Shown in pieces: positions 1-64,000 of a DNA stretch of 64,000 nucleotides. The notes beneath the pieces were generated by a model that saw only the letters and a list, made by a program, of their open reading frames with translations, did not search any database and was not told the origin of the DNA. Source of the stretch: a virus; the IMG/VR virus record IMGVR_UViG_3300025869_000013, positions 1-64,000 of that record. The stretch is one strand, 5' to 3'. Within the stretch, counting starts at the first letter, position 1. Every line of letters begins with the position of its first letter. A program made the translations under genes and the position numbers.

Positions 1-35
1 TGAGTGTTCCCTCGTATATCAAATATGAACACTCA
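1..35. other. Perfect inverted repeat (hairpin) at left edge
   Basis: TGAGTGTTC at 1-9 is exactly complementary to GAACACTCA at 27-35, leaving a 17-base AT-rich loop. The stem may extend beyond the left edge. No T-run follows, so it is not a clear terminator; it could be part of a structured RNA or a regulatory site. I see no gene in 1-212, only this hairpin and the tRNA-like element after it. Confidence 0.5.
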
Positions 36-104
36 TGTATAAAACCAGTAAGTCGAGGTGCGCTTATTAAAGTAGCGATAACACGGCGCAGTAAGAGTTA
101 AATT

Positions 105-193
105 GCACGTAGCAGACTCACTAGTAAAAGAAGCTAGCTGCAGGTGGGTTGTCTTCGGATGAAGGCACTCGAGGTTCGACTCCTCTGCGTGTA
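105..193 (+). tRNA. tRNA-like element, non-canonical
   Basis: The 3' part has a T-arm signature: GAGG, loop TTCGACT, CCTC. It is followed by TGCGTGT, which can pair with GCACGTA at 105-111 over seven positions with two G-U pairs, as an acceptor stem would. In between are short helices (GCAG/CTGC, CTAG/CTAG and a six-pair hairpin with a GGAT loop), but no standard D-arm or anticodon arm can be drawn. The fifth T-stem pair is a mismatch and CCA is not encoded. It may be a degenerate tRNA or a tRNA-mimicking RNA; anticodon not assigned. Confidence 0.3.
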
Positions 194-212
194 CTAAATT
201 AAATAAAATAAA

Positions 213-497
213 ATGCGAGTTAAATTATACAAATCAAGAATACTAACTAGTGGTTTTCGCTGTCCAGAAACAGACTTAGAATACTCTACTCTGTGGCCAA
301 AGAAGTATATCTACAGTGAAAGTGGACCAACAGTGTTGAACACAGGTGAGTTTAGTCGTGAGTGGTGTTACGCTGCTCAGAAAGCAATACAAGATGAGAA
401 CTCTCGTCTGTACGATGAGACAGGTAGATTCAGTTGGAAATCAGGTGATGAAGTAACAATATCAAGTAAATACTATAACAATGAAAATAATAAATAA
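213..497 (+). CDS. Hypothetical protein, 94 aa
   Basis: Unrecognised small soluble protein rich in aromatic and charged residues, with two cysteines (in RCPE and EWCY). It is the first gene of the plus-strand arm and begins after an A/T-rich leader with no Shine-Dalgarno sequence. Its last 17 bases overlap the next gene, which suggests translational coupling. No domain identified; probably an early phage accessory protein. Confidence 0.6.
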   Translation: MRVKLYKSRILTSGFRCPETDLEYSTLWPKKYIYSESGPTVLNTGEFSREWCYAAQKAIQDENSRLYDETGRFSWKSGDEVTISSKYYNNENNK

Positions 498-666
498 GAA
501 AACAGGTAAGAATGCTACTGGAATAGCAATCAAAATGATCGAGCAGTCGCTCATGCAGAGTGGATATATAATAGCAAAACCTCACAAGCTTTCTAATGAA
601 GACGAGCAGGATTTTGACGATTTCATGGATAACTTAGCTATAAATAATGGCACAACACTATACTAA
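481..666 (+). CDS. Hypothetical protein, 61 aa
   Basis: Short protein with a basic N-terminal half (KIINKKTGK) and an acidic C-terminal half (NEDEQDFDDFMD). It starts inside the end of the previous gene, in another frame, and is followed after one base by the next start. No family recognised. The tight packing is the main evidence that it is translated. Confidence 0.55.
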   Translation: MKIINKKTGKNATGIAIKMIEQSLMQSGYIIAKPHKLSNEDEQDFDDFMDNLAINNGTTLY

Positions 667-667
667 A

Positions 668-835
668 ATGAATAAAGAACTAATAATAGAAGCACTTATA
701 TTGCTAAAGAAACGAGTGGAAACACACATGGATGCTAACGATGCTCAATTTTCTACATTCTTCGTAAACAAGCTAAACGCTATAGACAAAGAGATAGGGG
801 AGATAGAGAACATAAGACTCCATAAAGTACAATAA
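668..835 (+). CDS. Hypothetical small helical protein, 55 aa
   Basis: Predicted all-helical protein with alternating charged and hydrophobic residues. I chose the ATG at 668, one base after the preceding stop, over an ATG at 647 in the same frame, because stop-start spacing of this kind is general in this arm. It ends four bases before the first promoter-like element. Function unknown. Confidence 0.55.
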   Translation: MNKELIIEALILLKKRVETHMDANDAQFSTFFVNKLNAIDKEIGEIENIRLHKVQ

Positions 836-838
836 TGT

Positions 839-874
839 ACAAACTAAATACGATAACTATTGGATAATAAAGAT
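839..874 (+). promoter_or_regulatory. Repeated promoter-like element, copy 1
   Basis: ACAAACTAAATACGA, seven variable bases, then TGGATAATA and five bases ending in AT directly before ATG. The same 36-base layout occurs before the ATGs at 2057, 3012 and 4571 with no change in spacing. This copy lies in the gap after the preceding stop. Its invariant parts, at fixed distance from a start codon, suggest a phage promoter whose transcript begins near the GG, or a promoter plus translation leader. It does not match the Bacteroidota -33/-7 consensus. Confidence 0.7.
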
Positions 875-1051
875 ATGAAAACAATTAAATTTTTAAAACA
901 AAACAAAATACAGCTCGATGGCGTGACATTCCGCCCATACTGTATTAGCGATTTGCCAAACAACTTCGGTTGTATCAACTTCGGTGAGTCAGACGGCGTA
1001 AGCGAGTGGTTCGGTTACAAAGGTTTCACTTATGTAATCGACAACTCATGA
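875..1051 (+). CDS. Hypothetical protein, 58 aa
   Basis: Small protein starting at the ATG placed exactly at the end of element copy 1; a TTG 15 bases upstream is in frame, but the element's spacing in all copies favours this ATG. The sequence contains an aromatic/glycine stretch (NNFGCINFGESDG, EWFGYKGF). Its stop overlaps the next start as ATGA. No family recognised. Confidence 0.55.
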   Translation: MKTIKFLKQNKIQLDGVTFRPYCISDLPNNFGCINFGESDGVSEWFGYKGFTYVIDNS

Positions 1052-1578
1052 GTTACTATCACACTCACAGTGAACAATTCAAGAAATATGGGCGATATCG
1101 CGACTATATGCGTGTTATTGGTGTTACTGAAGTAACAACTACAAGACAAAATAACAATGGCACGCGAGTGTATCGTCTACCATTCAAAGACGCTTACGGC
1201 TATGACATAGATTTTGCTACGTATAGTAGCGGTTATGTGCGTAAACTAGTGAAGTATGGCTACTGTCCTTGCTATCAAATCAATAAAAGAGAGAAGATTG
1301 ACGGTGGTTTCATGAAGATTACCACTGGTCCACACTCAGGTTTGTACAGAAAAAGGTACGATCACTCTAAATGCGTGTTAATTAACGGTGTTGGTGACAG
1401 AATAGAGTACTTGTTTGACTTTATTATGCGCAACTACTTTGTCGCTAAGCCAAAGTTTCAACCACAACTAAATATGGATAGCTTGAATAGAATTGCAAAA
1501 TACGTGTTCGGTGAGTTTGGTTTTGACTCTTGCGACTCAGATACTCAAGATAGAATACTAAAAAGAATACAAGAATGA
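1048..1578 (+). CDS. Hypothetical protein, 176 aa
   Basis: Tyrosine- and basic-rich protein of unknown function. The ATG at 1048 overlaps the previous TGA and is preferred to an in-frame GTG at 1006. The middle contains YGYCPCYQINKREK and a YDHSKCVLINGVGDR segment. The cysteines are not arranged as an obvious zinc site. The stop overlaps the next start. Likely an early phage protein in the operon driven by element copy 1. Confidence 0.6.
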   Translation: MSYYHTHSEQFKKYGRYRDYMRVIGVTEVTTTRQNNNGTRVYRLPFKDAYGYDIDFATYSSGYVRKLVKYGYCPCYQINKREKIDGGFMKITTGPHSGLYRKRYDHSKCVLINGVGDRIEYLFDFIMRNYFVAKPKFQPQLNMDSLNRIAKYVFGEFGFDSCDSDTQDRILKRIQE

Positions 1579-1730
1579 CGATAACTAATATAGAAATGAA
1601 CGTGCTAGCGGTAGCACTCGATCATATGGAAGAGCATTTACAAGATTTAATAAGCGAGAATGACTTTATAGAAGATCACCTGCAAGAGCGATTAGAAGCG
1701 TGTAAAAGCTTACAAACAAAATTACTATGA
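1575..1730 (+). CDS. Hypothetical small acidic helical protein, 51 aa
   Basis: A 51-residue frame joined to both neighbours by ATGA overlaps (start in the previous stop, stop in the next start). The protein is acidic and helical (DHMEEHLQDLISENDFIEDHLQ is split by no proline or glycine) and resembles a short amphipathic coiled coil. Function unknown; the double coupling supports it being real. Confidence 0.55.
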   Translation: MTITNIEMNVLAVALDHMEEHLQDLISENDFIEDHLQERLEACKSLQTKLL

Positions 1731-2029
1731 CGAATAGAGAACAGAAAAACTACGACGACATGTCTAGCGCGTTACGAGAAGCAGGTGTAGCTTTTGAAGA
1801 TACTACTTACGGTAACGACTTAACAGCTTCGATATCAGTGCTTTTGAGCACCGGTAGTGGACTGTATTTTGAAGAAGAGTTTCAAATATATATACCTAAC
1901 AGTGACACCTTCGATCCAGAAAATGAGGAATTTAACACGTTTACCGTGACTCTTATCGAGCAAGGTAGAAGTGTAGACTTTAGGCAACCTGAAGAAGTGA
2001 TTGACTACTTACAAGGTTTTACAAACTAA
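1727..2029 (+). CDS. Hypothetical protein, 100 aa
   Basis: Acidic protein with a predicted alpha/beta pattern and no recognised motif. Start overlaps the preceding stop. Its last three codons (Phe-Thr-Asn-stop) are made by the beginning of promoter-like element copy 2, so the element intrudes into the coding sequence. Function unknown. Confidence 0.55.
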   Translation: MTNREQKNYDDMSSALREAGVAFEDTTYGNDLTASISVLLSTGSGLYFEEEFQIYIPNSDTFDPENEEFNTFTVTLIEQGRSVDFRQPEEVIDYLQGFTN

Positions 2030-2056
2030 ATACGATTGCTTTTGGATAATATATAT
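2021..2056 (+). promoter_or_regulatory. Repeated promoter-like element, copy 2
   Basis: Same arrangement as the copy at 839: ACAAACTAAATACGA, seven bases, TGGATAATA, five bases, ATG at 2057. It begins inside the last codons of the upstream gene. Conservation across a gene boundary argues that DNA or RNA, not protein, is under selection. Confidence 0.7.
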
Positions 2057-2266
2057 ATGAAATGCAAATGTAATACAACAATACCTGAAGGTCGCTTGCG
2101 CCTTGGTTACAAAGTGTGTGTCGATTGCTCTACTGTAGAGCGTTATGGTTGTGCACCGCTTATAAACCACAAGACAGGCAACACTATACAAATAATGTCT
2201 CAGTCTGATGCTGCGCGTATCGCTAAGCTCACACGTAGACGTGGTTATGGTACAATGCTAGGATAA
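2057..2266 (+). CDS. Small zinc-ribbon-like phage protein, 69 aa
   Basis: Begins at the ATG fixed by element copy 2. The N-terminal half has CxC (MKCKC) and CxxC (VCVDCS), a plausible four-cysteine zinc site about 20 residues apart. The C-terminal half has a conserved-looking INHKTGNTIQIMS block and a basic tail (TRRRGYG). From memory, small proteins of this pattern occur in marine T4-like and other phages without known function. A DNA- or RNA-binding accessory role is possible but not shown. Confidence 0.6.
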   Translation: MKCKCNTTIPEGRLRLGYKVCVDCSTVERYGCAPLINHKTGNTIQIMSQSDAARIAKLTRRRGYGTMLG

Positions 2267-2279
2267 ATAATATAATATA

Positions 2280-2654
2280 ATGGATAAAGAACAATTAAAA
2301 GTAAAAGTTGAAGCTCTACGAGCCAACGAAGTAATAGCGAATGACGCTCTAAGCAACGCTAGAACACAAAGAATGAGAGCAGAGCAAGAATTAGAAGATG
2401 CAGGCAAACCAGTAATAAGCGAAAGCTTAGTGGTTGATTTAATACAAGAGCTAGAATCAGTATTCGCTGACACGCTAGGTAGCATAGACACTAGTGATTT
2501 AAGCCCAGAGTTCGGCTTAAACTACAATGAAGTGCAACTAGAGAGCGTTGATCTTGACTGTGTAGGTGTTGACACCGACGATCTACACACTGTGTTTGAC
2601 CAATTCTTTGCGATAAAAGATGATGAAGAGCTAGAGCAAGATGACAATAGCTAA
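2280..2654 (+). CDS. Hypothetical acidic coiled-coil protein, 124 aa
   Basis: The first ~45 residues are a charged helix typical of a coiled coil (EQLKVKVEALRANEV and following); the rest is very acidic, with many Asp and Glu and an acidic C-terminus (EELEQDDNS). No enzyme motif. It precedes the structured, gene-free segment at 2655-2975. Function unknown; highly acidic early proteins can be DNA mimics, but nothing here proves this. Confidence 0.55.
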   Translation: MDKEQLKVKVEALRANEVIANDALSNARTQRMRAEQELEDAGKPVISESLVVDLIQELESVFADTLGSIDTSDLSPEFGLNYNEVQLESVDLDCVGVDTDDLHTVFDQFFAIKDDEELEQDDNS

Positions 2655-2885
2655 CTAAACAACGCGACGGCGTAAGGTGTACTTGTGAAGGGCTAATCCT
2701 GCAAAGGTGAAATACAGCGCTGTAGTACGTAACGGGTCAAGGTAGTCTACGCTACCGTAATGCCACCGATCAGTAGGACGCAGGTAGCTCCTGTATTGAA
2801 GGCTAAAGACTACGCATTGATTGAGACACACTCGACGGAGTTGTTAAGTGCACTAACAATTTGCAACTCAATCTCTGCTTTACAT
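2655..2885 (+). ncRNA. Gene-free structured segment, possible non-coding RNA
   Basis: No convincing gene lies here. Several helices can be drawn. GATTGAG at 2819-2825 pairs with CTCAATC at 2867-2873 and encloses TTGTTA/TAACAA (2841-2846 and 2854-2859, seven-base loop), which can extend by three more pairs. Smaller ones are GGTAG/CTACC near 2741-2756 and CAGG/CCTG near 2781-2793. Together with the tRNA-like element that follows, it may be one stable RNA or a string of degenerate tRNA genes. RNA class not identified. Confidence 0.35.
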
Positions 2886-2966
2886 GGGGGTGAAATGGTA
2901 ACGCACACTGGAAGTCCATTCTATGGAGAGTCATTGCGTACGAGGGTTCGATTCCCTCCACCTCCA
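2886..2966 (+). tRNA. tRNA-like element with perfect T-arm and acceptor stem
   Basis: GGGGGTG pairs with CACCTCC over seven positions (one G-U). The T-arm is canonical: GAGGG, loop TTCGATT, CCCTC. A discriminator A follows and CCA is not encoded. ATGGTAA resembles a D-loop core, but no D-stem exists. Instead, GTA-A-CGCA pairs with TGCGTAC just before the T-arm, as in the P2 helix of a tmRNA. A loop ATTCTAT could present anticodon UCU (Arg), but only three stem pairs flank it. Either an unusual tRNA-Arg or a tRNA-like domain of a larger RNA. Confidence 0.5.
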
Positions 2967-2975
2967 CAACTATAT

Positions 2976-3011
2976 ACAAACTAAATACGATTACTTACGG
3001 ATAATAATAAT
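2976..3011 (+). promoter_or_regulatory. Repeated promoter-like element, copy 3
   Basis: ACAAACTAAATACGA, seven bases, CGGATAATA, five bases, ATG at 3012; spacing identical to the other copies. It follows the tRNA-like element by nine bases in otherwise gene-free DNA, so here the conservation cannot be due to coding. Confidence 0.75.
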
Positions 3012-3299
3012 ATGAAAGACACAAACCAAGTACAAAAAGCCCTTGAATCCAAGGCAAAGAAAGAGCTGCAAGGAGTTGTAGACGGATTTTTACAACAGCT
3101 TAACAAGTTAAACAGCACGTATCACCAACCTCATTCATATGTCATGAGAGAAAATCGTGACGAAAACGCTAAGGTATTTACTTACATAAGACCAGGTTGC
3201 TTAGATGTTATACTTAAAGACATGCTTGTTGAAGCATACTTAAAACCAATGGTAAGCAAAAAAACACAACAATTATTAAATAAATTAGAATTACTATGA
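3012..3299 (+). CDS. Hypothetical protein, 95 aa
   Basis: Starts exactly at the end of element copy 3. The N-terminus is a lysine-rich helix (KALESKAKKELQGV), the rest mixed alpha/beta with no recognised motif. Its stop overlaps the start of the next gene as ATGA, the first of a chain of four coupled small genes. Function unknown. Confidence 0.6.
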   Translation: MKDTNQVQKALESKAKKELQGVVDGFLQQLNKLNSTYHQPHSYVMRENRDENAKVFTYIRPGCLDVILKDMLVEAYLKPMVSKKTQQLLNKLELL

Positions 3300-3496
3300 A
3301 AATACAAAACTACATTAAAGATGAGATCAAAAAACTTGATCGAGGTATCGTAGCTACACCTAAAGACAGAGAGTATCTAGAGTCATTTGCTCAAGCAACT
3401 GGCGGTAGTGGCTTTCTGCTCATGCAAATGGCAATGAACTTCGGTTATAAAATAGCGCTAGAAAACGTACAAGAAGTATTAAACGAAAAAACATGA
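3296..3496 (+). CDS. Hypothetical protein, 66 aa
   Basis: Small helical protein coupled by ATGA overlaps on both sides. It contains a short glycine-containing hydrophobic stretch (GGSGFLLMQMAMNFGY) that is too short and polar at its edges to be a confident membrane segment. No family recognised. Confidence 0.55.
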   Translation: MKIQNYIKDEIKKLDRGIVATPKDREYLESFAQATGGSGFLLMQMAMNFGYKIALENVQEVLNEKT

Positions 3497-3729
3497 ACAC
3501 ATTATACGATAGACTAGAAACAGAGATACTAGTAGGTTTACTAGATAATGAAAAGAATTATGCGGCAGGAACAAAAGCTATTGTAATAGCTTTAAAAGAC
3601 AACTACAGTTGGCTTAACTTAACAATAGGCCAAGTACATAGTCTTATAATGTTTAGCGACATGCCATGGGGTAAGATAACAGATCAGACATTTAAGTTCG
3701 GTGAAAATATAATTAAAGATGAAGAATAA
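3493..3729 (+). CDS. Hypothetical protein, 78 aa
   Basis: Small soluble protein, start inside the previous stop, end overlapping the next gene by 11 bases. The amphipathic N-terminal helix (YDRLETEILVGLLDNEKN) and tryptophan residues suggest a compact helical fold. No motif recognised. Confidence 0.55.
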   Translation: MNTLYDRLETEILVGLLDNEKNYAAGTKAIVIALKDNYSWLNLTIGQVHSLIMFSDMPWGKITDQTFKFGENIIKDEE

Positions 3730-3985
3730 AGAAAAACAAGAGCTACCTAGCTGGTTTGACGGAGAAGTCTACGAGATAGGTGATGAAGTTCGCAACCCTT
3801 ATACGGGTGAAACTTGCCTGCTAACTGCAGAAGAATTAAGTATGTATGACTTAGTTAGAGGTGCTGAAATGGTAATCCAAATGGGTGTTGCTATGGATAT
3901 CGACCGCTGCTATGATATTATGCAGAAAGGTGGTGATTGGATTTTAGCCAATAACCCTAGCGCTTATATGACACTAATAGATTAA
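3719..3985 (+). CDS. Hypothetical protein, 88 aa
   Basis: Acidic protein with a beta-rich first part (WFDGEVYEIGDEVRNPYTG looks like a small SH3-like or ribbon turn) followed by helices. It ends in TAATG, where the stop shares a base with the start of a 27-codon frame. Function unknown. Confidence 0.55.
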   Translation: MKNKEKQELPSWFDGEVYEIGDEVRNPYTGETCLLTAEELSMYDLVRGAEMVIQMGVAMDIDRCYDIMQKGGDWILANNPSAYMTLID

Positions 3986-4068
3986 TGGTATACATAGCGT
4001 ATGGAATACTAGTAGCTTATATACTAGGTGAGCAAATAATAGAATCAAATAGAAAATTTAAAGAATGA
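3985..4068 (+). CDS. Possible 27-aa membrane micropeptide
   Basis: A 27-codon frame tied to its neighbours by TAATG at the front and ATGA at the back. The first 14 residues (MVYIAYGILVAYIL) are hydrophobic enough to insert in a membrane; the rest is charged (EQIIESNRKFKE). It could simply link translation of its neighbours, but both junctions match those of larger genes here. Unproven. Confidence 0.35.
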   Translation: MVYIAYGILVAYILGEQIIESNRKFKE

Positions 4069-4556
4069 GTACAAGAGCAACAATACGATTCGCTAAACGC
4101 GAAGAAGGCGTGTCGTTTAATGAGCATCCACATCAATGGAACGCTCAGTTCTACAGACACCACGATGGTTACCCTGAAGGATTAGGTGTGGAAATTGCAG
4201 AGTCATTTACTAATTACCGTAAACTTGAAAATTGGGAGGTTGAATCTCTTGATGTCGTACACGGTGATATAGAATATGTATATTATGTATGGCAGTGTCA
4301 TGGTAAAACAGAGCCATGGATCAGTATATTTGAAACTCATCAATGGGATAACACAGAAGGTGAGTGTGTCTTTGTAGGTACGCCAGATATGTTACTGAAG
4401 AAGTATGATGAAAGACATGATGAGGTACAAGAAACTAGCGACTGCGTTATATGTAATGAAAAGTTTGTAGATATAGATGTTTGTTGCGAGGAAGATAGAG
4501 ATCCTGATCTTTGTGGAAGCGTGTGCTGTAAAACACAAACTAAATACGAACGCTGA
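4065..4556 (+). CDS. Conserved phage protein of unknown function, 163 aa
   Basis: The opening MSTRATIRF and the block FYRHHDGYPEGLG are familiar from hypothetical proteins of many tailed phages; no activity is known to me. The C-terminal part has several cysteines (CVICNE, CCEEDRDPDLCGSVCC) that might hold zinc. The last eight residues (KTQTKYER) are encoded by promoter-like element copy 4, so the C-terminus is set partly by a regulatory site. Confidence 0.65.
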   Translation: MSTRATIRFAKREEGVSFNEHPHQWNAQFYRHHDGYPEGLGVEIAESFTNYRKLENWEVESLDVVHGDIEYVYYVWQCHGKTEPWISIFETHQWDNTEGECVFVGTPDMLLKKYDERHDEVQETSDCVICNEKFVDIDVCCEEDRDPDLCGSVCCKTQTKYER

Positions 4557-4570
4557 TGGATAATAACAAT
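4535..4570 (+). promoter_or_regulatory. Repeated promoter-like element, copy 4
   Basis: ACAAACTAAATACGA, seven bases, TGGATAATA, five bases, ATG at 4571. It overlaps the 3' end of the previous gene and sits before DNA ligase. The GATGG within it creates an in-frame ATG at 4556, but the constant element-to-ATG distance points to 4571 as the true start. Confidence 0.7.
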
Positions 4571-5410
4571 ATGATGAAATACAAACCAATGCTAGCGTAT
4601 CCTGTTAGCGCAAAACCTGTAGACTATGACGAAATGGTCTACATACAACCTAAACTTGACGGTGTTCGTTGCCTTATACAATGCGACAACGGCGTTGTAA
4701 AAGCTTATTCTCGCACAGGTAAAGAGTGGAAAAACATTGAGCATATACTGTTCAATCTTGAACCTTTCTTCCAGCTCAACCCTGACGCTGTGTTAGACGG
4801 CGAACTTTACAACCACGATCTACGTGATAACTTCGAGAAGATTATCTCTTGTGTGCGTAAAACTAAACCTACAACTGTACATAGACTAGAATCATCTGGC
4901 CTTGTGCAGTTTCACTGCTATGATGTAATTGCTACGACTCGCAGATTTGACGTTCGTAATGAATGGATTAAGCTAAACGTACCACGTAACTTCTGCATAC
5001 ATCACGTAGAGACGCACGAGGTTCATGCGGAAAAGTATGCACAGCAGTTGCATCAGTTAAACCTTAAAAAAGGCTACGAAGGCTCTATATTGCGTCTTAA
5101 CACTGAATACCAATGCAAACGATCACATAGCCTACGTAAGTTTAAAGACTTCCACGATACCGAAGCTGAAATTATCGGCTGGGTTGAAGGCAAAGGCAAA
5201 CGTGTAGGTACGATCGGTAAGTTCTTAGCTCGTGATGCTGACGGTGTAGAGTTCGGTATGCCTGTAATGGATAACTTCAAGTACCTACAAGATAACTTTA
5301 CGGAAATGCAGTGCTGGGTTGGTAAAACAGCTACGTTCACATACTTCGAGCGTACTAAAGCCAACAGCTACAGGCATCCGTTGTTTAAATGTATACGCAA
5401 CTATGAGTAA
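4571..5410 (+). CDS. ATP-dependent DNA ligase
   Basis: Seals nicks in duplex DNA during phage replication and recombination. The nucleotidyltransferase motif I is KLDGVR, with the adenylated lysine near residue 28. LDGELY (motif III), EGSILR (motif IV) and a lysine-rich motif V region (KRSHSLRKFKDF) follow in the right order. The C-terminal part (IIGWVEGKGKR ... GTIGKFLARD) matches an OB-fold domain. At 279 aa it is a minimal viral ligase, shorter than T7's. The start is chosen from the position of promoter-like element copy 4. It overlaps the next small gene by eight bases. Confidence 0.93.
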   Translation: MMKYKPMLAYPVSAKPVDYDEMVYIQPKLDGVRCLIQCDNGVVKAYSRTGKEWKNIEHILFNLEPFFQLNPDAVLDGELYNHDLRDNFEKIISCVRKTKPTTVHRLESSGLVQFHCYDVIATTRRFDVRNEWIKLNVPRNFCIHHVETHEVHAEKYAQQLHQLNLKKGYEGSILRLNTEYQCKRSHSLRKFKDFHDTEAEIIGWVEGKGKRVGTIGKFLARDADGVEFGMPVMDNFKYLQDNFTEMQCWVGKTATFTYFERTKANSYRHPLFKCIRNYE

Positions 5411-5501
5411 AGATGAAAAATTAATGTACAAAAGCATCGCGGATCTAGCTAAAGCTATAGAAAAACTAGTTAAATTAATAGAAAAAAATGTCAGAACTTA
5501 A
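5403..5501 (+). CDS. Hypothetical micropeptide, 32 aa
   Basis: A 32-codon frame overlapping the ligase end and the next gene's start. The product is an amphipathic lysine-rich helix (AIEKLVKLIEKNV) with leucine/isoleucine spacing suggestive of a coiled coil. Function unknown; supported only by its coupling and composition. Confidence 0.4.
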   Translation: MSKDEKLMYKSIADLAKAIEKLVKLIEKNVRT

Positions 5502-5682
5502 AGAAGAAGATTTTAAAATAAAAGGTAGTAAAGATTTATGGGAATGTGTTAAGTCACTTGAAGCTATAGCACATTGGATGCAGAGCTCTTCATTTGATTA
5601 CGAACCTAAAGATTTGAAGTACCTGTTTCAAGACGTGCTTAAAACCTATAACAACTATTTATATGAGAAGACTGATATATGA
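5488..5682 (+). CDS. Hypothetical protein, 64 aa
   Basis: Small helical protein with aromatic residues (DLWECVKSLEAIAHWMQ). ATG follows a run of A's and overlaps the preceding frame. No motif or family recognised. Confidence 0.5.
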   Translation: MSELKEEDFKIKGSKDLWECVKSLEAIAHWMQSSSFDYEPKDLKYLFQDVLKTYNNYLYEKTDI

Positions 5683-5776
5683 TATGTACTATGCTGACGA
5701 GATCAGTGTAGATATAGCTATAAAGCTATTAGATAAACTAGAACAATCACGAGATAAGAAAAGATATGGACGATAA
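5663..5776 (+). CDS. Hypothetical micropeptide, 37 aa
   Basis: Short helical frame (MRRLIYDMYYADEISVDIA...) overlapping the previous gene by 20 bases and the next by 11. An alternative ATG eight codons in would give a 30-residue product. No function assigned. Confidence 0.4.
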   Translation: MRRLIYDMYYADEISVDIAIKLLDKLEQSRDKKRYGR

Positions 5777-5936
5777 GAAAAAAATAAAAGAGCTTGAGAA
5801 CATTGTTGAAAGTCAACACCAGCATATAGCTATGCTACAGAATGATTTATATAACGAGCAGCTTAGAAACAGTAATCTAGCTGAACTAGCTATAGCTATT
5901 GATAAGCAAAAACAATCTAAACCAGAAGAAAGTTGA
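5766..5936 (+). CDS. Hypothetical coiled-coil protein, 56 aa
   Basis: Strongly predicted coiled coil: KKKIKELENIVESQHQHIA with regular hydrophobic spacing, then a polar tail. The stop overlaps the next start as TTGA, supporting a TTG start there. Function unknown. Confidence 0.5.
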   Translation: MDDKKKIKELENIVESQHQHIAMLQNDLYNEQLRNSNLAELAIAIDKQKQSKPEES

Positions 5937-6415
5937 ATATATTTTACCTACATAAAGACCCATGTAAGGCTGCTGAATATCAGTACAATAAGCACGTTGT
6001 TAAGATGATCTTAGAGTCCGCTCAGATGCTGTGTACCGCTCACCATGTACTAGACAACAGGGTTAGGTTGCTAGACGATATACCATATAAAATAGCTCAT
6101 GTAAATCATCCATCAACTAAATGGGTAAGAGAAAACTCATTACATTATGATTGGTTATATGAGCATATGTTAGCCTTAGGTAGTGAATACACCAGACGTT
6201 ACGGTAAAGAGCATTTATCAATAACTAAATGTAAAACTCCATTAGCTAATCAACCAGAAAATATACCACACGAGACGTTTGAACAACCTCCACAGTGTAT
6301 GCCAGACGAATATAAAGCCGATTGTGCTATACACGCGTACTGGAATTACTACCTAGGTGACAAACATAGGGTGGCTAACTCTAATGAAACTATTAAAACA
6401 AGAATGTATGAATAA
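5933..6415 (+). CDS. Conserved phage protein, pyrimidine-dimer-glycosylase-like annotation
   Basis: The beginning MNIFYLHKDPCKAAEYQYNK and following HVVKMILESAQML are the hallmark of a family found in many cyanophages and other marine phages, often labelled pyrimidine dimer DNA glycosylase (endonuclease V-like); I recall that label but cannot confirm the activity. Several histidines (HVV, AHH, HVNHPSTKW) could form an active site. TTG is used as start because TTGA joins it to the previous stop and the family begins exactly there. It sits among DNA metabolism genes, compatible with repair. Confidence 0.65.
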   Translation: MNIFYLHKDPCKAAEYQYNKHVVKMILESAQMLCTAHHVLDNRVRLLDDIPYKIAHVNHPSTKWVRENSLHYDWLYEHMLALGSEYTRRYGKEHLSITKCKTPLANQPENIPHETFEQPPQCMPDEYKADCAIHAYWNYYLGDKHRVANSNETIKTRMYE

Positions 6416-6539
6416 AGAACTAATAGAATTAATTCACGAATTTAACTCAAACCTAATTAAGGAAGATAATTCTAAGAGAATTATTTTATGCACGTTAAAC
6501 TCAGAGGGCATGACAATAGCCCCTAATAAGAATAAGTAA
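6408..6539 (+). CDS. Hypothetical small protein, 43 aa
   Basis: Starts within the last codons of the preceding gene. MNKELIELIHEFN is an acidic amphipathic helix; the rest is short strands (RIILCTLNSEGMTI). No family known. Seven bases separate it from the next gene. Confidence 0.45.
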   Translation: MNKELIELIHEFNSNLIKEDNSKRIILCTLNSEGMTIAPNKNK

Positions 6540-6546
6540 CAGGCTA

Positions 6547-7170
6547 ATGTCACAGTATGAACGTAATTTAGAACTGCTAAACCGCAGACGAGTTATATAC
6601 AAGCGTGACCCTATTACAGATAAACCTGATATAGAGAATGATAAGTACATGTTCTTTGAGAACGGTACGTTTCAGTGTTACGATCTGTTTAAGAGCACGG
6701 CAAAGATAACTACTTATAAGTCTCTTAAGTGGCACTTATTAGTTATATGGTATCTAAACCCTGGAATAGACCAAGATGAATTTATGGATGTAGCACTAGC
6801 TATATCTGCTAAAACCAACGGGTTTGTGAGCTTTAACATGCCGCCCGATTTATTAAGAAAAATAGTATATGATGTCAGCATGCAAGAGCTCAAAGAGCCA
6901 CCAAAGAATAAACTCAGGAAAGTTATTTTCAAAACTTTTTCTGGGCTTACCAAAGAAGAGAAACTATGTATTGTAGGTAAACTAATAGGTAGATCAAATA
7001 AGGTCCATCCTGATGATGTTTATCAGGCTATGATAGATATACATGACTTAGACCAAAAGATAACGATTAAACGCATCTCCGATGCCCTAAACGTATCATC
7101 TAGGACTGTATACAGATACATGTGTGAAGATCTTAAACGTGAAAAAGAATTATTAAACAAAGAACTATGA
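6547..7170 (+). CDS. Putative DNA-binding regulator with C-terminal HTH
   Basis: 207 residues. The last ~45 residues (KITIKRISDALNVSSRTVYRYM) fit a helix-turn-helix with recognition helix SSRTVYRYM. The preceding KLRKVIFKTFSGLTKEEKLCIVGKLIG segment is helical and basic. The N-terminal half has no recognised domain. It lies two genes upstream of the phage sigma factor, so a role in switching transcription classes is reasonable but inferred. It overlaps the next gene as ATGA. Confidence 0.6.
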   Translation: MSQYERNLELLNRRRVIYKRDPITDKPDIENDKYMFFENGTFQCYDLFKSTAKITTYKSLKWHLLVIWYLNPGIDQDEFMDVALAISAKTNGFVSFNMPPDLLRKIVYDVSMQELKEPPKNKLRKVIFKTFSGLTKEEKLCIVGKLIGRSNKVHPDDVYQAMIDIHDLDQKITIKRISDALNVSSRTVYRYMCEDLKREKELLNKEL

Positions 7171-7328
7171 GTAGAAGAAAAAATGGAGTTAGAAAGACTA
7201 AACTTGAAAAACTTAACGAGATAAATGATATCGATAAAAAACTAAAACGCCGAAAAGCCAAGGAAGACGAAAACGAGTTTAACAAGCTTATGTCACGTAG
7301 AAATATGTTAAGAGCTCAATTAAAATAA
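7167..7328 (+). CDS. Hypothetical basic coiled-coil protein, 53 aa
   Basis: Highly basic helical product (MSRRKNGVRKTKLEKLNEIN...), about one third Lys/Arg, likely to bind nucleic acid or a partner helix. Joined to the upstream HTH gene by ATGA and ending four bases before the sigma factor gene. No family recognised. Confidence 0.5.
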   Translation: MSRRKNGVRKTKLEKLNEINDIDKKLKRRKAKEDENEFNKLMSRRNMLRAQLK

Positions 7329-7332
7329 ACTA

Positions 7333-8091
7333 ATGAAGTATTACAATATACAAAACTATATTCGCTACAAAGAGGATATAAAACAACGTATGAAACGGAT
7401 AGATATGACTCAGGTTTACGATGAGTATACTAGAGATGAGCTTATAATAAAGTTTCTACCTCTTGTAGAAAATCTAGCTCGTAAGTTTTCAACAACTCAA
7501 CAAGCTAGCGGCGTGATGAACGTAAATGATCTAATACAGGAGGGTAATAAAAACCTTGTTATAGCTGTAGATAAAATTGACTGGGACACTTTATACAAAT
7601 CTGATGATGTAGAAAAGACTATTAAGTCTTTCTTATCTAAAAGAATTAAAGGTGGTATACGTAGAGCTGTAGACATAAACAGAGGTACTATGCGTATACC
7701 TGAGCATAAGATAAATGAAATACGTAAAGATAACGGTGAGGATAAACAAGCTATTGAAATGTTTTTCAACTCTGTATTTACAAGTTTAGATGCTTTAATA
7801 GATGATACGTCTACTACTTACGACGTACCTGATAATATCAAAAGCTATAACCCAGATCTATTAACATCTTATCTTATGAGTTTGCTTCATGTACACCTTA
7901 CAGATAAGGAAGCTGATGTGATAATACTTAGCTATGGGCTACACTGTGACAAGATGTCAGCTAAAGAAATAGCTAACAAATTAAACATCAGAGGAGACAG
8001 TGCTTACGTGCGTGTTTCACAGTTAAAACGTCAAGCTATAGACAAATTAATAAACACTGTAGATTACTCGCAAGTGGTTGACTTCCTGTAG
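7333..8091 (+). CDS. Sigma-70 family RNA polymerase sigma factor
   Basis: 252 residues. Region 2 is visible at about residues 35-80: LPLVENLARKFS ... DLIQEGNKNLVIAVDKID, the usual DLIQEG core. A linker with MRIPEHKINEIRK resembles region 3, where primary sigmas have RIP-H. Region 4 at about 190-245 contains LTDKEADVIILSYGL and an HTH (SAKEIANKLNIRGDSAYVRVSQLKRQA). It would redirect host RNA polymerase to phage promoters. No phage RNA polymerase is visible in the window. Followed by a 60-base gap and then the recombination genes. Confidence 0.9.
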   Translation: MKYYNIQNYIRYKEDIKQRMKRIDMTQVYDEYTRDELIIKFLPLVENLARKFSTTQQASGVMNVNDLIQEGNKNLVIAVDKIDWDTLYKSDDVEKTIKSFLSKRIKGGIRRAVDINRGTMRIPEHKINEIRKDNGEDKQAIEMFFNSVFTSLDALIDDTSTTYDVPDNIKSYNPDLLTSYLMSLLHVHLTDKEADVIILSYGLHCDKMSAKEIANKLNIRGDSAYVRVSQLKRQAIDKLINTVDYSQVVDFL

Positions 8092-8151
8092 TTTACTCGT
8101 GTAAATAACAAAAATAATGTGTAATTATATATATACAAAACCACATACCAT

Positions 8152-8721
8152 ATGAAGGAATTAAACAATAAATTAGCTCAAGTCCAGACAGAGCTAAAGG
8201 CTAAAAAATCTAGCTACAATTCGTTTGGAAAATATTATTTTCGCAAAAGCGAGGATATACTAGAAGCGATAAAACCGTTTCTCCTCGAGCTCGGCGTAAC
8301 AGTAACTATCTCAGAGAGAATAGTAGAATTACAGCCAGTACCAATGCTCGAAACAACAGCAAATTTCACGGATGGCGAGAGTGTTATTCAAGCTACGGCT
8401 ATAGTAGGAGTAGACTTAAATCAAAAAGGAATGCAAACATCCCAACAGTTCGGTGCTGCAAGTACTTACGGAAAGAAGTACGCGTTAGGTAATCTATTAT
8501 TAATAGACGATACTGAAGACGCAGACGCATCTAACAAGCACGGAAAAGACTCAACAGTATTAGACAAACTAAAAGCTTCTATGCCTAAGAAACCAAAGAT
8601 TACTGCTGATCAATTTGAAAAGGCAAAAGAATATTTACAAAATGGAGGAAAACTCACAGCGATTAAAACAAAGTATGCTCTTACTGAAAAGCAGGAAGAA
8701 GCATTAGAAGGTCATGAATAA
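8152..8721 (+). CDS. erf: ERF-family single-strand annealing protein
   Basis: Anneals complementary single strands during phage recombination. Typical features: LNNKLAQVQTELKAKKSSYNSFGKYYF at the start (the nFGkYkYrs-type block of ERF proteins), then ILEAIKPFLLELG, and the GAASTYGKKYALGNLLLIDDTEDAD core. The C-terminal ~55 residues form a separate lysine-rich helix region. It overlaps the RecE-like nuclease gene by eight bases, the classic exonuclease/annealase pairing. Preceded by a 60-base non-coding gap likely to carry a promoter. Confidence 0.9.
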   Translation: MKELNNKLAQVQTELKAKKSSYNSFGKYYFRKSEDILEAIKPFLLELGVTVTISERIVELQPVPMLETTANFTDGESVIQATAIVGVDLNQKGMQTSQQFGAASTYGKKYALGNLLLIDDTEDADASNKHGKDSTVLDKLKASMPKKPKITADQFEKAKEYLQNGGKLTAIKTKYALTEKQEEALEGHE

Positions 8722-9451
8722 ACAAGAGATAATCGATCGGCTAAGAGTTGATGAGGATTACTACGGTGATTTCGGCAACCAATACCTAAGCAATTCACAT
8801 ATAGGTAAGCTACTGAAAAACCCTATGGCGTTATTCGATAAAATGCCAGATAATCCAAACTTTAAAGTCGGTGGATATTTTCACACAGCTATATTAGAAC
8901 CTGAAAAACTTAAATCATTTAAGATCATAGAAGCAACAACTCGCAACACTAAAAAGTATAAAGAAATATCTGGTGGAGAGGTTTGCTTATTACAACACGA
9001 AGTTGATATGATCGAGAAGATGGTAGACAAGATGATGGCTAACGATATATGCAGAGACCTTATCCAACCAGCTTTGGGTAATGTCCAATACGAAGAACCA
9101 GGTCTTGTCAGGTTATACGACAATATGTGGAAAGGTAAGGCTGACATAATTAATCACGATGAAAAACTCGTTATTGATTTAAAGACCACAAGCGATATAG
9201 ATAAATTTCGCTGGTCTGCATCAAAGTTTAACTATGACAGCCAAGCCTATATTTACAGACACCTGTTTGGTTACGATATGCTATTTATAGCTATCGATAA
9301 AAACACCCATCAGATCGGTCTGTTTGACTGTTCACCTAACTTCTACAAGTCAGGTAAGGAAAAAGTACAGAAAGCTAGTGAGCTGTACGACTTATTCTAC
9401 AAGGATGAGAATTTTGATCACAAGCAACATTTAACTACAACAACCCTATAA
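8714..9451 (+). CDS. RecE-like PD-(D/E)XK exonuclease
   Basis: 245 residues. The catalytic core is visible as GKADIINHDEKLVIDLKTT (Asp, then D-x-K) followed by a conserved QAYIYRHLFGYD block. The N-terminus has SNSHIGKLLKNP and GGYFHTAILEPE, as in the RecE/exodeoxyribonuclease VIII-type PDDEXK family. It would resect duplex ends to supply ssDNA for the neighbouring ERF protein. Its stop is 10 bases before the next small gene. Confidence 0.87.
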   Translation: MNKQEIIDRLRVDEDYYGDFGNQYLSNSHIGKLLKNPMALFDKMPDNPNFKVGGYFHTAILEPEKLKSFKIIEATTRNTKKYKEISGGEVCLLQHEVDMIEKMVDKMMANDICRDLIQPALGNVQYEEPGLVRLYDNMWKGKADIINHDEKLVIDLKTTSDIDKFRWSASKFNYDSQAYIYRHLFGYDMLFIAIDKNTHQIGLFDCSPNFYKSGKEKVQKASELYDLFYKDENFDHKQHLTTTTL

Positions 9452-9461
9452 ACCAAAAACC

Positions 9462-9632
9462 ATGGGAAGAGTAACAAAAAAGACCTGTGATGTAACAGGC
9501 ATTACAACAAGTTCTAGAAACTTTTATTCAAAGCAGTCTCACCTTAAGCCAGTCGATAACTTAAGGCGTAGCACCGGAGCTACTAAAGAGCAAATGAGAC
9601 ATATGTTTAATCAACTAAGTACAGTAAAATAA
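9462..9632 (+). CDS. Hypothetical small basic protein, 56 aa
   Basis: Compact frame between the exonuclease and SSB-like genes (MGRVTKKTCDVTGITTSSRN..., ending QLSTVK). It is basic with a single cysteine. The TAATG junction with the next start supports translation. Position suggests a recombination or replication accessory role; no motif recognised. Confidence 0.55.
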   Translation: MGRVTKKTCDVTGITTSSRNFYSKQSHLKPVDNLRRSTGATKEQMRHMFNQLSTVK

Positions 9633-9946
9633 TGGCTAGTATTATAAAAGCAAGTATCAACTTAAGCAACGTGCCTAAGGATAAAATCATAACTGGTAAA
9701 AAAGGTAAATACCTACCTATCACGATCACTGTAAACGATGATCTAGATCAGTTTGGTAACCAAGGTCCTATTTGCGTTGATCAAAGTAAAGAGGAACGAG
9801 ACTCTAAGGAAGCTAAGACTTACTTAGGTAACGTCAAGGTTGTATGGACAAATGGTGAAAACGTGGATGCTGCTCCTCGAGACGCGGCTACGGCACCCCC
9901 TCCTCAAGCACAAGCTAAAACCGAAGAGGTAGACCTGCCATTCTAG
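9632..9946 (+). CDS. Probable single-stranded DNA-binding protein
   Basis: 104 residues: a beta-rich N-terminal part (IIKASINLSNVPKDKI, KYLPITITVNDD, NVKVVWTNGE) that fits an OB fold, then a Pro/Ala/Gln linker and an acidic end EEVDLPF. An acidic tail ending in (D/E)-x-P-F is the protein-interaction tip of bacterial and phage SSBs. Flanked by recombination genes and the primase-helicase. Not a standard SSB sequence, so assignment rests on tail, size and context. Confidence 0.72.
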   Translation: MASIIKASINLSNVPKDKIITGKKGKYLPITITVNDDLDQFGNQGPICVDQSKEERDSKEAKTYLGNVKVVWTNGENVDAAPRDAATAPPPQAQAKTEEVDLPF

Positions 9947-11659
9947 ATGAGTACGGAAGAGATCAATGGATTCTTGATTGATAAGTTCAATCAACATAGC
10001 CTAAAGGAAGGCGCTGCGCAGGGGATTTGTCCCCTGTGCTCGTCTTCTAGGCAACCTAAAAATCAAAAGGCGGGATGTGCGTCTTATGATTGGGAACGTG
10101 GTCTTGGTACCTGTCACAACTGTGACACCAGTTTTCAACTACACACTTACCAACGTAAAGGCGCTAGTGAAAAGGTTTATATAAGACCTTCATCAATTGC
10201 TGAACATGTTGTTAATACTAAAGTTGAGCAATGGTTTAAGTCACGAGGTATATCTAGTCAAACTCTACGAGACTTACAAGTTGGCGAGGGCTCTGAATGG
10301 ATGCCCCAGACAGGGAAGAATGAAAATACAATTCAGTTCAACTACTATATGGGTGATCAGTTGATCAACGTTAAATATAGAGATGGTAGGAAGAACTTTA
10401 AGCTTTTTAAAGGAGCTGAAAAGATCTTTTATAATATAAACTCTGTAGTTGGTTATGATTCCTGTATTATAACTGAAGGAGAGATGGATGTGCTTGCACT
10501 ACATGAAGCAGGTATTAAAAACGTTATCTCTGTACCTAACGGAGCTACGTTAAACTCAAACAACCTAGACTATCTAGACAACTGTATAGACTACCTAGAA
10601 GATAAGACTAAAATTATCTTAGCTGTAGATACAGACGAGGCTGGTCAAGCTCTTAAGCAGGAGTTTATCCGACGTCTTGGAGCTGAGAGTTGTTATTTAG
10701 TTGATTTTGATGACTGTAAAGACGCTAATGAATACCTAATAAAACACGGTAACGAAGCATTAAAAAATGCTATACACGCATCAAAGCAAGTACCACTAGA
10801 AGGAGTTTCAACATTATACGATATAGAAGATGAACTTAAAGATTTCGTACAAAACGGTTTTAAACCAGGGTTTCAAGTTGGTTTACCTAATTTTGATAAA
10901 ATATTTAGTACATATACCGGTCAGTTTATTACTGTTACTGGTATTCCGTCTTCTGGAAAATCGGATTTTGTCGACCAGATGGTGGTTGGCTACAATAATA
11001 ACTATGGATGGAAAACTGCATTCGCGTCTCCAGAGAACCACCCAACGTATCTCCACGCTCATAAGCTGATGCGTAAGACATGGCAAGATATGCCATTACC
11101 TAGCGATATCGGTGGTAACAAGTGGAACAGCGTAGCGGATCACGTTAATGATAATTATTTTTTCATAGATATGGATCGTTATACCCTTGAGTCCGTGTTG
11201 CGCAAGGGTGCTGAGCTTGTAAAACGTAAAGGTATTAAGTGCCTTGTAATCGATCCTTTTAACAAGGTTCGAGATGTTGACTGCAAGACAGAGGATGTTA
11301 ACCGATACACGATGGAGTATTTAACAAAGATAGAAATCTTTGCTAAGAAGTATGATGTGTTAGTATTTATCGTAGCTCACCCTACTAAAATGTACAAAGG
11401 TCAAGACGGAAAGATTGAAGAACCTACAATGTACAACATTAAAGGTGGTGGCGAATGGTATGATGCTAGCTATCACGGTCTACTTGTACACCGCGACTAC
11501 GAGGCTAAGACAGTTAAGTGCAAGGTTCTTAAAGTTAAGTTTCAGAACCTAGGTGAAAACGGTGCTGAGTCACATTTTAAATGGGAACCTCGATCAGGTA
11601 GTTTTATACCTGAGATAACTGAAGGAGTCGAAGATGAAGCTATGCCATGGGAAAGTTAA
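9947..11659 (+). CDS. Bifunctional DNA primase-helicase (T7 gp4 / Twinkle-like)
   Basis: 570 residues with all expected parts. An N-terminal zinc site (CPLC near 27, CHNC near 56, plus GCASYDWERG). A TOPRIM domain with IITEGEMDVLALHEAG near 178 (catalytic Glu) and LAVDTDEAGQAL near 227 (DxD). A C-terminal RecA-fold DnaB-type helicase with Walker A GIPSSGKS near 333-340, and CLVIDPFNK as Walker B. It synthesises primers and unwinds DNA at the fork. It starts directly after the SSB stop and overlaps the next gene by 13 bases. Confidence 0.95.
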   Translation: MSTEEINGFLIDKFNQHSLKEGAAQGICPLCSSSRQPKNQKAGCASYDWERGLGTCHNCDTSFQLHTYQRKGASEKVYIRPSSIAEHVVNTKVEQWFKSRGISSQTLRDLQVGEGSEWMPQTGKNENTIQFNYYMGDQLINVKYRDGRKNFKLFKGAEKIFYNINSVVGYDSCIITEGEMDVLALHEAGIKNVISVPNGATLNSNNLDYLDNCIDYLEDKTKIILAVDTDEAGQALKQEFIRRLGAESCYLVDFDDCKDANEYLIKHGNEALKNAIHASKQVPLEGVSTLYDIEDELKDFVQNGFKPGFQVGLPNFDKIFSTYTGQFITVTGIPSSGKSDFVDQMVVGYNNNYGWKTAFASPENHPTYLHAHKLMRKTWQDMPLPSDIGGNKWNSVADHVNDNYFFIDMDRYTLESVLRKGAELVKRKGIKCLVIDPFNKVRDVDCKTEDVNRYTMEYLTKIEIFAKKYDVLVFIVAHPTKMYKGQDGKIEEPTMYNIKGGGEWYDASYHGLLVHRDYEAKTVKCKVLKVKFQNLGENGAESHFKWEPRSGSFIPEITEGVEDEAMPWES

Positions 11660-11943
11660 GTAAGTACACGCGACCCCACATACCTTACAAACCCAGTAAA
11701 GGCGGTAGAAGCTGTGGATATCTATCGCACACGCCAGAAGACATACAAAGAGTCGCTTGGTGCATGGATAACGGAATATCTATAGCTATAATGCCTAACT
11801 GGGATACAGGTAATAAATGGCTGGTGTCTATAACAACACGAGGTGTTACAAACACTGACCCTTTAAATTACTCTGATGAGAACGCTTTGAGAAAAATGTA
11901 CGAATATTATAAATACTATTATGACAAATACAATGAAAACTAG
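11647..11943 (+). CDS. Hypothetical protein, 98 aa
   Basis: Small protein overlapping the primase-helicase at its start and the thymidylate synthase homologue at its end. Its C-terminus is tyrosine-rich (KMYEYYKYYYDKYNEN). A basic N-terminus (YTRPHIPYKPSKGGRSCG) may bind nucleic acid. No family recognised. Confidence 0.55.
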   Translation: MGKLSKYTRPHIPYKPSKGGRSCGYLSHTPEDIQRVAWCMDNGISIAIMPNWDTGNKWLVSITTRGVTNTDPLNYSDENALRKMYEYYKYYYDKYNEN

Positions 11944-12580
11944 ATTTTACAATGCAGACTCAGCTTTTAGTTATTTTCTAAATGAAATCAGATGTAACGG
12001 CGTGGAGTTTGGTGATACTAAAGCTTTGTTTAACGTAGGTTTTACTATGGAACATCCTACTGATATGGTAATACTAAACGTAGAGCGCAACTGGAATAGA
12101 GAGTACGCTGATGCTGAATGGAAATGGTATTTATCAGGTGATCGCAACATAAGTAAACTAGGCGACCTCTATGGTAAAATACCTCCTATATGGAAACGTA
12201 TGGCAGATAAAGACGGTAACGTTAATTCTAACTACGGTTGGCAATGGAAGAGAAACGAACAGCTAGACAATGTTATAGCTATGCTTGAATCAAACCCTGA
12301 TACCCGACAAGCTGCCATTAGTATATACGATGCTAAAGAAATAAATGATGGGTATTATCAAAATGATACACCGTGTACTTACGCTGTGCAGTTCACAATA
12401 CTTAACAACAAGCTTAACATGGCTGTAGTTATGAGGTCAAACGATTTATGGTTCGGCTTCTGTAACGATCAGTATTGTTTTGCTAGCCTACAAATGTTAG
12501 TTGCGTACGAACTCGGTATTCAATGCGGTGAGTATTACCATTACGCGCACAATTTACACTTATATAATAATAAACTATGA
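11921..12580 (+). CDS. Thymidylate synthase / dCMP hydroxymethylase family protein
   Basis: 219 residues. The nucleophile lies in DTPCTYAVQF (family P-C-x-x-x-x-Q-F) near residue 151. MRSNDLWFGF near 172 matches R-S-x-D-x-x-x-G, and the end HNLHLYNNKL matches the LHLY block. In GFCNDQYCF an Asp stands about where thymidylate synthases have the Asn that selects dUMP; T4 dCMP hydroxymethylase has Asp there. The substrate may therefore be dCMP, though my alignment is by eye. An ATG 12 bases downstream is an alternative start. Part of the nucleotide metabolism cluster; overlaps both neighbours. Confidence 0.85.
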   Translation: MTNTMKTRFYNADSAFSYFLNEIRCNGVEFGDTKALFNVGFTMEHPTDMVILNVERNWNREYADAEWKWYLSGDRNISKLGDLYGKIPPIWKRMADKDGNVNSNYGWQWKRNEQLDNVIAMLESNPDTRQAAISIYDAKEINDGYYQNDTPCTYAVQFTILNNKLNMAVVMRSNDLWFGFCNDQYCFASLQMLVAYELGIQCGEYYHYAHNLHLYNNKL

Positions 12581-13407
12581 TGTACTGCATATACCACATA
12601 CCAGGTAGAAAAATTGGTGTGACAAACGACATACAAAATAGAGTCGTACAACAACAGGGTTACTCTGAAGACGAGTTTGAGATACTAGAAATGTCTGAAG
12701 ACATTAGCTACATCTCTGACAGAGAGATTGAGCTACAAAAATTATTTGGCTACAGGGTAGACCAAAAACTGTATAAAGATTTAAAACCAAAAAATAAAGA
12801 ATTAAACCATATGAAAATAAACATAACAGAACAAACAACAACTTTCCCTTGCCCGGTAAATAAACTTAAAGGCAGGTTAATGGATGAACTAGGGATGAGC
12901 TGGGATACAGAGCACGGTAGATGCTGCATTGACACTGATTCAATACGATGGATCATGAGCAATGTTAAACCATCTATGTACAACATTGAAAGGTGTTATG
13001 TATACAACAAGGCATTTGCTAGGTACTTTGACAACAATGGTTGCTGTAGAACAAACACAGGAGCGTTAAACATGAGTGGTCATAAAGGTTTAAATCTCAA
13101 TGTTGGATCTTTGAACCGTTTTGATTTAATTAGAACGTGGGCAGATGAAAGAGGTTTATATGACAAAGGTTATACAAAAACTCAATACCTAAAGCTTATG
13201 GAAGAAGCTGGAGAGCTTGGTAGAGCAATACTTAAAGACGATCAACCCGAGGTTGTAGATGCTATAGGTGATATGGTTGTTGTGCTGACTAATTTATCTG
13301 AATTAGCGGGTTACAAGATTGAGCATTGTATTGATCAAGCTTATAACGTGATTAGCAAGCGCACAGGTAAGATGGTTAACGGAACATTTGTAAAAGATAC
13401 ACTATGA
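12577..13407 (+). CDS. Fusion of GIY-YIG-like N-terminus and MazG-like pyrophosphohydrolase
   Basis: 276 residues in three parts. Residues 1-70 (MYCIYHIPGRKIGVTNDIQNRV, later REIELQKLFGY) resemble a GIY-YIG fold but without a clear GIY signature. A middle cysteine-containing part (about 80-195) is unrecognised and recalls phage DNA-binding modules. The last ~80 residues have the MazG-type all-alpha NTP pyrophosphohydrolase motif: KLMEEAGELGRAI and EVVDAIGDMVVVLTNL (ExxE ... ExxxD). It probably hydrolyses dNTPs to control the pool. Joined by ATGA to both neighbours. Confidence 0.75.
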   Translation: MMYCIYHIPGRKIGVTNDIQNRVVQQQGYSEDEFEILEMSEDISYISDREIELQKLFGYRVDQKLYKDLKPKNKELNHMKINITEQTTTFPCPVNKLKGRLMDELGMSWDTEHGRCCIDTDSIRWIMSNVKPSMYNIERCYVYNKAFARYFDNNGCCRTNTGALNMSGHKGLNLNVGSLNRFDLIRTWADERGLYDKGYTKTQYLKLMEEAGELGRAILKDDQPEVVDAIGDMVVVLTNLSELAGYKIEHCIDQAYNVISKRTGKMVNGTFVKDTL

Positions 13408-13688
13408 GCGATAGAGAAATAATGAATGCAAAGTCATCTGATAACACTAAGACTATACGCTTTCGCGATCCTGTTGTAGAGCGTGTAGTAGATAAGTTTG
13501 TAGAAAGATCTGATTTAGGTTTTAAAAAATACGGTAGAACTCTACACGGTGAAAGAACTGGAGGTCATAAAGACTTAGCTGGTTATCTTAACGATGTGCA
13601 AGAAGAGCTTATGGATGCAATATTGTATATCCAAGCTGCTAGAGAAGAGTTGTCTGATAATGATGACGATTACTGCGCACCAATTTAA
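13404..13688 (+). CDS. MazG-like nucleotide pyrophosphohydrolase, short form
   Basis: 94 residues. DLGFKKYGRTLHGERTG followed by DLAGYLNDVQEELMDAILYIQAA gives the E-E-L-x-D-A core of compact phage all-alpha NTP-PPases. It is the second pyrophosphohydrolase in a row, directly after the MazG-like fusion gene, suggesting removal of selected dNTPs. Substrate cannot be told from the sequence. Confidence 0.75.
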   Translation: MSDREIMNAKSSDNTKTIRFRDPVVERVVDKFVERSDLGFKKYGRTLHGERTGGHKDLAGYLNDVQEELMDAILYIQAAREELSDNDDDYCAPI

Positions 13689-13692
13689 AACT

Positions 13693-14169
13693 ATGGGTAG
13701 AAAAACAACTCAGAAAACTAAGAGTAGAAAACGAGGTCCAGTAAGGTCTAAGAAGGTGGTGTATGACGGCATCACCTTCGCCTCTGGCCTTGAGCGATAT
13801 ATGTGGCAGGCTATGAAAAAGTCTAAGATCAAAGCCACATACGAAAGCGAAAGCTTTATACTACAAGAAGGTTTTATGTGTGACCTGTTGTGTTATGAAA
13901 GACAAGGCAACGGTAAAGGTGACATGGTAAACCGAGGACAAAAGAAAATACTACCTATAAAATACACTCCTGATTTTTTTGGTGATGGTTTTATAATAGA
14001 GACAAAAGGTCGAGCTAACGAGAGTTTTCCTATGAGATGGAAAATGTTTAAAAAACTCATTAACTCTGAGCGACCACATGTAACTTTATATAAACCTCAA
14101 AATCAAAAGGAATGTGACAAGGTAGTTGAATTAATATTAAATAAAAGAAAATGCAAAAATGGGAATTAA
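13693..14169 (+). CDS. T7 endonuclease I-like Holliday junction resolvase
   Basis: 158 residues. Matches T7 gp3 in order: FASGLERYMWQ (S-G-L-E with catalytic Glu), YTPDFF (catalytic Asp) and FIIETKGRA (E-x-K), then an MRWKMFKKLI helix. A basic, cysteine-containing insert lies between the first two motifs, making it slightly longer than the 149-residue T7 enzyme. It would resolve branched DNA before packaging. I placed the start at the ATG five bases after the previous stop, giving a basic N-terminus (MGRKTTQKTKSRKRG). Confidence 0.9.
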   Translation: MGRKTTQKTKSRKRGPVRSKKVVYDGITFASGLERYMWQAMKKSKIKATYESESFILQEGFMCDLLCYERQGNGKGDMVNRGQKKILPIKYTPDFFGDGFIIETKGRANESFPMRWKMFKKLINSERPHVTLYKPQNQKECDKVVELILNKRKCKNGN

Positions 14170-14303
14170 GCTTTGGGTTTTACCCGGGTATATTAATAGG
14201 TTTCAGAACCTATGAACAAGAGGATAGGAATAGCCATGTGTTTTACCTACCTTTTATGGATATGTGTTTAACAATTTTAAAAAATATAAATGAGTCAGAT
14301 TGA
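14151..14303 (+). CDS. Small conserved-type phage protein next to RNR, 50 aa
   Basis: MQKWELSFGFYPGILIGFRTY ... HVFYLPFMDMCLTI reads like a family of very short proteins that I recall from phages, often beside ribonucleotide reductase or thymidylate genes; no function is known to me. It overlaps the resolvase at its start and the RNR gene by 14 bases at its end. Confidence 0.6.
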   Translation: MQKWELSFGFYPGILIGFRTYEQEDRNSHVFYLPFMDMCLTILKNINESD

Positions 14304-16155
14304 TAAGGATATACTCTCGGATATAACAGTGCATATGAAATATGCTAAGTATATACCAGAGCTAAATAGAAGAGAGACGTGGAAAGAATTAGTCACGCGA
14401 AACGAGGAGATGCACGTTAAAAAATATCCTCAGTTAAAAGACGAAATAAATAAAGCGTATGAACTCGTATACAATAAAAAAGTTTTACCGTCAATGCGAT
14501 CTTTACAGTTCAGCGGTAAACCTATTGAAATATCTCCAAACCGGCTGTATAATTGTAGTTATCTACCCATTGATCATATTGACAGCTTTAGTGAGACTAT
14601 GTTCTTACTGCTTTCAGGCTGCGGGGTGGGTTATTCTGTCCAACAACATCACGTTAGAAAACTACCTCACGTCACTAAACCCTTTGATAAAAGATACAGG
14701 AGGTTTGTAATAGGTGACTCTATAGAAGGTTGGGCTGATGCGGTTAAGGTTCTTATGGAGTCTTATCTTGGTGGTAGAAAGAAGTCAGCTGTAAAGTTTG
14801 ATTACTCAGACATACGACCTAAGGGTGCTAGGCTTGTAACGTCAGGTGGTAAAGCACCTGGTCCTCAACCTCTTAAAGAATGTTTAATCAAAGTTCAAGG
14901 TATATTAGATGACAAGAATGACGGGGATAATCTTACGTCCCTTAACGTACACGATATCGTTTGCCACATTGCTGACGCTGTCCTTGCTGGGGGTATCCGG
15001 CGCGCTGCCCTTATATCATTATTTAGTGCATACGATGAGGAAATGATCTCGTGCAAGTCTGGGGACTGGTGGGAGTTAAACCCTCAGCGAGGTAGATCAA
15101 ATAACTCGGCTGTTCTTATGAGACATAAGATAACTAAAAAGTTTTTTATGGACTTGTGGAAACGTGTTGAAGCCTCAGGTGCTGGTGAACCAGGTATATA
15201 CTTTAACAACGATAAAGATTGGGGAACTAATCCATGTTGTGAGATAGCTCTCAGGCCATATCAGTTCTGCAACCTATGTGAGGTTAATGTATCAGATATA
15301 GAATCACAAAGTGATTACGAGGATAGAGTTAGAGTAGCATCTTTTATAGGTACGTTACAAGCTGGATATACTGACTTCCATTACTTAAGAGAGATATGGA
15401 AAGAAACAACAGAGCGAGATGCTTTGATAGGTGTATCTATGACAGGTATAGGTAGTGGAACTGTTTTGAATTATGATATGGCTGTTGGAGCTGAAATCGT
15501 TAAAAACGAAAACGCTAGAGTAGCTAAGATTATAGGTGTTAGAAAAGCTGCGCGTACAACATGCGTTAAACCTGCAGGGACGACATCTCTGGTACTAGGA
15601 ACATCTTCAGGTATACACGCATGGCATCACAAACAATATATCCGTAGATTGCGTGTAGGGAAGAACGAGGCTATATATGAGTACTTAAAAGCTAACCATC
15701 CTGAGATCGTTGAAGACGATTACTTCAGAGCACACGACACAGCTGTAATAAGTATACCACAACAGGCTCCAAAAGGTTCTATTCTAAGAACTGAATCTCC
15801 TATGGATTTATTAGAAAGAGTTAAAAAGGTTGCTACAGAATGGGTTAGCAACGGGCACAGGAAAGGTTCTAACTCTCATAATGTTTCGGCTACAATATCT
15901 ATCAAAGATGATATGTGGGATGAAGTTGGAGAGTGGATGTGGAAAAACAAAGATCACTATAACGGTCTATCTGTTTTGCCTCATAATGGAGGTACATATA
16001 AACAAGCTCCGTTTGAGGATATAACAAAGGCTAATTATGATGAGTTGTTGAAATCTCTAAACGAGATAGATCTAACTAAAGTTATAGAGCTAGATGATAA
16101 CACGGATCTTTCTGGTGAGTTAGCTTGCTCAGGTGGATCATGTGAGGTTACGTAA
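14290..16155 (+). CDS. nrdJ: Class II (adenosylcobalamin-dependent) ribonucleotide reductase, monomeric RTPR type
   Basis: Reduces ribonucleotides to deoxyribonucleotides for phage DNA synthesis. Key features: YNCSYLP (first redox Cys, near 88), NPCCEI near 314-319 (radical Cys in the N-P-C-x-E motif), VKPAGTTS near 428 (phosphate loop), and a C-terminal shuttle pair ACSGGSCEVT like that of the Lactobacillus triphosphate reductase. There is no partner small subunit gene and no ATP-cone. At 621 aa it is shorter than the ~740-residue bacterial enzyme. It depends on host B12 supply. It is the last gene of the plus arm, followed by a terminator. Confidence 0.92.
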   Translation: MSQIDKDILSDITVHMKYAKYIPELNRRETWKELVTRNEEMHVKKYPQLKDEINKAYELVYNKKVLPSMRSLQFSGKPIEISPNRLYNCSYLPIDHIDSFSETMFLLLSGCGVGYSVQQHHVRKLPHVTKPFDKRYRRFVIGDSIEGWADAVKVLMESYLGGRKKSAVKFDYSDIRPKGARLVTSGGKAPGPQPLKECLIKVQGILDDKNDGDNLTSLNVHDIVCHIADAVLAGGIRRAALISLFSAYDEEMISCKSGDWWELNPQRGRSNNSAVLMRHKITKKFFMDLWKRVEASGAGEPGIYFNNDKDWGTNPCCEIALRPYQFCNLCEVNVSDIESQSDYEDRVRVASFIGTLQAGYTDFHYLREIWKETTERDALIGVSMTGIGSGTVLNYDMAVGAEIVKNENARVAKIIGVRKAARTTCVKPAGTTSLVLGTSSGIHAWHHKQYIRRLRVGKNEAIYEYLKANHPEIVEDDYFRAHDTAVISIPQQAPKGSILRTESPMDLLERVKKVATEWVSNGHRKGSNSHNVSATISIKDDMWDEVGEWMWKNKDHYNGLSVLPHNGGTYKQAPFEDITKANYDELLKSLNEIDLTKVIELDDNTDLSGELACSGGSCEVT

Positions 16156-16176
16156 TCGTAACCACTTAAAACAAAG

Positions 16177-16212
16177 AAGGGGATAGCCGTCGCGGTTATC
16201 CCCTTTTTTTTT
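16177..16212 (+). terminator. Rho-independent terminator between the convergent arms
   Basis: AAGGGGATAGCC and GGTTATCCCCTT form a 12-pair stem (one G-U) around a GTCGC loop, followed directly by nine T's. It ends plus-strand transcription after RNR. On the minus strand the sequence after the stem is T-rich but interrupted (CTTCTTTGTTTT), so it may also stop the late operon. Confidence 0.9.
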
Positions 16213-16681
16213 ATATTACTTTGTATTTAGTTTTACCTTTATCTTTGTAGGCTTTTAAACACCTGTGTCGGTTTTCATCTTCATTCACGTAGCTTATATG
16301 AACCCAAGCTGGATTATCATCATCTCCAAACTCCCATATTATCTGATCGTAATCAAGGTGATACCTTATGTACTTAAACATTTCAGCGTTTAGATTTGTG
16401 AACTTACCACCGTAGGTATCATCTATATCTATAGCAAATCCTTCGCAGTGTTGAGATTTTTTACTGCCTCCAATAGCCACGTTAAGCTCGGGTGATCTGT
16501 AAAAACTGTTTATCTTGATTGGACCTCCAACCCACTTTCTCAGTGGTTCAAAAACCTTTTTAGCTAAAACCTTCATATTCTCTAGTTGATCTACGTCAGG
16601 TATGTTTTCTATGCCTCGTCTAAGAGCTGTATTGCTTCGTGTAGCCTCTCTGTAGCTTATGTGTTTACTTATATTATCCAT
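16211..16681 (-). CDS. M15-family peptidase endolysin (L-alanyl-D-glutamate or D,D-carboxypeptidase type)
   Basis: 156 residues. Metal and catalytic motifs of the M15/DacC-like group are present: INSFYRSPELN, SQHCEGFAIDID (S-x-H-x-x-G-x-A-x-D) and a late WEFGDDDNPAWVHISY (Glu ... W-V-H). It would cut peptidoglycan for lysis. It has no signal peptide, so release probably depends on a holin (candidates at 62355 and 62963). It is the last gene of the late arm, ending in the shared terminator. Confidence 0.87.
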   Translation of the reverse strand: MDNISKHISYREATRSNTALRRGIENIPDVDQLENMKVLAKKVFEPLRKWVGGPIKINSFYRSPELNVAIGGSKKSQHCEGFAIDIDDTYGGKFTNLNAEMFKYIRYHLDYDQIIWEFGDDDNPAWVHISYVNEDENRHRCLKAYKDKGKTKYKVI

Positions 16682-17001
16682 TATTTTATGATTATTGAAA
16701 GTGGTGTGCTATCACTTAAACTACCGCCATTAGTGGTTACTATTTTTAACCCTAAAACAGAGTTGTCAAAACTAATACCTTCATTCAGCAAAAGTGTAGT
16801 TTTGCTAGGTATATTCGTGACTGCTATGTAAGCGGTATCATTAATTGAGTTAGGTCTTTCCTCATAAAGGTGTAAGTTTACATCTACACCTGCTGCGCTA
16901 GAATTTGTCAACCTTATGGAAGCTATAGATCCGTTTGATCCACCAACCGGTATCAACGTAGTTGACTTTTCTGACCCTATATTATATAATCTTCTTTGCA
17001 T
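16681..17001 (-). CDS. Hypothetical virion/tail-associated protein, 106 aa
   Basis: Beta-rich, threonine- and serine-rich protein (TTLIPVGGSNGSIASIRLTNSS, ending STPLSIIIK) with features of a small tail or fibre accessory protein. Its stop touches the start of the endolysin gene. Function inferred only from composition and from lying after the tail-fibre genes. Confidence 0.55.
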   Translation of the reverse strand: MQRRLYNIGSEKSTTLIPVGGSNGSIASIRLTNSSAAGVDVNLHLYEERPNSINDTAYIAVTNIPSKTTLLLNEGISFDNSVLGLKIVTTNGGSLSDSTPLSIIIK

Positions 17002-17002
17002 T

Positions 17003-17734
17003 TTAATCTACTGTAATTATTTTACCTATATTTGCTGTTGCTACGGTGTTTACTTTACCTATGCTTGCTGCTACCACTGTGTTTACATCATGCCCATATC
17101 CAGCTAATCTAATCGATAAGTAGGGGTCTTTTGATGTACCAGTGTTGTCCGTGTAGAAACCACCACAGTTAAACGTGCCGTTTGAGGTAGGAGCAAGATT
17201 TCGAGCATCGTAAAGATAGTCTGTCATAACTATAGTTATAGTGTTCTCGCTTTCTATATCATCTCTGAGATCACTGGTACCAGTTAACGAATTGTACCCG
17301 CTAATACTCCAATTACCGCCACCGGTATTTATCTCCGTATACTGTGTAACGTTACCAAACATTTGGTTACCCGCTGAGTAACCTACAATACCATCAAAAC
17401 TCCCTACCGCTAAGCTACCTATAAAGTTGAGTCCTTTTACACCCCAAATACTACCATCATTACCACCGTCGCCATGTATCTTCAGCTCGACATCCGCTAC
17501 TGTACCAGTAATACTAGATACATCGAAGACAAGGAAGGTTCGTTGTACTTTATACGTATTAGAACCGCCTCTAGCACCAAAACGAGATACAGATACAAAA
17601 TCATCAGATGAGGACTCATTAGTAACAACGGAGGTTCCAGAGGTTGCGTCTCTAGAGTCCGCCCAAGTCGCACCGCTGTTTGCTACGTGACTAGCTATTC
17701 TACCATCACCAGTACTAGAATATATATCAGGCAT
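17003..17734 (-). CDS. Putative tail appendage protein with DNRLRE-like jelly-roll part
   Basis: 243 residues. MPDIYSSTGDGRIASHV ... RTFLVFDVSSITGTVADVELKIHGDG resembles the DNRLRE/CBM-like pattern (a 'folded F-V-F-D-v-s' strand followed by 'a-x-L-x-i'), a beta-sandwich found in adhesive bacterial proteins. A glycine/asparagine-rich middle and a C-terminal tandem (VVAASIGKVNTVATANIGK) follow. Probably a distal fibre or host-binding accessory. It overlaps the methyltransferase gene by eight bases. Confidence 0.6.
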   Translation of the reverse strand: MPDIYSSTGDGRIASHVANSGATWADSRDATSGTSVVTNESSSDDFVSVSRFGARGGSNTYKVQRTFLVFDVSSITGTVADVELKIHGDGGNDGSIWGVKGLNFIGSLAVGSFDGIVGYSAGNQMFGNVTQYTEINTGGGNWSISGYNSLTGTSDLRDDIESENTITIVMTDYLYDARNLAPTSNGTFNCGGFYTDNTGTSKDPYLSIRLAGYGHDVNTVVAASIGKVNTVATANIGKIITVD

Positions 17735-18293
17735 TAAACTTCATTTTAGGTAAGTGGTATATATTGTTAGTGAAATATATATTATCTATAGGTTCAACAT
17801 CTAAAGCTTGATATGTGGTTCCTTCCATATAAAAGATGTCATCTGTATCCGTAGAGTTATTCCACCAAGTAACCCTTGCTCCCGGTTTAGCTAAACTAGG
17901 CAGTATGTCAGTAAATGCATCTACATTATCATCCGCCCATGTGTCATAGAATATTCCATCATAAGTGGATAGTGAATCTTTTACATCATACCAATCTCCT
18001 TCTACTATAGTTACGTTAGGTTTATCCGCAGCCCAAGCTTTAGCTTTCTTTATAACTTGAGGATGATTTTCTACTATCGTATGAGAGGTTATAGAATTCG
18101 CTTGTATGTACCCAGCGGATATCCCCATACCAAAACCTATCTCTAATATATCCCCACCTCCTTCGCACACGTAGTCCGCTGAGGCTTTCATTATGGAATC
18201 CTCCCAAGTCATCATAACTTGAAACTCAGTGTCTTGCTCTACATAATAAACCTTATCAGATTCAAATGTCAGTGTTTGATCTATATATTTCAT
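17727..18293 (-). CDS. SAM-dependent methyltransferase, guanidinoacetate methyltransferase-like
   Basis: 188 residues. ILEIGFGMG at 49-57 is the SAM-binding glycine loop, Glu75 in IVEN is the ribose-binding acidic residue, and YDGIFYDTWADD at 111-122 follows. The arrangement VMMTWEDSIM before the loop and DGIFYDT after it closely follows GAMT and the RMT2 arginine methyltransferases (VMERWET ... DGILYDT), more than DNA or rRNA methyltransferases. Located between two tail appendage genes and overlapping both ends, so it may methylate a guanidino group, perhaps on arginine of a fibre. Substrate unproven. Confidence 0.8.
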   Translation of the reverse strand: MKYIDQTLTFESDKVYYVEQDTEFQVMMTWEDSIMKASADYVCEGGGDILEIGFGMGISAGYIQANSITSHTIVENHPQVIKKAKAWAADKPNVTIVEGDWYDVKDSLSTYDGIFYDTWADDNVDAFTDILPSLAKPGARVTWWNNSTDTDDIFYMEGTTYQALDVEPIDNIYFTNNIYHLPKMKFNA

Positions 18294-21200
18294 TACGCCG
18301 TTATTTCTACGAATGTGCTATCCGGATTGAAGAATATTCTTTGGCCGTTATCCTGGCAATAACCTATAACCCGGGCTATATGAGTATTACCTGTAGGGGC
18401 GATATTATCAGCATCCCCATCCGCTGTTTTTAACCATAAAACATCACCATCAGCCCCAGTTGTATCCACAGCCAGAGTGACCATACCCCTTATACACATA
18501 CCTGCAGCTGCAGCTGAAGCGTTAGTACTTCGCGCTACCCCCAGTAATTTACTTGAAGAGCTTTCCGCAGTGGCATTAGCTAGAGTCCAAGCACCACCGC
18601 TATATTGGTATATTTTTCCAGCTACAACAGACCCGGTTCCAAACTGAATAATCTCAGCTCCAGCCCCTGTATGCCCCGCGGTAGTTCCAACTGTTCTAAC
18701 ATGTGCATAATAATTTATACCATAGCAGTTTGCAAGATTTCCACTTGCTGGGGTTCCTAGGACCGGTGCTGTCAGCACAGCGTTAGAAGCAAAAACCGCT
18801 GATCCAGTTCCAGTTTCGTCGGTTAACGCCCCAAGAAGGTCAGCTGATGAAAACGCTCCTAATACTGTAGCGTTACCAGTTGATGTTATATGCCCCGTTA
18901 AGTTAGCGTTTGTAGCCACCGTGGCTGCTTCACCATTGAAAATAGCTGCGGTGACAGTTCCAGTAGAAGGATTGTAATGAAAATCACCATCAGATTCTAA
19001 GCCTCTTTGCCCAGAGCCAGTAGCGTTTTCAATAAACGTAATTTGATTGTTTTCATTTGTACTCTCATTATCTGTAATAACCACGTGCGTAGCGAGGTCA
19101 GCGGTCAATGCAACATCAGCGGTACCTGTTAAATCACCTGTCACGTCACCTGTAACATCACCTGTCACGTCACCCGTAACATCACCTGTAAAACCCGAAG
19201 CTGTTAAAACTCCAGAGCTAGAATTAAAAGTCAAGTTAGTACCTGACTTAGCTCCTAAGTTACCCGTAGCAGCGGTCGCAAATAAAGGGAAGCATGTTGT
19301 GTCAGTGGACTCGTCCGCCACGGTGATAGCCGTTGCGATATCCGCGGTACCTGTTAAATCACCTTCAACATTACCCGTAACATCACCTGTAAGATCACCT
19401 GTGAACCCCGCTGCGTTCACACTTGTTGATGTTAAAAGCCCAGTGTTAGGGTTATAATGAAGATTGCCGTCCATTTCAAGACCGTGAGCTCCGGTTGAAC
19501 TCCCTTCGTCCGCTACAAAAGTTATTAAATTATTTTCAGCTGTACTTTCGTTGTCTGTAACCGTAACTGTAGTAGCAATAGCAGCAGTACCTGTACATGA
19601 ACCGGAGCTACCTGATACCGTAGTTTGAACTACATTTTCAATATAATTATCTGTGTGTATCTCCCCAGCGCCTGATTGAGTCCAATCAATAATTTGATTA
19701 CCACTCGGGATAGTTGGTTTGTTCTGTATGAAGGCATCTCCACTTCCAGCGTCCCAATCAGACTGTACGTTTTGTTCTGCGTTAGACGGTGCGTGTGTTG
19801 CTTGTGAGTGGGTGTAAGCTGTATCCCAGTTACCAGAGTTGTTGGTGAATATACCACTGTCATATACCAGGTGCCACGCTTGCCAAGACCCATTGTAGTA
19901 CTTTCTTTCGTAAGTGCCATTAGATGCATAGCCTTGATAGGTCTGATAAATCATCAACCCATCCGCGGTTACCGTTAACATGCCCGCTTGACTAATAGGA
20001 TAATTAGAGCCCGCCGCGGCTTGGGCGTTACTATTCTGGTTATAGATACCCATTGTCGTATAGGTATCAAGGTCTACACTATTCCCTATATCGGCTCTGT
20101 ACCTTTGGTAAAGTGCGCTATCCACGCCATCGAATAGTTCCGAGTCCGCCGCTGTACCGGAAGCGGATAAATAGTTACCAGCTAAGCCATCTACATAAGC
20201 TTTTACAGACTGCTGAGATGGCGCTTGAGTAGCGCTGTTACTAGCCATGTTATCCTCGTCTATAAGGGTAGGCTTAAGCGTGTTTGCTGCTACGTCAACC
20301 CCTATATTAATACCATCAACTGTACCGTCAACAGTTATATTACCCGGCACGTCTAAGTTACCAAAAAGATTTAATTTACCATTCTGATCATAAGAGTGTA
20401 CTGTTCTTTTGTGAGTCCCTGGGTATCCACCCCAAATCTGCATACCATAAAGGAGTATATCTCGTGCCGAATAATTTGTACCACTTCCACTATAAGCAAC
20501 CCAAGTAGGTGTAAACTCTATTCTTATTTTCTCATAATGAGTGGTAGACGTTGTCTCTGTTTCATGCCAAGGTATTTGGCTAAACGGAAGGTAAAGGTGA
20601 CCAGGCCATGAGCTTACCGTGGTTGTTGAGCTAGTGTGTTGAACCCATGCGCTATTTGCAACGTTATACTTATATACCTGTACCTGAGTGTTGTGGCTCT
20701 GCGACGACCAGTAAGCATACATAGCGTTAGCGTACGTATAACCACGAGCAACAAACTCAACTCTAAAAGAGTTGTGCGTGTTATCTATTATAACGGAAGA
20801 ATTGTTTGTTCTTAAGAACTTACGTTTTTCATCGTCACTATATGTTGTTACTTCCGCATAATCATTCTCATTTGATCCAGTTGCTCTAGTAAAAAACTTA
20901 AGATCAGCTAGATCGTCATAACCGTTAGCAAGCGTTGTCTTTGGGGTAAACTGACTGTCGAACAAACCCATTTCGGTAACGGTTGGTGAGCCTAGGTTGC
21001 TTCTAGGTTCACCAGTTGCTCTTTGTTTAAATTCGTAAGCATTTATCTCGTTAACGTTGTTTATGTCACCTTCGCTTAAATCTATAGCATCTTCATAATC
21101 AGTACCACTCCAAGTAAGTAGTCCAGATATATTAGCACTACCGTTTATGTCTAGGGATGTCCCCTCTAACTCTGTACCAGTAATTTGACCTGTTGATGTT

Positions 21201-22231
21201 ATAGGACCTGAAAATATAGCTTTATTACTATCGCTAGCATCTATTTGTAAAGCTGTACCAGTGCTTGTAATAAGTTTTAAATCATAACTATTACTACCGC
21301 CTAAACCTGATACTAAGTCTAAAGAGTATTGAGCTGCAACTCTACCTTCACCTGAACCAGCACCACCTCTTAAATACAAGGCTTGATCCGTATTAGATGC
21401 TCTTCTTATAGTTAACGCACCATTATCATCATCTGAAATTATAACTTTACCATCAATAGCGCCATCGCCGTTTATGTCTAGGCTAGTTCCTTCTAGTTCT
21501 GTACCTGTAATTTTACCAGTAGATGTTATAGCACCAGAACCTATTGTTCCTACAAAAGTTGCGTTACCACTTGTATCTAAAGTTAATTGAGCAGTACCAC
21601 CTTTTTGTATTATAAAGTTGTTGGCGCCTGATCCTTCAAACGTTCTGTCTAAAATAAAGTTATGCGCTCCATTGGTATCAGAGTCTTGCACCCCTGTTAT
21701 CTTTGTACTATTGTCGTCAACATAGATGAGAATGTTTTGGGCTGCATCTCTACCAACGGTAAGAGAACCTGATGAATCTCCAGTAAGAATAGTAGCATTA
21801 CCATTTACGTCTAGTGTGCCGTCAACCACCAGTGTATCATCACTCTGATCCCAAAGCATTTTTTTACCAGATGTAGCTCCGTAAAATGTTACATCATAAC
21901 CCGTGTTGTTTACACCTACATTCAGCGCACTTAAAATAGAAGATCCAAGAGCTAAAGTTGTGTCACTAGAACCTAGTGTCAACGTAACATTACTAGAACC
22001 ATCTTCAGCTTTTATACTACCTGATTGTTCAAATAAAATATCTACACTATTTGTACCGTCCCCAATATAAACATCAGCATTTCCATCGCCTATTAATACA
22101 TCTCCAACAGCGTTGCTTAGAACTAAGTCGTTACCGTCTTGTTCTATTTTACCAGCAGCAGCTCCGGCAGTGGTTTTAAACTGCACGTCATTTGCTGCTT
22201 CTAAATTTATATTACTTAAAAATTTTGGCAT
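18293..22231 (-). CDS. Large tail fibre protein, 1312 aa
   Basis: MPKFLSNINLEAANDVQF opens like the other fibre of this phage (MAKFLSNIDL at 26510), pointing to a shared virion-attachment end. The body is made of repeats: TSTGKITGTELEGTSLDIN units, then several GDVTGDVTGD segments. A pyocin-knob-like part (YYNGSWQAWHLVYDSG) lies in the middle. The C-terminal ~100 residues (SVVAGKIYQYSGGAWTLANA ... GKIYQYSGG) look like a trimeric fibre tip. Start placed at the ATG one base after the previous stop; an upstream in-frame GTG would overlap. Host recognition role inferred. Confidence 0.8.
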   Translation of the reverse strand: MPKFLSNINLEAANDVQFKTTAGAAAGKIEQDGNDLVLSNAVGDVLIGDGNADVYIGDGTNSVDILFEQSGSIKAEDGSSNVTLTLGSSDTTLALGSSILSALNVGVNNTGYDVTFYGATSGKKMLWDQSDDTLVVDGTLDVNGNATILTGDSSGSLTVGRDAAQNILIYVDDNSTKITGVQDSDTNGAHNFILDRTFEGSGANNFIIQKGGTAQLTLDTSGNATFVGTIGSGAITSTGKITGTELEGTSLDINGDGAIDGKVIISDDDNGALTIRRASNTDQALYLRGGAGSGEGRVAAQYSLDLVSGLGGSNSYDLKLITSTGTALQIDASDSNKAIFSGPITSTGQITGTELEGTSLDINGSANISGLLTWSGTDYEDAIDLSEGDINNVNEINAYEFKQRATGEPRSNLGSPTVTEMGLFDSQFTPKTTLANGYDDLADLKFFTRATGSNENDYAEVTTYSDDEKRKFLRTNNSSVIIDNTHNSFRVEFVARGYTYANAMYAYWSSQSHNTQVQVYKYNVANSAWVQHTSSTTTVSSWPGHLYLPFSQIPWHETETTSTTHYEKIRIEFTPTWVAYSGSGTNYSARDILLYGMQIWGGYPGTHKRTVHSYDQNGKLNLFGNLDVPGNITVDGTVDGINIGVDVAANTLKPTLIDEDNMASNSATQAPSQQSVKAYVDGLAGNYLSASGTAADSELFDGVDSALYQRYRADIGNSVDLDTYTTMGIYNQNSNAQAAAGSNYPISQAGMLTVTADGLMIYQTYQGYASNGTYERKYYNGSWQAWHLVYDSGIFTNNSGNWDTAYTHSQATHAPSNAEQNVQSDWDAGSGDAFIQNKPTIPSGNQIIDWTQSGAGEIHTDNYIENVVQTTVSGSSGSCTGTAAIATTVTVTDNESTAENNLITFVADEGSSTGAHGLEMDGNLHYNPNTGLLTSTSVNAAGFTGDLTGDVTGNVEGDLTGTADIATAITVADESTDTTCFPLFATAATGNLGAKSGTNLTFNSSSGVLTASGFTGDVTGDVTGDVTGDVTGDLTGTADVALTADLATHVVITDNESTNENNQITFIENATGSGQRGLESDGDFHYNPSTGTVTAAIFNGEAATVATNANLTGHITSTGNATVLGAFSSADLLGALTDETGTGSAVFASNAVLTAPVLGTPASGNLANCYGINYYAHVRTVGTTAGHTGAGAEIIQFGTGSVVAGKIYQYSGGAWTLANATAESSSSKLLGVARSTNASAAAAGMCIRGMVTLAVDTTGADGDVLWLKTADGDADNIAPTGNTHIARVIGYCQDNGQRIFFNPDSTFVEITA
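19135..19194 (-). repeat. 24-base tandem repeat inside tail fibre gene
   Basis: Two near-identical 24-base units (one base different) and a partial third. They encode alternating Gly-Asp-Val-Thr steps of the fibre. A weaker block of the same codons lies near 19355-19400. Units in multiples of three could expand or contract without breaking the frame. Confidence 0.7.
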
Positions 22232-22232
22232 G

Positions 22233-24950
22233 TTATATTCTTCCGCTAATTCGTTTTTTTCTTGTACCAAAAGTACCTGCGCTACTATCGTAAACGTTGA
22301 CCACCACTTTAGATATTGAGTCTGCCGAGGTTTTATTTGTTGTAAAACCGTGCGCTTTACTTACTGAAACTCTTATTGGTTTCATAAAGGAATCTTCACT
22401 GGCTAAATCATTATCTCTAAGTATCAAACCATAGGTTAAAAAGTAATCTCTAGGTTGCGCTGGTATTGTTAGTGACTTGGTTTGATAAGCCCCAATACAT
22501 CCAGAGTCAAATTGTACTTGAGCGACCCAACCGTTAGTACCAGTATCAGAAGAAGGATCCGTAACCACAGTACTACTAGTATCAGCTTTGTACCTACCTT
22601 GTTGACCGTATGGCCCAAATTGCGCTTCTAATCTAGGGTAGTCTCCTGTGCCAATACTCGCCGCCGTGCCATCATACTCTGTTGTTACTTTAAAAGAGGC
22701 ATCAAGCTTCACTACCGTTCCAGCGTGTATAAATAAAGTATCCGTAACACCTGACCCATAGGTCTCATCGTCTTGCGTCCAAAATAATCTCCACTCATTT
22801 GATTTTTCTTTGAAAACCGCCGTCTCTCCTTGCACTATTATAGGGAACGCGTCTATACCAAATCTGTTGTTTATAATCCTAACCGTAGAACTGTTGTTAC
22901 TTTTAGTAGATTCAAACGTGTTGAAACTTGATCCATACTTTCTAAAAGCGTTGTTAGTATAATTTATACCATTTTGACCATCTCCGTAAATTTTTCTAGT
23001 TTGATCCCATAGGTTAGGTGTTAATCGACTATCCATTACAGTTATTAAACCAAGATCCGAGTCAAAGTAGAATATTTGTCTATACTTGTCCGCGAAAAGC
23101 CTTTTAAGAAAAGGGTTCCTAGTGGTACCCCCAAATCTGTAAGCATAGTTTTGAACTTGAGAATCCATATAGCCTACTCCAAAATCACATTGCGTATCAT
23201 TTTGCCTAAGAGTATTACCAACCTTTATACCATAATCTTCACTCATTCTAGCCGTGTAATACGCTATGAAGTTATTAAAAGCATACGTAGCTTCATTGCT
23301 AATGTTATGTGAGTTAGCAACCATTGAGATATGTCCAGAGCTTTTTACGGAATAGCCTGAGCTCCACCTATAATAACCTTGCCCAGTTCCAACTATTACG
23401 CAGTTTCTATCAACATGCCCATATGGGTGTCTAATGCATAGGCTAGGGTAACTATCTCCATCTCTCGTAGAATTCGAGCATAAAGAATAAGCTGTTACAG
23501 TGCATCCGTCAACATAGTTTTCCCCAGTCTGGCTTATGCCATAACTCGTGTGAACCGTTGCGTTTGTGTGGCTAGACCCAGTGATGGTTTCCGAGTATCT
23601 ACCATTATAACCAGCTATATTAACACCAGTTCTAAAATTTGTACTGTCGCCTGTGTTGTAACCTAGGTTTTTAAACCTAACATACTTAATTTTTACCCTC
23701 CTTGTGGGTGCGTTGCTAGAGGTGGGGCTAGTCCAATACTTAACATTAAAAAACACTCTAGCTGTGTCTTGATCTCCATCAGCTACTTCATCCCCATTTG
23801 CAGCGCAAGCCTTTATAACGATATCTCTAGTTATCCTTATAACATAGCAGCCTACCACCGAATCATAAACAATATCTCTATTTACGGTTATATCAGTACC
23901 ATTAATAGCACTTATGGTATACAAAAGATTATGCCTCCAATGGTTGGTTTCACTACCACTTGTGTAATTAACAACCGTGTCAGATCTAGATTCTAAAGCT
24001 ATTTCGTCACCTACGCTGAAGTCAGACGCGCTAGCCACACTTATAACTCTTTGTGCTTCCGATCCTGTTATAGCCGTAGTAGTTGTTGTAGCAGTTCTTC
24101 TAACATATGCATCAACATTGTGATACACATCTAGTCCAGTATCGTACACGGTAACCCCATCAACCGATCCAGTAACATTACTAGCTAAAGTTATAGTTCC
24201 ACCAGATATACCAGTAACTGCAAGAGCGTTTCTATTATTACCAGTACCAAAAACCAATTTATATCCAACTCTAAATTGTTTTGCCTCATTGATGTCAACC
24301 AGTATGGTTGCTCCACTGCTGCTAATTACGGTTGCTGTTGGGCCTGTAAACTTTCTTACGTATATTCTTTTATTGTCACTGTCTATGTCATGTACTCTAA
24401 AGCACTCGTCTGCGTTTCTAGTGTAATGTATCTCTCTCTCGTAAACAGAAATTAAATCCCCAGCTGCAAAATTTGTAATACTGTCAACAGTAAGATAAAC
24501 ATCCTCGTAATCGCCAGCCGCGCTTAGCTGTGTGACCAACGTAGGTTCGCCCCCTTGTATGTCGACTCCACACCACTTCCTTGCGTCAACCTGTATCCCA
24601 TGCTGAGCGTTGTTGTTTCCAGATATTTTAATTTCAGTACCTCCAACCATACTCAGTAAAGAACCTGAAGCCGCTGTTCCTTCCACAAACTCACCTGTAG
24701 CTGTAGCGTTATGACTAGTGTTTTTAACAGTCATCCTACCATTCAAGTGCATCTTACCACCATCAGCGAAGTGTAAGTTACCATCAATAGTTACATTGTC
24801 TGTTATAGCAGCTTGAATATCTGTACTTAGCGTAACCTTATGTCCGTGCGCAATTACAACAAGATCGTTGTTAGCTGGAACTGCTCCACCAACCCATGTA
24901 CCTGTAGCGTGCCAATCACCTGTCTGTGTGCTAGTTATCGTTGCCATCAA
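22233..24950 (-). CDS. Putative tailspike with N-terminal G8-like domain and beta-helix, 905 aa
   Basis: The N-terminus (TGDWHATGTWVGGAVPANND, AHGHKVTLSTDI, GNLHFADGGKMHLNG) fits the G8 / beta-helix entry pattern seen in polysaccharide-binding secreted proteins. Residues ~400-650 have histidine- and asparagine-rich turns typical of right-handed beta-helices (pectate-lyase-like spikes). The C-terminal ~100 residues (IPAQPRDYFLTYGLILRDND ... RVSVSKAHGFTT) look like a capping sandwich. A depolymerase or glycan-binding spike is likely; no catalytic residues could be assigned. Confidence 0.65.
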   Translation of the reverse strand: MMATITSTQTGDWHATGTWVGGAVPANNDLVVIAHGHKVTLSTDIQAAITDNVTIDGNLHFADGGKMHLNGRMTVKNTSHNATATGEFVEGTAASGSLLSMVGGTEIKISGNNNAQHGIQVDARKWCGVDIQGGEPTLVTQLSAAGDYEDVYLTVDSITNFAAGDLISVYEREIHYTRNADECFRVHDIDSDNKRIYVRKFTGPTATVISSSGATILVDINEAKQFRVGYKLVFGTGNNRNALAVTGISGGTITLASNVTGSVDGVTVYDTGLDVYHNVDAYVRRTATTTTTAITGSEAQRVISVASASDFSVGDEIALESRSDTVVNYTSGSETNHWRHNLLYTISAINGTDITVNRDIVYDSVVGCYVIRITRDIVIKACAANGDEVADGDQDTARVFFNVKYWTSPTSSNAPTRRVKIKYVRFKNLGYNTGDSTNFRTGVNIAGYNGRYSETITGSSHTNATVHTSYGISQTGENYVDGCTVTAYSLCSNSTRDGDSYPSLCIRHPYGHVDRNCVIVGTGQGYYRWSSGYSVKSSGHISMVANSHNISNEATYAFNNFIAYYTARMSEDYGIKVGNTLRQNDTQCDFGVGYMDSQVQNYAYRFGGTTRNPFLKRLFADKYRQIFYFDSDLGLITVMDSRLTPNLWDQTRKIYGDGQNGINYTNNAFRKYGSSFNTFESTKSNNSSTVRIINNRFGIDAFPIIVQGETAVFKEKSNEWRLFWTQDDETYGSGVTDTLFIHAGTVVKLDASFKVTTEYDGTAASIGTGDYPRLEAQFGPYGQQGRYKADTSSTVVTDPSSDTGTNGWVAQVQFDSGCIGAYQTKSLTIPAQPRDYFLTYGLILRDNDLASEDSFMKPIRVSVSKAHGFTTNKTSADSISKVVVNVYDSSAGTFGTRKKRISGRI

Positions 24951-25119
24951 ATTCTATTTCTTCAAATTGAGTCTGGTAAGCTGATACGTTTAAAGGTATT
25001 TCAAACTGAAGCTGATCATCAGTATCTACTAATTGAGCGATAGTCGCCTCCATAGTCGACTCATCGTCAGTTATAACCAACTGTCTAGTAGATTTATCGT
25101 AGTTAATTTTTATTATCAT
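24931..25119 (-). CDS. Hypothetical small acidic protein, 62 aa
   Basis: Beta-strand-rich acidic protein (MIIKINYDKSTRQLVITDDE ... FEEIEFDGNDN) overlapping the spike gene by 20 bases. May be a small tail connector or chaperone for the spike, judging only by position. No family recognised. Confidence 0.5.
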   Translation of the reverse strand: MIIKINYDKSTRQLVITDDESTMEATIAQLVDTDDQLQFEIPLNVSAYQTQFEEIEFDGNDN

Positions 25120-25139
25120 TATATTAAATTAAATTGCTA

Positions 25140-26510
25140 TTAAGTGTATGCTACTGTTGGAGCTACTGTTGCACCTTTAACGCTTGTTATTAAGCAGTTT
25201 ATATCATTAGGAGGAGCGGTGGCCCCAAATTGTATACTTATAACGGACGTGCTCGCTGTCGATAGGTTATCCGTGGTTCTATATACGTCGGCATAAACCG
25301 TTCGCTCAGTAACGATGTCATACATTTCAACTATCACATCAGCTGTATCTAGGTTGTGGGTAATAGTAACGATGTGATCATCTGTCAAAGACGAAACATC
25401 TATAACACCTATAACTGATTTAGCGGCTAAGGTGTCAGGTGTGACAACCTTGGCGGTTTCTTCACCAGTCTGAATGTCACCAGCAGAAGCGTAAGCAACT
25501 CCAAGAGCTGTTCTTGCGTCAGAAGCACTAGAAGATCCAGTACCACCGTTTGCTACAGATAAATCTGCGCCATCCCAATGGGCGTTGTTCACCTTAACGT
25601 CTGTAGGTAGAGTACCTCCAGCTATTTTTCCTACGGCAATAGCACCATCAGGTATTGTAAGCGAAGCAGCTTCTAATCCATCAACTTTTAAGTCTTCGTA
25701 GTTAGAACCAAGTTTCATCTCAAACTTAGGTCCAGTTGTGCTATAAGTAAAAGTCGCATCACTACCGTTACCACCTTCTAAAGTAATACCAGCGCCATTT
25801 ATAACAGCATTAGTAGAATTCCCACTTGAAAGTATTATGTTGTTGTCTTCAACCGTAAGATCAGCTGTGTTTAAAGTTGTTGTTGTGCCTGACACAATTA
25901 AGTCACCAGTTACAGTTAAATCGTTACCTATAGTAACAACATCATCTGCATCACCAATTGTAACAGCGTTAGAACCAAAACCACCAGCTAAAGCTGTTTT
26001 TAAGTTTGCTACAGATACGTCATCATTTACATTTGTAATAGCACCTGTTGCCGCTCCTAAATACCCCCATTGTGTTGCGGATATTGTAGTTGATCCAATG
26101 TTCTCTAGTTGAGCGCCTTCAACAGCTGTTAAGTTGGATATTTCAGTAACTTGAGATGCGGCTATTGTTTTATTTGTTAATGTTTGTGAACCAGATAATG
26201 TAGCAACTGTAGCGTCAATTGCTATATCATTAGCGTTAGCCGTTATACCAGTACCACCAACAACGTTTAGGGTTAAAGCGCCTGATGTTCCACCACCAGT
26301 CATACCATCACCGGCTGTTACCGCTGTTATATCACCCGCACCAGTATTTATAGCTACCCACTCGTTACTATTCTTAAGATATACCAGCTCATCCGTAGAG
26401 TTATAGTATATCTGGCCTTCAACACCAGTGGGCTCATTTGCTAGTTTGTGTACAACTACGTTTTGTAATTGATTTGTTGATAAATCAATATTGCTTAAAA
26501 ATTTAGCCAT
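25140..26510 (-). CDS. Tail fibre protein, 456 aa
   Basis: The N-terminus MAKFLSNIDLSTNQLQNVVVHKLAN is a phage fibre attachment segment, close to that of the 1312-residue fibre. It continues with VEGQIYYNSTDELVYLKNSNEW and repeats built on glycine/threonine/asparagine (TAVTAGDGMTGGG, LTVTGDLIVSGTTTTLNTADL). The C-terminus (SSLTDDHIVTITHNLDTADV ... TSVISIQFGATAP) is a common fibre tip. Trimeric receptor-binding fibre by analogy. Confidence 0.8.
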   Translation of the reverse strand: MAKFLSNIDLSTNQLQNVVVHKLANEPTGVEGQIYYNSTDELVYLKNSNEWVAINTGAGDITAVTAGDGMTGGGTSGALTLNVVGGTGITANANDIAIDATVATLSGSQTLTNKTIAASQVTEISNLTAVEGAQLENIGSTTISATQWGYLGAATGAITNVNDDVSVANLKTALAGGFGSNAVTIGDADDVVTIGNDLTVTGDLIVSGTTTTLNTADLTVEDNNIILSSGNSTNAVINGAGITLEGGNGSDATFTYSTTGPKFEMKLGSNYEDLKVDGLEAASLTIPDGAIAVGKIAGGTLPTDVKVNNAHWDGADLSVANGGTGSSSASDARTALGVAYASAGDIQTGEETAKVVTPDTLAAKSVIGVIDVSSLTDDHIVTITHNLDTADVIVEMYDIVTERTVYADVYRTTDNLSTASTSVISIQFGATAPPNDINCLITSVKGATVAPTVAYT

Positions 26511-26516
26511 TGTGTT

Positions 26517-26873
26517 TTAGTTTAAATATGCTTTCCCATCTACCGCTATAGCGCTGCTGTTTGAGAAAAAAGTTATTGTTAGTTGGTTTATTGAGTTATA
26601 CACCACCTCCCCTCTTACTACAGACCCTCCAGTATCTACAACGGTGACAGAAGGGTATGAGTTTAAACTGTGAGTTATAACCCACGTGTCGGCGGCATTA
26701 GCCTTAGTGTATGTAAAAGTACGGTTAGTCCATGTAACCACGCTTCCAGTTGTAGTAAGCACTTGGCCCACAGTCCCAGCCGCCCCAGTAGAGTCAATGA
26801 TCTTTTTATCGACAGAGACATCCTCTCTTAAAAGAGTTTTTACGTCATGCACATGAGCTCCAACCCACTTCAT
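26517..26873 (-). CDS. Short tail-fibre tip-like protein, 118 aa
   Basis: The last ~75 residues (WVITHSLNSYPSVTVVDTGG, NQLTITFFSNSSAIAVDGKAYLN) are the same type of tip module as at the end of the 456-residue fibre. The N-terminus (VDKKIIDSTGAAGTVGQVLTTTGSVVTW) is a fibre-shaft-like segment. Likely an independent short fibre or tip adaptor. Its ATG touches the stop of the T9SS cargo gene. Confidence 0.7.
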   Translation of the reverse strand: MKWVGAHVHDVKTLLREDVSVDKKIIDSTGAAGTVGQVLTTTGSVVTWTNRTFTYTKANAADTWVITHSLNSYPSVTVVDTGGSVVRGEVVYNSINQLTITFFSNSSAIAVDGKAYLN

Positions 26874-29014
26874 TATTTAATGATCTTTTTAGTGATTACG
26901 CGGTTGTTGTACATTATACGTATTGTATATATCCCTGAGGTCCATAGGGACGCGTTTAAGACATTTGTATTTATTTCTGATATGATAAGACGTCCTGTAG
27001 AATCGAACACGTCTAGATCAACGTTTTTGTTTATATTTAACACGTCTCCAACTGGATTAGGATAGACTACTAAATCATCTCCAGATAGTATAGCTTCAAT
27101 ACCTGTAGCAGAGCAGTAGTCAAAAGTCTCTTGACATGTATTATCCCACTCCTCTTCACAGCAATATGGATCAGCTTGAATAACCCAAGCAAAACACATA
27201 TCGTTGAGCCAATAACCATCGCCATATGGCTCACCTAAACCAGTGACACATCCTACCGCCTCATACAGACAGACTTCCGGATCAGGCATATTAACCGCCG
27301 TATCATAGTTGTAAGCTTCGGGGTCCGCGCATCCTTCCAAGACTTCAATACAAGAACCGTTGTCAGAGTTAGCCAACGGATCGTAATTAAAGGCATTACT
27401 ATCAGTACAACCATAAGCGTAAGGAATACAACCACCGTTTTCTGTGTTAGCTTCTGAATCATAGTTATATTGTGTTGGGTCCATACAGCCAAATATAAAC
27501 GGTTCGCAATCACCTACATCAGTTGCTAGAACATTATAATTAAATGCTGTTGGATCCACGCATCCAACTACTTCGAGTTCGTCACAAACACCATCATTGT
27601 CTATATCATTATTACAAGCATTATCACAATCATAATACTGCACGGAGAAAAAACAACCTTCGTCTACATTAGCTTCATTATTGTAATTACAAGCTAAATT
27701 ATCCGTACAACCTACAACGGGTAATACGCAGTAGTCAGAACAAACAGGTGTACCATTATATATGTAAGGAAACTTTTTCAACGGATCAGTCCAAGGATTA
27801 GTACCGCTTTCTAACACTACTCCATTAGGACCTTCAACTCTAAACCCACACTGAGCCGCTGTTGTTTCAGCGTTGCCACCCGTAAAAAAGTAAACACTTA
27901 TGTCTTCATTAGAGTTTAAGGTTAAGTTAAACTCCTCTTCATATCCATCATTAGGACCCATTTGATACGGGCCGTATAGATTGCTACCTTGTTTTAAACC
28001 TAACCAACTTCCAAACCAACCGTCTGCTCCTCCGTCTGTGATCACAAGTGAGTAATCACACGATGCTTCAGTTTCTATAGTATTAGCAGTGGGGTTGTAG
28101 TTCAATGCTTCTTCTTGTGTACACCCTAAAACAACCTCAGTTAAGCAACTATTGTCATCTATTAAAGCTTCTGGATTATACTCTATGTAATTTGAATCTG
28201 TACAGCCTTGAGGTATTATAGGTATGCAAGGTGGGACTATATATGGTCCTGAAGATGCTGTGTCAAATAGCTCAACGCCACCTATAAAAAGTATGTCTTC
28301 ACCGCACAAAGTTCTAACATCGAAGTAACCATCTACCCCTCCCCAACAAGTACCGCATAATCCGTCCCCGTAAGAGTCGTATACGCTAGCCACTAAAGTA
28401 TCACCTACTCCAACGCATACGTATGTTGGTGAAGTAACCCCTGTCGTAGTGTAACCCTCACCCGAAGCCACAACTTCTCCATTAGCTGTTATATCCCAGC
28501 TTGTTTCAGACGGGTAGCTATCAGGTGTAATTAAAGCTATAATATTTGTTTGGCCAGGTCCGCAAGGCATAGGCGGAAACACACACGGTGCTTGATCATT
28601 AGCCCATGGATTGAAGTTTAAAGCACCTACGTCCATACACCCAGTTATAGGTGGCTCGCAATACGGAACTTCAAAAAATGTTGTGGTTGAAGGACCTGCA
28701 AACTCATAATCGTATATTTCTAACCCACAAGAGTTAGTTAAAGAATACCAGCCGTTTCCAAAATCACAACATATACCATCTCCAAAAGAGTCGTATATAA
28801 CAAAGTTATAATCTCCTGAGTCAAGAGGTACTACAACTTCTTGTAAAGAGTTACTAACGTACGGAGGGCTAACCGCTACAATTTCCGCGTCTTCGTATAT
28901 CTCCCAAGAAGTCTCTCCTCCGTAGTCATCTGTCTGTACAGACACTTTCACCCAACTATCTTGGCTAAAAATTGTTAACGGTAATAAGAATAATGCTAGT
29001 AAAAAACTTCTCAT
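26873..29014 (-). CDS. Secreted repeat protein with type IX secretion (Por) C-terminal sorting domain
   Basis: 713 residues. A signal peptide (MRSFLLALFLLPLTIFS, likely cut before QDS) is followed by modules DSFGDGICCDFGNGW and DSYGDGLCGTCWGG, and about eight cysteine repeats of the form GC-x-D-x-x-A-x-NY-N ... G-x-C. It has a DIDNDGVCDE calcium-type loop and a WDNTC cysteine motif. The last ~65 residues, from VVYPNPVGDVLNI to RVITKKIIK, are the T9SS type A sorting domain. Expected route: Sec export, then the host's T9SS to the cell surface. No phage structural motif. It lies between a thioredoxin-fold gene and a fibre tip gene. Confidence 0.9.
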   Translation of the reverse strand: MRSFLLALFLLPLTIFSQDSWVKVSVQTDDYGGETSWEIYEDAEIVAVSPPYVSNSLQEVVVPLDSGDYNFVIYDSFGDGICCDFGNGWYSLTNSCGLEIYDYEFAGPSTTTFFEVPYCEPPITGCMDVGALNFNPWANDQAPCVFPPMPCGPGQTNIIALITPDSYPSETSWDITANGEVVASGEGYTTTGVTSPTYVCVGVGDTLVASVYDSYGDGLCGTCWGGVDGYFDVRTLCGEDILFIGGVELFDTASSGPYIVPPCIPIIPQGCTDSNYIEYNPEALIDDNSCLTEVVLGCTQEEALNYNPTANTIETEASCDYSLVITDGGADGWFGSWLGLKQGSNLYGPYQMGPNDGYEEEFNLTLNSNEDISVYFFTGGNAETTAAQCGFRVEGPNGVVLESGTNPWTDPLKKFPYIYNGTPVCSDYCVLPVVGCTDNLACNYNNEANVDEGCFFSVQYYDCDNACNNDIDNDGVCDELEVVGCVDPTAFNYNVLATDVGDCEPFIFGCMDPTQYNYDSEANTENGGCIPYAYGCTDSNAFNYDPLANSDNGSCIEVLEGCADPEAYNYDTAVNMPDPEVCLYEAVGCVTGLGEPYGDGYWLNDMCFAWVIQADPYCCEEEWDNTCQETFDYCSATGIEAILSGDDLVVYPNPVGDVLNINKNVDLDVFDSTGRLIISEINTNVLNASLWTSGIYTIRIMYNNRVITKKIIK

Positions 29015-29015
29015 G

Positions 29016-29384
29016 TTAAAAATCGCTATAAATTACTTCATCAATAACTGATTGAACTTGCTTTCTAGTGGCTTCCAGCTGCATCATAATGTTAGCTTGA
29101 AACCTCTCTACTTCTTTCCCGTTGAAAACTATAATAGTAGGTACAACTACTATACCGTAATCAGATTGATAAGTACCTTCATCTATGCTAACGTTCATTA
29201 CATCGCAGTCTGTTAACTCTTCAAGGTAATCTACATTATTGCTCGTGTTCCAACTAGCATTAAACTGTACAACGCAAATATCACTACCGCATAGGTTTTG
29301 TCCAAAAGCACTGCCGCTTAACAATGCCCCTAGCATAATTAAAGCATACACCACTACTGTTCTAAAATTCATTGAATTCTCCAT
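29016..29384 (-). CDS. Exported thioredoxin-fold protein lacking the CxxC motif
   Basis: A signal peptide (VVVYALIMLGALLSGSAFG, likely cut before QNL) is followed by a thioredoxin-like body: CVVQFNASWNTSNNVDYLEEL, DVMNVSIDEGTYQSDYGIVVVPTIIVFNGKEVERF. The cis-Pro block VVPT and the following GKEVERF strand are typical. Where CxxC should be, it has WNTSNN, so it is not a normal oxidoreductase; a C-G-S-D-I-C pair near the new N-terminus could form a disulfide. It may be a chaperone or partner of the cysteine-rich cargo downstream. M5 is an alternative start. Confidence 0.75.
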   Translation of the reverse strand: MENSMNFRTVVVYALIMLGALLSGSAFGQNLCGSDICVVQFNASWNTSNNVDYLEELTDCDVMNVSIDEGTYQSDYGIVVVPTIIVFNGKEVERFQANIMMQLEATRKQVQSVIDEVIYSDF

Positions 29385-29390
29385 TATATT

Positions 29391-29675
29391 TTACTTTAAT
29401 TCATCAATCTTTCTCTCTATATTATCTAGATCCTTTTTTATTTCCTTAACATCCTCTTGAGTACTCATGATAGTCTGACGCACTAACTTGTCTTTCATAT
29501 CAAACTCCATGCGCGATATCTCTGGTGGCTGAGGCTCAGGTAGTTCCTTAGCTAAAGCTATGTCAGCTTGTAACGTAAAATACATACCTATTAAAGCAGC
29601 TAAACCTGCACCCGCTATTCCGATTGTTTTGAGGTCTAGTGTTACTTTAGTATCCTCACCTATTTGTTTTGCCAT
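29391..29675 (-). CDS. Membrane-anchored coiled-coil protein, 94 aa
   Basis: One hydrophobic segment at about residues 16-34 (TIGIAGAGLAALIGMYFTL), then a proline-rich neck (ELPEPQPPEI) and a long charged coiled coil (EDVKEIKKDLDNIERKIDEL). A short cytoplasmic start and large periplasmic helix would suit a spanin-like or holin-associated protein, but no lipobox or partner is visible. Lysis role possible, not shown. Confidence 0.6.
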   Translation of the reverse strand: MAKQIGEDTKVTLDLKTIGIAGAGLAALIGMYFTLQADIALAKELPEPQPPEISRMEFDMKDKLVRQTIMSTQEDVKEIKKDLDNIERKIDELK

Positions 29676-29686
29676 TTTATTTTAAC

Positions 29687-29920
29687 TTACATTTTTACAC
29701 AGTTGTCCACTGTCTTACCACCTTTCTTTTTTGTTCCTTGTAACTTGTAACCTTCCCAGCAAGCTTTACCATCTAGTCCTTTTTTCTTTTTCATAGGGCT
29801 ATCTTCCATCTCATCGATGTGCTTGTTTATTGTTTTAGCTTGTTTACCGTGAGCAACAACCGCTGAGTTAAGTTGTTTCACAACCTCTTTGAGGTTTTTG
29901 TATTTCATTTTAAATGCCAT
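29687..29920 (-). CDS. Hypothetical basic protein, 77 aa
   Basis: Helical N-terminus (YKNLKEVVKQLNSAVVAHGKQAKTINKHIDEM) and a lysine-rich C-terminal part with two cysteines (GKACWEGYKLQGTKKKGGKTVDNC). It resembles small, basic, late-expressed proteins of marine phages in style. Function unknown. Confidence 0.55.
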   Translation of the reverse strand: MAFKMKYKNLKEVVKQLNSAVVAHGKQAKTINKHIDEMEDSPMKKKKGLDGKACWEGYKLQGTKKKGGKTVDNCVKM

Positions 29921-29930
29921 GGCTATTTAT

Positions 29931-30305
29931 TTAACAGTTCCACCTACGTCTAGCGGCTAAACCTCTTTTACCTTTCCAACCTTTTGATCTTGCGCAAAAT
30001 GATTTTCTACGTTTTGCTTTCTTGCTATTAGGATCTAATTTTGAAGGCGCGGTAGTTACAGCTGTTTGTAACTCACTACCTGGATTATTTCTTTTGTATT
30101 CATCAACACCTTTCTGAGTCATACCACCACCAGCTGCACCACCTGTTCCAGTTGGGTTAGCTTTGTTAAAATTTTTACCCGGACCTATAGTTCTGCGTGG
30201 GTCAGCTTTTTTCAGCGGCGAATTAAATCCCTTGCCTATGCCTTCAGCTCTACGTCTACCACATGATGTTACTGGAAAAGGGTTATTTTTTTGAGTATAA
30301 GCCAT
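29931..30305 (-). CDS. Hypothetical very basic protein, 124 aa
   Basis: Glycine-, lysine- and arginine-rich with little order predicted. The end NSKKAKRRKSFCARSKGWKGKRG is similar to an RKSFCAR-type motif I recall from small virion-associated proteins of marine phages. It may be packaged with DNA. Located between the exported proteins, but has no signal peptide itself. Confidence 0.55.
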   Translation of the reverse strand: MAYTQKNNPFPVTSCGRRRAEGIGKGFNSPLKKADPRRTIGPGKNFNKANPTGTGGAAGGGMTQKGVDEYKRNNPGSELQTAVTTAPSKLDPNSKKAKRRKSFCARSKGWKGKRGLAARRRWNC

Positions 30306-30308
30306 ATC

Positions 30309-31352
30309 TTAAAAGATTACATAGTTTACTCCACACTTAAAGTTGTACCACTCTCTATTCCAGTACTTGTTATACTTACCTTCTAAGAATAATCCTAAGT
30401 GTTTATTTAATCTATATCCAAATATCATACCACCCGAGTAATCAAGCCATTGACCTCCTACAGAGTTGTGATACATAAACTCGTTACCACTATCCACGTG
30501 GTATGGCATAACGTTTCCCCAAGCGTGTAGCCAGAAGTCATCTGTGTAGTGGTAGAAATCAAACCCAGCAACAACAGAGTGTTGTATTAATTTATTTAAC
30601 TCACCGCGTTTTCTTTCAGCGTAGTCTGATATAACTTCAGGTATAACAACCGCTTCCCATACTTCGGTACTTGTAGCAACAAGCTCTCCTTCTGGTGAGA
30701 AGTACTCCGCGTTAGGTACGTCTACCGTGTATCCCTCTTGTAAAGCTAAGTACGTGTAGTGTATATCGTTGTTATCAAGTAACCATTCATCTAAAGGATT
30801 ATAGCCATACGGCTCAGAAGCTCGCTGCGCTAAACCTAGGTTAAACGAAAACTTTTTTCCTAGTTTCAATCTATATCTTTGTGACGCCTCAAAGTAAGAT
30901 ATGTCTGCAAAGCCGTCTTGTAAGTACTCTCCTTTAACAATATAATTATCTCCTACATATCTTAAGAAATGGTTTTGATCAAGAAACTCTTGACCCATTT
31001 GTCTTTTGTATTTAACCTCAGCTAGAAACTCTAAGCCGTTACGCTTACCTATATTAGCTCCGTCTGACCAAGACTCTTCAGTTCCGTCATAAAAAACATT
31101 AGCTCTATTTTCATAACCAAATCTAGCTATCTTGCGAATACCCATTGTTAGACTGTAGTCATAAGGAGTCTCTATGTCAGTAGAGTTTAATCCATCACCT
31201 ACAGACCATACTGTTTGATCAGCAATAGAGTTACCTCCGTTTACAGCCGAATAAAAAGTAGCGAACTTAAAAGCTTTTTTAAACCCTTGAGCGTGAACAC
31301 AGCTATATGATAACAGCAGGGTAATTAATAAAGTTAGTCGTGATAGTAACAT
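30309..31352 (-). CDS. Exported outer-membrane beta-barrel-like protein, 347 aa
   Basis: A signal peptide (LLSRLTLLITLLLSYSCVHA, likely cut before QGF) is followed by ~325 residues of alternating strands rich in Tyr, Trp and Phe (YDYSLTMGIRKIARFGYENRANVFY, LEFLAEVKYKR, HSVVAGFDFYHYTDDFWLHAWGN, HLGLFLEGKYNKYWNREWYNFKCGVNYVIF). It ends in phenylalanine, the usual signal for outer-membrane insertion. It overlaps the end of the giant ejection protein gene by 19 bases, so it is expressed late. A role in blocking receptors or altering the host envelope is inference; a captured host protein is possible. Confidence 0.7.
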   Translation of the reverse strand: MLLSRLTLLITLLLSYSCVHAQGFKKAFKFATFYSAVNGGNSIADQTVWSVGDGLNSTDIETPYDYSLTMGIRKIARFGYENRANVFYDGTEESWSDGANIGKRNGLEFLAEVKYKRQMGQEFLDQNHFLRYVGDNYIVKGEYLQDGFADISYFEASQRYRLKLGKKFSFNLGLAQRASEPYGYNPLDEWLLDNNDIHYTYLALQEGYTVDVPNAEYFSPEGELVATSTEVWEAVVIPEVISDYAERKRGELNKLIQHSVVAGFDFYHYTDDFWLHAWGNVMPYHVDSGNEFMYHNSVGGQWLDYSGGMIFGYRLNKHLGLFLEGKYNKYWNREWYNFKCGVNYVIF

Positions 31353-34300
31353 TTTCCAGATTTATTTGTTGTTTGCATTTTACACCTGTCTCCGTTAGAT
31401 TTAACGTGAGAACACTGTTTCTTTTCTCCATCAGCTCTCTGCGGTGCGCCTTCGTGTATCGTACAGAAGTTACCTCCACCTTTAACTTTGTTACCACACC
31501 TACTTCCTGATCTACTTACAGCAGCACATTTTATGTCTTCTTTACCATCTGCTCTTTCTTCATCCTGCTCTAACAAGTTGCTTTCTATAACCGCCTCTTC
31601 TTCAGCTTGTCTTTCAGCGTCTTTAGCTCTCTTCTTCATCTCCTTTCTTTCCTCTGCTTCAGTTGCTTTAATCTCTTTTACCTCGCCTTTAGCTGCTACC
31701 ACGTCTTGGTTTTTGATCCCAAAGTTCCATTTGCTCCAACCTAGGAACATAGCTATTCTTTGCCACATTTCATTATCTGCGTTTAATGATTCTGATATAT
31801 TTTGATATTTATTGTACAACCTGCTAAGCGGTAAATTCGTAACAGCTTCTGTTGCACTAAATGCAGCGTCGTAAACTGGGTTGTCAATATCTGTTTTTGA
31901 CATGTGAGCTATAACATCTCTATTAAAATCCCATGTCTGCGAAGCACTGTAAAGCTTTCTAGCTTTAATACCTATCGGTGGAGATATATTAAGAGCCTCA
32001 ATCAGAGTGTTAGCGTGGTTAGCTTGAGACAACCAATTATCATCTTGCTCTTTCTCTTCCTCCTTCATGAACTTAAGTATAACGTTCTTTACTGTAGCGA
32101 CTATAGCACCACCCATACCTGAACCGCGTAGCAAGGTGTCTACCATACCGTTCGCAACCCTTTCTTTTTTCTTATCCGTTAGTTGATCTTCTTCATCATC
32201 GCTAAATAGAGCTGCAAATAAAGCTGACTGTAACCCGTAGAATATTAAGTTCTGAATACCACCGTAGTATACAATCCTAGATATATTAGCTTTAGCATCT
32301 CCTCTCCCGTTAACTAAATCTTGCGCAGCTTTTTTAATCAACCTGTTATACTGCATAGGTGTATTTTGGAAAGCTAGTATAAACTTACCGAGTGGTGAAG
32401 CTTGTTGTTGAGAGATTTTATCTTCTCTTGTAGACTGCTGAGTTTCCTCCGCTATCTCCATCATATCTTCAAATGCTTTAGTCTCCGCGTCAGCCTGAGT
32501 CATACCGTCTTTCAAGTACGTCTTGATTCTATTTCTATAGAACGTAGCACCACCTGTTGCAATAGCAAAACTATCCGCGATCTGCGTAGGTGTAAAACCA
32601 AGTTGCAACAAATAAGCTGTTGCTGCTTTGGCTTTATTCTTTGAGTCTTTTATTTGAGCTAGTAACTCAGCTGCGTTAACGTCTGTCTGAATACCAGATC
32701 TCCTTTGCTTTAAAAACGGAGAGTTAAATATCATAGATACATCACCCCAGTATTGCTTCTGGTTAGCGAACGCGCTCGCTGCTGCAACCATGTTGTTATC
32801 ACTCCAGTTAACAAAGTTAACATTAGAGATCATCTGTAGCATAGCTGATCTAGCATTTAAGAACATAGTGGTACCTATAGAACCATGTATCCAATTTGTA
32901 AAGTTATTAAGCAGTCTTCCCGATCCACGAGATTTATTACCACCAAACTCCATGCGGTATAGGCTATCCTCTAAGGCTTCTCTAAAGTTAGAACCATATA
33001 CGGCCTCTATTTTGTTTAGATTAGCTTCGGTAAACAGTATATCCTTATTCTCTTTCCACTGCTGTAGGTATGTGCCTCTAGCCACGTCTAAAGCTTCTTT
33101 CAAATCTAAAGCTATATTACCTCCAAGCCAGTGGTTATCAGGTTCTACCATACCACCTGGTGTATTACCAATAGAATTTACACCTTGAGCGAAAGCGTTT
33201 AAGCTAGCGTCATTTTCAACCGCGTTAATAAGGGTCTGCTTATCTGTTTCAGATAAACCAGGGATATCAAATCCAGCTTTAGCCCAGTTGTATACCCTTA
33301 TAGCGTCTTCATGTGTGTACTCCGTTCCAGGTATATTTTTACCAAGCTTCTTCCTAACTTCTGGCATAGCTTTTCTAAGCTCTTTCATATCGTTAGCAAC
33401 GGTTTGCTTTACCCTGTTAAGATGTCTTACACCTTTAGAGAACGGATCAAATAAGTTTTCCTTGAAAAACTGGTGATGCTTTTCTCCTTGCTTGCCTTTA
33501 CCCATAAAGGCATACATTAATCCAGCAAAGTCATCCGCTGAAGGTGGTACAAAAAATTTAAACTTACCTTTGTTCTTACCTCTCTTTCTAGCTTTAACCG
33601 CTGAGAATACTTTTCTACGGTCAACACCTTTGCTCTGCTCTAACATTGTGTTTAAGTCAGAGCTAAGATCAGTCTCTCCTTCAGATATGATTTCACTCAT
33701 AACTCTAGGTCCGGATCTACTAAACTTTAATCTCGCTTGCTGAACTTTACCTTTTACGTCAAACTGATCAAGCATATCTTTAACAGCTTTCACATTTTGT
33801 ATAGCGTCATCCGCAAAGTAAAAATCATTGTAACCCTCACCTACCTTTTCCGCTATCCAGTTAGCTTTAGCCGAAGCCTCTGACTTACCTAAACCTGTAA
33901 TATTCTTAAGCGGTATTTTCAAACCTTGAGCGTCTAAGAACTGCTTAATAGCTTTAGCTGAATCTGGCGATCTAGCAGTAAGGATAAACATGTTCTCTGT
34001 TCCAAATTTCTCAGAGAGCTTCATGGCTTTATTAAATAACGGCGCTGTCTTACCATCAACAACTTTATTGAATTCAGAGAAGTTAAACTCAACTCCTTCA
34101 GCCAGTAAATCTTCACCAGCTTTAGCAAACTGCTCAGCGTTTAATACACCTTGAACCACTTGAACCTTACGTGGATTTGACATAAGACCGCCGCTTCTAG
34201 CTTGGTGTCTGGTTTTCTTTAAGAACTCCTTGAAATCCATCTCAGGGTTCGCAACACTCCCGCTACCCATAGGTTTACCATCTATGTCTAACACTTTGAT

Positions 34301-37300
34301 CAATCCGTAACCTCTACCGCGCGTACTCTTGTCTCTATTAAGCCACATTACTCTAGTGCCTTCCGGACCAGTTAGCGTAGCGTAAAAATCCTCTGGATTC
34401 AACTCGAAGTTCAAGCCTTTAGCGCTGGGTGTTGTAAACCAAACATTAGACTTAGTTGTAGCTAATGTATCATCAAAGTCTAAAACTGTAATGCCTTTAG
34501 GTTTAGTGCTAGAGCGAGACGCCTTGATAGCATTGTCCATAACCTTAGAGTCTTTAGATCTCGCGTTTATATCACGGATGCTAAAGTCTATATTAGCCGC
34601 AGCTTCACCATACACTTTGCCTTTGTCTTTTGGATTAAGGCTCTCTATAGCATACAAGTCAGGATGACCAAATGTAGACATGTTATAGTAGCGTTGAGTA
34701 GAGCTATTTCCAACTATGTAACCCATAGGCATGACTTGAGTGAGTTTAACTTCATCAAGAATATTATCCATTGTGACAGGTATAACAGCCACAGTGTACT
34801 CTTTAAACAACGCGTCAAGATTAACGTTACCATCGTTCATGTATGCGTCCGTCAATTGCATAACCATGTAGTTAGTAGGTATCATGTGCTCATACCTAAA
34901 CTCACCTTTGTATTTCTTTCCAACCTTGTCTTTGAACATATAGCCTAAGTTAGCCGCTCTCTTTAGCGGTGACTGCATGTTGCTAGCCATGCTCATCATC
35001 ATCATACCAAAGTCTTCTTTATCTAATGCTCCATTTTCAATTTGATCTTTGTAATGTTGAGCTATCTCTCTCACAACCAGCTCAGATGTGTCCGCTTGTT
35101 TTTTTCTTCCAACGTAATCTTTGTCAGCTCTTGCCGCTTTAGATGTTTCAGCTAAAAGACTAGTGTCTATTTTAACGCCGTCGATAGTTTGTATCTTCTT
35201 AAGATTTCCCGCTTCGGTAAGTTGCACGTCATCCCCAAAAACCTCTTTTAAAACCGACTTATTGAAATCCTTTTTACCTTCAAAAAACTGATATCTTTGA
35301 GTACCATCACCAGTGTTGTTAACGTCAACTGCAACTCCGTTTTTAACTACAAAGTTTCCTCTACCGATCTTGGAACTAGTAGCGTACATACCACTAGCAT
35401 GCACAAGCATTATTAAAGCTTCAGCTTTCCCGTATTTTTCAACTAACTTATTAGCCACAGTAACAGCCTCAGCGCGGCCTGTGTTTATCTTGTCTACGTT
35501 ATCAAAGCTTTTTGCTAACCTCAAGGTTTTACCGTCCTCGTCTTTTAATTCCAAGAACTCCGCTAGATTTAATGATAATTCCGCGGCTTTTATGTTGTCA
35601 GTTAAGTATTCATTTAAAGCTTGCTCTGGTTTTGTGTTAAGATTTGCGTGGCGTTTCTCTATAGCGCCATACCTGTCAACCATTTTAGCAATATCTTTAG
35701 CAAGAGCAGTGGCCTTGCTTCTTGTGTAGTGCTTACCGTAAACATCTTTAACAACTTGAACCACGGCACTCTCGTCGTTGGGGTTAACTTTTTTAAGAGC
35801 CTCGCTTAAAATAGGGAGATTGTTGTAAAAAGTTTTTCTTTCAAGTGGAGCGAGCTTTCTTACGGACTTACTAAACTTAATACCCGGGTCCCTATCTATT
35901 TGTTTGCCTATGATAGACACTTCGTTTTCAGCCTGAACTTGCCCTGTTAAATCTAATATGTCTGATCTACGGTTAGAAACTTCAGGAGTTTGAATCGTCT
36001 CCATAGTCGCGTCAAACCCAAGCTCAACACCCATCTCCATAGCTAACTTATCTTTCCTAGTGCCAAGGGTAGACGCACCTACTTTATACCCAAGAGTGTT
36101 GTCCATGTTCTGACCTCTGAAATAGGCCATAACTTTTTTAGAACCAGGGTAAGGTAGTTTAGTAATTAAAGTTGGACCAGATAGTCTGTTGGTATCTTTA
36201 GGTAGTAAACCATCACTGATTAACTTGTCAACCTCAGTAGGCTTAGTTATCCTCTCTGACTTAGTAAATATCCTTTTAGCTGGATCTATATTACGCTCCA
36301 TCTGTAACAATGTTTCTTTTGGAAGAAACTTGAATACAGTAGGGAAGCTCTCAGTTAGGAAGGTATCGTACGCAGCGCCTTTACCTATCATATCTTGGAT
36401 AGGTTTCTTGAGCTCAGTCCTATAGGCTTTCTGTAACGCGGCTTTAAATTTTTTAGAGTTTACATCAGGTAGCTTTGTGCCAAACGTTTTCATAACAGCG
36501 TTACGAACTTTGTCCATCATAGGTTTTTCTAAACCTAGTTCAGTTCTAAGACCTGAGTACTTATCTGATTCAGACTTACCTTGCTCAGCTAGTTTAGCCC
36601 GACGAGATTGAGCTTGCATAGACATGTCTTGCTCTTCAAACGACGTTACACCAGCATCAGTATCTGCTTCTACTTGTATTACTGGAGCACCCTCAGCTGT
36701 CTTAGCGTCGATGTCTTTCGCGCCTTTCATAGCTTCGTCAACCTTGTACTCTTTATTATATACGTTACCAGCTTTGTTTCCTATCTGGCTATTTATATAA
36801 GCAAATAGATTATCGTTCTGCTCTGGCTTAAACCTTTTAATGTGCGGCGTTATCTCAGAGTAAACCTTTTCAACAAAGTCTCTTGGTACAGGTTTAACTT
36901 TATACTTAGAGGCTATAAGAGCATCGAAGTAACCATTATCCTTCATGTCTTTTATAGCGGCATCAGCTCCACCTCTTCTCCAGGATTTATTTGTATTTTT
37001 AGTCCCTAGATCTTTAACGCTTTTAGCAGCAGCTTTCCTTTGATCAGAAGTCATAGAGTAAGTTATGTCACCTGACTCAGTCACCTCTCCCTCACCTTTA
37101 GTGGCTTTTACTATCTTACTACTTAAAGCTCCTTTGTGAATACTCTTATTGTACTCTCTTAAGAAACGATATACGTCTTTACCTGTTTTAAATTTAATCT
37201 TATTGAAACCTGCTTTCTTGAACAGACCCATTTCGTTGAACGCATCTCTTATCTTATCGAAAACAGTCTCTTCATACTTAATCTCTCCCTTACCTATAGC

Positions 37301-40300
37301 ATCTGAAACAAGAGTTAGATATTCATCTGGATTCTTCTCCATATACTCAGGTGAATAGTTATCATCTATTCTTTGCTGTACAACAGACCATTGACTACCA
37401 ATCTCTTTTTTTAACTGCGATATAACTTTTGTTGAGAGATCAGTGTTAACATTCATGGCTTTCTTAAGTATACCATGCAAAAGCTCATGACTACCAACTG
37501 TTACGGCTCCTGTTTCAGCAGCTACCGCTCTGTTTATAACTATGTTATTACCATCGATAAATCCATCTGACGAAGCTGCTTCTTCCCCGTATTTCTCTCT
37601 AATCTGTTCAACGCTCATCTCGTCGTTAACCTCTAACCCATACAGAGCGCTGTGCTTTTTAGCAAACTCTATGTTCTCTTCAAACTGCTGATCAGGAGAC
37701 TTTAAAGGCATAGTTGTTTCGCTATACTTTATGTCCGCTACATTAGGATCATATTGAGAAAGCATATCTGCTTTTGTGGCGTTGTTAGCCATCATCTTCT
37801 TAGTAAGCCTATCTTCTATAGCCTCTTTTTCAGTCTCAGATAAAGTGTCATCGTTTTTAACAGACTCCCATTGAGCTTGTATTTTTCTCTTACCTCTTTC
37901 TAATCCAAGAAGCTTCTTCTTATCGTTCTCAGTTAGAATGTCAACCCTCTTAATGTCTCGCTCCAACATCTCTGTTGTCTCAGCCGTGAGCTCTGCTATC
38001 TCTGTTTGGATAACATCTTGAGCATCTTCTGATAACTCATGGTCTTTATTAAGTAAAGACTCAGATAACTCGTTTATCCTAGTCAGGTTAGCCTCTCTAA
38101 TAGCGTCTGTGTCTGGCGATCTAAAAGCGTTCATAGCGTGGTTAGCTACAACGGGCGATTTTAAAGCCCCACTCATCATAACGCCACTCACAAACGATTC
38201 TTCTACCCCATCCCAAAATCCAGCTTCTCTGTTTCCAGACCATATGTCCATTAGGTTGCCGGAAATTGTAGCCACGGCCTCTGATCCACCTTCTTCAAGA
38301 AGGTCTTTCCCAGTGGCCCTAAGAGCTTTAGCAGAAAACACATTCTTAGTGAGATAATCAGTAACACCTGCCCTCACGCCTTTGCTTTTGATCATGCCTT
38401 TGAACACGCCTTTAGCCGTGTTAACTTGGCCTAATGTTATTTTCTCAGACAAAGCCTCAGCGGCTCCAGATACGGTTGCGTTTAAGAACATTTCTCCAAA
38501 AGAGTAATTGTTACCATACAATCCCCCGGATTCAGCATGTAATTTGTTTTGCGCTTTTAAGTCTAAATACTTTTGCCCTGTAGACGTTATACCCATAGCG
38601 TATAACGATGCGCCACCCGTAGTTGCCATTAGAGCTAAGTTAGGAACTTGGCCTGCCATCATAACAGCAAACCACTCACCAAAGTCCCCTACGTTATCTA
38701 TATCATCATACTGCATGTGATACATGTTATCGCTCAATTCAGCTTGATAAGCGTCTACAGCTGCGTGCGCTTTTTCCATCGCAGATGGATTGTCATCTCC
38801 GGAATCTTCGTAAGCCGCTAGCATACCCCGCATAACTGGATCGCCACTTGCTATGATACCTTGCTTAGCAAGATCTACGACCATTTCCCCGGCAGCAACT
38901 CCTCCTTGGACTAAATCAATAGCGGCGTTGCCTAGAGATATACCCATTCTGTTAGCTAAACTATAGTCCAAGCCAACGAGCTGAGTGTACGATCCAACGT
39001 CTTCTATGTCTACTTGAATATCACCGATCTTTTCGCTTGCTTTTACGGCTGCGTCAGTTATTAGTTCATAGTTTCTCTGCTTGCTGCTGTAGTTAGCTAC
39101 TAGTTTTTCATGCCCAGCTATTATATTAGCTATCTCACTTTTAGCTGTATCAACCTCCTCCTGGGTTTTAAACTCCCTGCCTTTTATAGCGTCTATCTTA
39201 CCCTGAGCATCGTAATTCTTTAATGCTTCACCAGACGCTTCAAACAGCTCTTTAATAGCCGTATGCTTTTCTTTTATAACCTCATATTCCCCAAGCGTTG
39301 CTTTCTGCTTTTTATTTAGCTTCTCTAGCTTTTCTTTACCAATAGCCTCTAACACATCTTGGTCAAAATCACCGATTTTACCTGTACCCCATTTGCTCGC
39401 TTTATCCGCTACTCGTTTAGCAAGTAAATCAGCTTCTTGATTGTAAGCGTGTATATCAATAGCTTTTCTTTTGACTTGCTCGTCATTCATAGCTAAAGCG
39501 TTTAGCTCGGCTGGTATGCCCCACTCTCTGTCGTCTTCAGTTATTTGGTAGTCCTCCTTCTCTTTATCTGAGTATGGGGTTCCGTCGTCATGCTGCAGGT
39601 TCTCTCGAAAATTAGTCTCAGCTACCGTGGCCCTAGCCTGATTCAGTGCGCTACTTGATTCCCTCAGTGCAGCGTCTGTTTTAAAAACGTCAGGTCCGCC
39701 GGGCGTAGTGTTTAAACGCTTGTATTCACCAACAGTAAGGTCACTTTCCTGCTGAGAATCCTCTTCAACTTCCTTAGTGGCCTTGGCTAAAGCGTCTTCT
39801 CTTTCTTTGGCCGTTATCTTTACCCCCTCTAAACTCTTTTCCCAATCAGCAAGTTGATCAACCGCTCTACCTCGCATCCACGCATCCATATCCTCCTTGG
39901 CATCCTCATCACGCAAGTCAAATGTTTTTTTGTTGCCGTCTTTATCTACGACGATTATATTCTCCTTGTCGCCTCCAAAAAACTCAGTGTCATACTCTGA
40001 CGCTATATCAAAGCCATAGCGAGCATACTTATCGTTTAAGATCTTACCAGCGTTTTCAACCTTTGGAAACTCTATGAGGGACACTTCGGGCATGCCTTCC
40101 GTAGAACTAGAGTCGTCCTCTGGTTTACTACCACTAGTCTTTATAGACTTAGCTAGCTTTTCCTCTTTTTCTATTTGATCATCGTGCTCTTCGTTCTCCC
40201 CTGGCACTACGGTGTTCCTGTCGACTCCCTGGTTATCCCAATAGTTAGTGTCTATAGATACAGCCGTGATATCCTTCGCTGAAGCATCTGCAACGGTGAG

Positions 40301-40537
40301 AGCTACGCGCTCTTCTTTAGGTTGGCTTTCATCTTTAACTTCAGCAACCTCAAACTCAGGAAACTTAGAGTTGACTACAGAGTAGTCATAGTTGTACTCT
40401 TCAGCGGTAGCAACATAATCCTTCAATACTTGAAGATCGTAATCTTTAAGTTCTGGGAATTTAGATACTACAGTATCCCAATCATAGCCATCACTCTGAG
40501 CGGTGGCTACGAGATCTTTTAATAATTGCTCATTCAT
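31334..40537 (-). CDS. Giant polyvalent internal virion (ejection) protein, 3067 aa
   Basis: The N-terminus carries two ~35-residue repeats (LKDLVATAQSDGYDWDTVVSKFPEL). A zinc peptidase site VGSHELLHGIL (HExxH) lies near residue 1015. A HAD phosphatase-like domain spans about 2015-2240: VLDFDDTLATT (D-x-D-x-T), FILTARSP, DFYFADDAIQN. The C-terminal third has hydrophobic segments (IQNLIFYGLQSALFAALF) and LAFQNTPMQYNRL, as in other phage polyvalent proteins. Two CxxxxxxGxRCxxx...CxxH zinc motifs end the chain (about 3005-3065). Expected to be packaged and injected with the DNA, opening the envelope and acting in the host. Such proteins replace T7 gp15/gp16. Confidence 0.8.
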   Translation of the reverse strand: MNEQLLKDLVATAQSDGYDWDTVVSKFPELKDYDLQVLKDYVATAEEYNYDYSVVNSKFPEFEVAEVKDESQPKEERVALTVADASAKDITAVSIDTNYWDNQGVDRNTVVPGENEEHDDQIEKEEKLAKSIKTSGSKPEDDSSSTEGMPEVSLIEFPKVENAGKILNDKYARYGFDIASEYDTEFFGGDKENIIVVDKDGNKKTFDLRDEDAKEDMDAWMRGRAVDQLADWEKSLEGVKITAKEREDALAKATKEVEEDSQQESDLTVGEYKRLNTTPGGPDVFKTDAALRESSSALNQARATVAETNFRENLQHDDGTPYSDKEKEDYQITEDDREWGIPAELNALAMNDEQVKRKAIDIHAYNQEADLLAKRVADKASKWGTGKIGDFDQDVLEAIGKEKLEKLNKKQKATLGEYEVIKEKHTAIKELFEASGEALKNYDAQGKIDAIKGREFKTQEEVDTAKSEIANIIAGHEKLVANYSSKQRNYELITDAAVKASEKIGDIQVDIEDVGSYTQLVGLDYSLANRMGISLGNAAIDLVQGGVAAGEMVVDLAKQGIIASGDPVMRGMLAAYEDSGDDNPSAMEKAHAAVDAYQAELSDNMYHMQYDDIDNVGDFGEWFAVMMAGQVPNLALMATTGGASLYAMGITSTGQKYLDLKAQNKLHAESGGLYGNNYSFGEMFLNATVSGAAEALSEKITLGQVNTAKGVFKGMIKSKGVRAGVTDYLTKNVFSAKALRATGKDLLEEGGSEAVATISGNLMDIWSGNREAGFWDGVEESFVSGVMMSGALKSPVVANHAMNAFRSPDTDAIREANLTRINELSESLLNKDHELSEDAQDVIQTEIAELTAETTEMLERDIKRVDILTENDKKKLLGLERGKRKIQAQWESVKNDDTLSETEKEAIEDRLTKKMMANNATKADMLSQYDPNVADIKYSETTMPLKSPDQQFEENIEFAKKHSALYGLEVNDEMSVEQIREKYGEEAASSDGFIDGNNIVINRAVAAETGAVTVGSHELLHGILKKAMNVNTDLSTKVISQLKKEIGSQWSVVQQRIDDNYSPEYMEKNPDEYLTLVSDAIGKGEIKYEETVFDKIRDAFNEMGLFKKAGFNKIKFKTGKDVYRFLREYNKSIHKGALSSKIVKATKGEGEVTESGDITYSMTSDQRKAAAKSVKDLGTKNTNKSWRRGGADAAIKDMKDNGYFDALIASKYKVKPVPRDFVEKVYSEITPHIKRFKPEQNDNLFAYINSQIGNKAGNVYNKEYKVDEAMKGAKDIDAKTAEGAPVIQVEADTDAGVTSFEEQDMSMQAQSRRAKLAEQGKSESDKYSGLRTELGLEKPMMDKVRNAVMKTFGTKLPDVNSKKFKAALQKAYRTELKKPIQDMIGKGAAYDTFLTESFPTVFKFLPKETLLQMERNIDPAKRIFTKSERITKPTEVDKLISDGLLPKDTNRLSGPTLITKLPYPGSKKVMAYFRGQNMDNTLGYKVGASTLGTRKDKLAMEMGVELGFDATMETIQTPEVSNRRSDILDLTGQVQAENEVSIIGKQIDRDPGIKFSKSVRKLAPLERKTFYNNLPILSEALKKVNPNDESAVVQVVKDVYGKHYTRSKATALAKDIAKMVDRYGAIEKRHANLNTKPEQALNEYLTDNIKAAELSLNLAEFLELKDEDGKTLRLAKSFDNVDKINTGRAEAVTVANKLVEKYGKAEALIMLVHASGMYATSSKIGRGNFVVKNGVAVDVNNTGDGTQRYQFFEGKKDFNKSVLKEVFGDDVQLTEAGNLKKIQTIDGVKIDTSLLAETSKAARADKDYVGRKKQADTSELVVREIAQHYKDQIENGALDKEDFGMMMMSMASNMQSPLKRAANLGYMFKDKVGKKYKGEFRYEHMIPTNYMVMQLTDAYMNDGNVNLDALFKEYTVAVIPVTMDNILDEVKLTQVMPMGYIVGNSSTQRYYNMSTFGHPDLYAIESLNPKDKGKVYGEAAANIDFSIRDINARSKDSKVMDNAIKASRSSTKPKGITVLDFDDTLATTKSNVWFTTPSAKGLNFELNPEDFYATLTGPEGTRVMWLNRDKSTRGRGYGLIKVLDIDGKPMGSGSVANPEMDFKEFLKKTRHQARSGGLMSNPRKVQVVQGVLNAEQFAKAGEDLLAEGVEFNFSEFNKVVDGKTAPLFNKAMKLSEKFGTENMFILTARSPDSAKAIKQFLDAQGLKIPLKNITGLGKSEASAKANWIAEKVGEGYNDFYFADDAIQNVKAVKDMLDQFDVKGKVQQARLKFSRSGPRVMSEIISEGETDLSSDLNTMLEQSKGVDRRKVFSAVKARKRGKNKGKFKFFVPPSADDFAGLMYAFMGKGKQGEKHHQFFKENLFDPFSKGVRHLNRVKQTVANDMKELRKAMPEVRKKLGKNIPGTEYTHEDAIRVYNWAKAGFDIPGLSETDKQTLINAVENDASLNAFAQGVNSIGNTPGGMVEPDNHWLGGNIALDLKEALDVARGTYLQQWKENKDILFTEANLNKIEAVYGSNFREALEDSLYRMEFGGNKSRGSGRLLNNFTNWIHGSIGTTMFLNARSAMLQMISNVNFVNWSDNNMVAAASAFANQKQYWGDVSMIFNSPFLKQRRSGIQTDVNAAELLAQIKDSKNKAKAATAYLLQLGFTPTQIADSFAIATGGATFYRNRIKTYLKDGMTQADAETKAFEDMMEIAEETQQSTREDKISQQQASPLGKFILAFQNTPMQYNRLIKKAAQDLVNGRGDAKANISRIVYYGGIQNLIFYGLQSALFAALFSDDEEDQLTDKKKERVANGMVDTLLRGSGMGGAIVATVKNVILKFMKEEEKEQDDNWLSQANHANTLIEALNISPPIGIKARKLYSASQTWDFNRDVIAHMSKTDIDNPVYDAAFSATEAVTNLPLSRLYNKYQNISESLNADNEMWQRIAMFLGWSKWNFGIKNQDVVAAKGEVKEIKATEAEERKEMKKRAKDAERQAEEEAVIESNLLEQDEERADGKEDIKCAAVSRSGSRCGNKVKGGGNFCTIHEGAPQRADGEKKQCSHVKSNGDRCKMQTTNKSGKCYYHD

Positions 40538-41682
40538 TGTCTTGCGCTTCCACCAGAGTTATTAGCTGCAGTTTCTTTATTGTACTCTTTCAAAGCTGTT
40601 TGATATATATTCATATCCTTTTTAGTCTGCCAGTCAGCGGCTACTTCGGCTAGTAAATCAGTGTCATTTTTTAAAGCCTCTAAAAGTATTTTCAAGTTCT
40701 CTTTGCTTAGCTCGCTAGATTCTATAAAACCAGTATCATCGAGGCCTGTCATTTTCTCTAATGCTTTTTTATCTTTCAATTCTATCTTAAAATCAATACC
40801 TCCTTGTGTCGCAGATAGAGCTGCTTCTAAGTCGTCTTTCAAAGAAGTCTCTCCGTACCAAGCGTCTTCAAGAACAGATGTAGCTTTTGCTTTGCTTCCT
40901 CGAAGTTCTTTAGCTAGAGCCTTATGGTGAACATGGTAAGTACCTCTTTCACTAAAATGCTTACCTGTAGAACCAAGGTCATGAGCTTGGATAGAATAAC
41001 CCATTGCACTTTCTTTTCTGACAACAGGACTCATTCCACCTGTTAAAATCTCCTCTGCTCTTCTACGCGAAACCTCCCCAACACCTGGAACATTGAAAAC
41101 CATTTCACCTTTATTTGGTCCGTCTTTAGCTACATAAACATCCGCAGATCCATCTAAAGTATATAGAGCATCTAGTATATCCCTATTCTCCGCGGCTTCA
41201 GGTGATTCTCCTTCAACAGCTTTCCCCCATCCATACTCTTTATGAATTTTATACCCTGTCTCCATAAGGGTTTTCCAAGACTGTAATTGTTGACTCCTCT
41301 CTCCTTGATCTTTCAATAACTTCTGCTGGGTTTTTTTGTCACCTGTTCTAACAGCTTCTAGGTATTCCGCTTGATATCCTTTTTCTAAATCAGAAAATTG
41401 ATCAAATAAATTTGCGTTCGCCCAAGAACCTTTGTCACCCATACCTTCTAAACCTGCATCCCAAGCTCGCTCTCTAGTTTCTGTATCCTCTTGTTTCTCC
41501 GCAATCTGATCTGTTACATCCGTAGCTATATTACTTACCTCACCCGCTATAGCAGCGTTAGTCAAATGTTGACGCGCGGTTTTACCAGATTTGGTATTCA
41601 CTGGGTCAACCCCAGCTTCATATACTCTTTGTTGTGTTGCTCGTGACAACCTATAATTAGGTGCCGATGTTCCTTCTGCCAT
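40534..41682 (-). CDS. Putative internal virion protein, 382 aa
   Basis: Mostly helical, charged, no membrane segments or enzyme motif. It lies between the gp14-like and the giant ejection proteins and overlaps the latter by four bases, which suggests a role in the internal core or ejectosome, comparable to T7 gp15. Glutamine/lysine-rich coils (EAVRTGDKKTQQKLLKDQGERSQQ) support stacking in an oligomer. Assigned by position. Confidence 0.6.
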   Translation of the reverse strand: MAEGTSAPNYRLSRATQQRVYEAGVDPVNTKSGKTARQHLTNAAIAGEVSNIATDVTDQIAEKQEDTETRERAWDAGLEGMGDKGSWANANLFDQFSDLEKGYQAEYLEAVRTGDKKTQQKLLKDQGERSQQLQSWKTLMETGYKIHKEYGWGKAVEGESPEAAENRDILDALYTLDGSADVYVAKDGPNKGEMVFNVPGVGEVSRRRAEEILTGGMSPVVRKESAMGYSIQAHDLGSTGKHFSERGTYHVHHKALAKELRGSKAKATSVLEDAWYGETSLKDDLEAALSATQGGIDFKIELKDKKALEKMTGLDDTGFIESSELSKENLKILLEALKNDTDLLAEVAADWQTKKDMNIYQTALKEYNKETAANNSGGSARQ

Positions 41683-41702
41683 GATATTTAGTTATTCAAA
41701 GT

Positions 41703-42425
41703 TTAACCTCTTGAATCCAACCAGTCTTGGTATCCAAGATTAGTGCCCGAGCTTGCCCACTCATCTTCTAGTACTCCAGGGTCAATATTATCACTACCTC
41801 CTCCACCCCATCCAGCGGCTTGTCCCGCGAAACTAGTTAACCCACTAGCTGCATCACCTATACCAGCCATCATCTGAGCGTTACCCGCAGCTTGCATAGC
41901 TTGAGCGTTCGTCACATCACCCGCGGACATACCCATTAAAGTATCTATCTTACCCATCTGCATGTTTCTACTCATAAGATCACCCTCTCTTTCTAGTCCT
42001 TGTATTCTACTAGCCTCCCCTCGTTCTAACTTCTGATTCTGAGCTTCTTGAGCTCCAATAGAAGCTGAAGCTCTTTGAGCTTGTAAAGAACCTTGGTTAG
42101 CTAAACTCTGTGCTAAAGCCGCTATACCAGACGAACCAGCTGCACCACGCATTTGACCCATGATATTAGCTTGACTCTGCATAGCTTGTTGTTTTTCAAA
42201 CTCCGCTTGCTGTTGGTTGATAGTTAAGTCTTCCATAGTATTCTCCATATTGAGATATGGATTACTAGTATCTAAAGCTTCAAAAGCTTTCTTATGCTTC
42301 TCCATCTCCGCCCTAGCTTTCTCAGCCTCATCAGCAGCAGCGTCAGCAGCTTTTTTACCCTGCACAGCTTTATAAATACCCATGCCAGTGGATACAACAG
42401 CGGACGCAGCCATCACAAAACTCAT
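41703..42425 (-). CDS. Internal virion protein, T7 gp14-like
   Basis: 240 residues. The N-terminal hydrophobic, glycine/alanine-rich segment (AASAVVSTGMGIYKAVQGKKAADAAADEAEKA) is typical of podovirus internal virion protein A, which inserts in the outer membrane during ejection. The middle is an Ala/Gln coiled region (QSLANQGSLQAQRASASIGAQEAQNQ). The C-terminal Gly/Ala segment (ASGLTSFAGQAAGWGGGG) is also typical. It comes just before the large ejection proteins, as in T7-like genomes. Confidence 0.8.
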   Translation of the reverse strand: MSFVMAASAVVSTGMGIYKAVQGKKAADAAADEAEKARAEMEKHKKAFEALDTSNPYLNMENTMEDLTINQQQAEFEKQQAMQSQANIMGQMRGAAGSSGIAALAQSLANQGSLQAQRASASIGAQEAQNQKLERGEASRIQGLEREGDLMSRNMQMGKIDTLMGMSAGDVTNAQAMQAAGNAQMMAGIGDAASGLTSFAGQAAGWGGGGSDNIDPGVLEDEWASSGTNLGYQDWLDSRG

Positions 42426-42428
42426 AGT

Positions 42429-42899
42429 CTATTTATTTTTAATGTATTCTTCATACTCTTTATAATTTATTGCTACGATATCTCTCTCTAGTTTTTCAAC
42501 ATCTTCTGTGTTGCTAGGATTTTTATGGGTGTTATACCATATAGAGTCTTCGTGCGCGTATAATACTCTTTTAATTCCAGGCGTGGAGACGATAAAACAA
42601 GGCGCGATATGATCTATTGTCTCCTCTTCGTTTATAACTGTGATCTTACCAGTAAGCAAAAAACACATGTGTAGATGTTTATGTATAGCACCAACAACTA
42701 CAGTATCTTTATACATAGTCATCTCTCTTACATAAACACCATCCATGAAAAAGTGCCTGATAGGCACTAGCTTACTGTCTGTTACTATAGGTTTATCATC
42801 TGTTCCAACTACTATAGTATCTCCGTTGGCTATAACCTTTAGATCTTGTTCTAATCTAGTAACCGCAGACTTAAAATTTCTTGATACACTACCGTCCAT
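42429..42899 (-). CDS. Cupin-fold protein, 156 aa
   Basis: Residues ~55-130 form a cupin-like double strand pattern: VVGAIHKHLHMCFLLTGKITVINEEE and IVSTPGIKRVLYAHEDSIWYNTHKN, with His residues in the first motif positioned for metal binding. Single-domain, no signal peptide. Located between tail and ejection genes; substrate unknown. Phages carry such proteins as possible tail or sugar-modifying factors. Confidence 0.7.
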   Translation of the reverse strand: MDGSVSRNFKSAVTRLEQDLKVIANGDTIVVGTDDKPIVTDSKLVPIRHFFMDGVYVREMTMYKDTVVVGAIHKHLHMCFLLTGKITVINEEETIDHIAPCFIVSTPGIKRVLYAHEDSIWYNTHKNPSNTEDVEKLERDIVAINYKEYEEYIKNK

Positions 42900-42943
42900 T
42901 ATATTTAATTACATACTAGTATGATAGTTACACTGTATAGCGG

Positions 42944-43303
42944 TTATTTACTGCTATCAAACGTATCGAGGCTTACAGCGAATAACTCGGCTTTGTCTAG
43001 GTCGTCGCAAATAAACTTAGTTTCAGCATAATACCCAAGTATAGAACTCATGTTAACTCTTTCGTCTTTGCGAAATAATATAAAGTTATTATGAACAGCG
43101 CTTGCGTTAGCAAGAGATGTTTCACATCTGATAGTTGGAGTATTACTAGTCGGATTTGTAATCTGCCTTATCTGCCCGATTAACTGAAGATCTTCCCCTT
43201 TCTCAAAACCTCCACTAGGGGTTGTAGCAACAGCGTAGGCTGTGTCTCCAACTTGGCATGATTCATTTAAAGGTGCTGCGAATGTTAGTGTTATATTAGC
43301 CAT
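42944..43303 (-). CDS. Hypothetical virion-associated protein, 119 aa
   Basis: Beta-rich, Ser/Thr/Asn-rich protein (ITLTFAAPLNESCQVGDTAYAV ...). Its ATG touches the stop of the long structural protein upstream. A conserved-sounding DERVNMSSILGYYAETKF segment is in the C-terminal half. Probably a small structural or tail protein. A 44-base AT-rich gap separates it from the cupin gene. Confidence 0.55.
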   Translation of the reverse strand: MANITLTFAAPLNESCQVGDTAYAVATTPSGGFEKGEDLQLIGQIRQITNPTSNTPTIRCETSLANASAVHNNFILFRKDERVNMSSILGYYAETKFICDDLDKAELFAVSLDTFDSSK

Positions 43304-45201
43304 TATGGTGATACTGTTATCATGCTATCTAGGTGTAACCAAACTCTAGCTGAGTTAGTTATCTTAGGTACATTAAGGTACCCTGTTATAATTATGTTTG
43401 GAGAATCGAGAGCAACGTCAACATGAATAGGTTTTACCTTAGGATTGTTAGCCCCTGTGAAAACCATCCTGTGGTCGTTTGTTACCCCGTTATGAGCTTG
43501 GTTTAAAGTTATCGTATGTGCTTTATAAGAAACGCTACTCACCGTTGTGTTGGCTCGTATACCTGTTCCGGTTACAGCCATGTTTTCTAAAATTCCATGT
43601 GAGTTGTTTACCACTAGCGATGTAGAGCTAAGTTGATTTGTATTAACGCTCGTGAGAACGTCTCGAAATCCCCATACAGAATCATTGTGATTGTTAGAAG
43701 CGTTCACAGCTAACGTTTTACCACTACCAGGTGGTATAGTAAAAGAAATCGGCACTACATCTGTTATATTCTTAGCACAGTTTAACCTAGTAGCAGAGGT
43801 TAAATTAACAGCTGTGCTTAACGTCATGTAGTTTCTAGCTGAGGTTCCTACATCTTTAATGGTAGTGTTATGAGGTATACCGCTACCAGTAACCCTCATA
43901 CCAGATTCTAATCTACGGGTTATACTTGGGTCCCTACTTATTATATCAACTTTTGTAGAAGAGCTTTTAGTTATACCGTTTACGGTTACTACGTTTACTT
44001 CGTTGTCCGTGTAGGAGTCTCCAGCAAATCTAATAGGCCTTTTAATAGCTATAGTTGCTGGGGAATATGTGTTAAAATCACCGCTCTCCTCTGATAGTGG
44101 TGTTACGGTTATCGTGTTTGTTCCGTATTGCTTAATCTGAAGATCTCCGTTTGAGGTAGGTACTCCACTTTGTAATGTAGAATTAGCTAGTGAGGTTAGT
44201 ATTATGTTGTAATCAGTAGAACTATCCCCACCAGGTATTTTAATCTGTGTCTCTTGAACTCCTCCACTACCCGTGTTACCAGCTTTATTTGCGGCGCCAG
44301 CCTGAAAGGATCCATTGCTAAAATTATAAAAGTGGTTTGTAGAAGCGTTTTGTATAGTCATAGTGTACTGGGTATTAACAGCTCCTACAACTGTAACCGT
44401 TGTTTCCCCGCCTTGATATCCTATAGGGGATGATACGTTAACACCGTGTATAGTATTAGTATCAACCGTGTCTATCAACTGCTCCGTGTAATCTATCGTA
44501 AAATAATTACCGAAATCACATGGTGTATAAAAATTAGCTCCAGATGGAGCTGTGTAATAAATGGTAAATATTTTATTATTACCAGTGGTTGGAGTGCTGA
44601 CGTAACATTGAAAATAACCTAAAACATCCTCGATATCCGCGCTTGGTGTTATAGTTGGATTAAGTATAGTGTAACCTGAGTCTGGATTTACAACTAGCTT
44701 AAACACTAAAAAGTTCTGTAAATCATTTTGATAGTGTTTGTAGTTTTTAATCCAAGGCACCGTAGGGCTAGAGCCAGTTTGCTGGTTTGTCACAGTCTCA
44801 GCAGATGTAGTTACCGTGAGCGTTGAATTTGGAGAATGTGGATATTGAACTCTAGCACAAACCCCAGATATATTTTGCGTTACTGGGTTATCCGGGTTTT
44901 CGTCTATATCTATGTTTACCGTTGTGTCAGCGTCGAATGTGCTAGAATAGAATTCAGCTGTTGCACGAACATTAGCTCCATGTTGAGTGAAGGTGACAGA
45001 TTTTATTTGAGAATCAACGTTACCCAACACCCACTTATTGCTTGTGAAACTTGCAGGGTACGCCCCGCCAATCATAAAATTTTCTGGAGTAATAGAGTAG
45101 CTAGCCGATATTGGGGTTATTGTTATAAATAAACCCGATACGGTTACTTCTGTTCCTACATTCACGGTTGTAGTAGGAGTATTTGTTGTCCAGTTTGGCA
45201 T
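43303..45201 (-). CDS. Putative structural/fibre protein with Ig-like repeats, 632 aa
   Basis: Beta-rich throughout, with Thr/Ser/Asn and repeated patterns TVNVGTEVTVSGLFITITP, SPIGYQGGETTVTVVGAVNTQYTMTI, and GMRVTGSGIPHNTTIKDV / MAVTGTGIRANTTVSSV (two copies of the same G-x-G-I-x-x-x-T-T-V unit). Composition matches Ig-like or adhesion domains of phage surface proteins. Position after the stabilisation protein suggests a virion decoration or tail needle role. Confidence 0.65.
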   Translation of the reverse strand: MPNWTTNTPTTTVNVGTEVTVSGLFITITPISASYSITPENFMIGGAYPASFTSNKWVLGNVDSQIKSVTFTQHGANVRATAEFYSSTFDADTTVNIDIDENPDNPVTQNISGVCARVQYPHSPNSTLTVTTSAETVTNQQTGSSPTVPWIKNYKHYQNDLQNFLVFKLVVNPDSGYTILNPTITPSADIEDVLGYFQCYVSTPTTGNNKIFTIYYTAPSGANFYTPCDFGNYFTIDYTEQLIDTVDTNTIHGVNVSSPIGYQGGETTVTVVGAVNTQYTMTIQNASTNHFYNFSNGSFQAGAANKAGNTGSGGVQETQIKIPGGDSSTDYNIILTSLANSTLQSGVPTSNGDLQIKQYGTNTITVTPLSEESGDFNTYSPATIAIKRPIRFAGDSYTDNEVNVVTVNGITKSSSTKVDIISRDPSITRRLESGMRVTGSGIPHNTTIKDVGTSARNYMTLSTAVNLTSATRLNCAKNITDVVPISFTIPPGSGKTLAVNASNNHNDSVWGFRDVLTSVNTNQLSSTSLVVNNSHGILENMAVTGTGIRANTTVSSVSYKAHTITLNQAHNGVTNDHRMVFTGANNPKVKPIHVDVALDSPNIIITGYLNVPKITNSARVWLHLDSMITVSP

Positions 45202-45220
45202 GTTTATTTATATATATTTA

Positions 45221-48200
45221 TTAATCCCAATCACTTCCATCGCTACCGGTAGAACTGTTAGCAAGCGATATAGTAATAGTACCACTAGCTGATCCACTGT
45301 AAGCGGCTGTTGCTGTACCTAATCCTTGAGTAGAAAAATTAGCGGTACTAGATACCGTATTATCTCCACTAGGTATTCCAAACCATTTTCCCTCTTTGTC
45401 TTTAAACTCAGTTTCCGAAGCTGTTTGTAGATCTGTTTTCATGCTACTTAGATACCAACCTTTTTTAGCAACTAAATTAAAGTACTCACCGTCTGTTACG
45501 TTATCAGTTTCAGTAACACCTTCATTAGTGTCATCCCAAACACCATTCAGCAAACTCACGTTGTCAATATCAGTAAACGAAGTTACTCTAGCTTGAGACC
45601 CTTCATAGTTCACAGCGTTAAAGCTTTTTACTTTACCACTAGTGTCTCCAAATATAGTTGTCACGCTAGATTCATATTGACTACCATAAAAATTATTATA
45701 AAGAGAGTTAGTATGGTGCACCCATAAATCTCCATTAGCAAACGTGTAATAGTCGTTATTTAAACTAACGCCAGTTTGTGGTTGAAAGCTTTTGAAACTT
45801 ACCCAAGAGTTACTTCTTTCGCTAAAAGATGCGGTGTTAAGAATCTTAGATGTTAGATTGTACTCTTTAGCCATAGTGTCAAAAGTACCCAACACCTTGC
45901 CGCTAACTTGCTTTAACGTAGAGAAGTATCCTTCCATACCTATATCTGATATAGGTCTTATACCTTCCCCAGAAAGGGCTAAAACTCTACCTCTATTAAC
46001 ATCTGTAAAGTAAGCTGTTGAAGGTGATACAGCTAAAGACTCGGGGTTTTTAGATATACCGTAATTACCTACGTATGGAGTTACATCACCAACAGTGGCA
46101 TTGCTGGATATCAACTGAGGGTTACCATCAGCGTTATATAAAGCGTCTTTATTTGTTACACCTCTTAAAACCCTATCTTCGCAGAACATAACAAGTCTAG
46201 TATCTCTATTAAGTAGAGCTTGTAAACTTCCATAAACTGGATTCAAGTCTTTAGTGATCTTTTCTCCCGCGATAAATTGATTTGTCTCGTTTATACCTGA
46301 AGTAGAGTTATATATACCAGACCAGATTAAACCATGTTTTCTCCTCTCTTCTTTAACCTGCTCAGCTAGTACTGTAGAGGCTTTAACTCCATTGTCCATC
46401 TGTGGAGCGTTGTAATCGTCTCGCACTCTGTCTGATTCAACACCGTTGCCAAAGCTCCAGCAGTTGTTCCAAGGTAAAACATGGGAGACATAGGGTAAAC
46501 CAGGGATGCTCTCCAAAGTAACGTAACTTTGACTTTGAACACCACTTAATTGTAGCCTTGTTTCTCTACCACTTGGAGTGGTTATTGTAACATAAGTATT
46601 ACTAGCCGCGTCAAAAGTGCTTGCGGTAATATTAGAATCTGTGTTTATCTTTAATTTATCCCAGCTAGTTACCGTGTGAGTTGTAGCACCAAGCGTAAAA
46701 GTTGAGTTTGTTGGAATAAGATCTTCATCTGTCTCAGATGTTACACCTAAAGGAATTATATCGCTAGCTTGGTAGTATATATCTATATCTACGCTTTCTT
46801 TAGGTTTAGTCTCCCAAACAGCTGGATTACTCACAAACCCTCCACTTATATCGTTTCCATCGTCATCTATAGTAGTGGGTATTAGTATCTCTATAGCGTC
46901 AGCATTTGTACCATCGTGGCGTATAGCTCTTGTTGCTGTTATACCACCTCCAGAGTTTTGAGTGCCAGTGGTAGGCGTGTACCCGCTTGGGCCACTACCG
47001 AATGGTGGGGTAACCTTTATAGACCACTTTTGACGTAAATTATCACTATCCCATTGACCGTCTGAGCCAGGGGTTTTATAGTTCCGTATACCGTAATGAC
47101 CGTGACGATACATTGAGTTAAGATATCCAACGCCTGAAGCACCAGATCCGTCGTTGAAAATCTCATTATCATTACTATAATTATCTGAGTCACCCGTTAT
47201 AATATCCCAATTAGAGTGCACCGTATACGGAGTGCTGTCTGGATCGAGTTTAAATCTAAACTTAGCGCCAGGTCTGTAAAGTTTTTCTATAAAATCTGCT
47301 GGTGAGTTACCTGTTCCATTGAAACTAGGATCATACGCTATACGCGTTACTTGATTAGCCTCCGAGTCGTTAATTTGAGCGAGCTGCTGTCCGCTTGCAA
47401 AGGAGGCTCCATTAACAGCCCAATTCTCTGCGTGATCAGTAAAGCCACTCCATGAAATATCCATATATCCCCAAGTAGAGTCTACAAACAAACCTCTGCC
47501 TGGTTTTGCCATGCCTTGAGTACCACTAGCGCCGGAGGTGCCGTCATCTGAAGCGTTTGTTAACCAAGAGGTTATTAAAGCGTTTGAGCCAGAACCCGGC
47601 TCGTAACCAGGAACATTCACTAACCATCCATCCATATTCCAAACACCTCCAGAAAATGTTGGAAGTTCGTCAAGGGGGCTCTCAGCACTGTTAGTTCCAT
47701 CTCCATAATCTTCATGCCAGCGGCCATTAGCGTAAGCACCATCGTAAACGTTACCAGGTAAATGTTGCTTTCTACCACTCCAAGAATAAGCAGAAGCTCT
47801 ATCTATAAAGAATTTACCAGAGTTATTTTTCCAAAAATCTACGCTTTCACTTCCGCCATCATTTAAAGCAGCGCCACCTGCGTTAGCGTCAAGAATCAAA
47901 TTGTCACCAGTAACACCTGAAGTATCGCTCCAAGTGTAAGGTGATCCACCGCCAAACGAGTTAGTGTGCTCAGTGGGATGGTTTACGCTAGGGGTAGTAA
48001 ACCAAGTTTCACTAGATACAAGAGATGTCGGTTGAGAAAAAACGCCGTCAATATAACAGTTGTTATTTATATACGCTAATTCTTGACTGTTATAAACAAT
48101 AAAATCGTCACCTTCAAAAGACGTTATAAAATTAGTTACATCAAGATCTTTAGCGATCTTAACAAAAAACCTACCGTCAAACTCAGGTCTAGATTTAATA

Positions 48201-50731
48201 GCTCCTTTGAAAACTTGTAACCTAAGACTATCTATTCTATTTTCATACGTATTTGCATCGCCTGCTGTGGTGGCAAAAGCCAAATCGTTGCTTATAGATC
48301 CATGTAGGTGGAAAAGTATCTTTCCATTACTCTTTGTTACCTTGTCTACATCGTAAAACCTAGACTGCGTACCAGCTACGTCATCTGTATCAGAAAACCT
48401 AAGCCTAAAATAACTAGTAAGCATAGAGTCACTATCCAACTCTTGCCCAAGAGAACTTGAGTCGTTGTCAAATATAGATATAACTCTAGTGCCTATCAAA
48501 GGATAGCCACCTTCATCTGTACCTATGTTGCTGTTGCTACCGCTGTTATTTTCAATATCACCGATATGTCTATATAGTGTTTTTATAAAATCTGGAGCTT
48601 CATTTTCTATAGCGAGTATCTTGTATTCCTTGCTGCTTGCAACTGGAATATTGTTACCATGTGCTTTCTTTAAATATAAAAACGTTTCTTCATCAAGTTT
48701 ATTTCTTTCTGAAGAGGGAAAAGATATCCAAATGTTACCATCAGCAGCGTTATACCACCTATCCATAGCTAAGGTGTAATATTCTACCGTGGGTTCTTTA
48801 ATGTAAAAAGAATAGTACTTAGCCCAAGTCGGAGGAGGAGGTCCTTTGATGTCCAAAGCAACCTTTAACCTGTTATACATAGGAGCTAAATCAACTCCCA
48901 CATGTGTGGATTGTTTTGTGTTTGTTAATACAGGTGTCTCTCGACCATATTCGTCGCTGAAAACAATTCCAACTTGATACTGCCTTAATGACTTTACGCT
49001 AGGTCTAGCGCTAACACCAATAGCGCCTACTGGCGTAGATGTGGTTGTTACGCTCGCGTGAGACTCTTCGTTTACATTGTAGTTTTGTAAGTAGTTTCCA
49101 TATATAATTCTATTAGCGGATACTTCTTGAGCAAGAGCTACTCGAGGCACATTATCCCATGGACGCAAAAGTTGATTAGATGGTACCACTGCGTGAACCA
49201 TATCAGTTTGCATTTCATATGATGTTACCGTTGGCTTAACGGTTTCAACCGTATACACAGTTGGGTTGTTCGTCTCTTTGTATAGTAAATCTATATCTGT
49301 TACTCCATAAGGTAGATTCGCGGGTACGTAATTCTCTAACGTTAAATTACGCACGCGATTAGCCATACCTTCGTTATAACCATCTTGAGCCGAGTAGTTA
49401 TACATACCCGGTATAAAAGCTATCTCAGACCAAGGTGCGAAGGTGGAATACTCTCCATCTTGATATTTATACCTATAGCAAAATCTAACAAATTTATCAT
49501 CTAAAAACGCTTCTCTAGTGATTAAGTCTACCGTCCAGTCGTTTACTGTTGATATTAAATCCGCGGATATAGTAAGAACCTTAAATTCATATCCACTGTT
49601 AAAAGCAATCTCTTCAACAGAACTAGTTGTAGACAAAACCTCCAACTTTATATCATAAGATCCGCTAGCTGTTGTCGCACCGCTTAAAGCTGTAAAACTA
49701 ACTATGTCACCCGTGCGAAAGTCTACTGGAAAGCTAAAAGTTAAACCTGTTATAACGCTACCGACGGGATACAAGCCAGCCCATATAATAGTTGAGTTTA
49801 CAATTCCAGATACTGGATTTGTTCGTGAATCAGCAGTGCTAAACGCGCTAACCTTTAAAGCTTGTAAAGGTGGTTTACGTATAACGGTTATATCTTTAAG
49901 GGCTATAAATCTAGGGTAATCAGTCCCGCCGTCATCGTATGTAATGATCTCTAAATCATTAGAAGTACCGGGTGTTACCCTAATAAACCTAGTATGATAA
50001 TCAGCGTTATCCCCTGACGGTAAAGTGGCTGGAACTGCTGATGCTCCACCTGTTCCGCGGATAGATCTAGTTATATTAATCCTTTTAGGTTCAGTAGCGT
50101 TGTCTGTCCAAAAAAGATTGTCATCCAGAATATTTATACCTGTAATAAGTTTTTCTGGAAAGTTTAAGGTTTTACGGTGTGTAAGTACTAGTGGATTTGG
50201 TAGAGGCGCGGCAGCGTCTAATGTCACCGTTGGTGTTCCTGATGGATCTACCTCTGTGACTTTATACGTGGTGATACCAGCTTCAAATATCATACCAGGT
50301 CTTATGGTCTTGGCTTCCGCTGAAGTCACGGTGAAAGTAGAGGCGGTTCCGCTTAATCCTGTTTTTTTAACCGAGTATATATCTACAAAAACGTATGTAA
50401 TAAGATTTAAAATAGGATCATACTGTAGAATATAGTCTTTTTTTACATCTCCTCCACCTGAATTTATAAAATAATAAATCTTATCAGTGGAAGGATGGCT
50501 TACAATACCAACGCAAATATCATTTGCATGTGGAGTAGGGTAAATACCTCCTCCAACAACGTTAGTTATTTTTGTGTTACCTTTTATATTCTGTAATGAA
50601 CCTACATCTCCCGTGCTGGAAGTTTGTATCTGTACATTTAAAGCGTCTCTGTATTCACCAGGTGGAATGACTCTTTCATCAGAGTCTTTATTCATCTTCG
50701 CTTTAAGAAAATTACGTTTTAACTCTGCCAT
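45221..50731 (-). CDS. Tail stabilisation / tail tubular protein B-like, 1836 aa
   Basis: The N-terminal block NFLKAKMNKDSDERVIPPGEYRDALNVQI followed by TSSTGDVGSLQNIKGNTKI is characteristic of the P22 gp10-like / 'stabilization protein' family of podoviruses. Propeller-like segments follow (ILDDNLFWTDNATEPKRINIT, TLENYVPANLPYGVTDIDLLYKET). It is much longer than usual because of a large insertion (about 800-1400, Trp/Gly/Ser-rich) that looks like a surface domain. It follows the connector gene directly. It closes the head-tail junction in relatives. Confidence 0.8.
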   Translation of the reverse strand: MAELKRNFLKAKMNKDSDERVIPPGEYRDALNVQIQTSSTGDVGSLQNIKGNTKITNVVGGGIYPTPHANDICVGIVSHPSTDKIYYFINSGGGDVKKDYILQYDPILNLITYVFVDIYSVKKTGLSGTASTFTVTSAEAKTIRPGMIFEAGITTYKVTEVDPSGTPTVTLDAAAPLPNPLVLTHRKTLNFPEKLITGINILDDNLFWTDNATEPKRINITRSIRGTGGASAVPATLPSGDNADYHTRFIRVTPGTSNDLEIITYDDGGTDYPRFIALKDITVIRKPPLQALKVSAFSTADSRTNPVSGIVNSTIIWAGLYPVGSVITGLTFSFPVDFRTGDIVSFTALSGATTASGSYDIKLEVLSTTSSVEEIAFNSGYEFKVLTISADLISTVNDWTVDLITREAFLDDKFVRFCYRYKYQDGEYSTFAPWSEIAFIPGMYNYSAQDGYNEGMANRVRNLTLENYVPANLPYGVTDIDLLYKETNNPTVYTVETVKPTVTSYEMQTDMVHAVVPSNQLLRPWDNVPRVALAQEVSANRIIYGNYLQNYNVNEESHASVTTTSTPVGAIGVSARPSVKSLRQYQVGIVFSDEYGRETPVLTNTKQSTHVGVDLAPMYNRLKVALDIKGPPPPTWAKYYSFYIKEPTVEYYTLAMDRWYNAADGNIWISFPSSERNKLDEETFLYLKKAHGNNIPVASSKEYKILAIENEAPDFIKTLYRHIGDIENNSGSNSNIGTDEGGYPLIGTRVISIFDNDSSSLGQELDSDSMLTSYFRLRFSDTDDVAGTQSRFYDVDKVTKSNGKILFHLHGSISNDLAFATTAGDANTYENRIDSLRLQVFKGAIKSRPEFDGRFFVKIAKDLDVTNFITSFEGDDFIVYNSQELAYINNNCYIDGVFSQPTSLVSSETWFTTPSVNHPTEHTNSFGGGSPYTWSDTSGVTGDNLILDANAGGAALNDGGSESVDFWKNNSGKFFIDRASAYSWSGRKQHLPGNVYDGAYANGRWHEDYGDGTNSAESPLDELPTFSGGVWNMDGWLVNVPGYEPGSGSNALITSWLTNASDDGTSGASGTQGMAKPGRGLFVDSTWGYMDISWSGFTDHAENWAVNGASFASGQQLAQINDSEANQVTRIAYDPSFNGTGNSPADFIEKLYRPGAKFRFKLDPDSTPYTVHSNWDIITGDSDNYSNDNEIFNDGSGASGVGYLNSMYRHGHYGIRNYKTPGSDGQWDSDNLRQKWSIKVTPPFGSGPSGYTPTTGTQNSGGGITATRAIRHDGTNADAIEILIPTTIDDDGNDISGGFVSNPAVWETKPKESVDIDIYYQASDIIPLGVTSETDEDLIPTNSTFTLGATTHTVTSWDKLKINTDSNITASTFDAASNTYVTITTPSGRETRLQLSGVQSQSYVTLESIPGLPYVSHVLPWNNCWSFGNGVESDRVRDDYNAPQMDNGVKASTVLAEQVKEERRKHGLIWSGIYNSTSGINETNQFIAGEKITKDLNPVYGSLQALLNRDTRLVMFCEDRVLRGVTNKDALYNADGNPQLISSNATVGDVTPYVGNYGISKNPESLAVSPSTAYFTDVNRGRVLALSGEGIRPISDIGMEGYFSTLKQVSGKVLGTFDTMAKEYNLTSKILNTASFSERSNSWVSFKSFQPQTGVSLNNDYYTFANGDLWVHHTNSLYNNFYGSQYESSVTTIFGDTSGKVKSFNAVNYEGSQARVTSFTDIDNVSLLNGVWDDTNEGVTETDNVTDGEYFNLVAKKGWYLSSMKTDLQTASETEFKDKEGKWFGIPSGDNTVSSTANFSTQGLGTATAAYSGSASGTITISLANSSTGSDGSDWD

Positions 50732-50734
50732 ACT

Positions 50735-51676
50735 TTAGTGTTTGATTTGCTTAGAGCTTCCTCTAAGTATTTGAGTTAATTCTTCTAATTTAATATTTGA
50801 AAGTCTAAGCTTAGCTTTTCTAGTTTCCGCAAATCTCTCTTTCTTGATCTGTGCTAGTAGCCCTGCTGGAGAATCTTTACGAGCTAACAACACTCCGTAG
50901 AGTATATGCTTGTATATAGCTTCTTCAGCTAGTTTAGGTACATAACTTCCAGCTAAGTTTATAGTAGAGCTTGAACCGCTAGTTGATATTACGCCATCGC
51001 TTAAATACCTTAGCACTAAAGTTTTCCCAGCTAGATTTGAGCTAAAGTGAAACTTACCCTGCTCTTCATCTATAAAAAACGTGCCATTAGCTTGAGCGTG
51101 TTGAGGGTCTATACCGTATCTACCACCAACTAAATTACCGTATTCATCATCAATTTGATCAGCATTGGTATTACCTATTTCGTTAACTGATTGTGAATTG
51201 TAGTTCGCCCACGTGTCGGATATTTCGTCAGACGTAAGATCTGTGTCTGTGCCAACCGCGTTAGTGTAAGCGCTCGAATCAGCGGCAAAAGCCCCGTTGT
51301 CCGTTAAGGTTGGTGTTATGTCTCTAGGGTTAGAGGTTTTACTTGTAGGGTAAAGCGTTCTTTCAATTCCGTTTCCATCACTCCACGATACTTTAACGTA
51401 GTTAACGTAATCCACAGGCATTACCATAACAAGCGTAGAAGGCACTACGACCTCCCAGTCTTTAGTTGTCCTTAGAGTATCGTAGCTTAACTCTTGTAAA
51501 CCTCTAATAGCATGGAATGTTACATCCGCCAAAAGCACACCATCACATAACTTATTTTCACCTATATACGTAGCGCTAAATGAATCTATAATCTCTTGAA
51601 GACTAATCCTAGCATATGAACCATGTGTTCCGCCATCCGCGTAGTACTGGTGATACCTATCTATTGTTACTCCCAT
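50735..51676 (-). CDS. Head-tail connector / tail tubular protein A-like, 313 aa
   Basis: Residues ~40-115 (LCDGVLLADVTFHAIRGLQELSYDTLRTTKDWEVVVPSTLVMVMPVDYVNYVKVSW) match the tubular A / head-completion type of podovirus adaptors. Residues ~215-240 (FHFSSNLAGKTLVLRYLSDG) and the final helix bundle (EEAIYKHILYGVLLARKDSPAGLLAQIKKERFAETRKAKL) are usual for this group. Sits between another putative adaptor and the gp10-like protein. Confidence 0.78.
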   Translation of the reverse strand: MGVTIDRYHQYYADGGTHGSYARISLQEIIDSFSATYIGENKLCDGVLLADVTFHAIRGLQELSYDTLRTTKDWEVVVPSTLVMVMPVDYVNYVKVSWSDGNGIERTLYPTSKTSNPRDITPTLTDNGAFAADSSAYTNAVGTDTDLTSDEISDTWANYNSQSVNEIGNTNADQIDDEYGNLVGGRYGIDPQHAQANGTFFIDEEQGKFHFSSNLAGKTLVLRYLSDGVISTSGSSSTINLAGSYVPKLAEEAIYKHILYGVLLARKDSPAGLLAQIKKERFAETRKAKLRLSNIKLEELTQILRGSSKQIKH

Positions 51677-51680
51677 TTAA

Positions 51681-52427
51681 TTACGTGTTTTGGATTTGTG
51701 ATTCAGCGCCAGACATCTGAGCGGCTGTTTGAGCGAGTCCTACTTTATTCATTACTATACCTGATAATTCAAGTATTTTATTCACGACAGTATCTGTCTC
51801 TGATTTGTGCAACTCAAAATCTTGCCTAACAGCATCAGTAGGATTATACAGAGCTTTGTTTTGTATAACAACATATGGCCATCTAACTGTTCTAGGCACT
51901 CTAAAACACTCTACTGTAACGCTACTTGTAACAGGGTCTACGCCTCCGTCATAAACCTGTATATCTTGCCCAGTTGTTCTACTGTTGCAATAAAAAGGAC
52001 CTTGACCTGATGTAGTAGCCATATGTCTAGTAGAGTTCTTAAATCTTTGCGCCTCAAAAACACTAACCTTTTGGCAAGGTTCGTTGCCAGATAATACCAT
52101 GCCAGTTTGAAACACATCAAGCGTGGCTGACGGGCTAGTTACATCAACCGTAGCTGGAAACGTATTACCACCTGTGACAGCTGCGAATGATTGAAATGGA
52201 CCCAGCTTTTGATCAATAAGCTCTCCTATATCTGATTCATCTATCTCATTCGTTCTAGCTGGCTCAGCTCGATCTCTTTGATTCTTAGCGTAAAAGTAAG
52301 ATTCAAATATGCTCATCTGAGCTTGGTTTGCCAATAAGTTAAACTCTTGCGGAGTAATATATCCTCGCTGCTCTTTGTTAGCAAGGGCTAATACTCTTTG
52401 ATATACTGTGTCTACACTTATTGCCAT
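51681..52427 (-). CDS. Putative head-tail adaptor protein, 248 aa
   Basis: Starts at MAISVDTVYQRVLALANKEQRG rather than an upstream in-frame ATG that would lie near the hairpin at 52448. Helical start with YITPQEFNLLANQAQMSIFESYFY, beta-rich centre, helical end (HKSETDTVVNKILELSGIVMNKVGLAQTAAQM). Position between capsid and connector genes suggests a ring protein. No exact family recognised. Confidence 0.6.
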   Translation of the reverse strand: MAISVDTVYQRVLALANKEQRGYITPQEFNLLANQAQMSIFESYFYAKNQRDRAEPARTNEIDESDIGELIDQKLGPFQSFAAVTGGNTFPATVDVTSPSATLDVFQTGMVLSGNEPCQKVSVFEAQRFKNSTRHMATTSGQGPFYCNSRTTGQDIQVYDGGVDPVTSSVTVECFRVPRTVRWPYVVIQNKALYNPTDAVRQDFELHKSETDTVVNKILELSGIVMNKVGLAQTAAQMSGAESQIQNT

Positions 52428-52447
52428 AATTCTTTTTTTGTAGTTTT

Positions 52448-52471
52448 GCAACCACCCCGAAGGGCAGTTGC
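52448..52471 (-). other. mRNA hairpin with UUCG loop between late genes
   Basis: On the minus strand GCAACTGCCC and GGGTGGTTGC form a ten-pair stem (two G-U) around a UUCG tetraloop. The downstream minus-strand sequence is A-rich, not T-rich, so it is not a standard intrinsic terminator. It may protect the upstream mRNA end, serve as a processing site or pause transcription before the adaptor gene. Confidence 0.65.
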
Positions 52472-52485
52472 ATCACCATTGATTA

Positions 52486-53346
52486 TTAATTTAATCGTTT
52501 TTCTATATTGGAGTATATCTCCATTCCCTCATCAGTCTTAAACCAATGTGCTAAAGCTGAGTACGGATGCTCATCAAAAGGAATCGTCATTAATTTCCGA
52601 TTATTAGAACCCCATAAAAAGTTTCTTTGATCTCCTGATAATTTTATAATTCCCATTTCTGTAGCTTTGATACCGAAGTTTCTAAGCATCACGTTATCGT
52701 CATTAACTAATTCTAAGAACAACTTAGGGTTTCTCTTAGCATATACTAGTAAATCACGTTTAAGCTCCTTAGAACTCATGTCTGCCACTTTAGAGCCAAC
52801 CTCTACCCTCATAACAGCTTCCGCGGTATCAATATCAAGGTTTATAGCAGCGTTGAGCGCTGTAACCTCTAGTTTAATCATATCAACTTCACTTTCCGCT
52901 CTCATAGAAGGTTTATGTTCATCGAATATCGCGCCTCTCCAAGGGTGATATAGGGACAGAAGTTTTTGAAGAACAACTTTATTCCTTGGTACCATCAGCG
53001 TGCCATTTCTAAATATAATATGCTCTAGTCTTTGATCGCCATTCATTTCGTCCACAAAGCAAGTTACTTGATTTGAACAGTATTTCAACTCTCTTTCGTA
53101 ACCTTTTTCTTCATCAAACCAATGTATATTAGTACCCTTTATCATTTTGGACAAAGGTGTTTTACCTTTTAAGTGGTAAACCCTATCTTTTATTTCCCAC
53201 CCATCTTGAGCTTTTGGGTATTGCTTTTCAACTCGCTTTGGTTTTGGTTCTACATAAACTTCTTCATGTTTTTCCTCAACCATAACTGGTTCTTCTATTA
53301 AAGGTTCTTTTACAACCTCTACTTTTTTTGTTTGCTTTTTAGCCAT
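52486..53346 (-). CDS. Hypothetical late protein between capsid and adaptor genes, 286 aa
   Basis: The first ~65 residues are Lys/Glu/Pro/Val-rich low complexity (EVVKEPLIEEPVMVEEKHEEV). The remainder is a folded part with IHWFDEEKGYERELKY, CFVDEMNGDQRLEHIIFRNG and a helical C-terminus (PNLFLELVNDDNV-like, GIKATEMGIIKLSGD). It is bracketed by hairpins on both sides, so its expression may be set separately from the capsid gene. Probably a virion or assembly protein. Confidence 0.6.
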   Translation of the reverse strand: MAKKQTKKVEVVKEPLIEEPVMVEEKHEEVYVEPKPKRVEKQYPKAQDGWEIKDRVYHLKGKTPLSKMIKGTNIHWFDEEKGYERELKYCSNQVTCFVDEMNGDQRLEHIIFRNGTLMVPRNKVVLQKLLSLYHPWRGAIFDEHKPSMRAESEVDMIKLEVTALNAAINLDIDTAEAVMRVEVGSKVADMSSKELKRDLLVYAKRNPKLFLELVNDDNVMLRNFGIKATEMGIIKLSGDQRNFLWGSNNRKLMTIPFDEHPYSALAHWFKTDEGMEIYSNIEKRLN

Positions 53347-53358
53347 AATATAATATAA

Positions 53359-53404
53359 TAAAAAAATTAATATAAAACTACCCCTCCCGAAGGAGAGGTA
53401 GTTT
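53359..53404 (-). terminator. Terminator after major capsid gene
   Basis: Minus-strand AAACTACCTCTCC and GGAGGGGTAGTTT form a 13-pair stem (one G-U) with a UUCG loop, followed by TATATTAATTTTTTT. It starts 18 bases after the capsid stop. It would stop a fraction of transcripts, giving more capsid mRNA than downstream mRNA, as the T-phi terminator does after T7 gene 10. Confidence 0.87.
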
Positions 53405-53421
53405 CACCAAATATACTTATC

Positions 53422-54897
53422 TTAGTTTAACAACATAAAGTTGTTAGCACCCTGAACAATCAAGCAACGCTCCGTTAGGAAGTTCACTGTCATTGCATCA
53501 AGATCAGATGTAACTGCTCCAACAGAACCAGTAATCCATGTCTTCATCTTACGTGATTCCGTGTTAGACGCTCTATAACGAGTATGTAGGAATGGACGCT
53601 TAAGGTTCTTGCCTAAACTTTCATCATAAACAGAAGATACTCCAGCTGGAACAACTACTCCACGAATAGCTCCAACAGTGTTTCTATCGTTGATACCACC
53701 TCTTGTAGCGAAGTCGTTTAAGTACTTCCAATCTGACTTGTAGAAATCGTAAGATCCACGACGGAATCCAGAGAATCCTAAGTTAAGAGCCATATCCTCA
53801 GAGTTGTCGAATACTCCGTAAGAAGTACCACCAGCTCCGTAAGAGTTCATTGAAGCAAGCATGTCGTCCATAGCAAGAGCTGTAGCGCGATTTACAAACA
53901 ACATGTTCTCCTCAATAGCACCGTTCTTGTCGAACTCGGCTAGAATAGCGTCAAACTCAGCTAGGTCAGTAGCAGCGTTAACACCAGTTACACCAGAAGA
54001 CTGATGACCACGAGCTTCAATAGCAGCAAATAAACCTTCAGTACCTGCTGTACCAACACCACCATCAGTTGGTAATGCAATCGTAGAAGCCTCTGCAACT
54101 TTCTCAGCTTCAATCAACGCCATCTCACAGTAGTCCATGAAACGAGAGCGAGTGTCGCCTTCAGCTTTTAGATACCAGTAGTAACCATTTTGACCATCTT
54201 CACCAGAAACTTCAACCCAACCAATTTGAGAAACGTCAGAACCAGAAACCTGGTACTTATCCTTCATAATGATCGGCTTATTAGTGAATGTAGTAAACTG
54301 CGGCTCGTTGCTGTTATCTCTAAGAGTGTCTGTGTTGTAAGACGTTCCCTTAGCGTACTCAGAACCATAAACCATAATAGTAAGGTTATCTGAATCACCG
54401 AAATCAGTAGCTAAAGTTGCATTATCATACGGCTTTGCAGTGATAAGATCCGTTGCTGAGGTGTGCTTTGTAGGAGTACCTACCGCTTCTGCATCAACAA
54501 CAGTAACGTAACATTTTACTGTTTTTGTTGGCGAAGCCACCAAGATAGTATCTCCAACGCGAATACCGTGCGTAGTACCAGCATCGTTACCGTCGATGTC
54601 TGTATCTATTTGAATAGTGTTCTGCGCCGCAGTACCGATAGTACCTTTGTATGAAAGGTGTAATCTACCTTGCTCTGACCAAATAACTTGATCTGCAGCC
54701 ATCGCCTCTTCCGCGCCCACTTGAGATAAGAAACCAGAAATTGTTCTTTTACCGAACACTTCCGCTTCTTTCTCCATTAGATCTGGAAGGTACTGCTGAG
54801 CCCATCCTGAGTTTTGTAGGTCTAGATAGTTCTCAGACGTTGTCGCCTGAATAGAAGCCCCTCGTGCATTATAGGGACTTGGACTTGAAATTGCCAT
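53422..54897 (-). CDS. Major capsid protein, 491 aa
   Basis: Long coat protein of the HK97-type group by position (after scaffold, before connector) and features: acidic/amphipathic N-arm (WAQQYLPDLMEKEAEVFGKRTISGFLSQVGAEEA), a spine-helix-like stretch (FMDYCEMALIEAEKVAEASTIAL), then EENMLFVNRATALAMDDMLA and a C-terminal RGVVVPAGVSSVYDESLG block. It starts 14 bases after the scaffold stop and is followed by a strong terminator, consistent with high expression. Exact subfamily not identified. Confidence 0.85.
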   Translation of the reverse strand: MAISSPSPYNARGASIQATTSENYLDLQNSGWAQQYLPDLMEKEAEVFGKRTISGFLSQVGAEEAMAADQVIWSEQGRLHLSYKGTIGTAAQNTIQIDTDIDGNDAGTTHGIRVGDTILVASPTKTVKCYVTVVDAEAVGTPTKHTSATDLITAKPYDNATLATDFGDSDNLTIMVYGSEYAKGTSYNTDTLRDNSNEPQFTTFTNKPIIMKDKYQVSGSDVSQIGWVEVSGEDGQNGYYWYLKAEGDTRSRFMDYCEMALIEAEKVAEASTIALPTDGGVGTAGTEGLFAAIEARGHQSSGVTGVNAATDLAEFDAILAEFDKNGAIEENMLFVNRATALAMDDMLASMNSYGAGGTSYGVFDNSEDMALNLGFSGFRRGSYDFYKSDWKYLNDFATRGGINDRNTVGAIRGVVVPAGVSSVYDESLGKNLKRPFLHTRYRASNTESRKMKTWITGSVGAVTSDLDAMTVNFLTERCLIVQGANNFMLLN

Positions 54898-54910
54898 TTT
54901 TTCTTAATTT

Positions 54911-56065
54911 TTAATTTTTGTTTTTATTTTTAATTTTGAACTTAAAAGAAGCAGAATCATCACCTAATACTCTTACTTTCACGCCACCTTGCATTTCACC
55001 TTGAGTGGATCTAGCTGTAGTGTTTATGTTTTTGGCTTTCGCAACACTGTCTTTCAGTGCATCCGCTCGGCCTTGTTCGTAAAAGTGATTAGCAACTGCG
55101 TCTGCGTTCATAGCTGTGTACAAGCTCTTATGGTAACCTTTAGCATCTGACATAGCGTTATCTTCATTCAAAAACTTTTTGATAAAGTTATTTATATCGC
55201 TTTGGGTTTCCTTTACTTGGCCTGCGTCCTTAACATTATATCTAAATCTTTTATCTCCAACGTTGTATTCAAAACCTTTGAACTCGTTATTGAAAACCTG
55301 CTCGGTCTTCTTGTTAAATCTAGACTTCTGTTGTTGAGCTACTTTCTGCGTCTGCTCTGACTCTTTATTGTATCGGTTGAAGAAATCAATTGCTTTCTGC
55401 TGCTCACCTGTGAGTTTGCTTCCAGCTTTAATGTCTTCGTAGTATTTAGACTTTTGCCCGTCTAAGTAGGTCTTGGCCTCGGCAACTTGCTCTTTGAGGG
55501 CCAATTTTTTACGTTTAATATCTCTTTCATCATCTATATCTTCGTCGAATGAGAAGTTATCTTCCATCATGAAGTTAATCTCCTCTGAAGTTAGATGAGG
55601 TTTAGTTCTCTTGTAGTATTCAAGCATAGCATCCTGATCATCTAAATCTTTAATATCCCTATTAAGATTAACATAATCCTCAAGATCTCCACCAGTTTCA
55701 TCCATAAAGTCTAGTAGCTTTTGAACGTTCTCAGGTATAGCTTTACCTGACTCCTCATTGGCGTCAAGCGCTTCTATCACCTCTTCTTCTGTTACTACCT
55801 CTTCGTCTGTTACTTCCTCAAGTGCGGGCGTTTCGTTATCGACGTCCTCTTCTTGTGCAACTTCGTTATTTGTCTCTTCGACATTGGTTTCAACTTCATC
55901 TACTGGTTCTTGCGGTTTACTTAAATCTACTTTAATGACATCTGGGTCATCTTTGCTTTCAAATTTCTCTAGATCAAGCTCTGGGGCTTGTTCTTCTACA
56001 GCCTCTACCTGAGGCTCTTCTTGAGTAACCTCTTCGGTTACCTCTTCGTTTTTAACTTCTTCCAT
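54911..56065 (-). CDS. Putative capsid scaffolding protein, 384 aa
   Basis: Very acidic N-terminal third (EEVKNEEVTEEVTQEEPQ, VETNVEETNNEVAQEEDVDNE), a helical coiled centre and a basic C-terminal end (KVRVLGDDSASFKFKIKNKNKN). An acidic, helical protein directly before the major capsid gene fits a head scaffold. No protease motif is visible here. The basic tail may bind coat or portal. Confidence 0.75.
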   Translation of the reverse strand: MEEVKNEEVTEEVTQEEPQVEAVEEQAPELDLEKFESKDDPDVIKVDLSKPQEPVDEVETNVEETNNEVAQEEDVDNETPALEEVTDEEVVTEEEVIEALDANEESGKAIPENVQKLLDFMDETGGDLEDYVNLNRDIKDLDDQDAMLEYYKRTKPHLTSEEINFMMEDNFSFDEDIDDERDIKRKKLALKEQVAEAKTYLDGQKSKYYEDIKAGSKLTGEQQKAIDFFNRYNKESEQTQKVAQQQKSRFNKKTEQVFNNEFKGFEYNVGDKRFRYNVKDAGQVKETQSDINNFIKKFLNEDNAMSDAKGYHKSLYTAMNADAVANHFYEQGRADALKDSVAKAKNINTTARSTQGEMQGGVKVRVLGDDSASFKFKIKNKNKN

Positions 56066-56079
56066 AATATATTATATAA

Positions 56080-58452
56080 TTAATTACCAATTTGTGGGTT
56101 AAATTTATTTAAACCCATTCCGCCTCCTAGTATATCATTACCTGAAGACTCAAACTTTTTACTCGTTTGTTTCATATTTTCTCGCCTATCTTTACCCTGC
56201 TCTTTCATACCCTCTACTTTTTCTGTAGATTGACGCTCTTGTGATCTTAACTGTTGGTTAAGCTCAAATTCATAAGCCATCAACTCTTTCTTAAGTCTCA
56301 CCTCCTCTTGTAGATGCGTAAGCTTAGTCTGACCCTTTAATTGTTCTAATTGGGAGTCTGTTTGAGCTTTTGCCTGATTTTTTTGTATCTCAGCTTGAGC
56401 AGCGGCTTGTTGAGCTTGCGCATTAGCCTGCGCTTGGGCTTGCATATTCTCTTGTTGGAGTTTTTGATCGCGTTCCTGTTTTTTTCTACGTTTAATCTTC
56501 AACAGCTGATTAGCGAGTTTTAAATTCCTAACCTCCCTAATATCTATTGCGTCATCTAAATCTATTAACTGCTGAGCTAAAGCAGTTTGAATATTATTCT
56601 CTAGCAACTGCTTCTCCTCTTCGTCTGGTTCTAACTCTATGAATATACCAAAGTCATATAGGTGTAACTCAGACATCTCTTTGAGAGTAGCTACGTTATG
56701 AGCACCTATAGCTTGAACAAAAGCATCTGCTGTAGGTGAATATTCTAGTATATCAGATATTCTTAAAGATAAAGCCTCAGCCACCTCAGATGTTAAAAAC
56801 ATCGATCCAAGTAACACGTGTCGTGTAGCTACGTTAGAATTCGCAGCAGCTAATTTCTGTACTCCGACTAAAGACTTAGGATCTGGCATGCTACCATCCC
56901 TAGCTTCATTTAATCCCGTTACATCACGGATCATTTGCAGGTAGTAGTTATACGTTTGTATTAGACTACCAATTTTATTCTGTCCAGCTCCGTTGGATAT
57001 TTGTTGAATAGGTATTTTACCAGGGTTTTGGTCACCGTCACTAGTAAAAGATCTACCTATAACACTACCAGTTTGGAAGAACATGTTAAGCGCTTCCTGA
57101 GGGTTGTAATTAGTTCCATTGCCTAAATCTACTTCAGCAAGTCCATCAGCGTCAAGGTACACTCCATCGGGTACCATGCGTGACATAACTTGCTGCAACT
57201 TGAGGTGCGTTAACTGAATAGTATCAGCAAACCCAGTAATTCTACTTACGATAGACTCTATACGACCTTCGTACATACGTGGCGCTACTAAAGAGTAGTT
57301 CATCTTAACTTTATTAAAGTCAGATTTACTACGCATCATATTCTCAGCCTTGTTCCACTTTATAAGTTTATCCGTACCAAGGATCATAGCACCTTCAAAA
57401 ACACACTCCACAGATCTTTGAAGCCTACTGTAACCACCTTCTTTATCTACAGGTGGGTTAAACGCGTCTGTCTTCTCTATAGCTTTGTCTCCTCCGCTAC
57501 CGGTCTCCTTTATCTTGTAAACGTCGTTAGTATGAGTTCTGTAATTAAAGTACAACACTTGCACTTTGTTTTTATCCATACCTTGTATACGTCTACCTCT
57601 AGATGATCTCTTACTAGAGCTATTATGTATATCCTCTAAATCTGATTCTGTCAAGTGATCAAACTCTCTAGCTAACTCATTTATAGGTATAGTTTTCACT
57701 TCCCCTATGTAATATATGTCGTCAAAGTACGGAGATTCAGTGTAAGAATAAACTATATTAGCGGGATCAACGTATTCAACGGTAGCGCCATCACTCCAGT
57801 TAAACCCAGTTTTAACACACCCAATACCTAGCACCGTTAAATCATACAACAACCTGCGCCTAGTTAAATCATACTTATTACCTTCAAGTAAAACATTGAT
57901 AGCTTGCTCTTCAGCTATTTCAACAGCTTGCTTGTAATTAAGCTGCATGTGTAAGTCTAGCTCCTCCTGTGTATCTGGTAACTCTTCTTTTTTATTTTCG
58001 TATAAGTCAACGTTAAACATTTCCGCTGCCTGGTCATTATAAACCTTAGCATCCATATCCCTCATGAGAGATTCCATATACTCTGTTCTCTTACTCACAC
58101 CAAATTGATCCTGTGAGTAAGCTTTAACGTTGAACATCCTTTCAGACATACCGTTAACCACTATATCCACGAACTTAGGTATAATAGGTACTGGTTTCCA
58201 GTCTAGGTTAAGGTAAGATAAATCACCGTTAATAGATAACTCATCTTTATACTTTTGAATAGACTGCTCTCCTCTAGCGTACAGTCTTAGATTATGAAAC
58301 TTCTGTTGAGAAACATTATACCTGTTACTATGAGAGTCTTTAAACCACTCTTGCTCAATAGCCCTCGCTACTTTAAGTCCATACTCTGGACTCATTTTCT
58401 CTAGGTCAGGAACCGCTTGAGAAGGGAAATTTACATATACTGACTCAGCCAT
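56080..58452 (-). CDS. Portal protein, 790 aa
   Basis: Size, position after large terminase and internal features fit a podovirus portal: QKFHNLRLYARGEQSIQKYKDEL near 50, YDLTVLGIGCVKTGFNW near 215, RDVTGLNEARDGSMPDPKSLVGVQKLAAANSNVATRHVL near 525, and a long C-terminal Gln/Ala/Lys coil (QENMQAQAQANAQAQQAAAQAEIQ), the barrel-like helical end. It forms the 12-fold ring for DNA entry and exit. Confidence 0.88.
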   Translation of the reverse strand: MAESVYVNFPSQAVPDLEKMSPEYGLKVARAIEQEWFKDSHSNRYNVSQQKFHNLRLYARGEQSIQKYKDELSINGDLSYLNLDWKPVPIIPKFVDIVVNGMSERMFNVKAYSQDQFGVSKRTEYMESLMRDMDAKVYNDQAAEMFNVDLYENKKEELPDTQEELDLHMQLNYKQAVEIAEEQAINVLLEGNKYDLTRRRLLYDLTVLGIGCVKTGFNWSDGATVEYVDPANIVYSYTESPYFDDIYYIGEVKTIPINELAREFDHLTESDLEDIHNSSSKRSSRGRRIQGMDKNKVQVLYFNYRTHTNDVYKIKETGSGGDKAIEKTDAFNPPVDKEGGYSRLQRSVECVFEGAMILGTDKLIKWNKAENMMRSKSDFNKVKMNYSLVAPRMYEGRIESIVSRITGFADTIQLTHLKLQQVMSRMVPDGVYLDADGLAEVDLGNGTNYNPQEALNMFFQTGSVIGRSFTSDGDQNPGKIPIQQISNGAGQNKIGSLIQTYNYYLQMIRDVTGLNEARDGSMPDPKSLVGVQKLAAANSNVATRHVLLGSMFLTSEVAEALSLRISDILEYSPTADAFVQAIGAHNVATLKEMSELHLYDFGIFIELEPDEEEKQLLENNIQTALAQQLIDLDDAIDIREVRNLKLANQLLKIKRRKKQERDQKLQQENMQAQAQANAQAQQAAAQAEIQKNQAKAQTDSQLEQLKGQTKLTHLQEEVRLKKELMAYEFELNQQLRSQERQSTEKVEGMKEQGKDRRENMKQTSKKFESSGNDILGGGMGLNKFNPQIGN

Positions 58453-58453
58453 G

Positions 58454-60667
58454 CTATTTTATTATCTGGGAGTTAAATCCCTTATTGTTGTATTTTGCTA
58501 TATTCAAATCCAAAGGTTGTATCTCTACTTTAGCGTTCGGCGCGTACAAGTGTCTGTTGCAAGCCATGATAGCTAAACCAGAACTTATAGACGCGTCGTG
58601 CTTTGTTCTTTTATTTATATCAAACCTAGCCCAATCATTCAGTAGTTCATTAAAATAAACAGTACCGTAATTACCTTCACCCAGATGACCTACGTGTTCT
58701 TGTATATACATCTCTATAGCTGAGGCGTGAGCTTGTTTAATGTCTTCACTTGAGTTTGGTATACCACCCACTTCTTTTTCAGCAACTGATAACTTCTTCC
58801 AAGTTTTATCTGGTCTATTCATACTGTAACCTCTATAACCTCTTCGGCGTAGATAGTACAGTAATCTAGGTTTGTTATTCTCTGCAAGTAAAGGCATACC
58901 ATAAAACACCAATGCCATTAACACATCTTCAAAAAACATCTCTGCGGTTTGTGGTCTTGCTATATACTCTAGGAAAAACGTACTCGAAGGCGCATCTTCC
59001 ATAGAAAATTTTGTTAATCCGTGGAGCGCCCCCTTCGATCCTTTACCATCAACAGTACCGCTAATATCATAACTGTCACACCCAAACGCGCCAACATGAT
59101 CATTCCCTGGGAACTTAACACCATTTTTTATTATTTGTTTATTTTGCAAATTAGCTGGTGGTACCCAGCTTACCTTAAATCTTCCACCTGGATCTGGGTG
59201 GAAAACAACTTTGGAATCCTTAACACCGTTAACCCAACCAAAACTACCTGTCGTGGTGTGAGCAGCGTGTCTACTACCTTCGTTGTAGTCTATCTGCTCA
59301 TATATCTTCATTAGGTTAAAGATACTGTTTTTACTTTCATCTCTAAAAGCGTGTTCCGTAGTTCTAGGGAACTGTCGGTAGAACTCATTCAAAGCATCTT
59401 GATCATCTTTTAATCCTTCAGCTTCATTCTCCCAACTGTCTACAACTCCAATATCTATTAATTCACCGTCTGGTCCCAGTCGTTCTCCATCACGTGGACT
59501 ATCAAAGACTGGAAATCCGAATTCGTCAATAAATCCCTCATAGTTCCATTCCATAGGGACAAAGAGAGAATACAAGCCAGACTTTGTTTGTCCATTACGG
59601 TTTCTTCTAGAAACATCTGAGTCATTGTATAATTTTTTAAAGTTACTACCTCCTTTGTCTAACGCGTTTGAAGTAGATCCCATAAGGCATTTCCCTACGA
59701 TTCTACTTCCAAGTCTTAAGCAAGTTTTTGTTACTCGCCAGTTGTTTAATATATTATCAGGTCTCTCCCACTTACCACTCTCATCATGTACCAGCAGACT
59801 TAGCTTTTCACCGTCATAACTGTTATCACCTGTATTCTTCCAGTCGATCGTTGTGTCAAGACCAGCAAGCTCCTCTAGCTTCTCATTACTCTGAATTTTC
59901 TTACGAGTAAATTTCGTAGAAGGTACTCGGTATGCCAACTCAGATTTCGGACGGTCCATACCATCCTGTATAGGTTTAAAGAAGAAAGGGTAATTAATTG
60001 ATATAGGTACCACTTTATCTGTAAACATTTTCTTCGCATCGGCACCAGACTTAGATAAGATCCCATATCTACTATCACTCGATATAGTGGCTAAGTTAAC
60101 TGTTTCTGCAGAGGACATAAAAGAAAAACCTGAACGACGGTTCTTAAGGTAGCACATTCCATAGCATCTCTTATCTGCCTTGCAGGCTTCCCAGAATATA
60201 AAGAATAGCCGATTGGCCTCTCTAAAGTCTGGTGCACCCACGTCGATTTTACTCCATTGAAGATACATATAGTGACTACCAGTTATGTACGTCGGTTTAC
60301 CATTATTAGTAAACCAGAACCCTTCGTCCCTACGTCTGAACTCTTCGTCTATATAGTCATGCCACTTCTCTTTTTGTTCGTCTGGATAGCTTCTCCAGTC
60401 GAATATAGTTTTTAAACGGCTTAATTCCTTAGGCGTCTCTATCTTACCCCATTTATTGTTTTCGTGCTTGAAAACTTTAGTAGGTTTAGGTAAAGCTATC
60501 TTAAAACCCTGTATATCATATATCTCACCTATAACACCAGTCTTAGATAAAACCACTATATCGTGATCTTTATCGTAACCATACTTCCACTTCTTACCTC
60601 TGTTTAACCTGGTAAGAGTGGTTTTCTTTATAGGCTCTATTATTTTTAATAATGTCTGTTCGTACAT
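58454..60667 (-). CDS. terL: Terminase large subunit, 737 aa
   Basis: Packaging motor. Walker A-like KNRRSGFS lies near residue 172, Walker B KLSLLVHDE near 290 with the catalytic Glu. The C-terminal RNase-H-like nuclease is indicated by FGCDSYDISGTVDGKGSKG near 535 (first Asp) and later acidic residues (MFFEDVLMALVFYG, LLAENNKPRLLYYLRRRGY). Longer than lambda or T7 large subunits, with an added N-terminal ~120 residues. It starts at the stop of the small gene before it. Confidence 0.87.
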   Translation of the reverse strand: MYEQTLLKIIEPIKKTTLTRLNRGKKWKYGYDKDHDIVVLSKTGVIGEIYDIQGFKIALPKPTKVFKHENNKWGKIETPKELSRLKTIFDWRSYPDEQKEKWHDYIDEEFRRRDEGFWFTNNGKPTYITGSHYMYLQWSKIDVGAPDFREANRLFFIFWEACKADKRCYGMCYLKNRRSGFSFMSSAETVNLATISSDSRYGILSKSGADAKKMFTDKVVPISINYPFFFKPIQDGMDRPKSELAYRVPSTKFTRKKIQSNEKLEELAGLDTTIDWKNTGDNSYDGEKLSLLVHDESGKWERPDNILNNWRVTKTCLRLGSRIVGKCLMGSTSNALDKGGSNFKKLYNDSDVSRRNRNGQTKSGLYSLFVPMEWNYEGFIDEFGFPVFDSPRDGERLGPDGELIDIGVVDSWENEAEGLKDDQDALNEFYRQFPRTTEHAFRDESKNSIFNLMKIYEQIDYNEGSRHAAHTTTGSFGWVNGVKDSKVVFHPDPGGRFKVSWVPPANLQNKQIIKNGVKFPGNDHVGAFGCDSYDISGTVDGKGSKGALHGLTKFSMEDAPSSTFFLEYIARPQTAEMFFEDVLMALVFYGMPLLAENNKPRLLYYLRRRGYRGYSMNRPDKTWKKLSVAEKEVGGIPNSSEDIKQAHASAIEMYIQEHVGHLGEGNYGTVYFNELLNDWARFDINKRTKHDASISSGLAIMACNRHLYAPNAKVEIQPLDLNIAKYNNKGFNSQIIK

Positions 60668-60942
60668 TACTTAGATCTTCCTTCAGCAAAACCCTTAAAG
60701 ACATTAGCTTTCTTTTCCTCAGGCTCTCGGCCCTCAAGTAAGTTCTCCTCCTCTTGGATTCTGGTTAATATCTCAAAGGCATCGAAGATAGCAAGCTTTT
60801 TTGTAGCAGCGGCGTTCTTGAGTCTGTCTGCGGTAATATCATCACCAGAATCTACAATAGCTTCTTTAGCTACCTTGATCAACTCTTCAACGGCTATTTG
60901 CCCAGCTTGGATTATACTCTTCTTCGTCTCCTTGATATTCAT
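60667..60942 (-). CDS. Putative terminase small subunit or packaging accessory, 91 aa
   Basis: The ATG at 60942 (MNIKETKKSIIQAGQIAVEELIKV) gives a helical, charged protein ending in EEKKANVFKGFAEGRSK; a longer in-frame start upstream would run through the neighbouring gene. Placement directly before the large subunit and helical nature suggest the DNA-recognition partner. No HTH is clear. It overlaps the upstream gene by 56 bases. Confidence 0.6.
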   Translation of the reverse strand: MNIKETKKSIIQAGQIAVEELIKVAKEAIVDSGDDITADRLKNAAATKKLAIFDAFEILTRIQEEENLLEGREPEEKKANVFKGFAEGRSK

Positions 60943-61480
60943 ATTTAATTGTAATAAAATTAGATAAAACTCGGTACATCCTCTGACCATCCACCACAAA
61001 CTCAAATTCACTGCTAGGTCTAAACCCAACTAAGTCCCCTTTGAAAACAGTTCCATCTGAGTATTTTACGATACCCATTAAAGGTCTCTCTCCTTCCATA
61101 TCATAGTCACTTACAGACTTAACAGGTTTTACAAAGCAATACCCTTTCGGACAGATCCAATCCTTATCCCTTTTATACAAAAAAATCTGATCTGGAGAAA
61201 CTAAGTACTTATTTTCCTCAAGGAAAGATCTACTGTTTCTTTCTTTACCTTTTACGTCGTGCCACCTTCTAAAGACGTTATGATGTAATGTTACTATATC
61301 ACCCACTTTAGGATTCAAAGGAGCTCCAGCGCTAGGTACAGATAAGATTCTAGCTTCTCTGTTTACGTGCTGATGATTAAAAACCTCAGTGTTTAATATT
61401 AACTCTTTGTCTCCAACTTTTTTACTGTTGTTATATCTTTCACCTAATGGTTCTACAACATAGTCGTAAACTGAGTGCAT
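60887..61480 (-). CDS. GroES-like co-chaperonin candidate, 197 aa
   Basis: MHSVYDYVVEPLGERYNN followed by VGDIVTLHHNVFRRWHDVKGKERNSRSF and FLYKRDKDWICPKGYCFVKPV suggests a GroES-type beta-barrel with a mobile loop (the KERNSRSFLEEN stretch). Phages use such proteins (T4 gp31) to fold capsid with host GroEL. The similarity is by pattern, not a certain match; the length is double that of GroES, so two copies of the fold or an added domain may be present. Confidence 0.5.
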   Translation of the reverse strand: MHSVYDYVVEPLGERYNNSKKVGDKELILNTEVFNHQHVNREARILSVPSAGAPLNPKVGDIVTLHHNVFRRWHDVKGKERNSRSFLEENKYLVSPDQIFLYKRDKDWICPKGYCFVKPVKSVSDYDMEGERPLMGIVKYSDGTVFKGDLVGFRPSSEFEFVVDGQRMYRVLSNFITIKYEYQGDEEEYNPSWANSR

Positions 61481-61701
61481 TAGTACTGTAAGTTATACTC
61501 AACAGATATAGCCATGTTTTTGTTAAAATCTTTCCAAGGTATGACCGCTTTGTCTTTGCGTATATAGATAGAGTACTTGTCCTCCTCTTCTAGTATATCA
61601 CAAATAGTATGACCGCCATACACTTCTTGCCCTACGGCATAGTGCATGGAGTCATTCTTGTAGTCTTTACCTATCGTGATCTTACGAATCAGATGGCTCA
61701 T
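61480..61701 (-). CDS. Hypothetical protein, 73 aa
   Basis: Small beta-rich protein (IRKITIGKDYKNDSMHYAVGQEVYGGHTICDILEEEDKYSIYI) of unknown function. It overlaps the coiled-coil gene upstream by 20 bases and abuts the GroES-like gene. Presumably a head-assembly accessory. Confidence 0.5.
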   Translation of the reverse strand: MSHLIRKITIGKDYKNDSMHYAVGQEVYGGHTICDILEEEDKYSIYIRKDKAVIPWKDFNKNMAISVEYNLQY

Positions 61702-61957
61702 CTTTGTATTCGATAGTCCCGTCCTGGATGTTTATATTCACCTCACCATACTCTTTGCGAATTTCCTCTTGAACTTCGTTAAGTTGATCGTTGCCCTGAG
61801 CTAGCGTATGTAGTAAATTATGCTTTTGAGCCTCTATCTTTCCGATATCTGCGTGTAGCTTGTTTACAGCACTAACGATGTTCTGTACTCTCTCTAGTTG
61901 ATCCTTAGAGATTGCCTCTGGCTTTAGGTCTACGACCTTGTTCTTCTTTTTACCCAT
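61682..61957 (-). CDS. Hypothetical coiled-coil protein, 91 aa
   Basis: A long heptad-like helix (DQLERVQNIVSAVNKLHADIGKIEAQKHNLL) followed by QLNEVQEEIRKEYGEVNINIQDGTIEY. It starts with a basic segment MGKKKNKVV. Small coiled-coil proteins of this pattern are common near packaging genes in marine phages. Function unknown. Confidence 0.55.
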   Translation of the reverse strand: MGKKKNKVVDLKPEAISKDQLERVQNIVSAVNKLHADIGKIEAQKHNLLHTLAQGNDQLNEVQEEIRKEYGEVNINIQDGTIEYKDEPSDS

Positions 61958-61996
61958 AATTAAATTGTATTAAATTAAAATTGTTTGTTGTTTGTT

Positions 61997-62350
61997 TTAT
62001 TCTCCGAAATAACATATTATACCTCCGTCATTATCAGCTTGGGGTGTTACGCTAGTCCATCTCCCATATATAGTTGCGCCAATGCCGAACTTAGTTGTAC
62101 TTGCTTCAACAGCTAAACCACCGTCTCCATGATCCTGATTGTTGCTACCAGCGTTGCCTTGCTCGTGAGCAGTTACAGCTGTGTTTATATACATTTCTGG
62201 ATCTTCAGCTATTAAAGCTGTTGGTATATTAGAGGCGATAAAGTATATGGCTATAATAACTTTATTCGGCGGAGGCGTTACTGCCGTGTTGGTGTTGCAA
62301 AAAGCTGAGCCTGTTATTTTCCCGGTCCAATCGTTTGTTGGTAATCCCAT
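61997..62350 (-). CDS. Hypothetical virion-type protein, 117 aa
   Basis: Short beta-rich protein with TGSAFCNTNTAVTPPPNKVIIAIYFI and TTKFGIGATIYGRWTSVTPQADNDGG, the appearance of a capsid-surface or minor virion protein. The TIYGRWTS segment is typical of such proteins in marine phages, from memory. A 39-base AT-rich gap separates it from the coiled-coil gene that follows. Confidence 0.55.
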   Translation of the reverse strand: MGLPTNDWTGKITGSAFCNTNTAVTPPPNKVIIAIYFIASNIPTALIAEDPEMYINTAVTAHEQGNAGSNNQDHGDGGLAVEASTTKFGIGATIYGRWTSVTPQADNDGGIICYFGE

Positions 62351-62354
62351 AATT

Positions 62355-62747
62355 TTATTTTTTTACTTTTTCTAGTGATCTACCACCGAAGTAGGCTCCA
62401 ATCACAGTTATTAATACTAGTTGTAGTAAGTCAACCCAAGAGGATTTGACTTCAAAATTTATCGCACCAGCATCAATAAAGATCAATAGCATCGTGCATA
62501 CTATTAAGAATATAAGAACTACGGGTCTTACATTCTTAGAAAGCCATGAGTCAGACTTTAAATCTGCCTCCCATCGAGAAGTGATATTCTTCTCCATCTC
62601 GATTTCGTAGTTGGCTACTAATTCTTTTATTTTCCTTTCCGCCTCTAGCTTTTCATCTTTCGATGTAGTAAGGTTATCCAGTACTCCACCCACACCCTTA
62701 ACGAGTTCAGCCGCACCACCAGAAAATATCTTACCTAGTAATTTCAT
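62355..62747 (-). CDS. 3TM-type holin-like protein, 130 aa
   Basis: A charged N-terminal half (TSKDEKLEAERKIKELVANYEIEMEKNI) is followed by SWLSKNVRPVVLIFLIVCTMLLIFIDA (membrane segment ~75-98) and WVDLLQLVLITVIGAYFGGRSLEKV (~108-128). It matches the 'holin of 3TMs' family (gene-transfer-agent type) in layout and in the SKNxRP and GGRSxEK blocks. It probably forms holes for the endolysin at 16211. Confidence 0.8.
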   Translation of the reverse strand: MKLLGKIFSGGAAELVKGVGGVLDNLTTSKDEKLEAERKIKELVANYEIEMEKNITSRWEADLKSDSWLSKNVRPVVLIFLIVCTMLLIFIDAGAINFEVKSSWVDLLQLVLITVIGAYFGGRSLEKVKK

Positions 62748-62963
62748 TTAAAAACCTAATCTTCCCGAACTTGAACCACGCTGAACAAGCTCCCCGTCCT
62801 TATTTACTGCGTAAGATTTATCTTGTCCCGTCTGCTTACTTCGACCATGGTAACTTACGTCTCCCTCTGAACTCGTGTGGCTATGTTTATTTAAAACCTT
62901 ACCATCACTCTTATAATGCTTAAACGGGGATTTACCGCAGAATTTCTTGCTAAACTTACTCAT
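62748..62963 (-). CDS. Hypothetical small basic protein, 71 aa
   Basis: Basic, glycine/serine-rich and disordered-looking (FCGKSPFKHYKSDGKVLNKHSHTSSEGDVSYHGRSK). One base overlaps the membrane protein gene upstream. Function unknown. Confidence 0.5.
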   Translation of the reverse strand: MSKFSKKFCGKSPFKHYKSDGKVLNKHSHTSSEGDVSYHGRSKQTGQDKSYAVNKDGELVQRGSSSGRLGF

Positions 62964-63181
62964 TATTTATTTTTCGCGAATTTTTCTACACCACTAATAC
63001 CAAATGATCCTAAAACCACCCATACAAAAGAGTTGTACACAAATTCATTAATTACTAAATCTTTACCGATTGCTCCAGATACAGTATCCACAATCATTAC
63101 TAGAACCATGATAGCAAAGGCTATAAACCCAACTATCGCTTTTTCGTTCCACTCGTTCGTATCTTTAAATATTTCAAACAT
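62963..63181 (-). CDS. Two-TM membrane protein, possible second holin or antiholin, 72 aa
   Basis: Two hydrophobic stretches (AIVGFIAFAIMVLVMIVDTVSGAIG at ~15-39 and FVYNSFVWVVLGSFGISGVEKFA at ~47-69) with a short loop. Size and topology suit a small holin/antiholin. It lies two genes upstream of the 3TM-type holin. Assigned by topology only. Confidence 0.6.
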   Translation of the reverse strand: MFEIFKDTNEWNEKAIVGFIAFAIMVLVMIVDTVSGAIGKDLVINEFVYNSFVWVVLGSFGISGVEKFAKNK

Positions 63182-63551
63182 CTTTTTCTGCTTTTACAGC
63201 TCGCTTCTCCCAAGGAAACGCGTGGCTACCCTCAGCGTGCCATTTGCCATTATATTTTATTTTACCGTTTTTACGAGGATACTCGCTTCCGTTATCTCGA
63301 ACAGAGTTTTCACTATAAGAGATTTGACCACGAGCCATTTCTTTTGCGTGTAAAGACTCATGTGCTACAGCTCTGCGATATAGCTCACCGTTTTTAGGTA
63401 CGTCTTTATTTATAAGTATTGTTGATCCGTCAACTGCTTCTCCAACAACACCAGGCTCTAGTTTAACGTGGTCAACTTTTATTCCTTCACTAGTAGTTAC
63501 AGTTTTTTTAGCTATACCAGGAAGAGCATTAGTTCTTGGAGTAAACGGCAT
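63174..63551 (-). CDS. Putative zinc metallopeptidase (HExxH), 125 aa
   Basis: RRAVAHESLHAKEMARG contains HExxH with a plausible zinc fold; a further His lies in GKWHAEGSHAFPWEKRA. The N-terminus (MPFTPRTNALPGIAKKTVT) and an EAVDGSTILINKDVP strand precede it. Small phage proteins with this layout are known, of unknown substrate. It overlaps the two-TM protein gene by eight bases and abuts its own upstream neighbour. Confidence 0.65.
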   Translation of the reverse strand: MPFTPRTNALPGIAKKTVTTSEGIKVDHVKLEPGVVGEAVDGSTILINKDVPKNGELYRRAVAHESLHAKEMARGQISYSENSVRDNGSEYPRKNGKIKYNGKWHAEGSHAFPWEKRAVKAEKDV

Positions 63552-63832
63552 TACTTCTTTTCAGCCTTAGACGCGTGAACAGCTTTTCGTTGAGCAGCAC
63601 TAGCGTACTTCTTCATTGGTTTATCACCGTGCATCTTGTGAGGCTTACCGTACATATCCATCGGTGATCCTTCAGCTTTTGATATTTCAGCTTTTAACTC
63701 TGGCGGTAAATTCGCTTCCTGCTTAGCTGTCATCTTAACTGGGTTTTTAACATCCATCGCGTAAGCTGGCTTATTATTCATTTTGTATGGAGACTTCTTC
63801 CTTGAGTTTCCAAATCCGTATTTACTTGGCAT
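63551..63832 (-). CDS. Hypothetical basic protein, 93 aa
   Basis: Lys/Met/Pro-rich and mostly disordered-looking (MPSKYGFGNSRKKSPYKMNNKPAYAMDVKNPVKM..., EGSPMDMYGKPHKMHGDKPMKKYASAAQ). It resembles small basic virion-associated proteins in marine phages in composition. The start is one base after the preceding stop. Function unknown. Confidence 0.5.
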   Translation of the reverse strand: MPSKYGFGNSRKKSPYKMNNKPAYAMDVKNPVKMTAKQEANLPPELKAEISKAEGSPMDMYGKPHKMHGDKPMKKYASAAQRKAVHASKAEKK

Positions 63833-63833
63833 G

Positions 63834-64000
63834 TTATCTATCTTTATCTCGTATCATATCATCTATGGACTTATTATAGACTTTATCTGTATACGACTTG
63901 TTATTGAAAAAAACACTTCGCTCTGAGGTTGGTAGATCCTCTTCGCCTAGTAAGATACGATATATCCTACTAACTAGCTGTGAGCATTTGAAAGAAGTCT
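63834..64000 (-). CDS. Partial gene entering from right edge (C-terminal 54 aa)
   Basis: An open minus-strand frame runs in from the edge and stops one base before the next ATG. The visible part contains CSQLVSRIYRILLGEEDLPTSERSVFF and ends DDMIRDKDR. The start is outside the window. It continues the late operon, so its promoter lies to the right. No family recognised. Confidence 0.65.
   Translation of the reverse strand, partial: TSFKCSQLVSRIYRILLGEEDLPTSERSVFFNNKSYTDKVYNKSIDDMIRDKDR

Follow-up and report, generated by a model that had tools for sequence, protein, structure and literature searches.

A block of predicted exported proteins in a phage structural operon

The window covers 64,000 nucleotides of the IMG/VR virus record IMGVR_UViG_3300025869_000013, which is 68,252 bases long. 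It encodes on its minus strand a 713-residue protein that ends in a sorting domain of the type IX secretion system (T9SS), and which we refer to as the cargo (Table 1). Its ORF runs from an ATG at 29014 to a stop codon at 26873-26875, exactly where an earlier sequence-only reading had placed it. The cargo gene starts 1 nt past the stop of the upstream gene, its own stop overlaps the start of the next gene (TAATG), and it lies on the same strand as the portal, terminase and fibre genes. The shared strand and tight spacing point to a position within the late structural operon of the phage, as had also been proposed. PHROG matches in the record are to a terminase, a portal and a virion protein, and relatives of the terminase occur in elemoF (Flavobacterium), phi13:2 and Calle_2 (Cellulophaga), Gundel_1 (Tenacibaculum) and the uncultured podovirus ctfjg026. 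A search for tRNA genes as a clue to the host found none.

Proteins with a clear signal peptide, namely the cargo, a thioredoxin-like (trx-like) protein and a beta-barrel protein, all fall within 26873-31352 of the window, and tm94, with one TM segment by hydropathy, is encoded between them. Two further small ORFs inside this block lack an export signal. The sequence-only reading had missed that the cargo gene is one of four neighbouring exported genes and that its tail type, as discussed below, is interchangeable. The trx-like protein matches TIGR01068 with an E-value of 0.0026, below the family cut-off, and a CXXC active site is present in none of its 118 distinct homologues. Its C-terminal MSDF, mostly conserved in the family, reads YSDF in the window. 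The tm94 protein has 115 distinct homologues and finds only weak matches in PHROGs, to families of unknown function. The barrel is modelled with ~12 barrel strands (pLDDT 75) and its sequence ends in F. The nearest fold in the PDB is the NanC porin, and an unnamed viral protein in BFVD is matched at E 7.9e-25. At least 394 relatives of the barrel are found in uncultured viral contigs, while sequence searches gave no relative in INPHARED and no family match in Pfam or NCBIfam. A PorV relative was considered as the identity of the barrel and rejected, given the lack of a family match and the NanC-like fold. Because the barrel, the trx-like protein and the transmembrane (TM)/coiled-coil protein come from genes neighbouring the cargo, the four products would together span the whole envelope.

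Several other features of the window are listed in Table 1. The giant ORF encodes 3067 aa and has two zinc-binding-like motifs at its C-terminus, CAAVSRSGSRCGNKVKGGGNFCTIHEG and CSHVKSNGDRCKMQTTNKSGKCYYHD. A fibre-like protein of 905 aa carries a G8 domain (PF10162) at its N-terminus, and a further region matches B12-dependent (class II) ribonucleotide reductase families. The window also has a crAss-muzzle-like region, although none of the phages with related terminases carries a crAss-like annotation.

Table 1. Coordinates of the cargo, its parts, the neighbouring exported proteins and other features of the window
Feature	Position	Strand	Basis
T9SS cargo, 713 aa	26873..29014	-	ORF, profiles, AlphaFold model
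Signal peptide, cargo residues 1-17	28964..29014	-	hydropathy
Beta-sandwich domain 1, residues 19-126, DSFGDGICC motif	28637..28960	-	AlphaFold model
Beta-sandwich domain 2, residues 155-254, DSYGDGLC motif	28253..28552	-	AlphaFold model
Beta-sandwich domain 3, residues 318-421	27752..28063	-	AlphaFold model
Cys-repeat stalk, GCxDxxAxNYxxxANxxxGxC, residues 435-583	27266..27712	-	motif pattern
Cys-rich domain GYWLNDMCFAWVIQADPYCCEEEWDNTC, residues 588-634, directly N-terminal of tail	27113..27253	-	conservation in alignment A2
Type A T9SS sorting domain, residues 650-713	26876..27067	-	TIGR04183, PF18962, fold match
Trx-like protein, signal peptide and thioredoxin fold, 122 aa	29016..29384	-	TIGR01068, family alignment
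tm94, 94 aa, one N-terminal TM, C-terminal coiled-coil-like region	29391..29675	-	hydropathy
Small ORF	29687..29920
Small ORF	29931..30305
Outer-membrane beta-barrel, signal peptide, 347 aa	30309..31352	-	AlphaFold model
Giant ORF	31334..40537
B12-dependent ribonucleotide reductase matches	14290..16155
Endolysin	16211..16681
Fibre-like protein	22233..24950
crAss-muzzle-like region	45221..50731
Holin	62355..62747

The cargo carries an intact type A sorting domain

From N- to C-terminus, the cargo consists of a signal peptide, three beta-sandwich domains, a Cys-repeat stalk, a small Cys-rich helical domain and a type A sorting tail. Hydropathy and cleavage context predict cleavage at MRSFLLALFLLPLTIFS/QDSW, and the resulting Q at +1 is nearly invariant (alignment A2), which bears out the signal peptide originally assigned to the protein. 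The description of its repeats as calcium/cysteine modules holds for cysteine, with 39 cysteines in total, none of them within the sorting tail, and ~11 GC-motif starts in repeats of the GC-x-D/N type. Calcium binding is weakly supported, by one TSP3-like stretch recognised by eye, NDIDNDGVCDELE, and a Pfam search of the focal protein returned no calcium-binding family. Complete orthologues have between 5 and 19 repeat motifs when counted with a single pattern. The AlphaFold model of the cargo has a mean pLDDT of 70, with most of the tail at 76-85, and its domain arrangement is unreliable because the overall pTM is 0.33.

Two lines of evidence identify the tail as type A. Firstly, TIGR04183 matches it with 49.8 bits in the record search and 43.1 bits with hmmscan (cut-off 23), and PF18962 matches with 42.3 bits (cut-off 27). 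When the last 90 residues were shuffled 20,000 times, the tail motif never survived, and it is absent from the other ORFs of at least 100 aa in the window. The second line of evidence is structural: the modelled tail (residues 650-712) is a beta-sandwich that matches NucA (8glk_D) with a probability of 1.00, a TMt of 0.72, 3.0 A and 30% identity, and also matches FspA (8glj_D), RemZ (8gl8_D) and the isolated C-terminal domains (CTDs) of RgpB (7pq4) and mirolase (8qb1) with a probability of 1.00. The CTDs in 8glk_D, 8glj and 8gl8 were solved within the T9SS translocon. Lys 713 is invariant across 20 orthologues and may correspond to the near-invariant lysine close to the C-terminus of type A CTDs (K1110 in RemZ) that contacts PorV (PMC10994853). 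Both the profile check and the structure prediction suggested with the sequence-only reading thus agree with an intact type A domain in the last ~65 residues.

TIGR04131, the profile for type B tails, has no match in the cargo by hmmscan; it also matched none of 50 related viral records, in a search whose control matched nowhere either. A type B, SprF-like pair was rejected as an identity for cargo and barrel, given the missing TIGR04131 match and a barrel of a different kind. Type A cargo is secreted via SprA/PorV and processed by PorU (PMC10202324, PMC10994853), and the phage protein would presumably follow this route. Taken from profile, fold, strong conservation and the tail swapping described below, export of the cargo through the host T9SS, as first suggested, is a well-supported prediction. 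Since the largest of the exported proteins ends in a host T9SS tag, a phage protein is probably exposed on the surface of infected cells.

The module is conserved across uncultured viruses

Nine independent viral contigs contain a relative of the cargo, with identities of 38-93%, and in most of them the neighbouring genes are also shared. Compared with five close relatives, dN/dS is 0.10-0.18 for the whole cargo and 0.12-0.31 for its tail; these values indicate purifying selection, and both the gene and its tail are therefore maintained. A recent pick-up of a host gene, or a chimeric assembly with host DNA, either of them without phage function, might be suspected from the many tail-bearing proteins in metagenome-assembled genomes (MAGs) of the host order, some with such repeats. 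This explanation is scarcely credible: gene order is constant in many contigs of different metagenomes over that whole range of identity, the dN/dS of the cargo is low and its GC resembles the rest of the phage. A chimeric join in particular, which the sequence-only reading had allowed for, is excluded by the same synteny in independent contigs.

A Cys-repeat protein occupies the slot near the barrel in 58 of the 83 barrel loci examined and is complete at its C-terminus in 54; each of the 25 loci without it has at most 2.83 kb of DNA past the barrel. Of 83 records searched with TIGR04183, 31 score over its cut-off. The alternative, short tail described below, used by itself as a query against viral contigs, found 158 relatives, and among the best 80 of these loci a cargo-like body is present in all 80, with trx-like (70/80), tm94 (67/80) and barrel (66/80) genes within 6 kb. 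In the records of loci L051, L055 and L056, second repeat proteins of ~1540-1570 aa lie upstream of the barrel and contain internal sub-threshold TIGR04183 matches.

Among phage isolates, the focal cargo matches only cyanophage repeats, one of them from an unannotated single-cell virus contig, and none closely. Synechococcus phage S-CAM3 has a protein with similar repeats to those of the cargo that bears a virion structural annotation, and the cargo is adjoined by fibre genes, both of which would suit a virion protein such as a tail-fibre accessory whose sorting tail is merely an assembly or structural domain. We regard this as very unlikely, since a signal peptide would remove the cargo from the cytoplasm, where virions assemble, and since signal peptide and tail are kept together family-wide and tails are exchanged between two host types.

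On the bacterial side, a genome scan returned distant repeat proteins only. MAGs of the host order (Flavobacteriales) contain repeat proteins of the cargo kind with sorting-type tails, and the barrel is present in two MAGs. In MAG G205 (contig C32, locus L143), the barrel is adjoined by cargo, tm94, trx-like and endolysin-like genes. Because the whole module and an endolysin-like gene lie on this MAG contig, we read the contig as viral DNA that was either binned together with a Flavobacteriales genome or is integrated in one, and it may provide a host link. PorV was detected in 9/9 genomes tested, over the cut-off in 8/9; T9SS is common in Flavobacteriales, so that the presence of PorV is weak evidence by itself. 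Related Flavobacteriales MAGs, which may not represent the host of this record, each contain PorV and 36-43 type A matches. None of the five phages with related terminases (the closest cultured relatives elemoF, phi13:2, Calle_2 and Gundel_1, and the uncultured ctfjg026) has a type A T9SS domain (TIGR04183), and the wider phage group thus does not need this export.

Two tail types are exchanged on a common cargo body

The 54 complete slot proteins beside the barrel all have a sorting tail, which is of type A in 29 and of a second, short type in 25, the latter count including five assigned by reading the tails (L027, L030, L055, L056 and L060). Some barrel loci are near-duplicates, and distinct barrels number 22 with type A (window included) and 25 with the short tail. 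The phage short tail has the consensus TDLLGRPxK..NKLLLFIYSDGSVxKKIIKK and no match to the tail in Pfam or NCBIfam. Exchange of the two types is seen most directly in a type A cargo (L037) and a short-tail cargo (L026) that are 77% identical up to residue 692, with a likeness that runs through CQATYNYC[DE]GTWSGPL and tails that differ beyond it. This boundary also marks out the Cys-rich domain at residues 588-634. Mapped on the barrel tree, tail type changes ~5 times, with at least two changes forced by supported branches.

Matches to the short-tail profile occur in 68 of 198 genomes of the Flavobacteriales, reaching at least 34 in a single genome. The short tail may therefore be an uncatalogued sorting signal, possibly one that depends on the T9SS. 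The short and type A tails can be brought into register by eye; common descent of the two is not claimed because their profile comparison is weak (5% probability). Small marine Flavobacteriales (L131, L134, L135, L142 and others; alignment A1) have a short tail of the form LLKITDILGRExKGxKNxxLFYIYDDGTVEKKI.

Relation to known systems

The sequence-only reading knew of no description of a phage-encoded T9SS cargo; such proteins have in fact been published. Three Cryophage genes encode type A T9SS domains, and for these a hijacking of the host system was suggested and a possible role in superinfection proposed (PMC7468147, Nat Commun 2020). As in the window, type A domains stand on phage genes. 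The Cryophage genes are three variable ones (an endoglucanase, a GH39 protein and a PA14 protein), whereas the cargo of the window belongs to one conserved family, in a four-gene export module whose tails switch between two types. A second report describes a T9SS sorting domain in an ORF of the crAss-BACON kind (PMC6949934, Viruses 2019). There too, the phage infects Bacteroidota and the T9SS domain lies close to head and structural genes, and the window phage also has a crAss-muzzle-like region. The crAss-BACON ORF differs in its body of BACON repeats and in being a single ORF with both features, and it is not reported to have barrel or trx-like partners.

Host type A cargo such as NucA, RemA/RemZ and RgpB resembles the phage cargo in its signal peptide, type A CTD and fold, and possibly in its conserved lysine near the C-terminus; the window cargo differs in being phage-encoded, within a structural operon and next to the barrel gene of a phage. 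The pairing of type B cargo with PorP/SprF, as in SprB/SprF, likewise places a secreted surface protein next to an outer-membrane barrel. In the window, by contrast, the CTD family is type A or short rather than TIGR04131, and the barrel has no PorP/SprF match and a fold nearest NanC. Phage outer-membrane proteins that change receptor exposure include the lambdoid Lc porin and T5 Llp. These also insert a phage protein into the outer membrane of the host, either in the course of infection or in lysogeny, but they are unrelated to the proteins of the window and neither is known to use the T9SS.

Searches of an open-access library, in which most subscription papers are missing, turned up neither a conserved phage module like this one nor tail swapping; the papers found contain only isolated annotations of phage use of the host type IX system. 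Thus, phage T9SS cargo is known in outline, and a conserved four-protein set with interchangeable tails appears to be new.

Possible roles of the module during infection

Under our proposed mechanism, the cargo would be produced late, alongside the structural proteins, cross the inner membrane by Sec and fold with disulfides in the periplasm. Its C-terminal sorting domain would then direct it through the type IX translocon of the host (SprA/PorV), and at the cell surface it would be anchored or released. The phage would add a barrel in the outer membrane, a periplasmic protein with a thioredoxin fold that lacks the redox motif, and a TM/coiled-coil protein in the inner membrane. Receptors on the infected cell could thereby be hidden or blocked, such that superinfecting or freshly released phage fail to adsorb. 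We lean towards this reading, in which the module is a late envelope-remodelling set and the surface cargo alters the infected-cell surface, for example by blocking superinfection or re-adsorption. The build of the cargo in models, with outer beta-sandwich domains or, in one relative (L180), a MAM domain in the N-terminal part of the body, a variable disulfide stalk and an attachment end, suggests a surface adhesin or shield.

A role in lysis is the main rival because of M15 endolysin and holin neighbours, although we consider it unlikely. The module would here breach the outer membrane at lysis, with the T9SS only putting the cargo at its working side; tm94, with one TM and a coiled-coil-like end, would act like an inner-membrane spanin, and the barrel and surface cargo would weaken or clear the outer membrane. 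Within 6 kb of the best 80 of the 158 short-tail loci, M15 endolysin genes occur in 35/80 and holin genes in 15/80. An M15 gene directly follows the cargo in two loci (L003 and L005), the cargo comes after a holin-like gene in another (L008), and the products of the four genes span the envelope. Against this, an outer-spanin-type lipobox protein is absent, the translations of the trx-like protein and the barrel showing no consensus lipobox by eye. The holin and endolysin of the window itself lie far from the module, and the cargo resembles an adhesin stalk rather than an enzyme or a membrane-active protein.

That resemblance also fits a displayed cargo that acts as an adhesin, by which infected cells stick to particles, glycans or neighbours and so aid phage spread. 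Stalk repeats and beta-sandwich domains, the MAM domain and other N-terminal domains of some cargo bodies, weak CBM48-like ones among them, are consistent with this, as are the repeat proteins with sorting-type tails in host MAGs. A Pfam search of the focal protein found no glycan-binding family, and we judge such a role distinctly unlikely. Remodelling of the infected-cell envelope remains the reading that we favour, and the surface function may, as the sequence-only reading supposed, be a superinfection block, masking or adhesion.

A more far-reaching proposition, which we put forward only tentatively, is that a widespread lineage of marine podoviruses of flavobacteria possesses its own trans-envelope surface-display system built on the host type IX translocon, re-coating the cell and controlling re-adsorption, with the short tail as an undescribed T9SS-type signal. 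Such a system would comprise the barrel, a periplasmic partner with a non-catalytic thioredoxin fold, an anchor in the inner membrane and a cargo resembling an adhesin, with its tail swapped between two host types. The combination of a conserved module and exchanged tails is suggestive of selection acting on export itself. Phage effects on the Bacteroidota surface thereby become testable, and hundreds of uncultured marine viruses can be recognised by the module.
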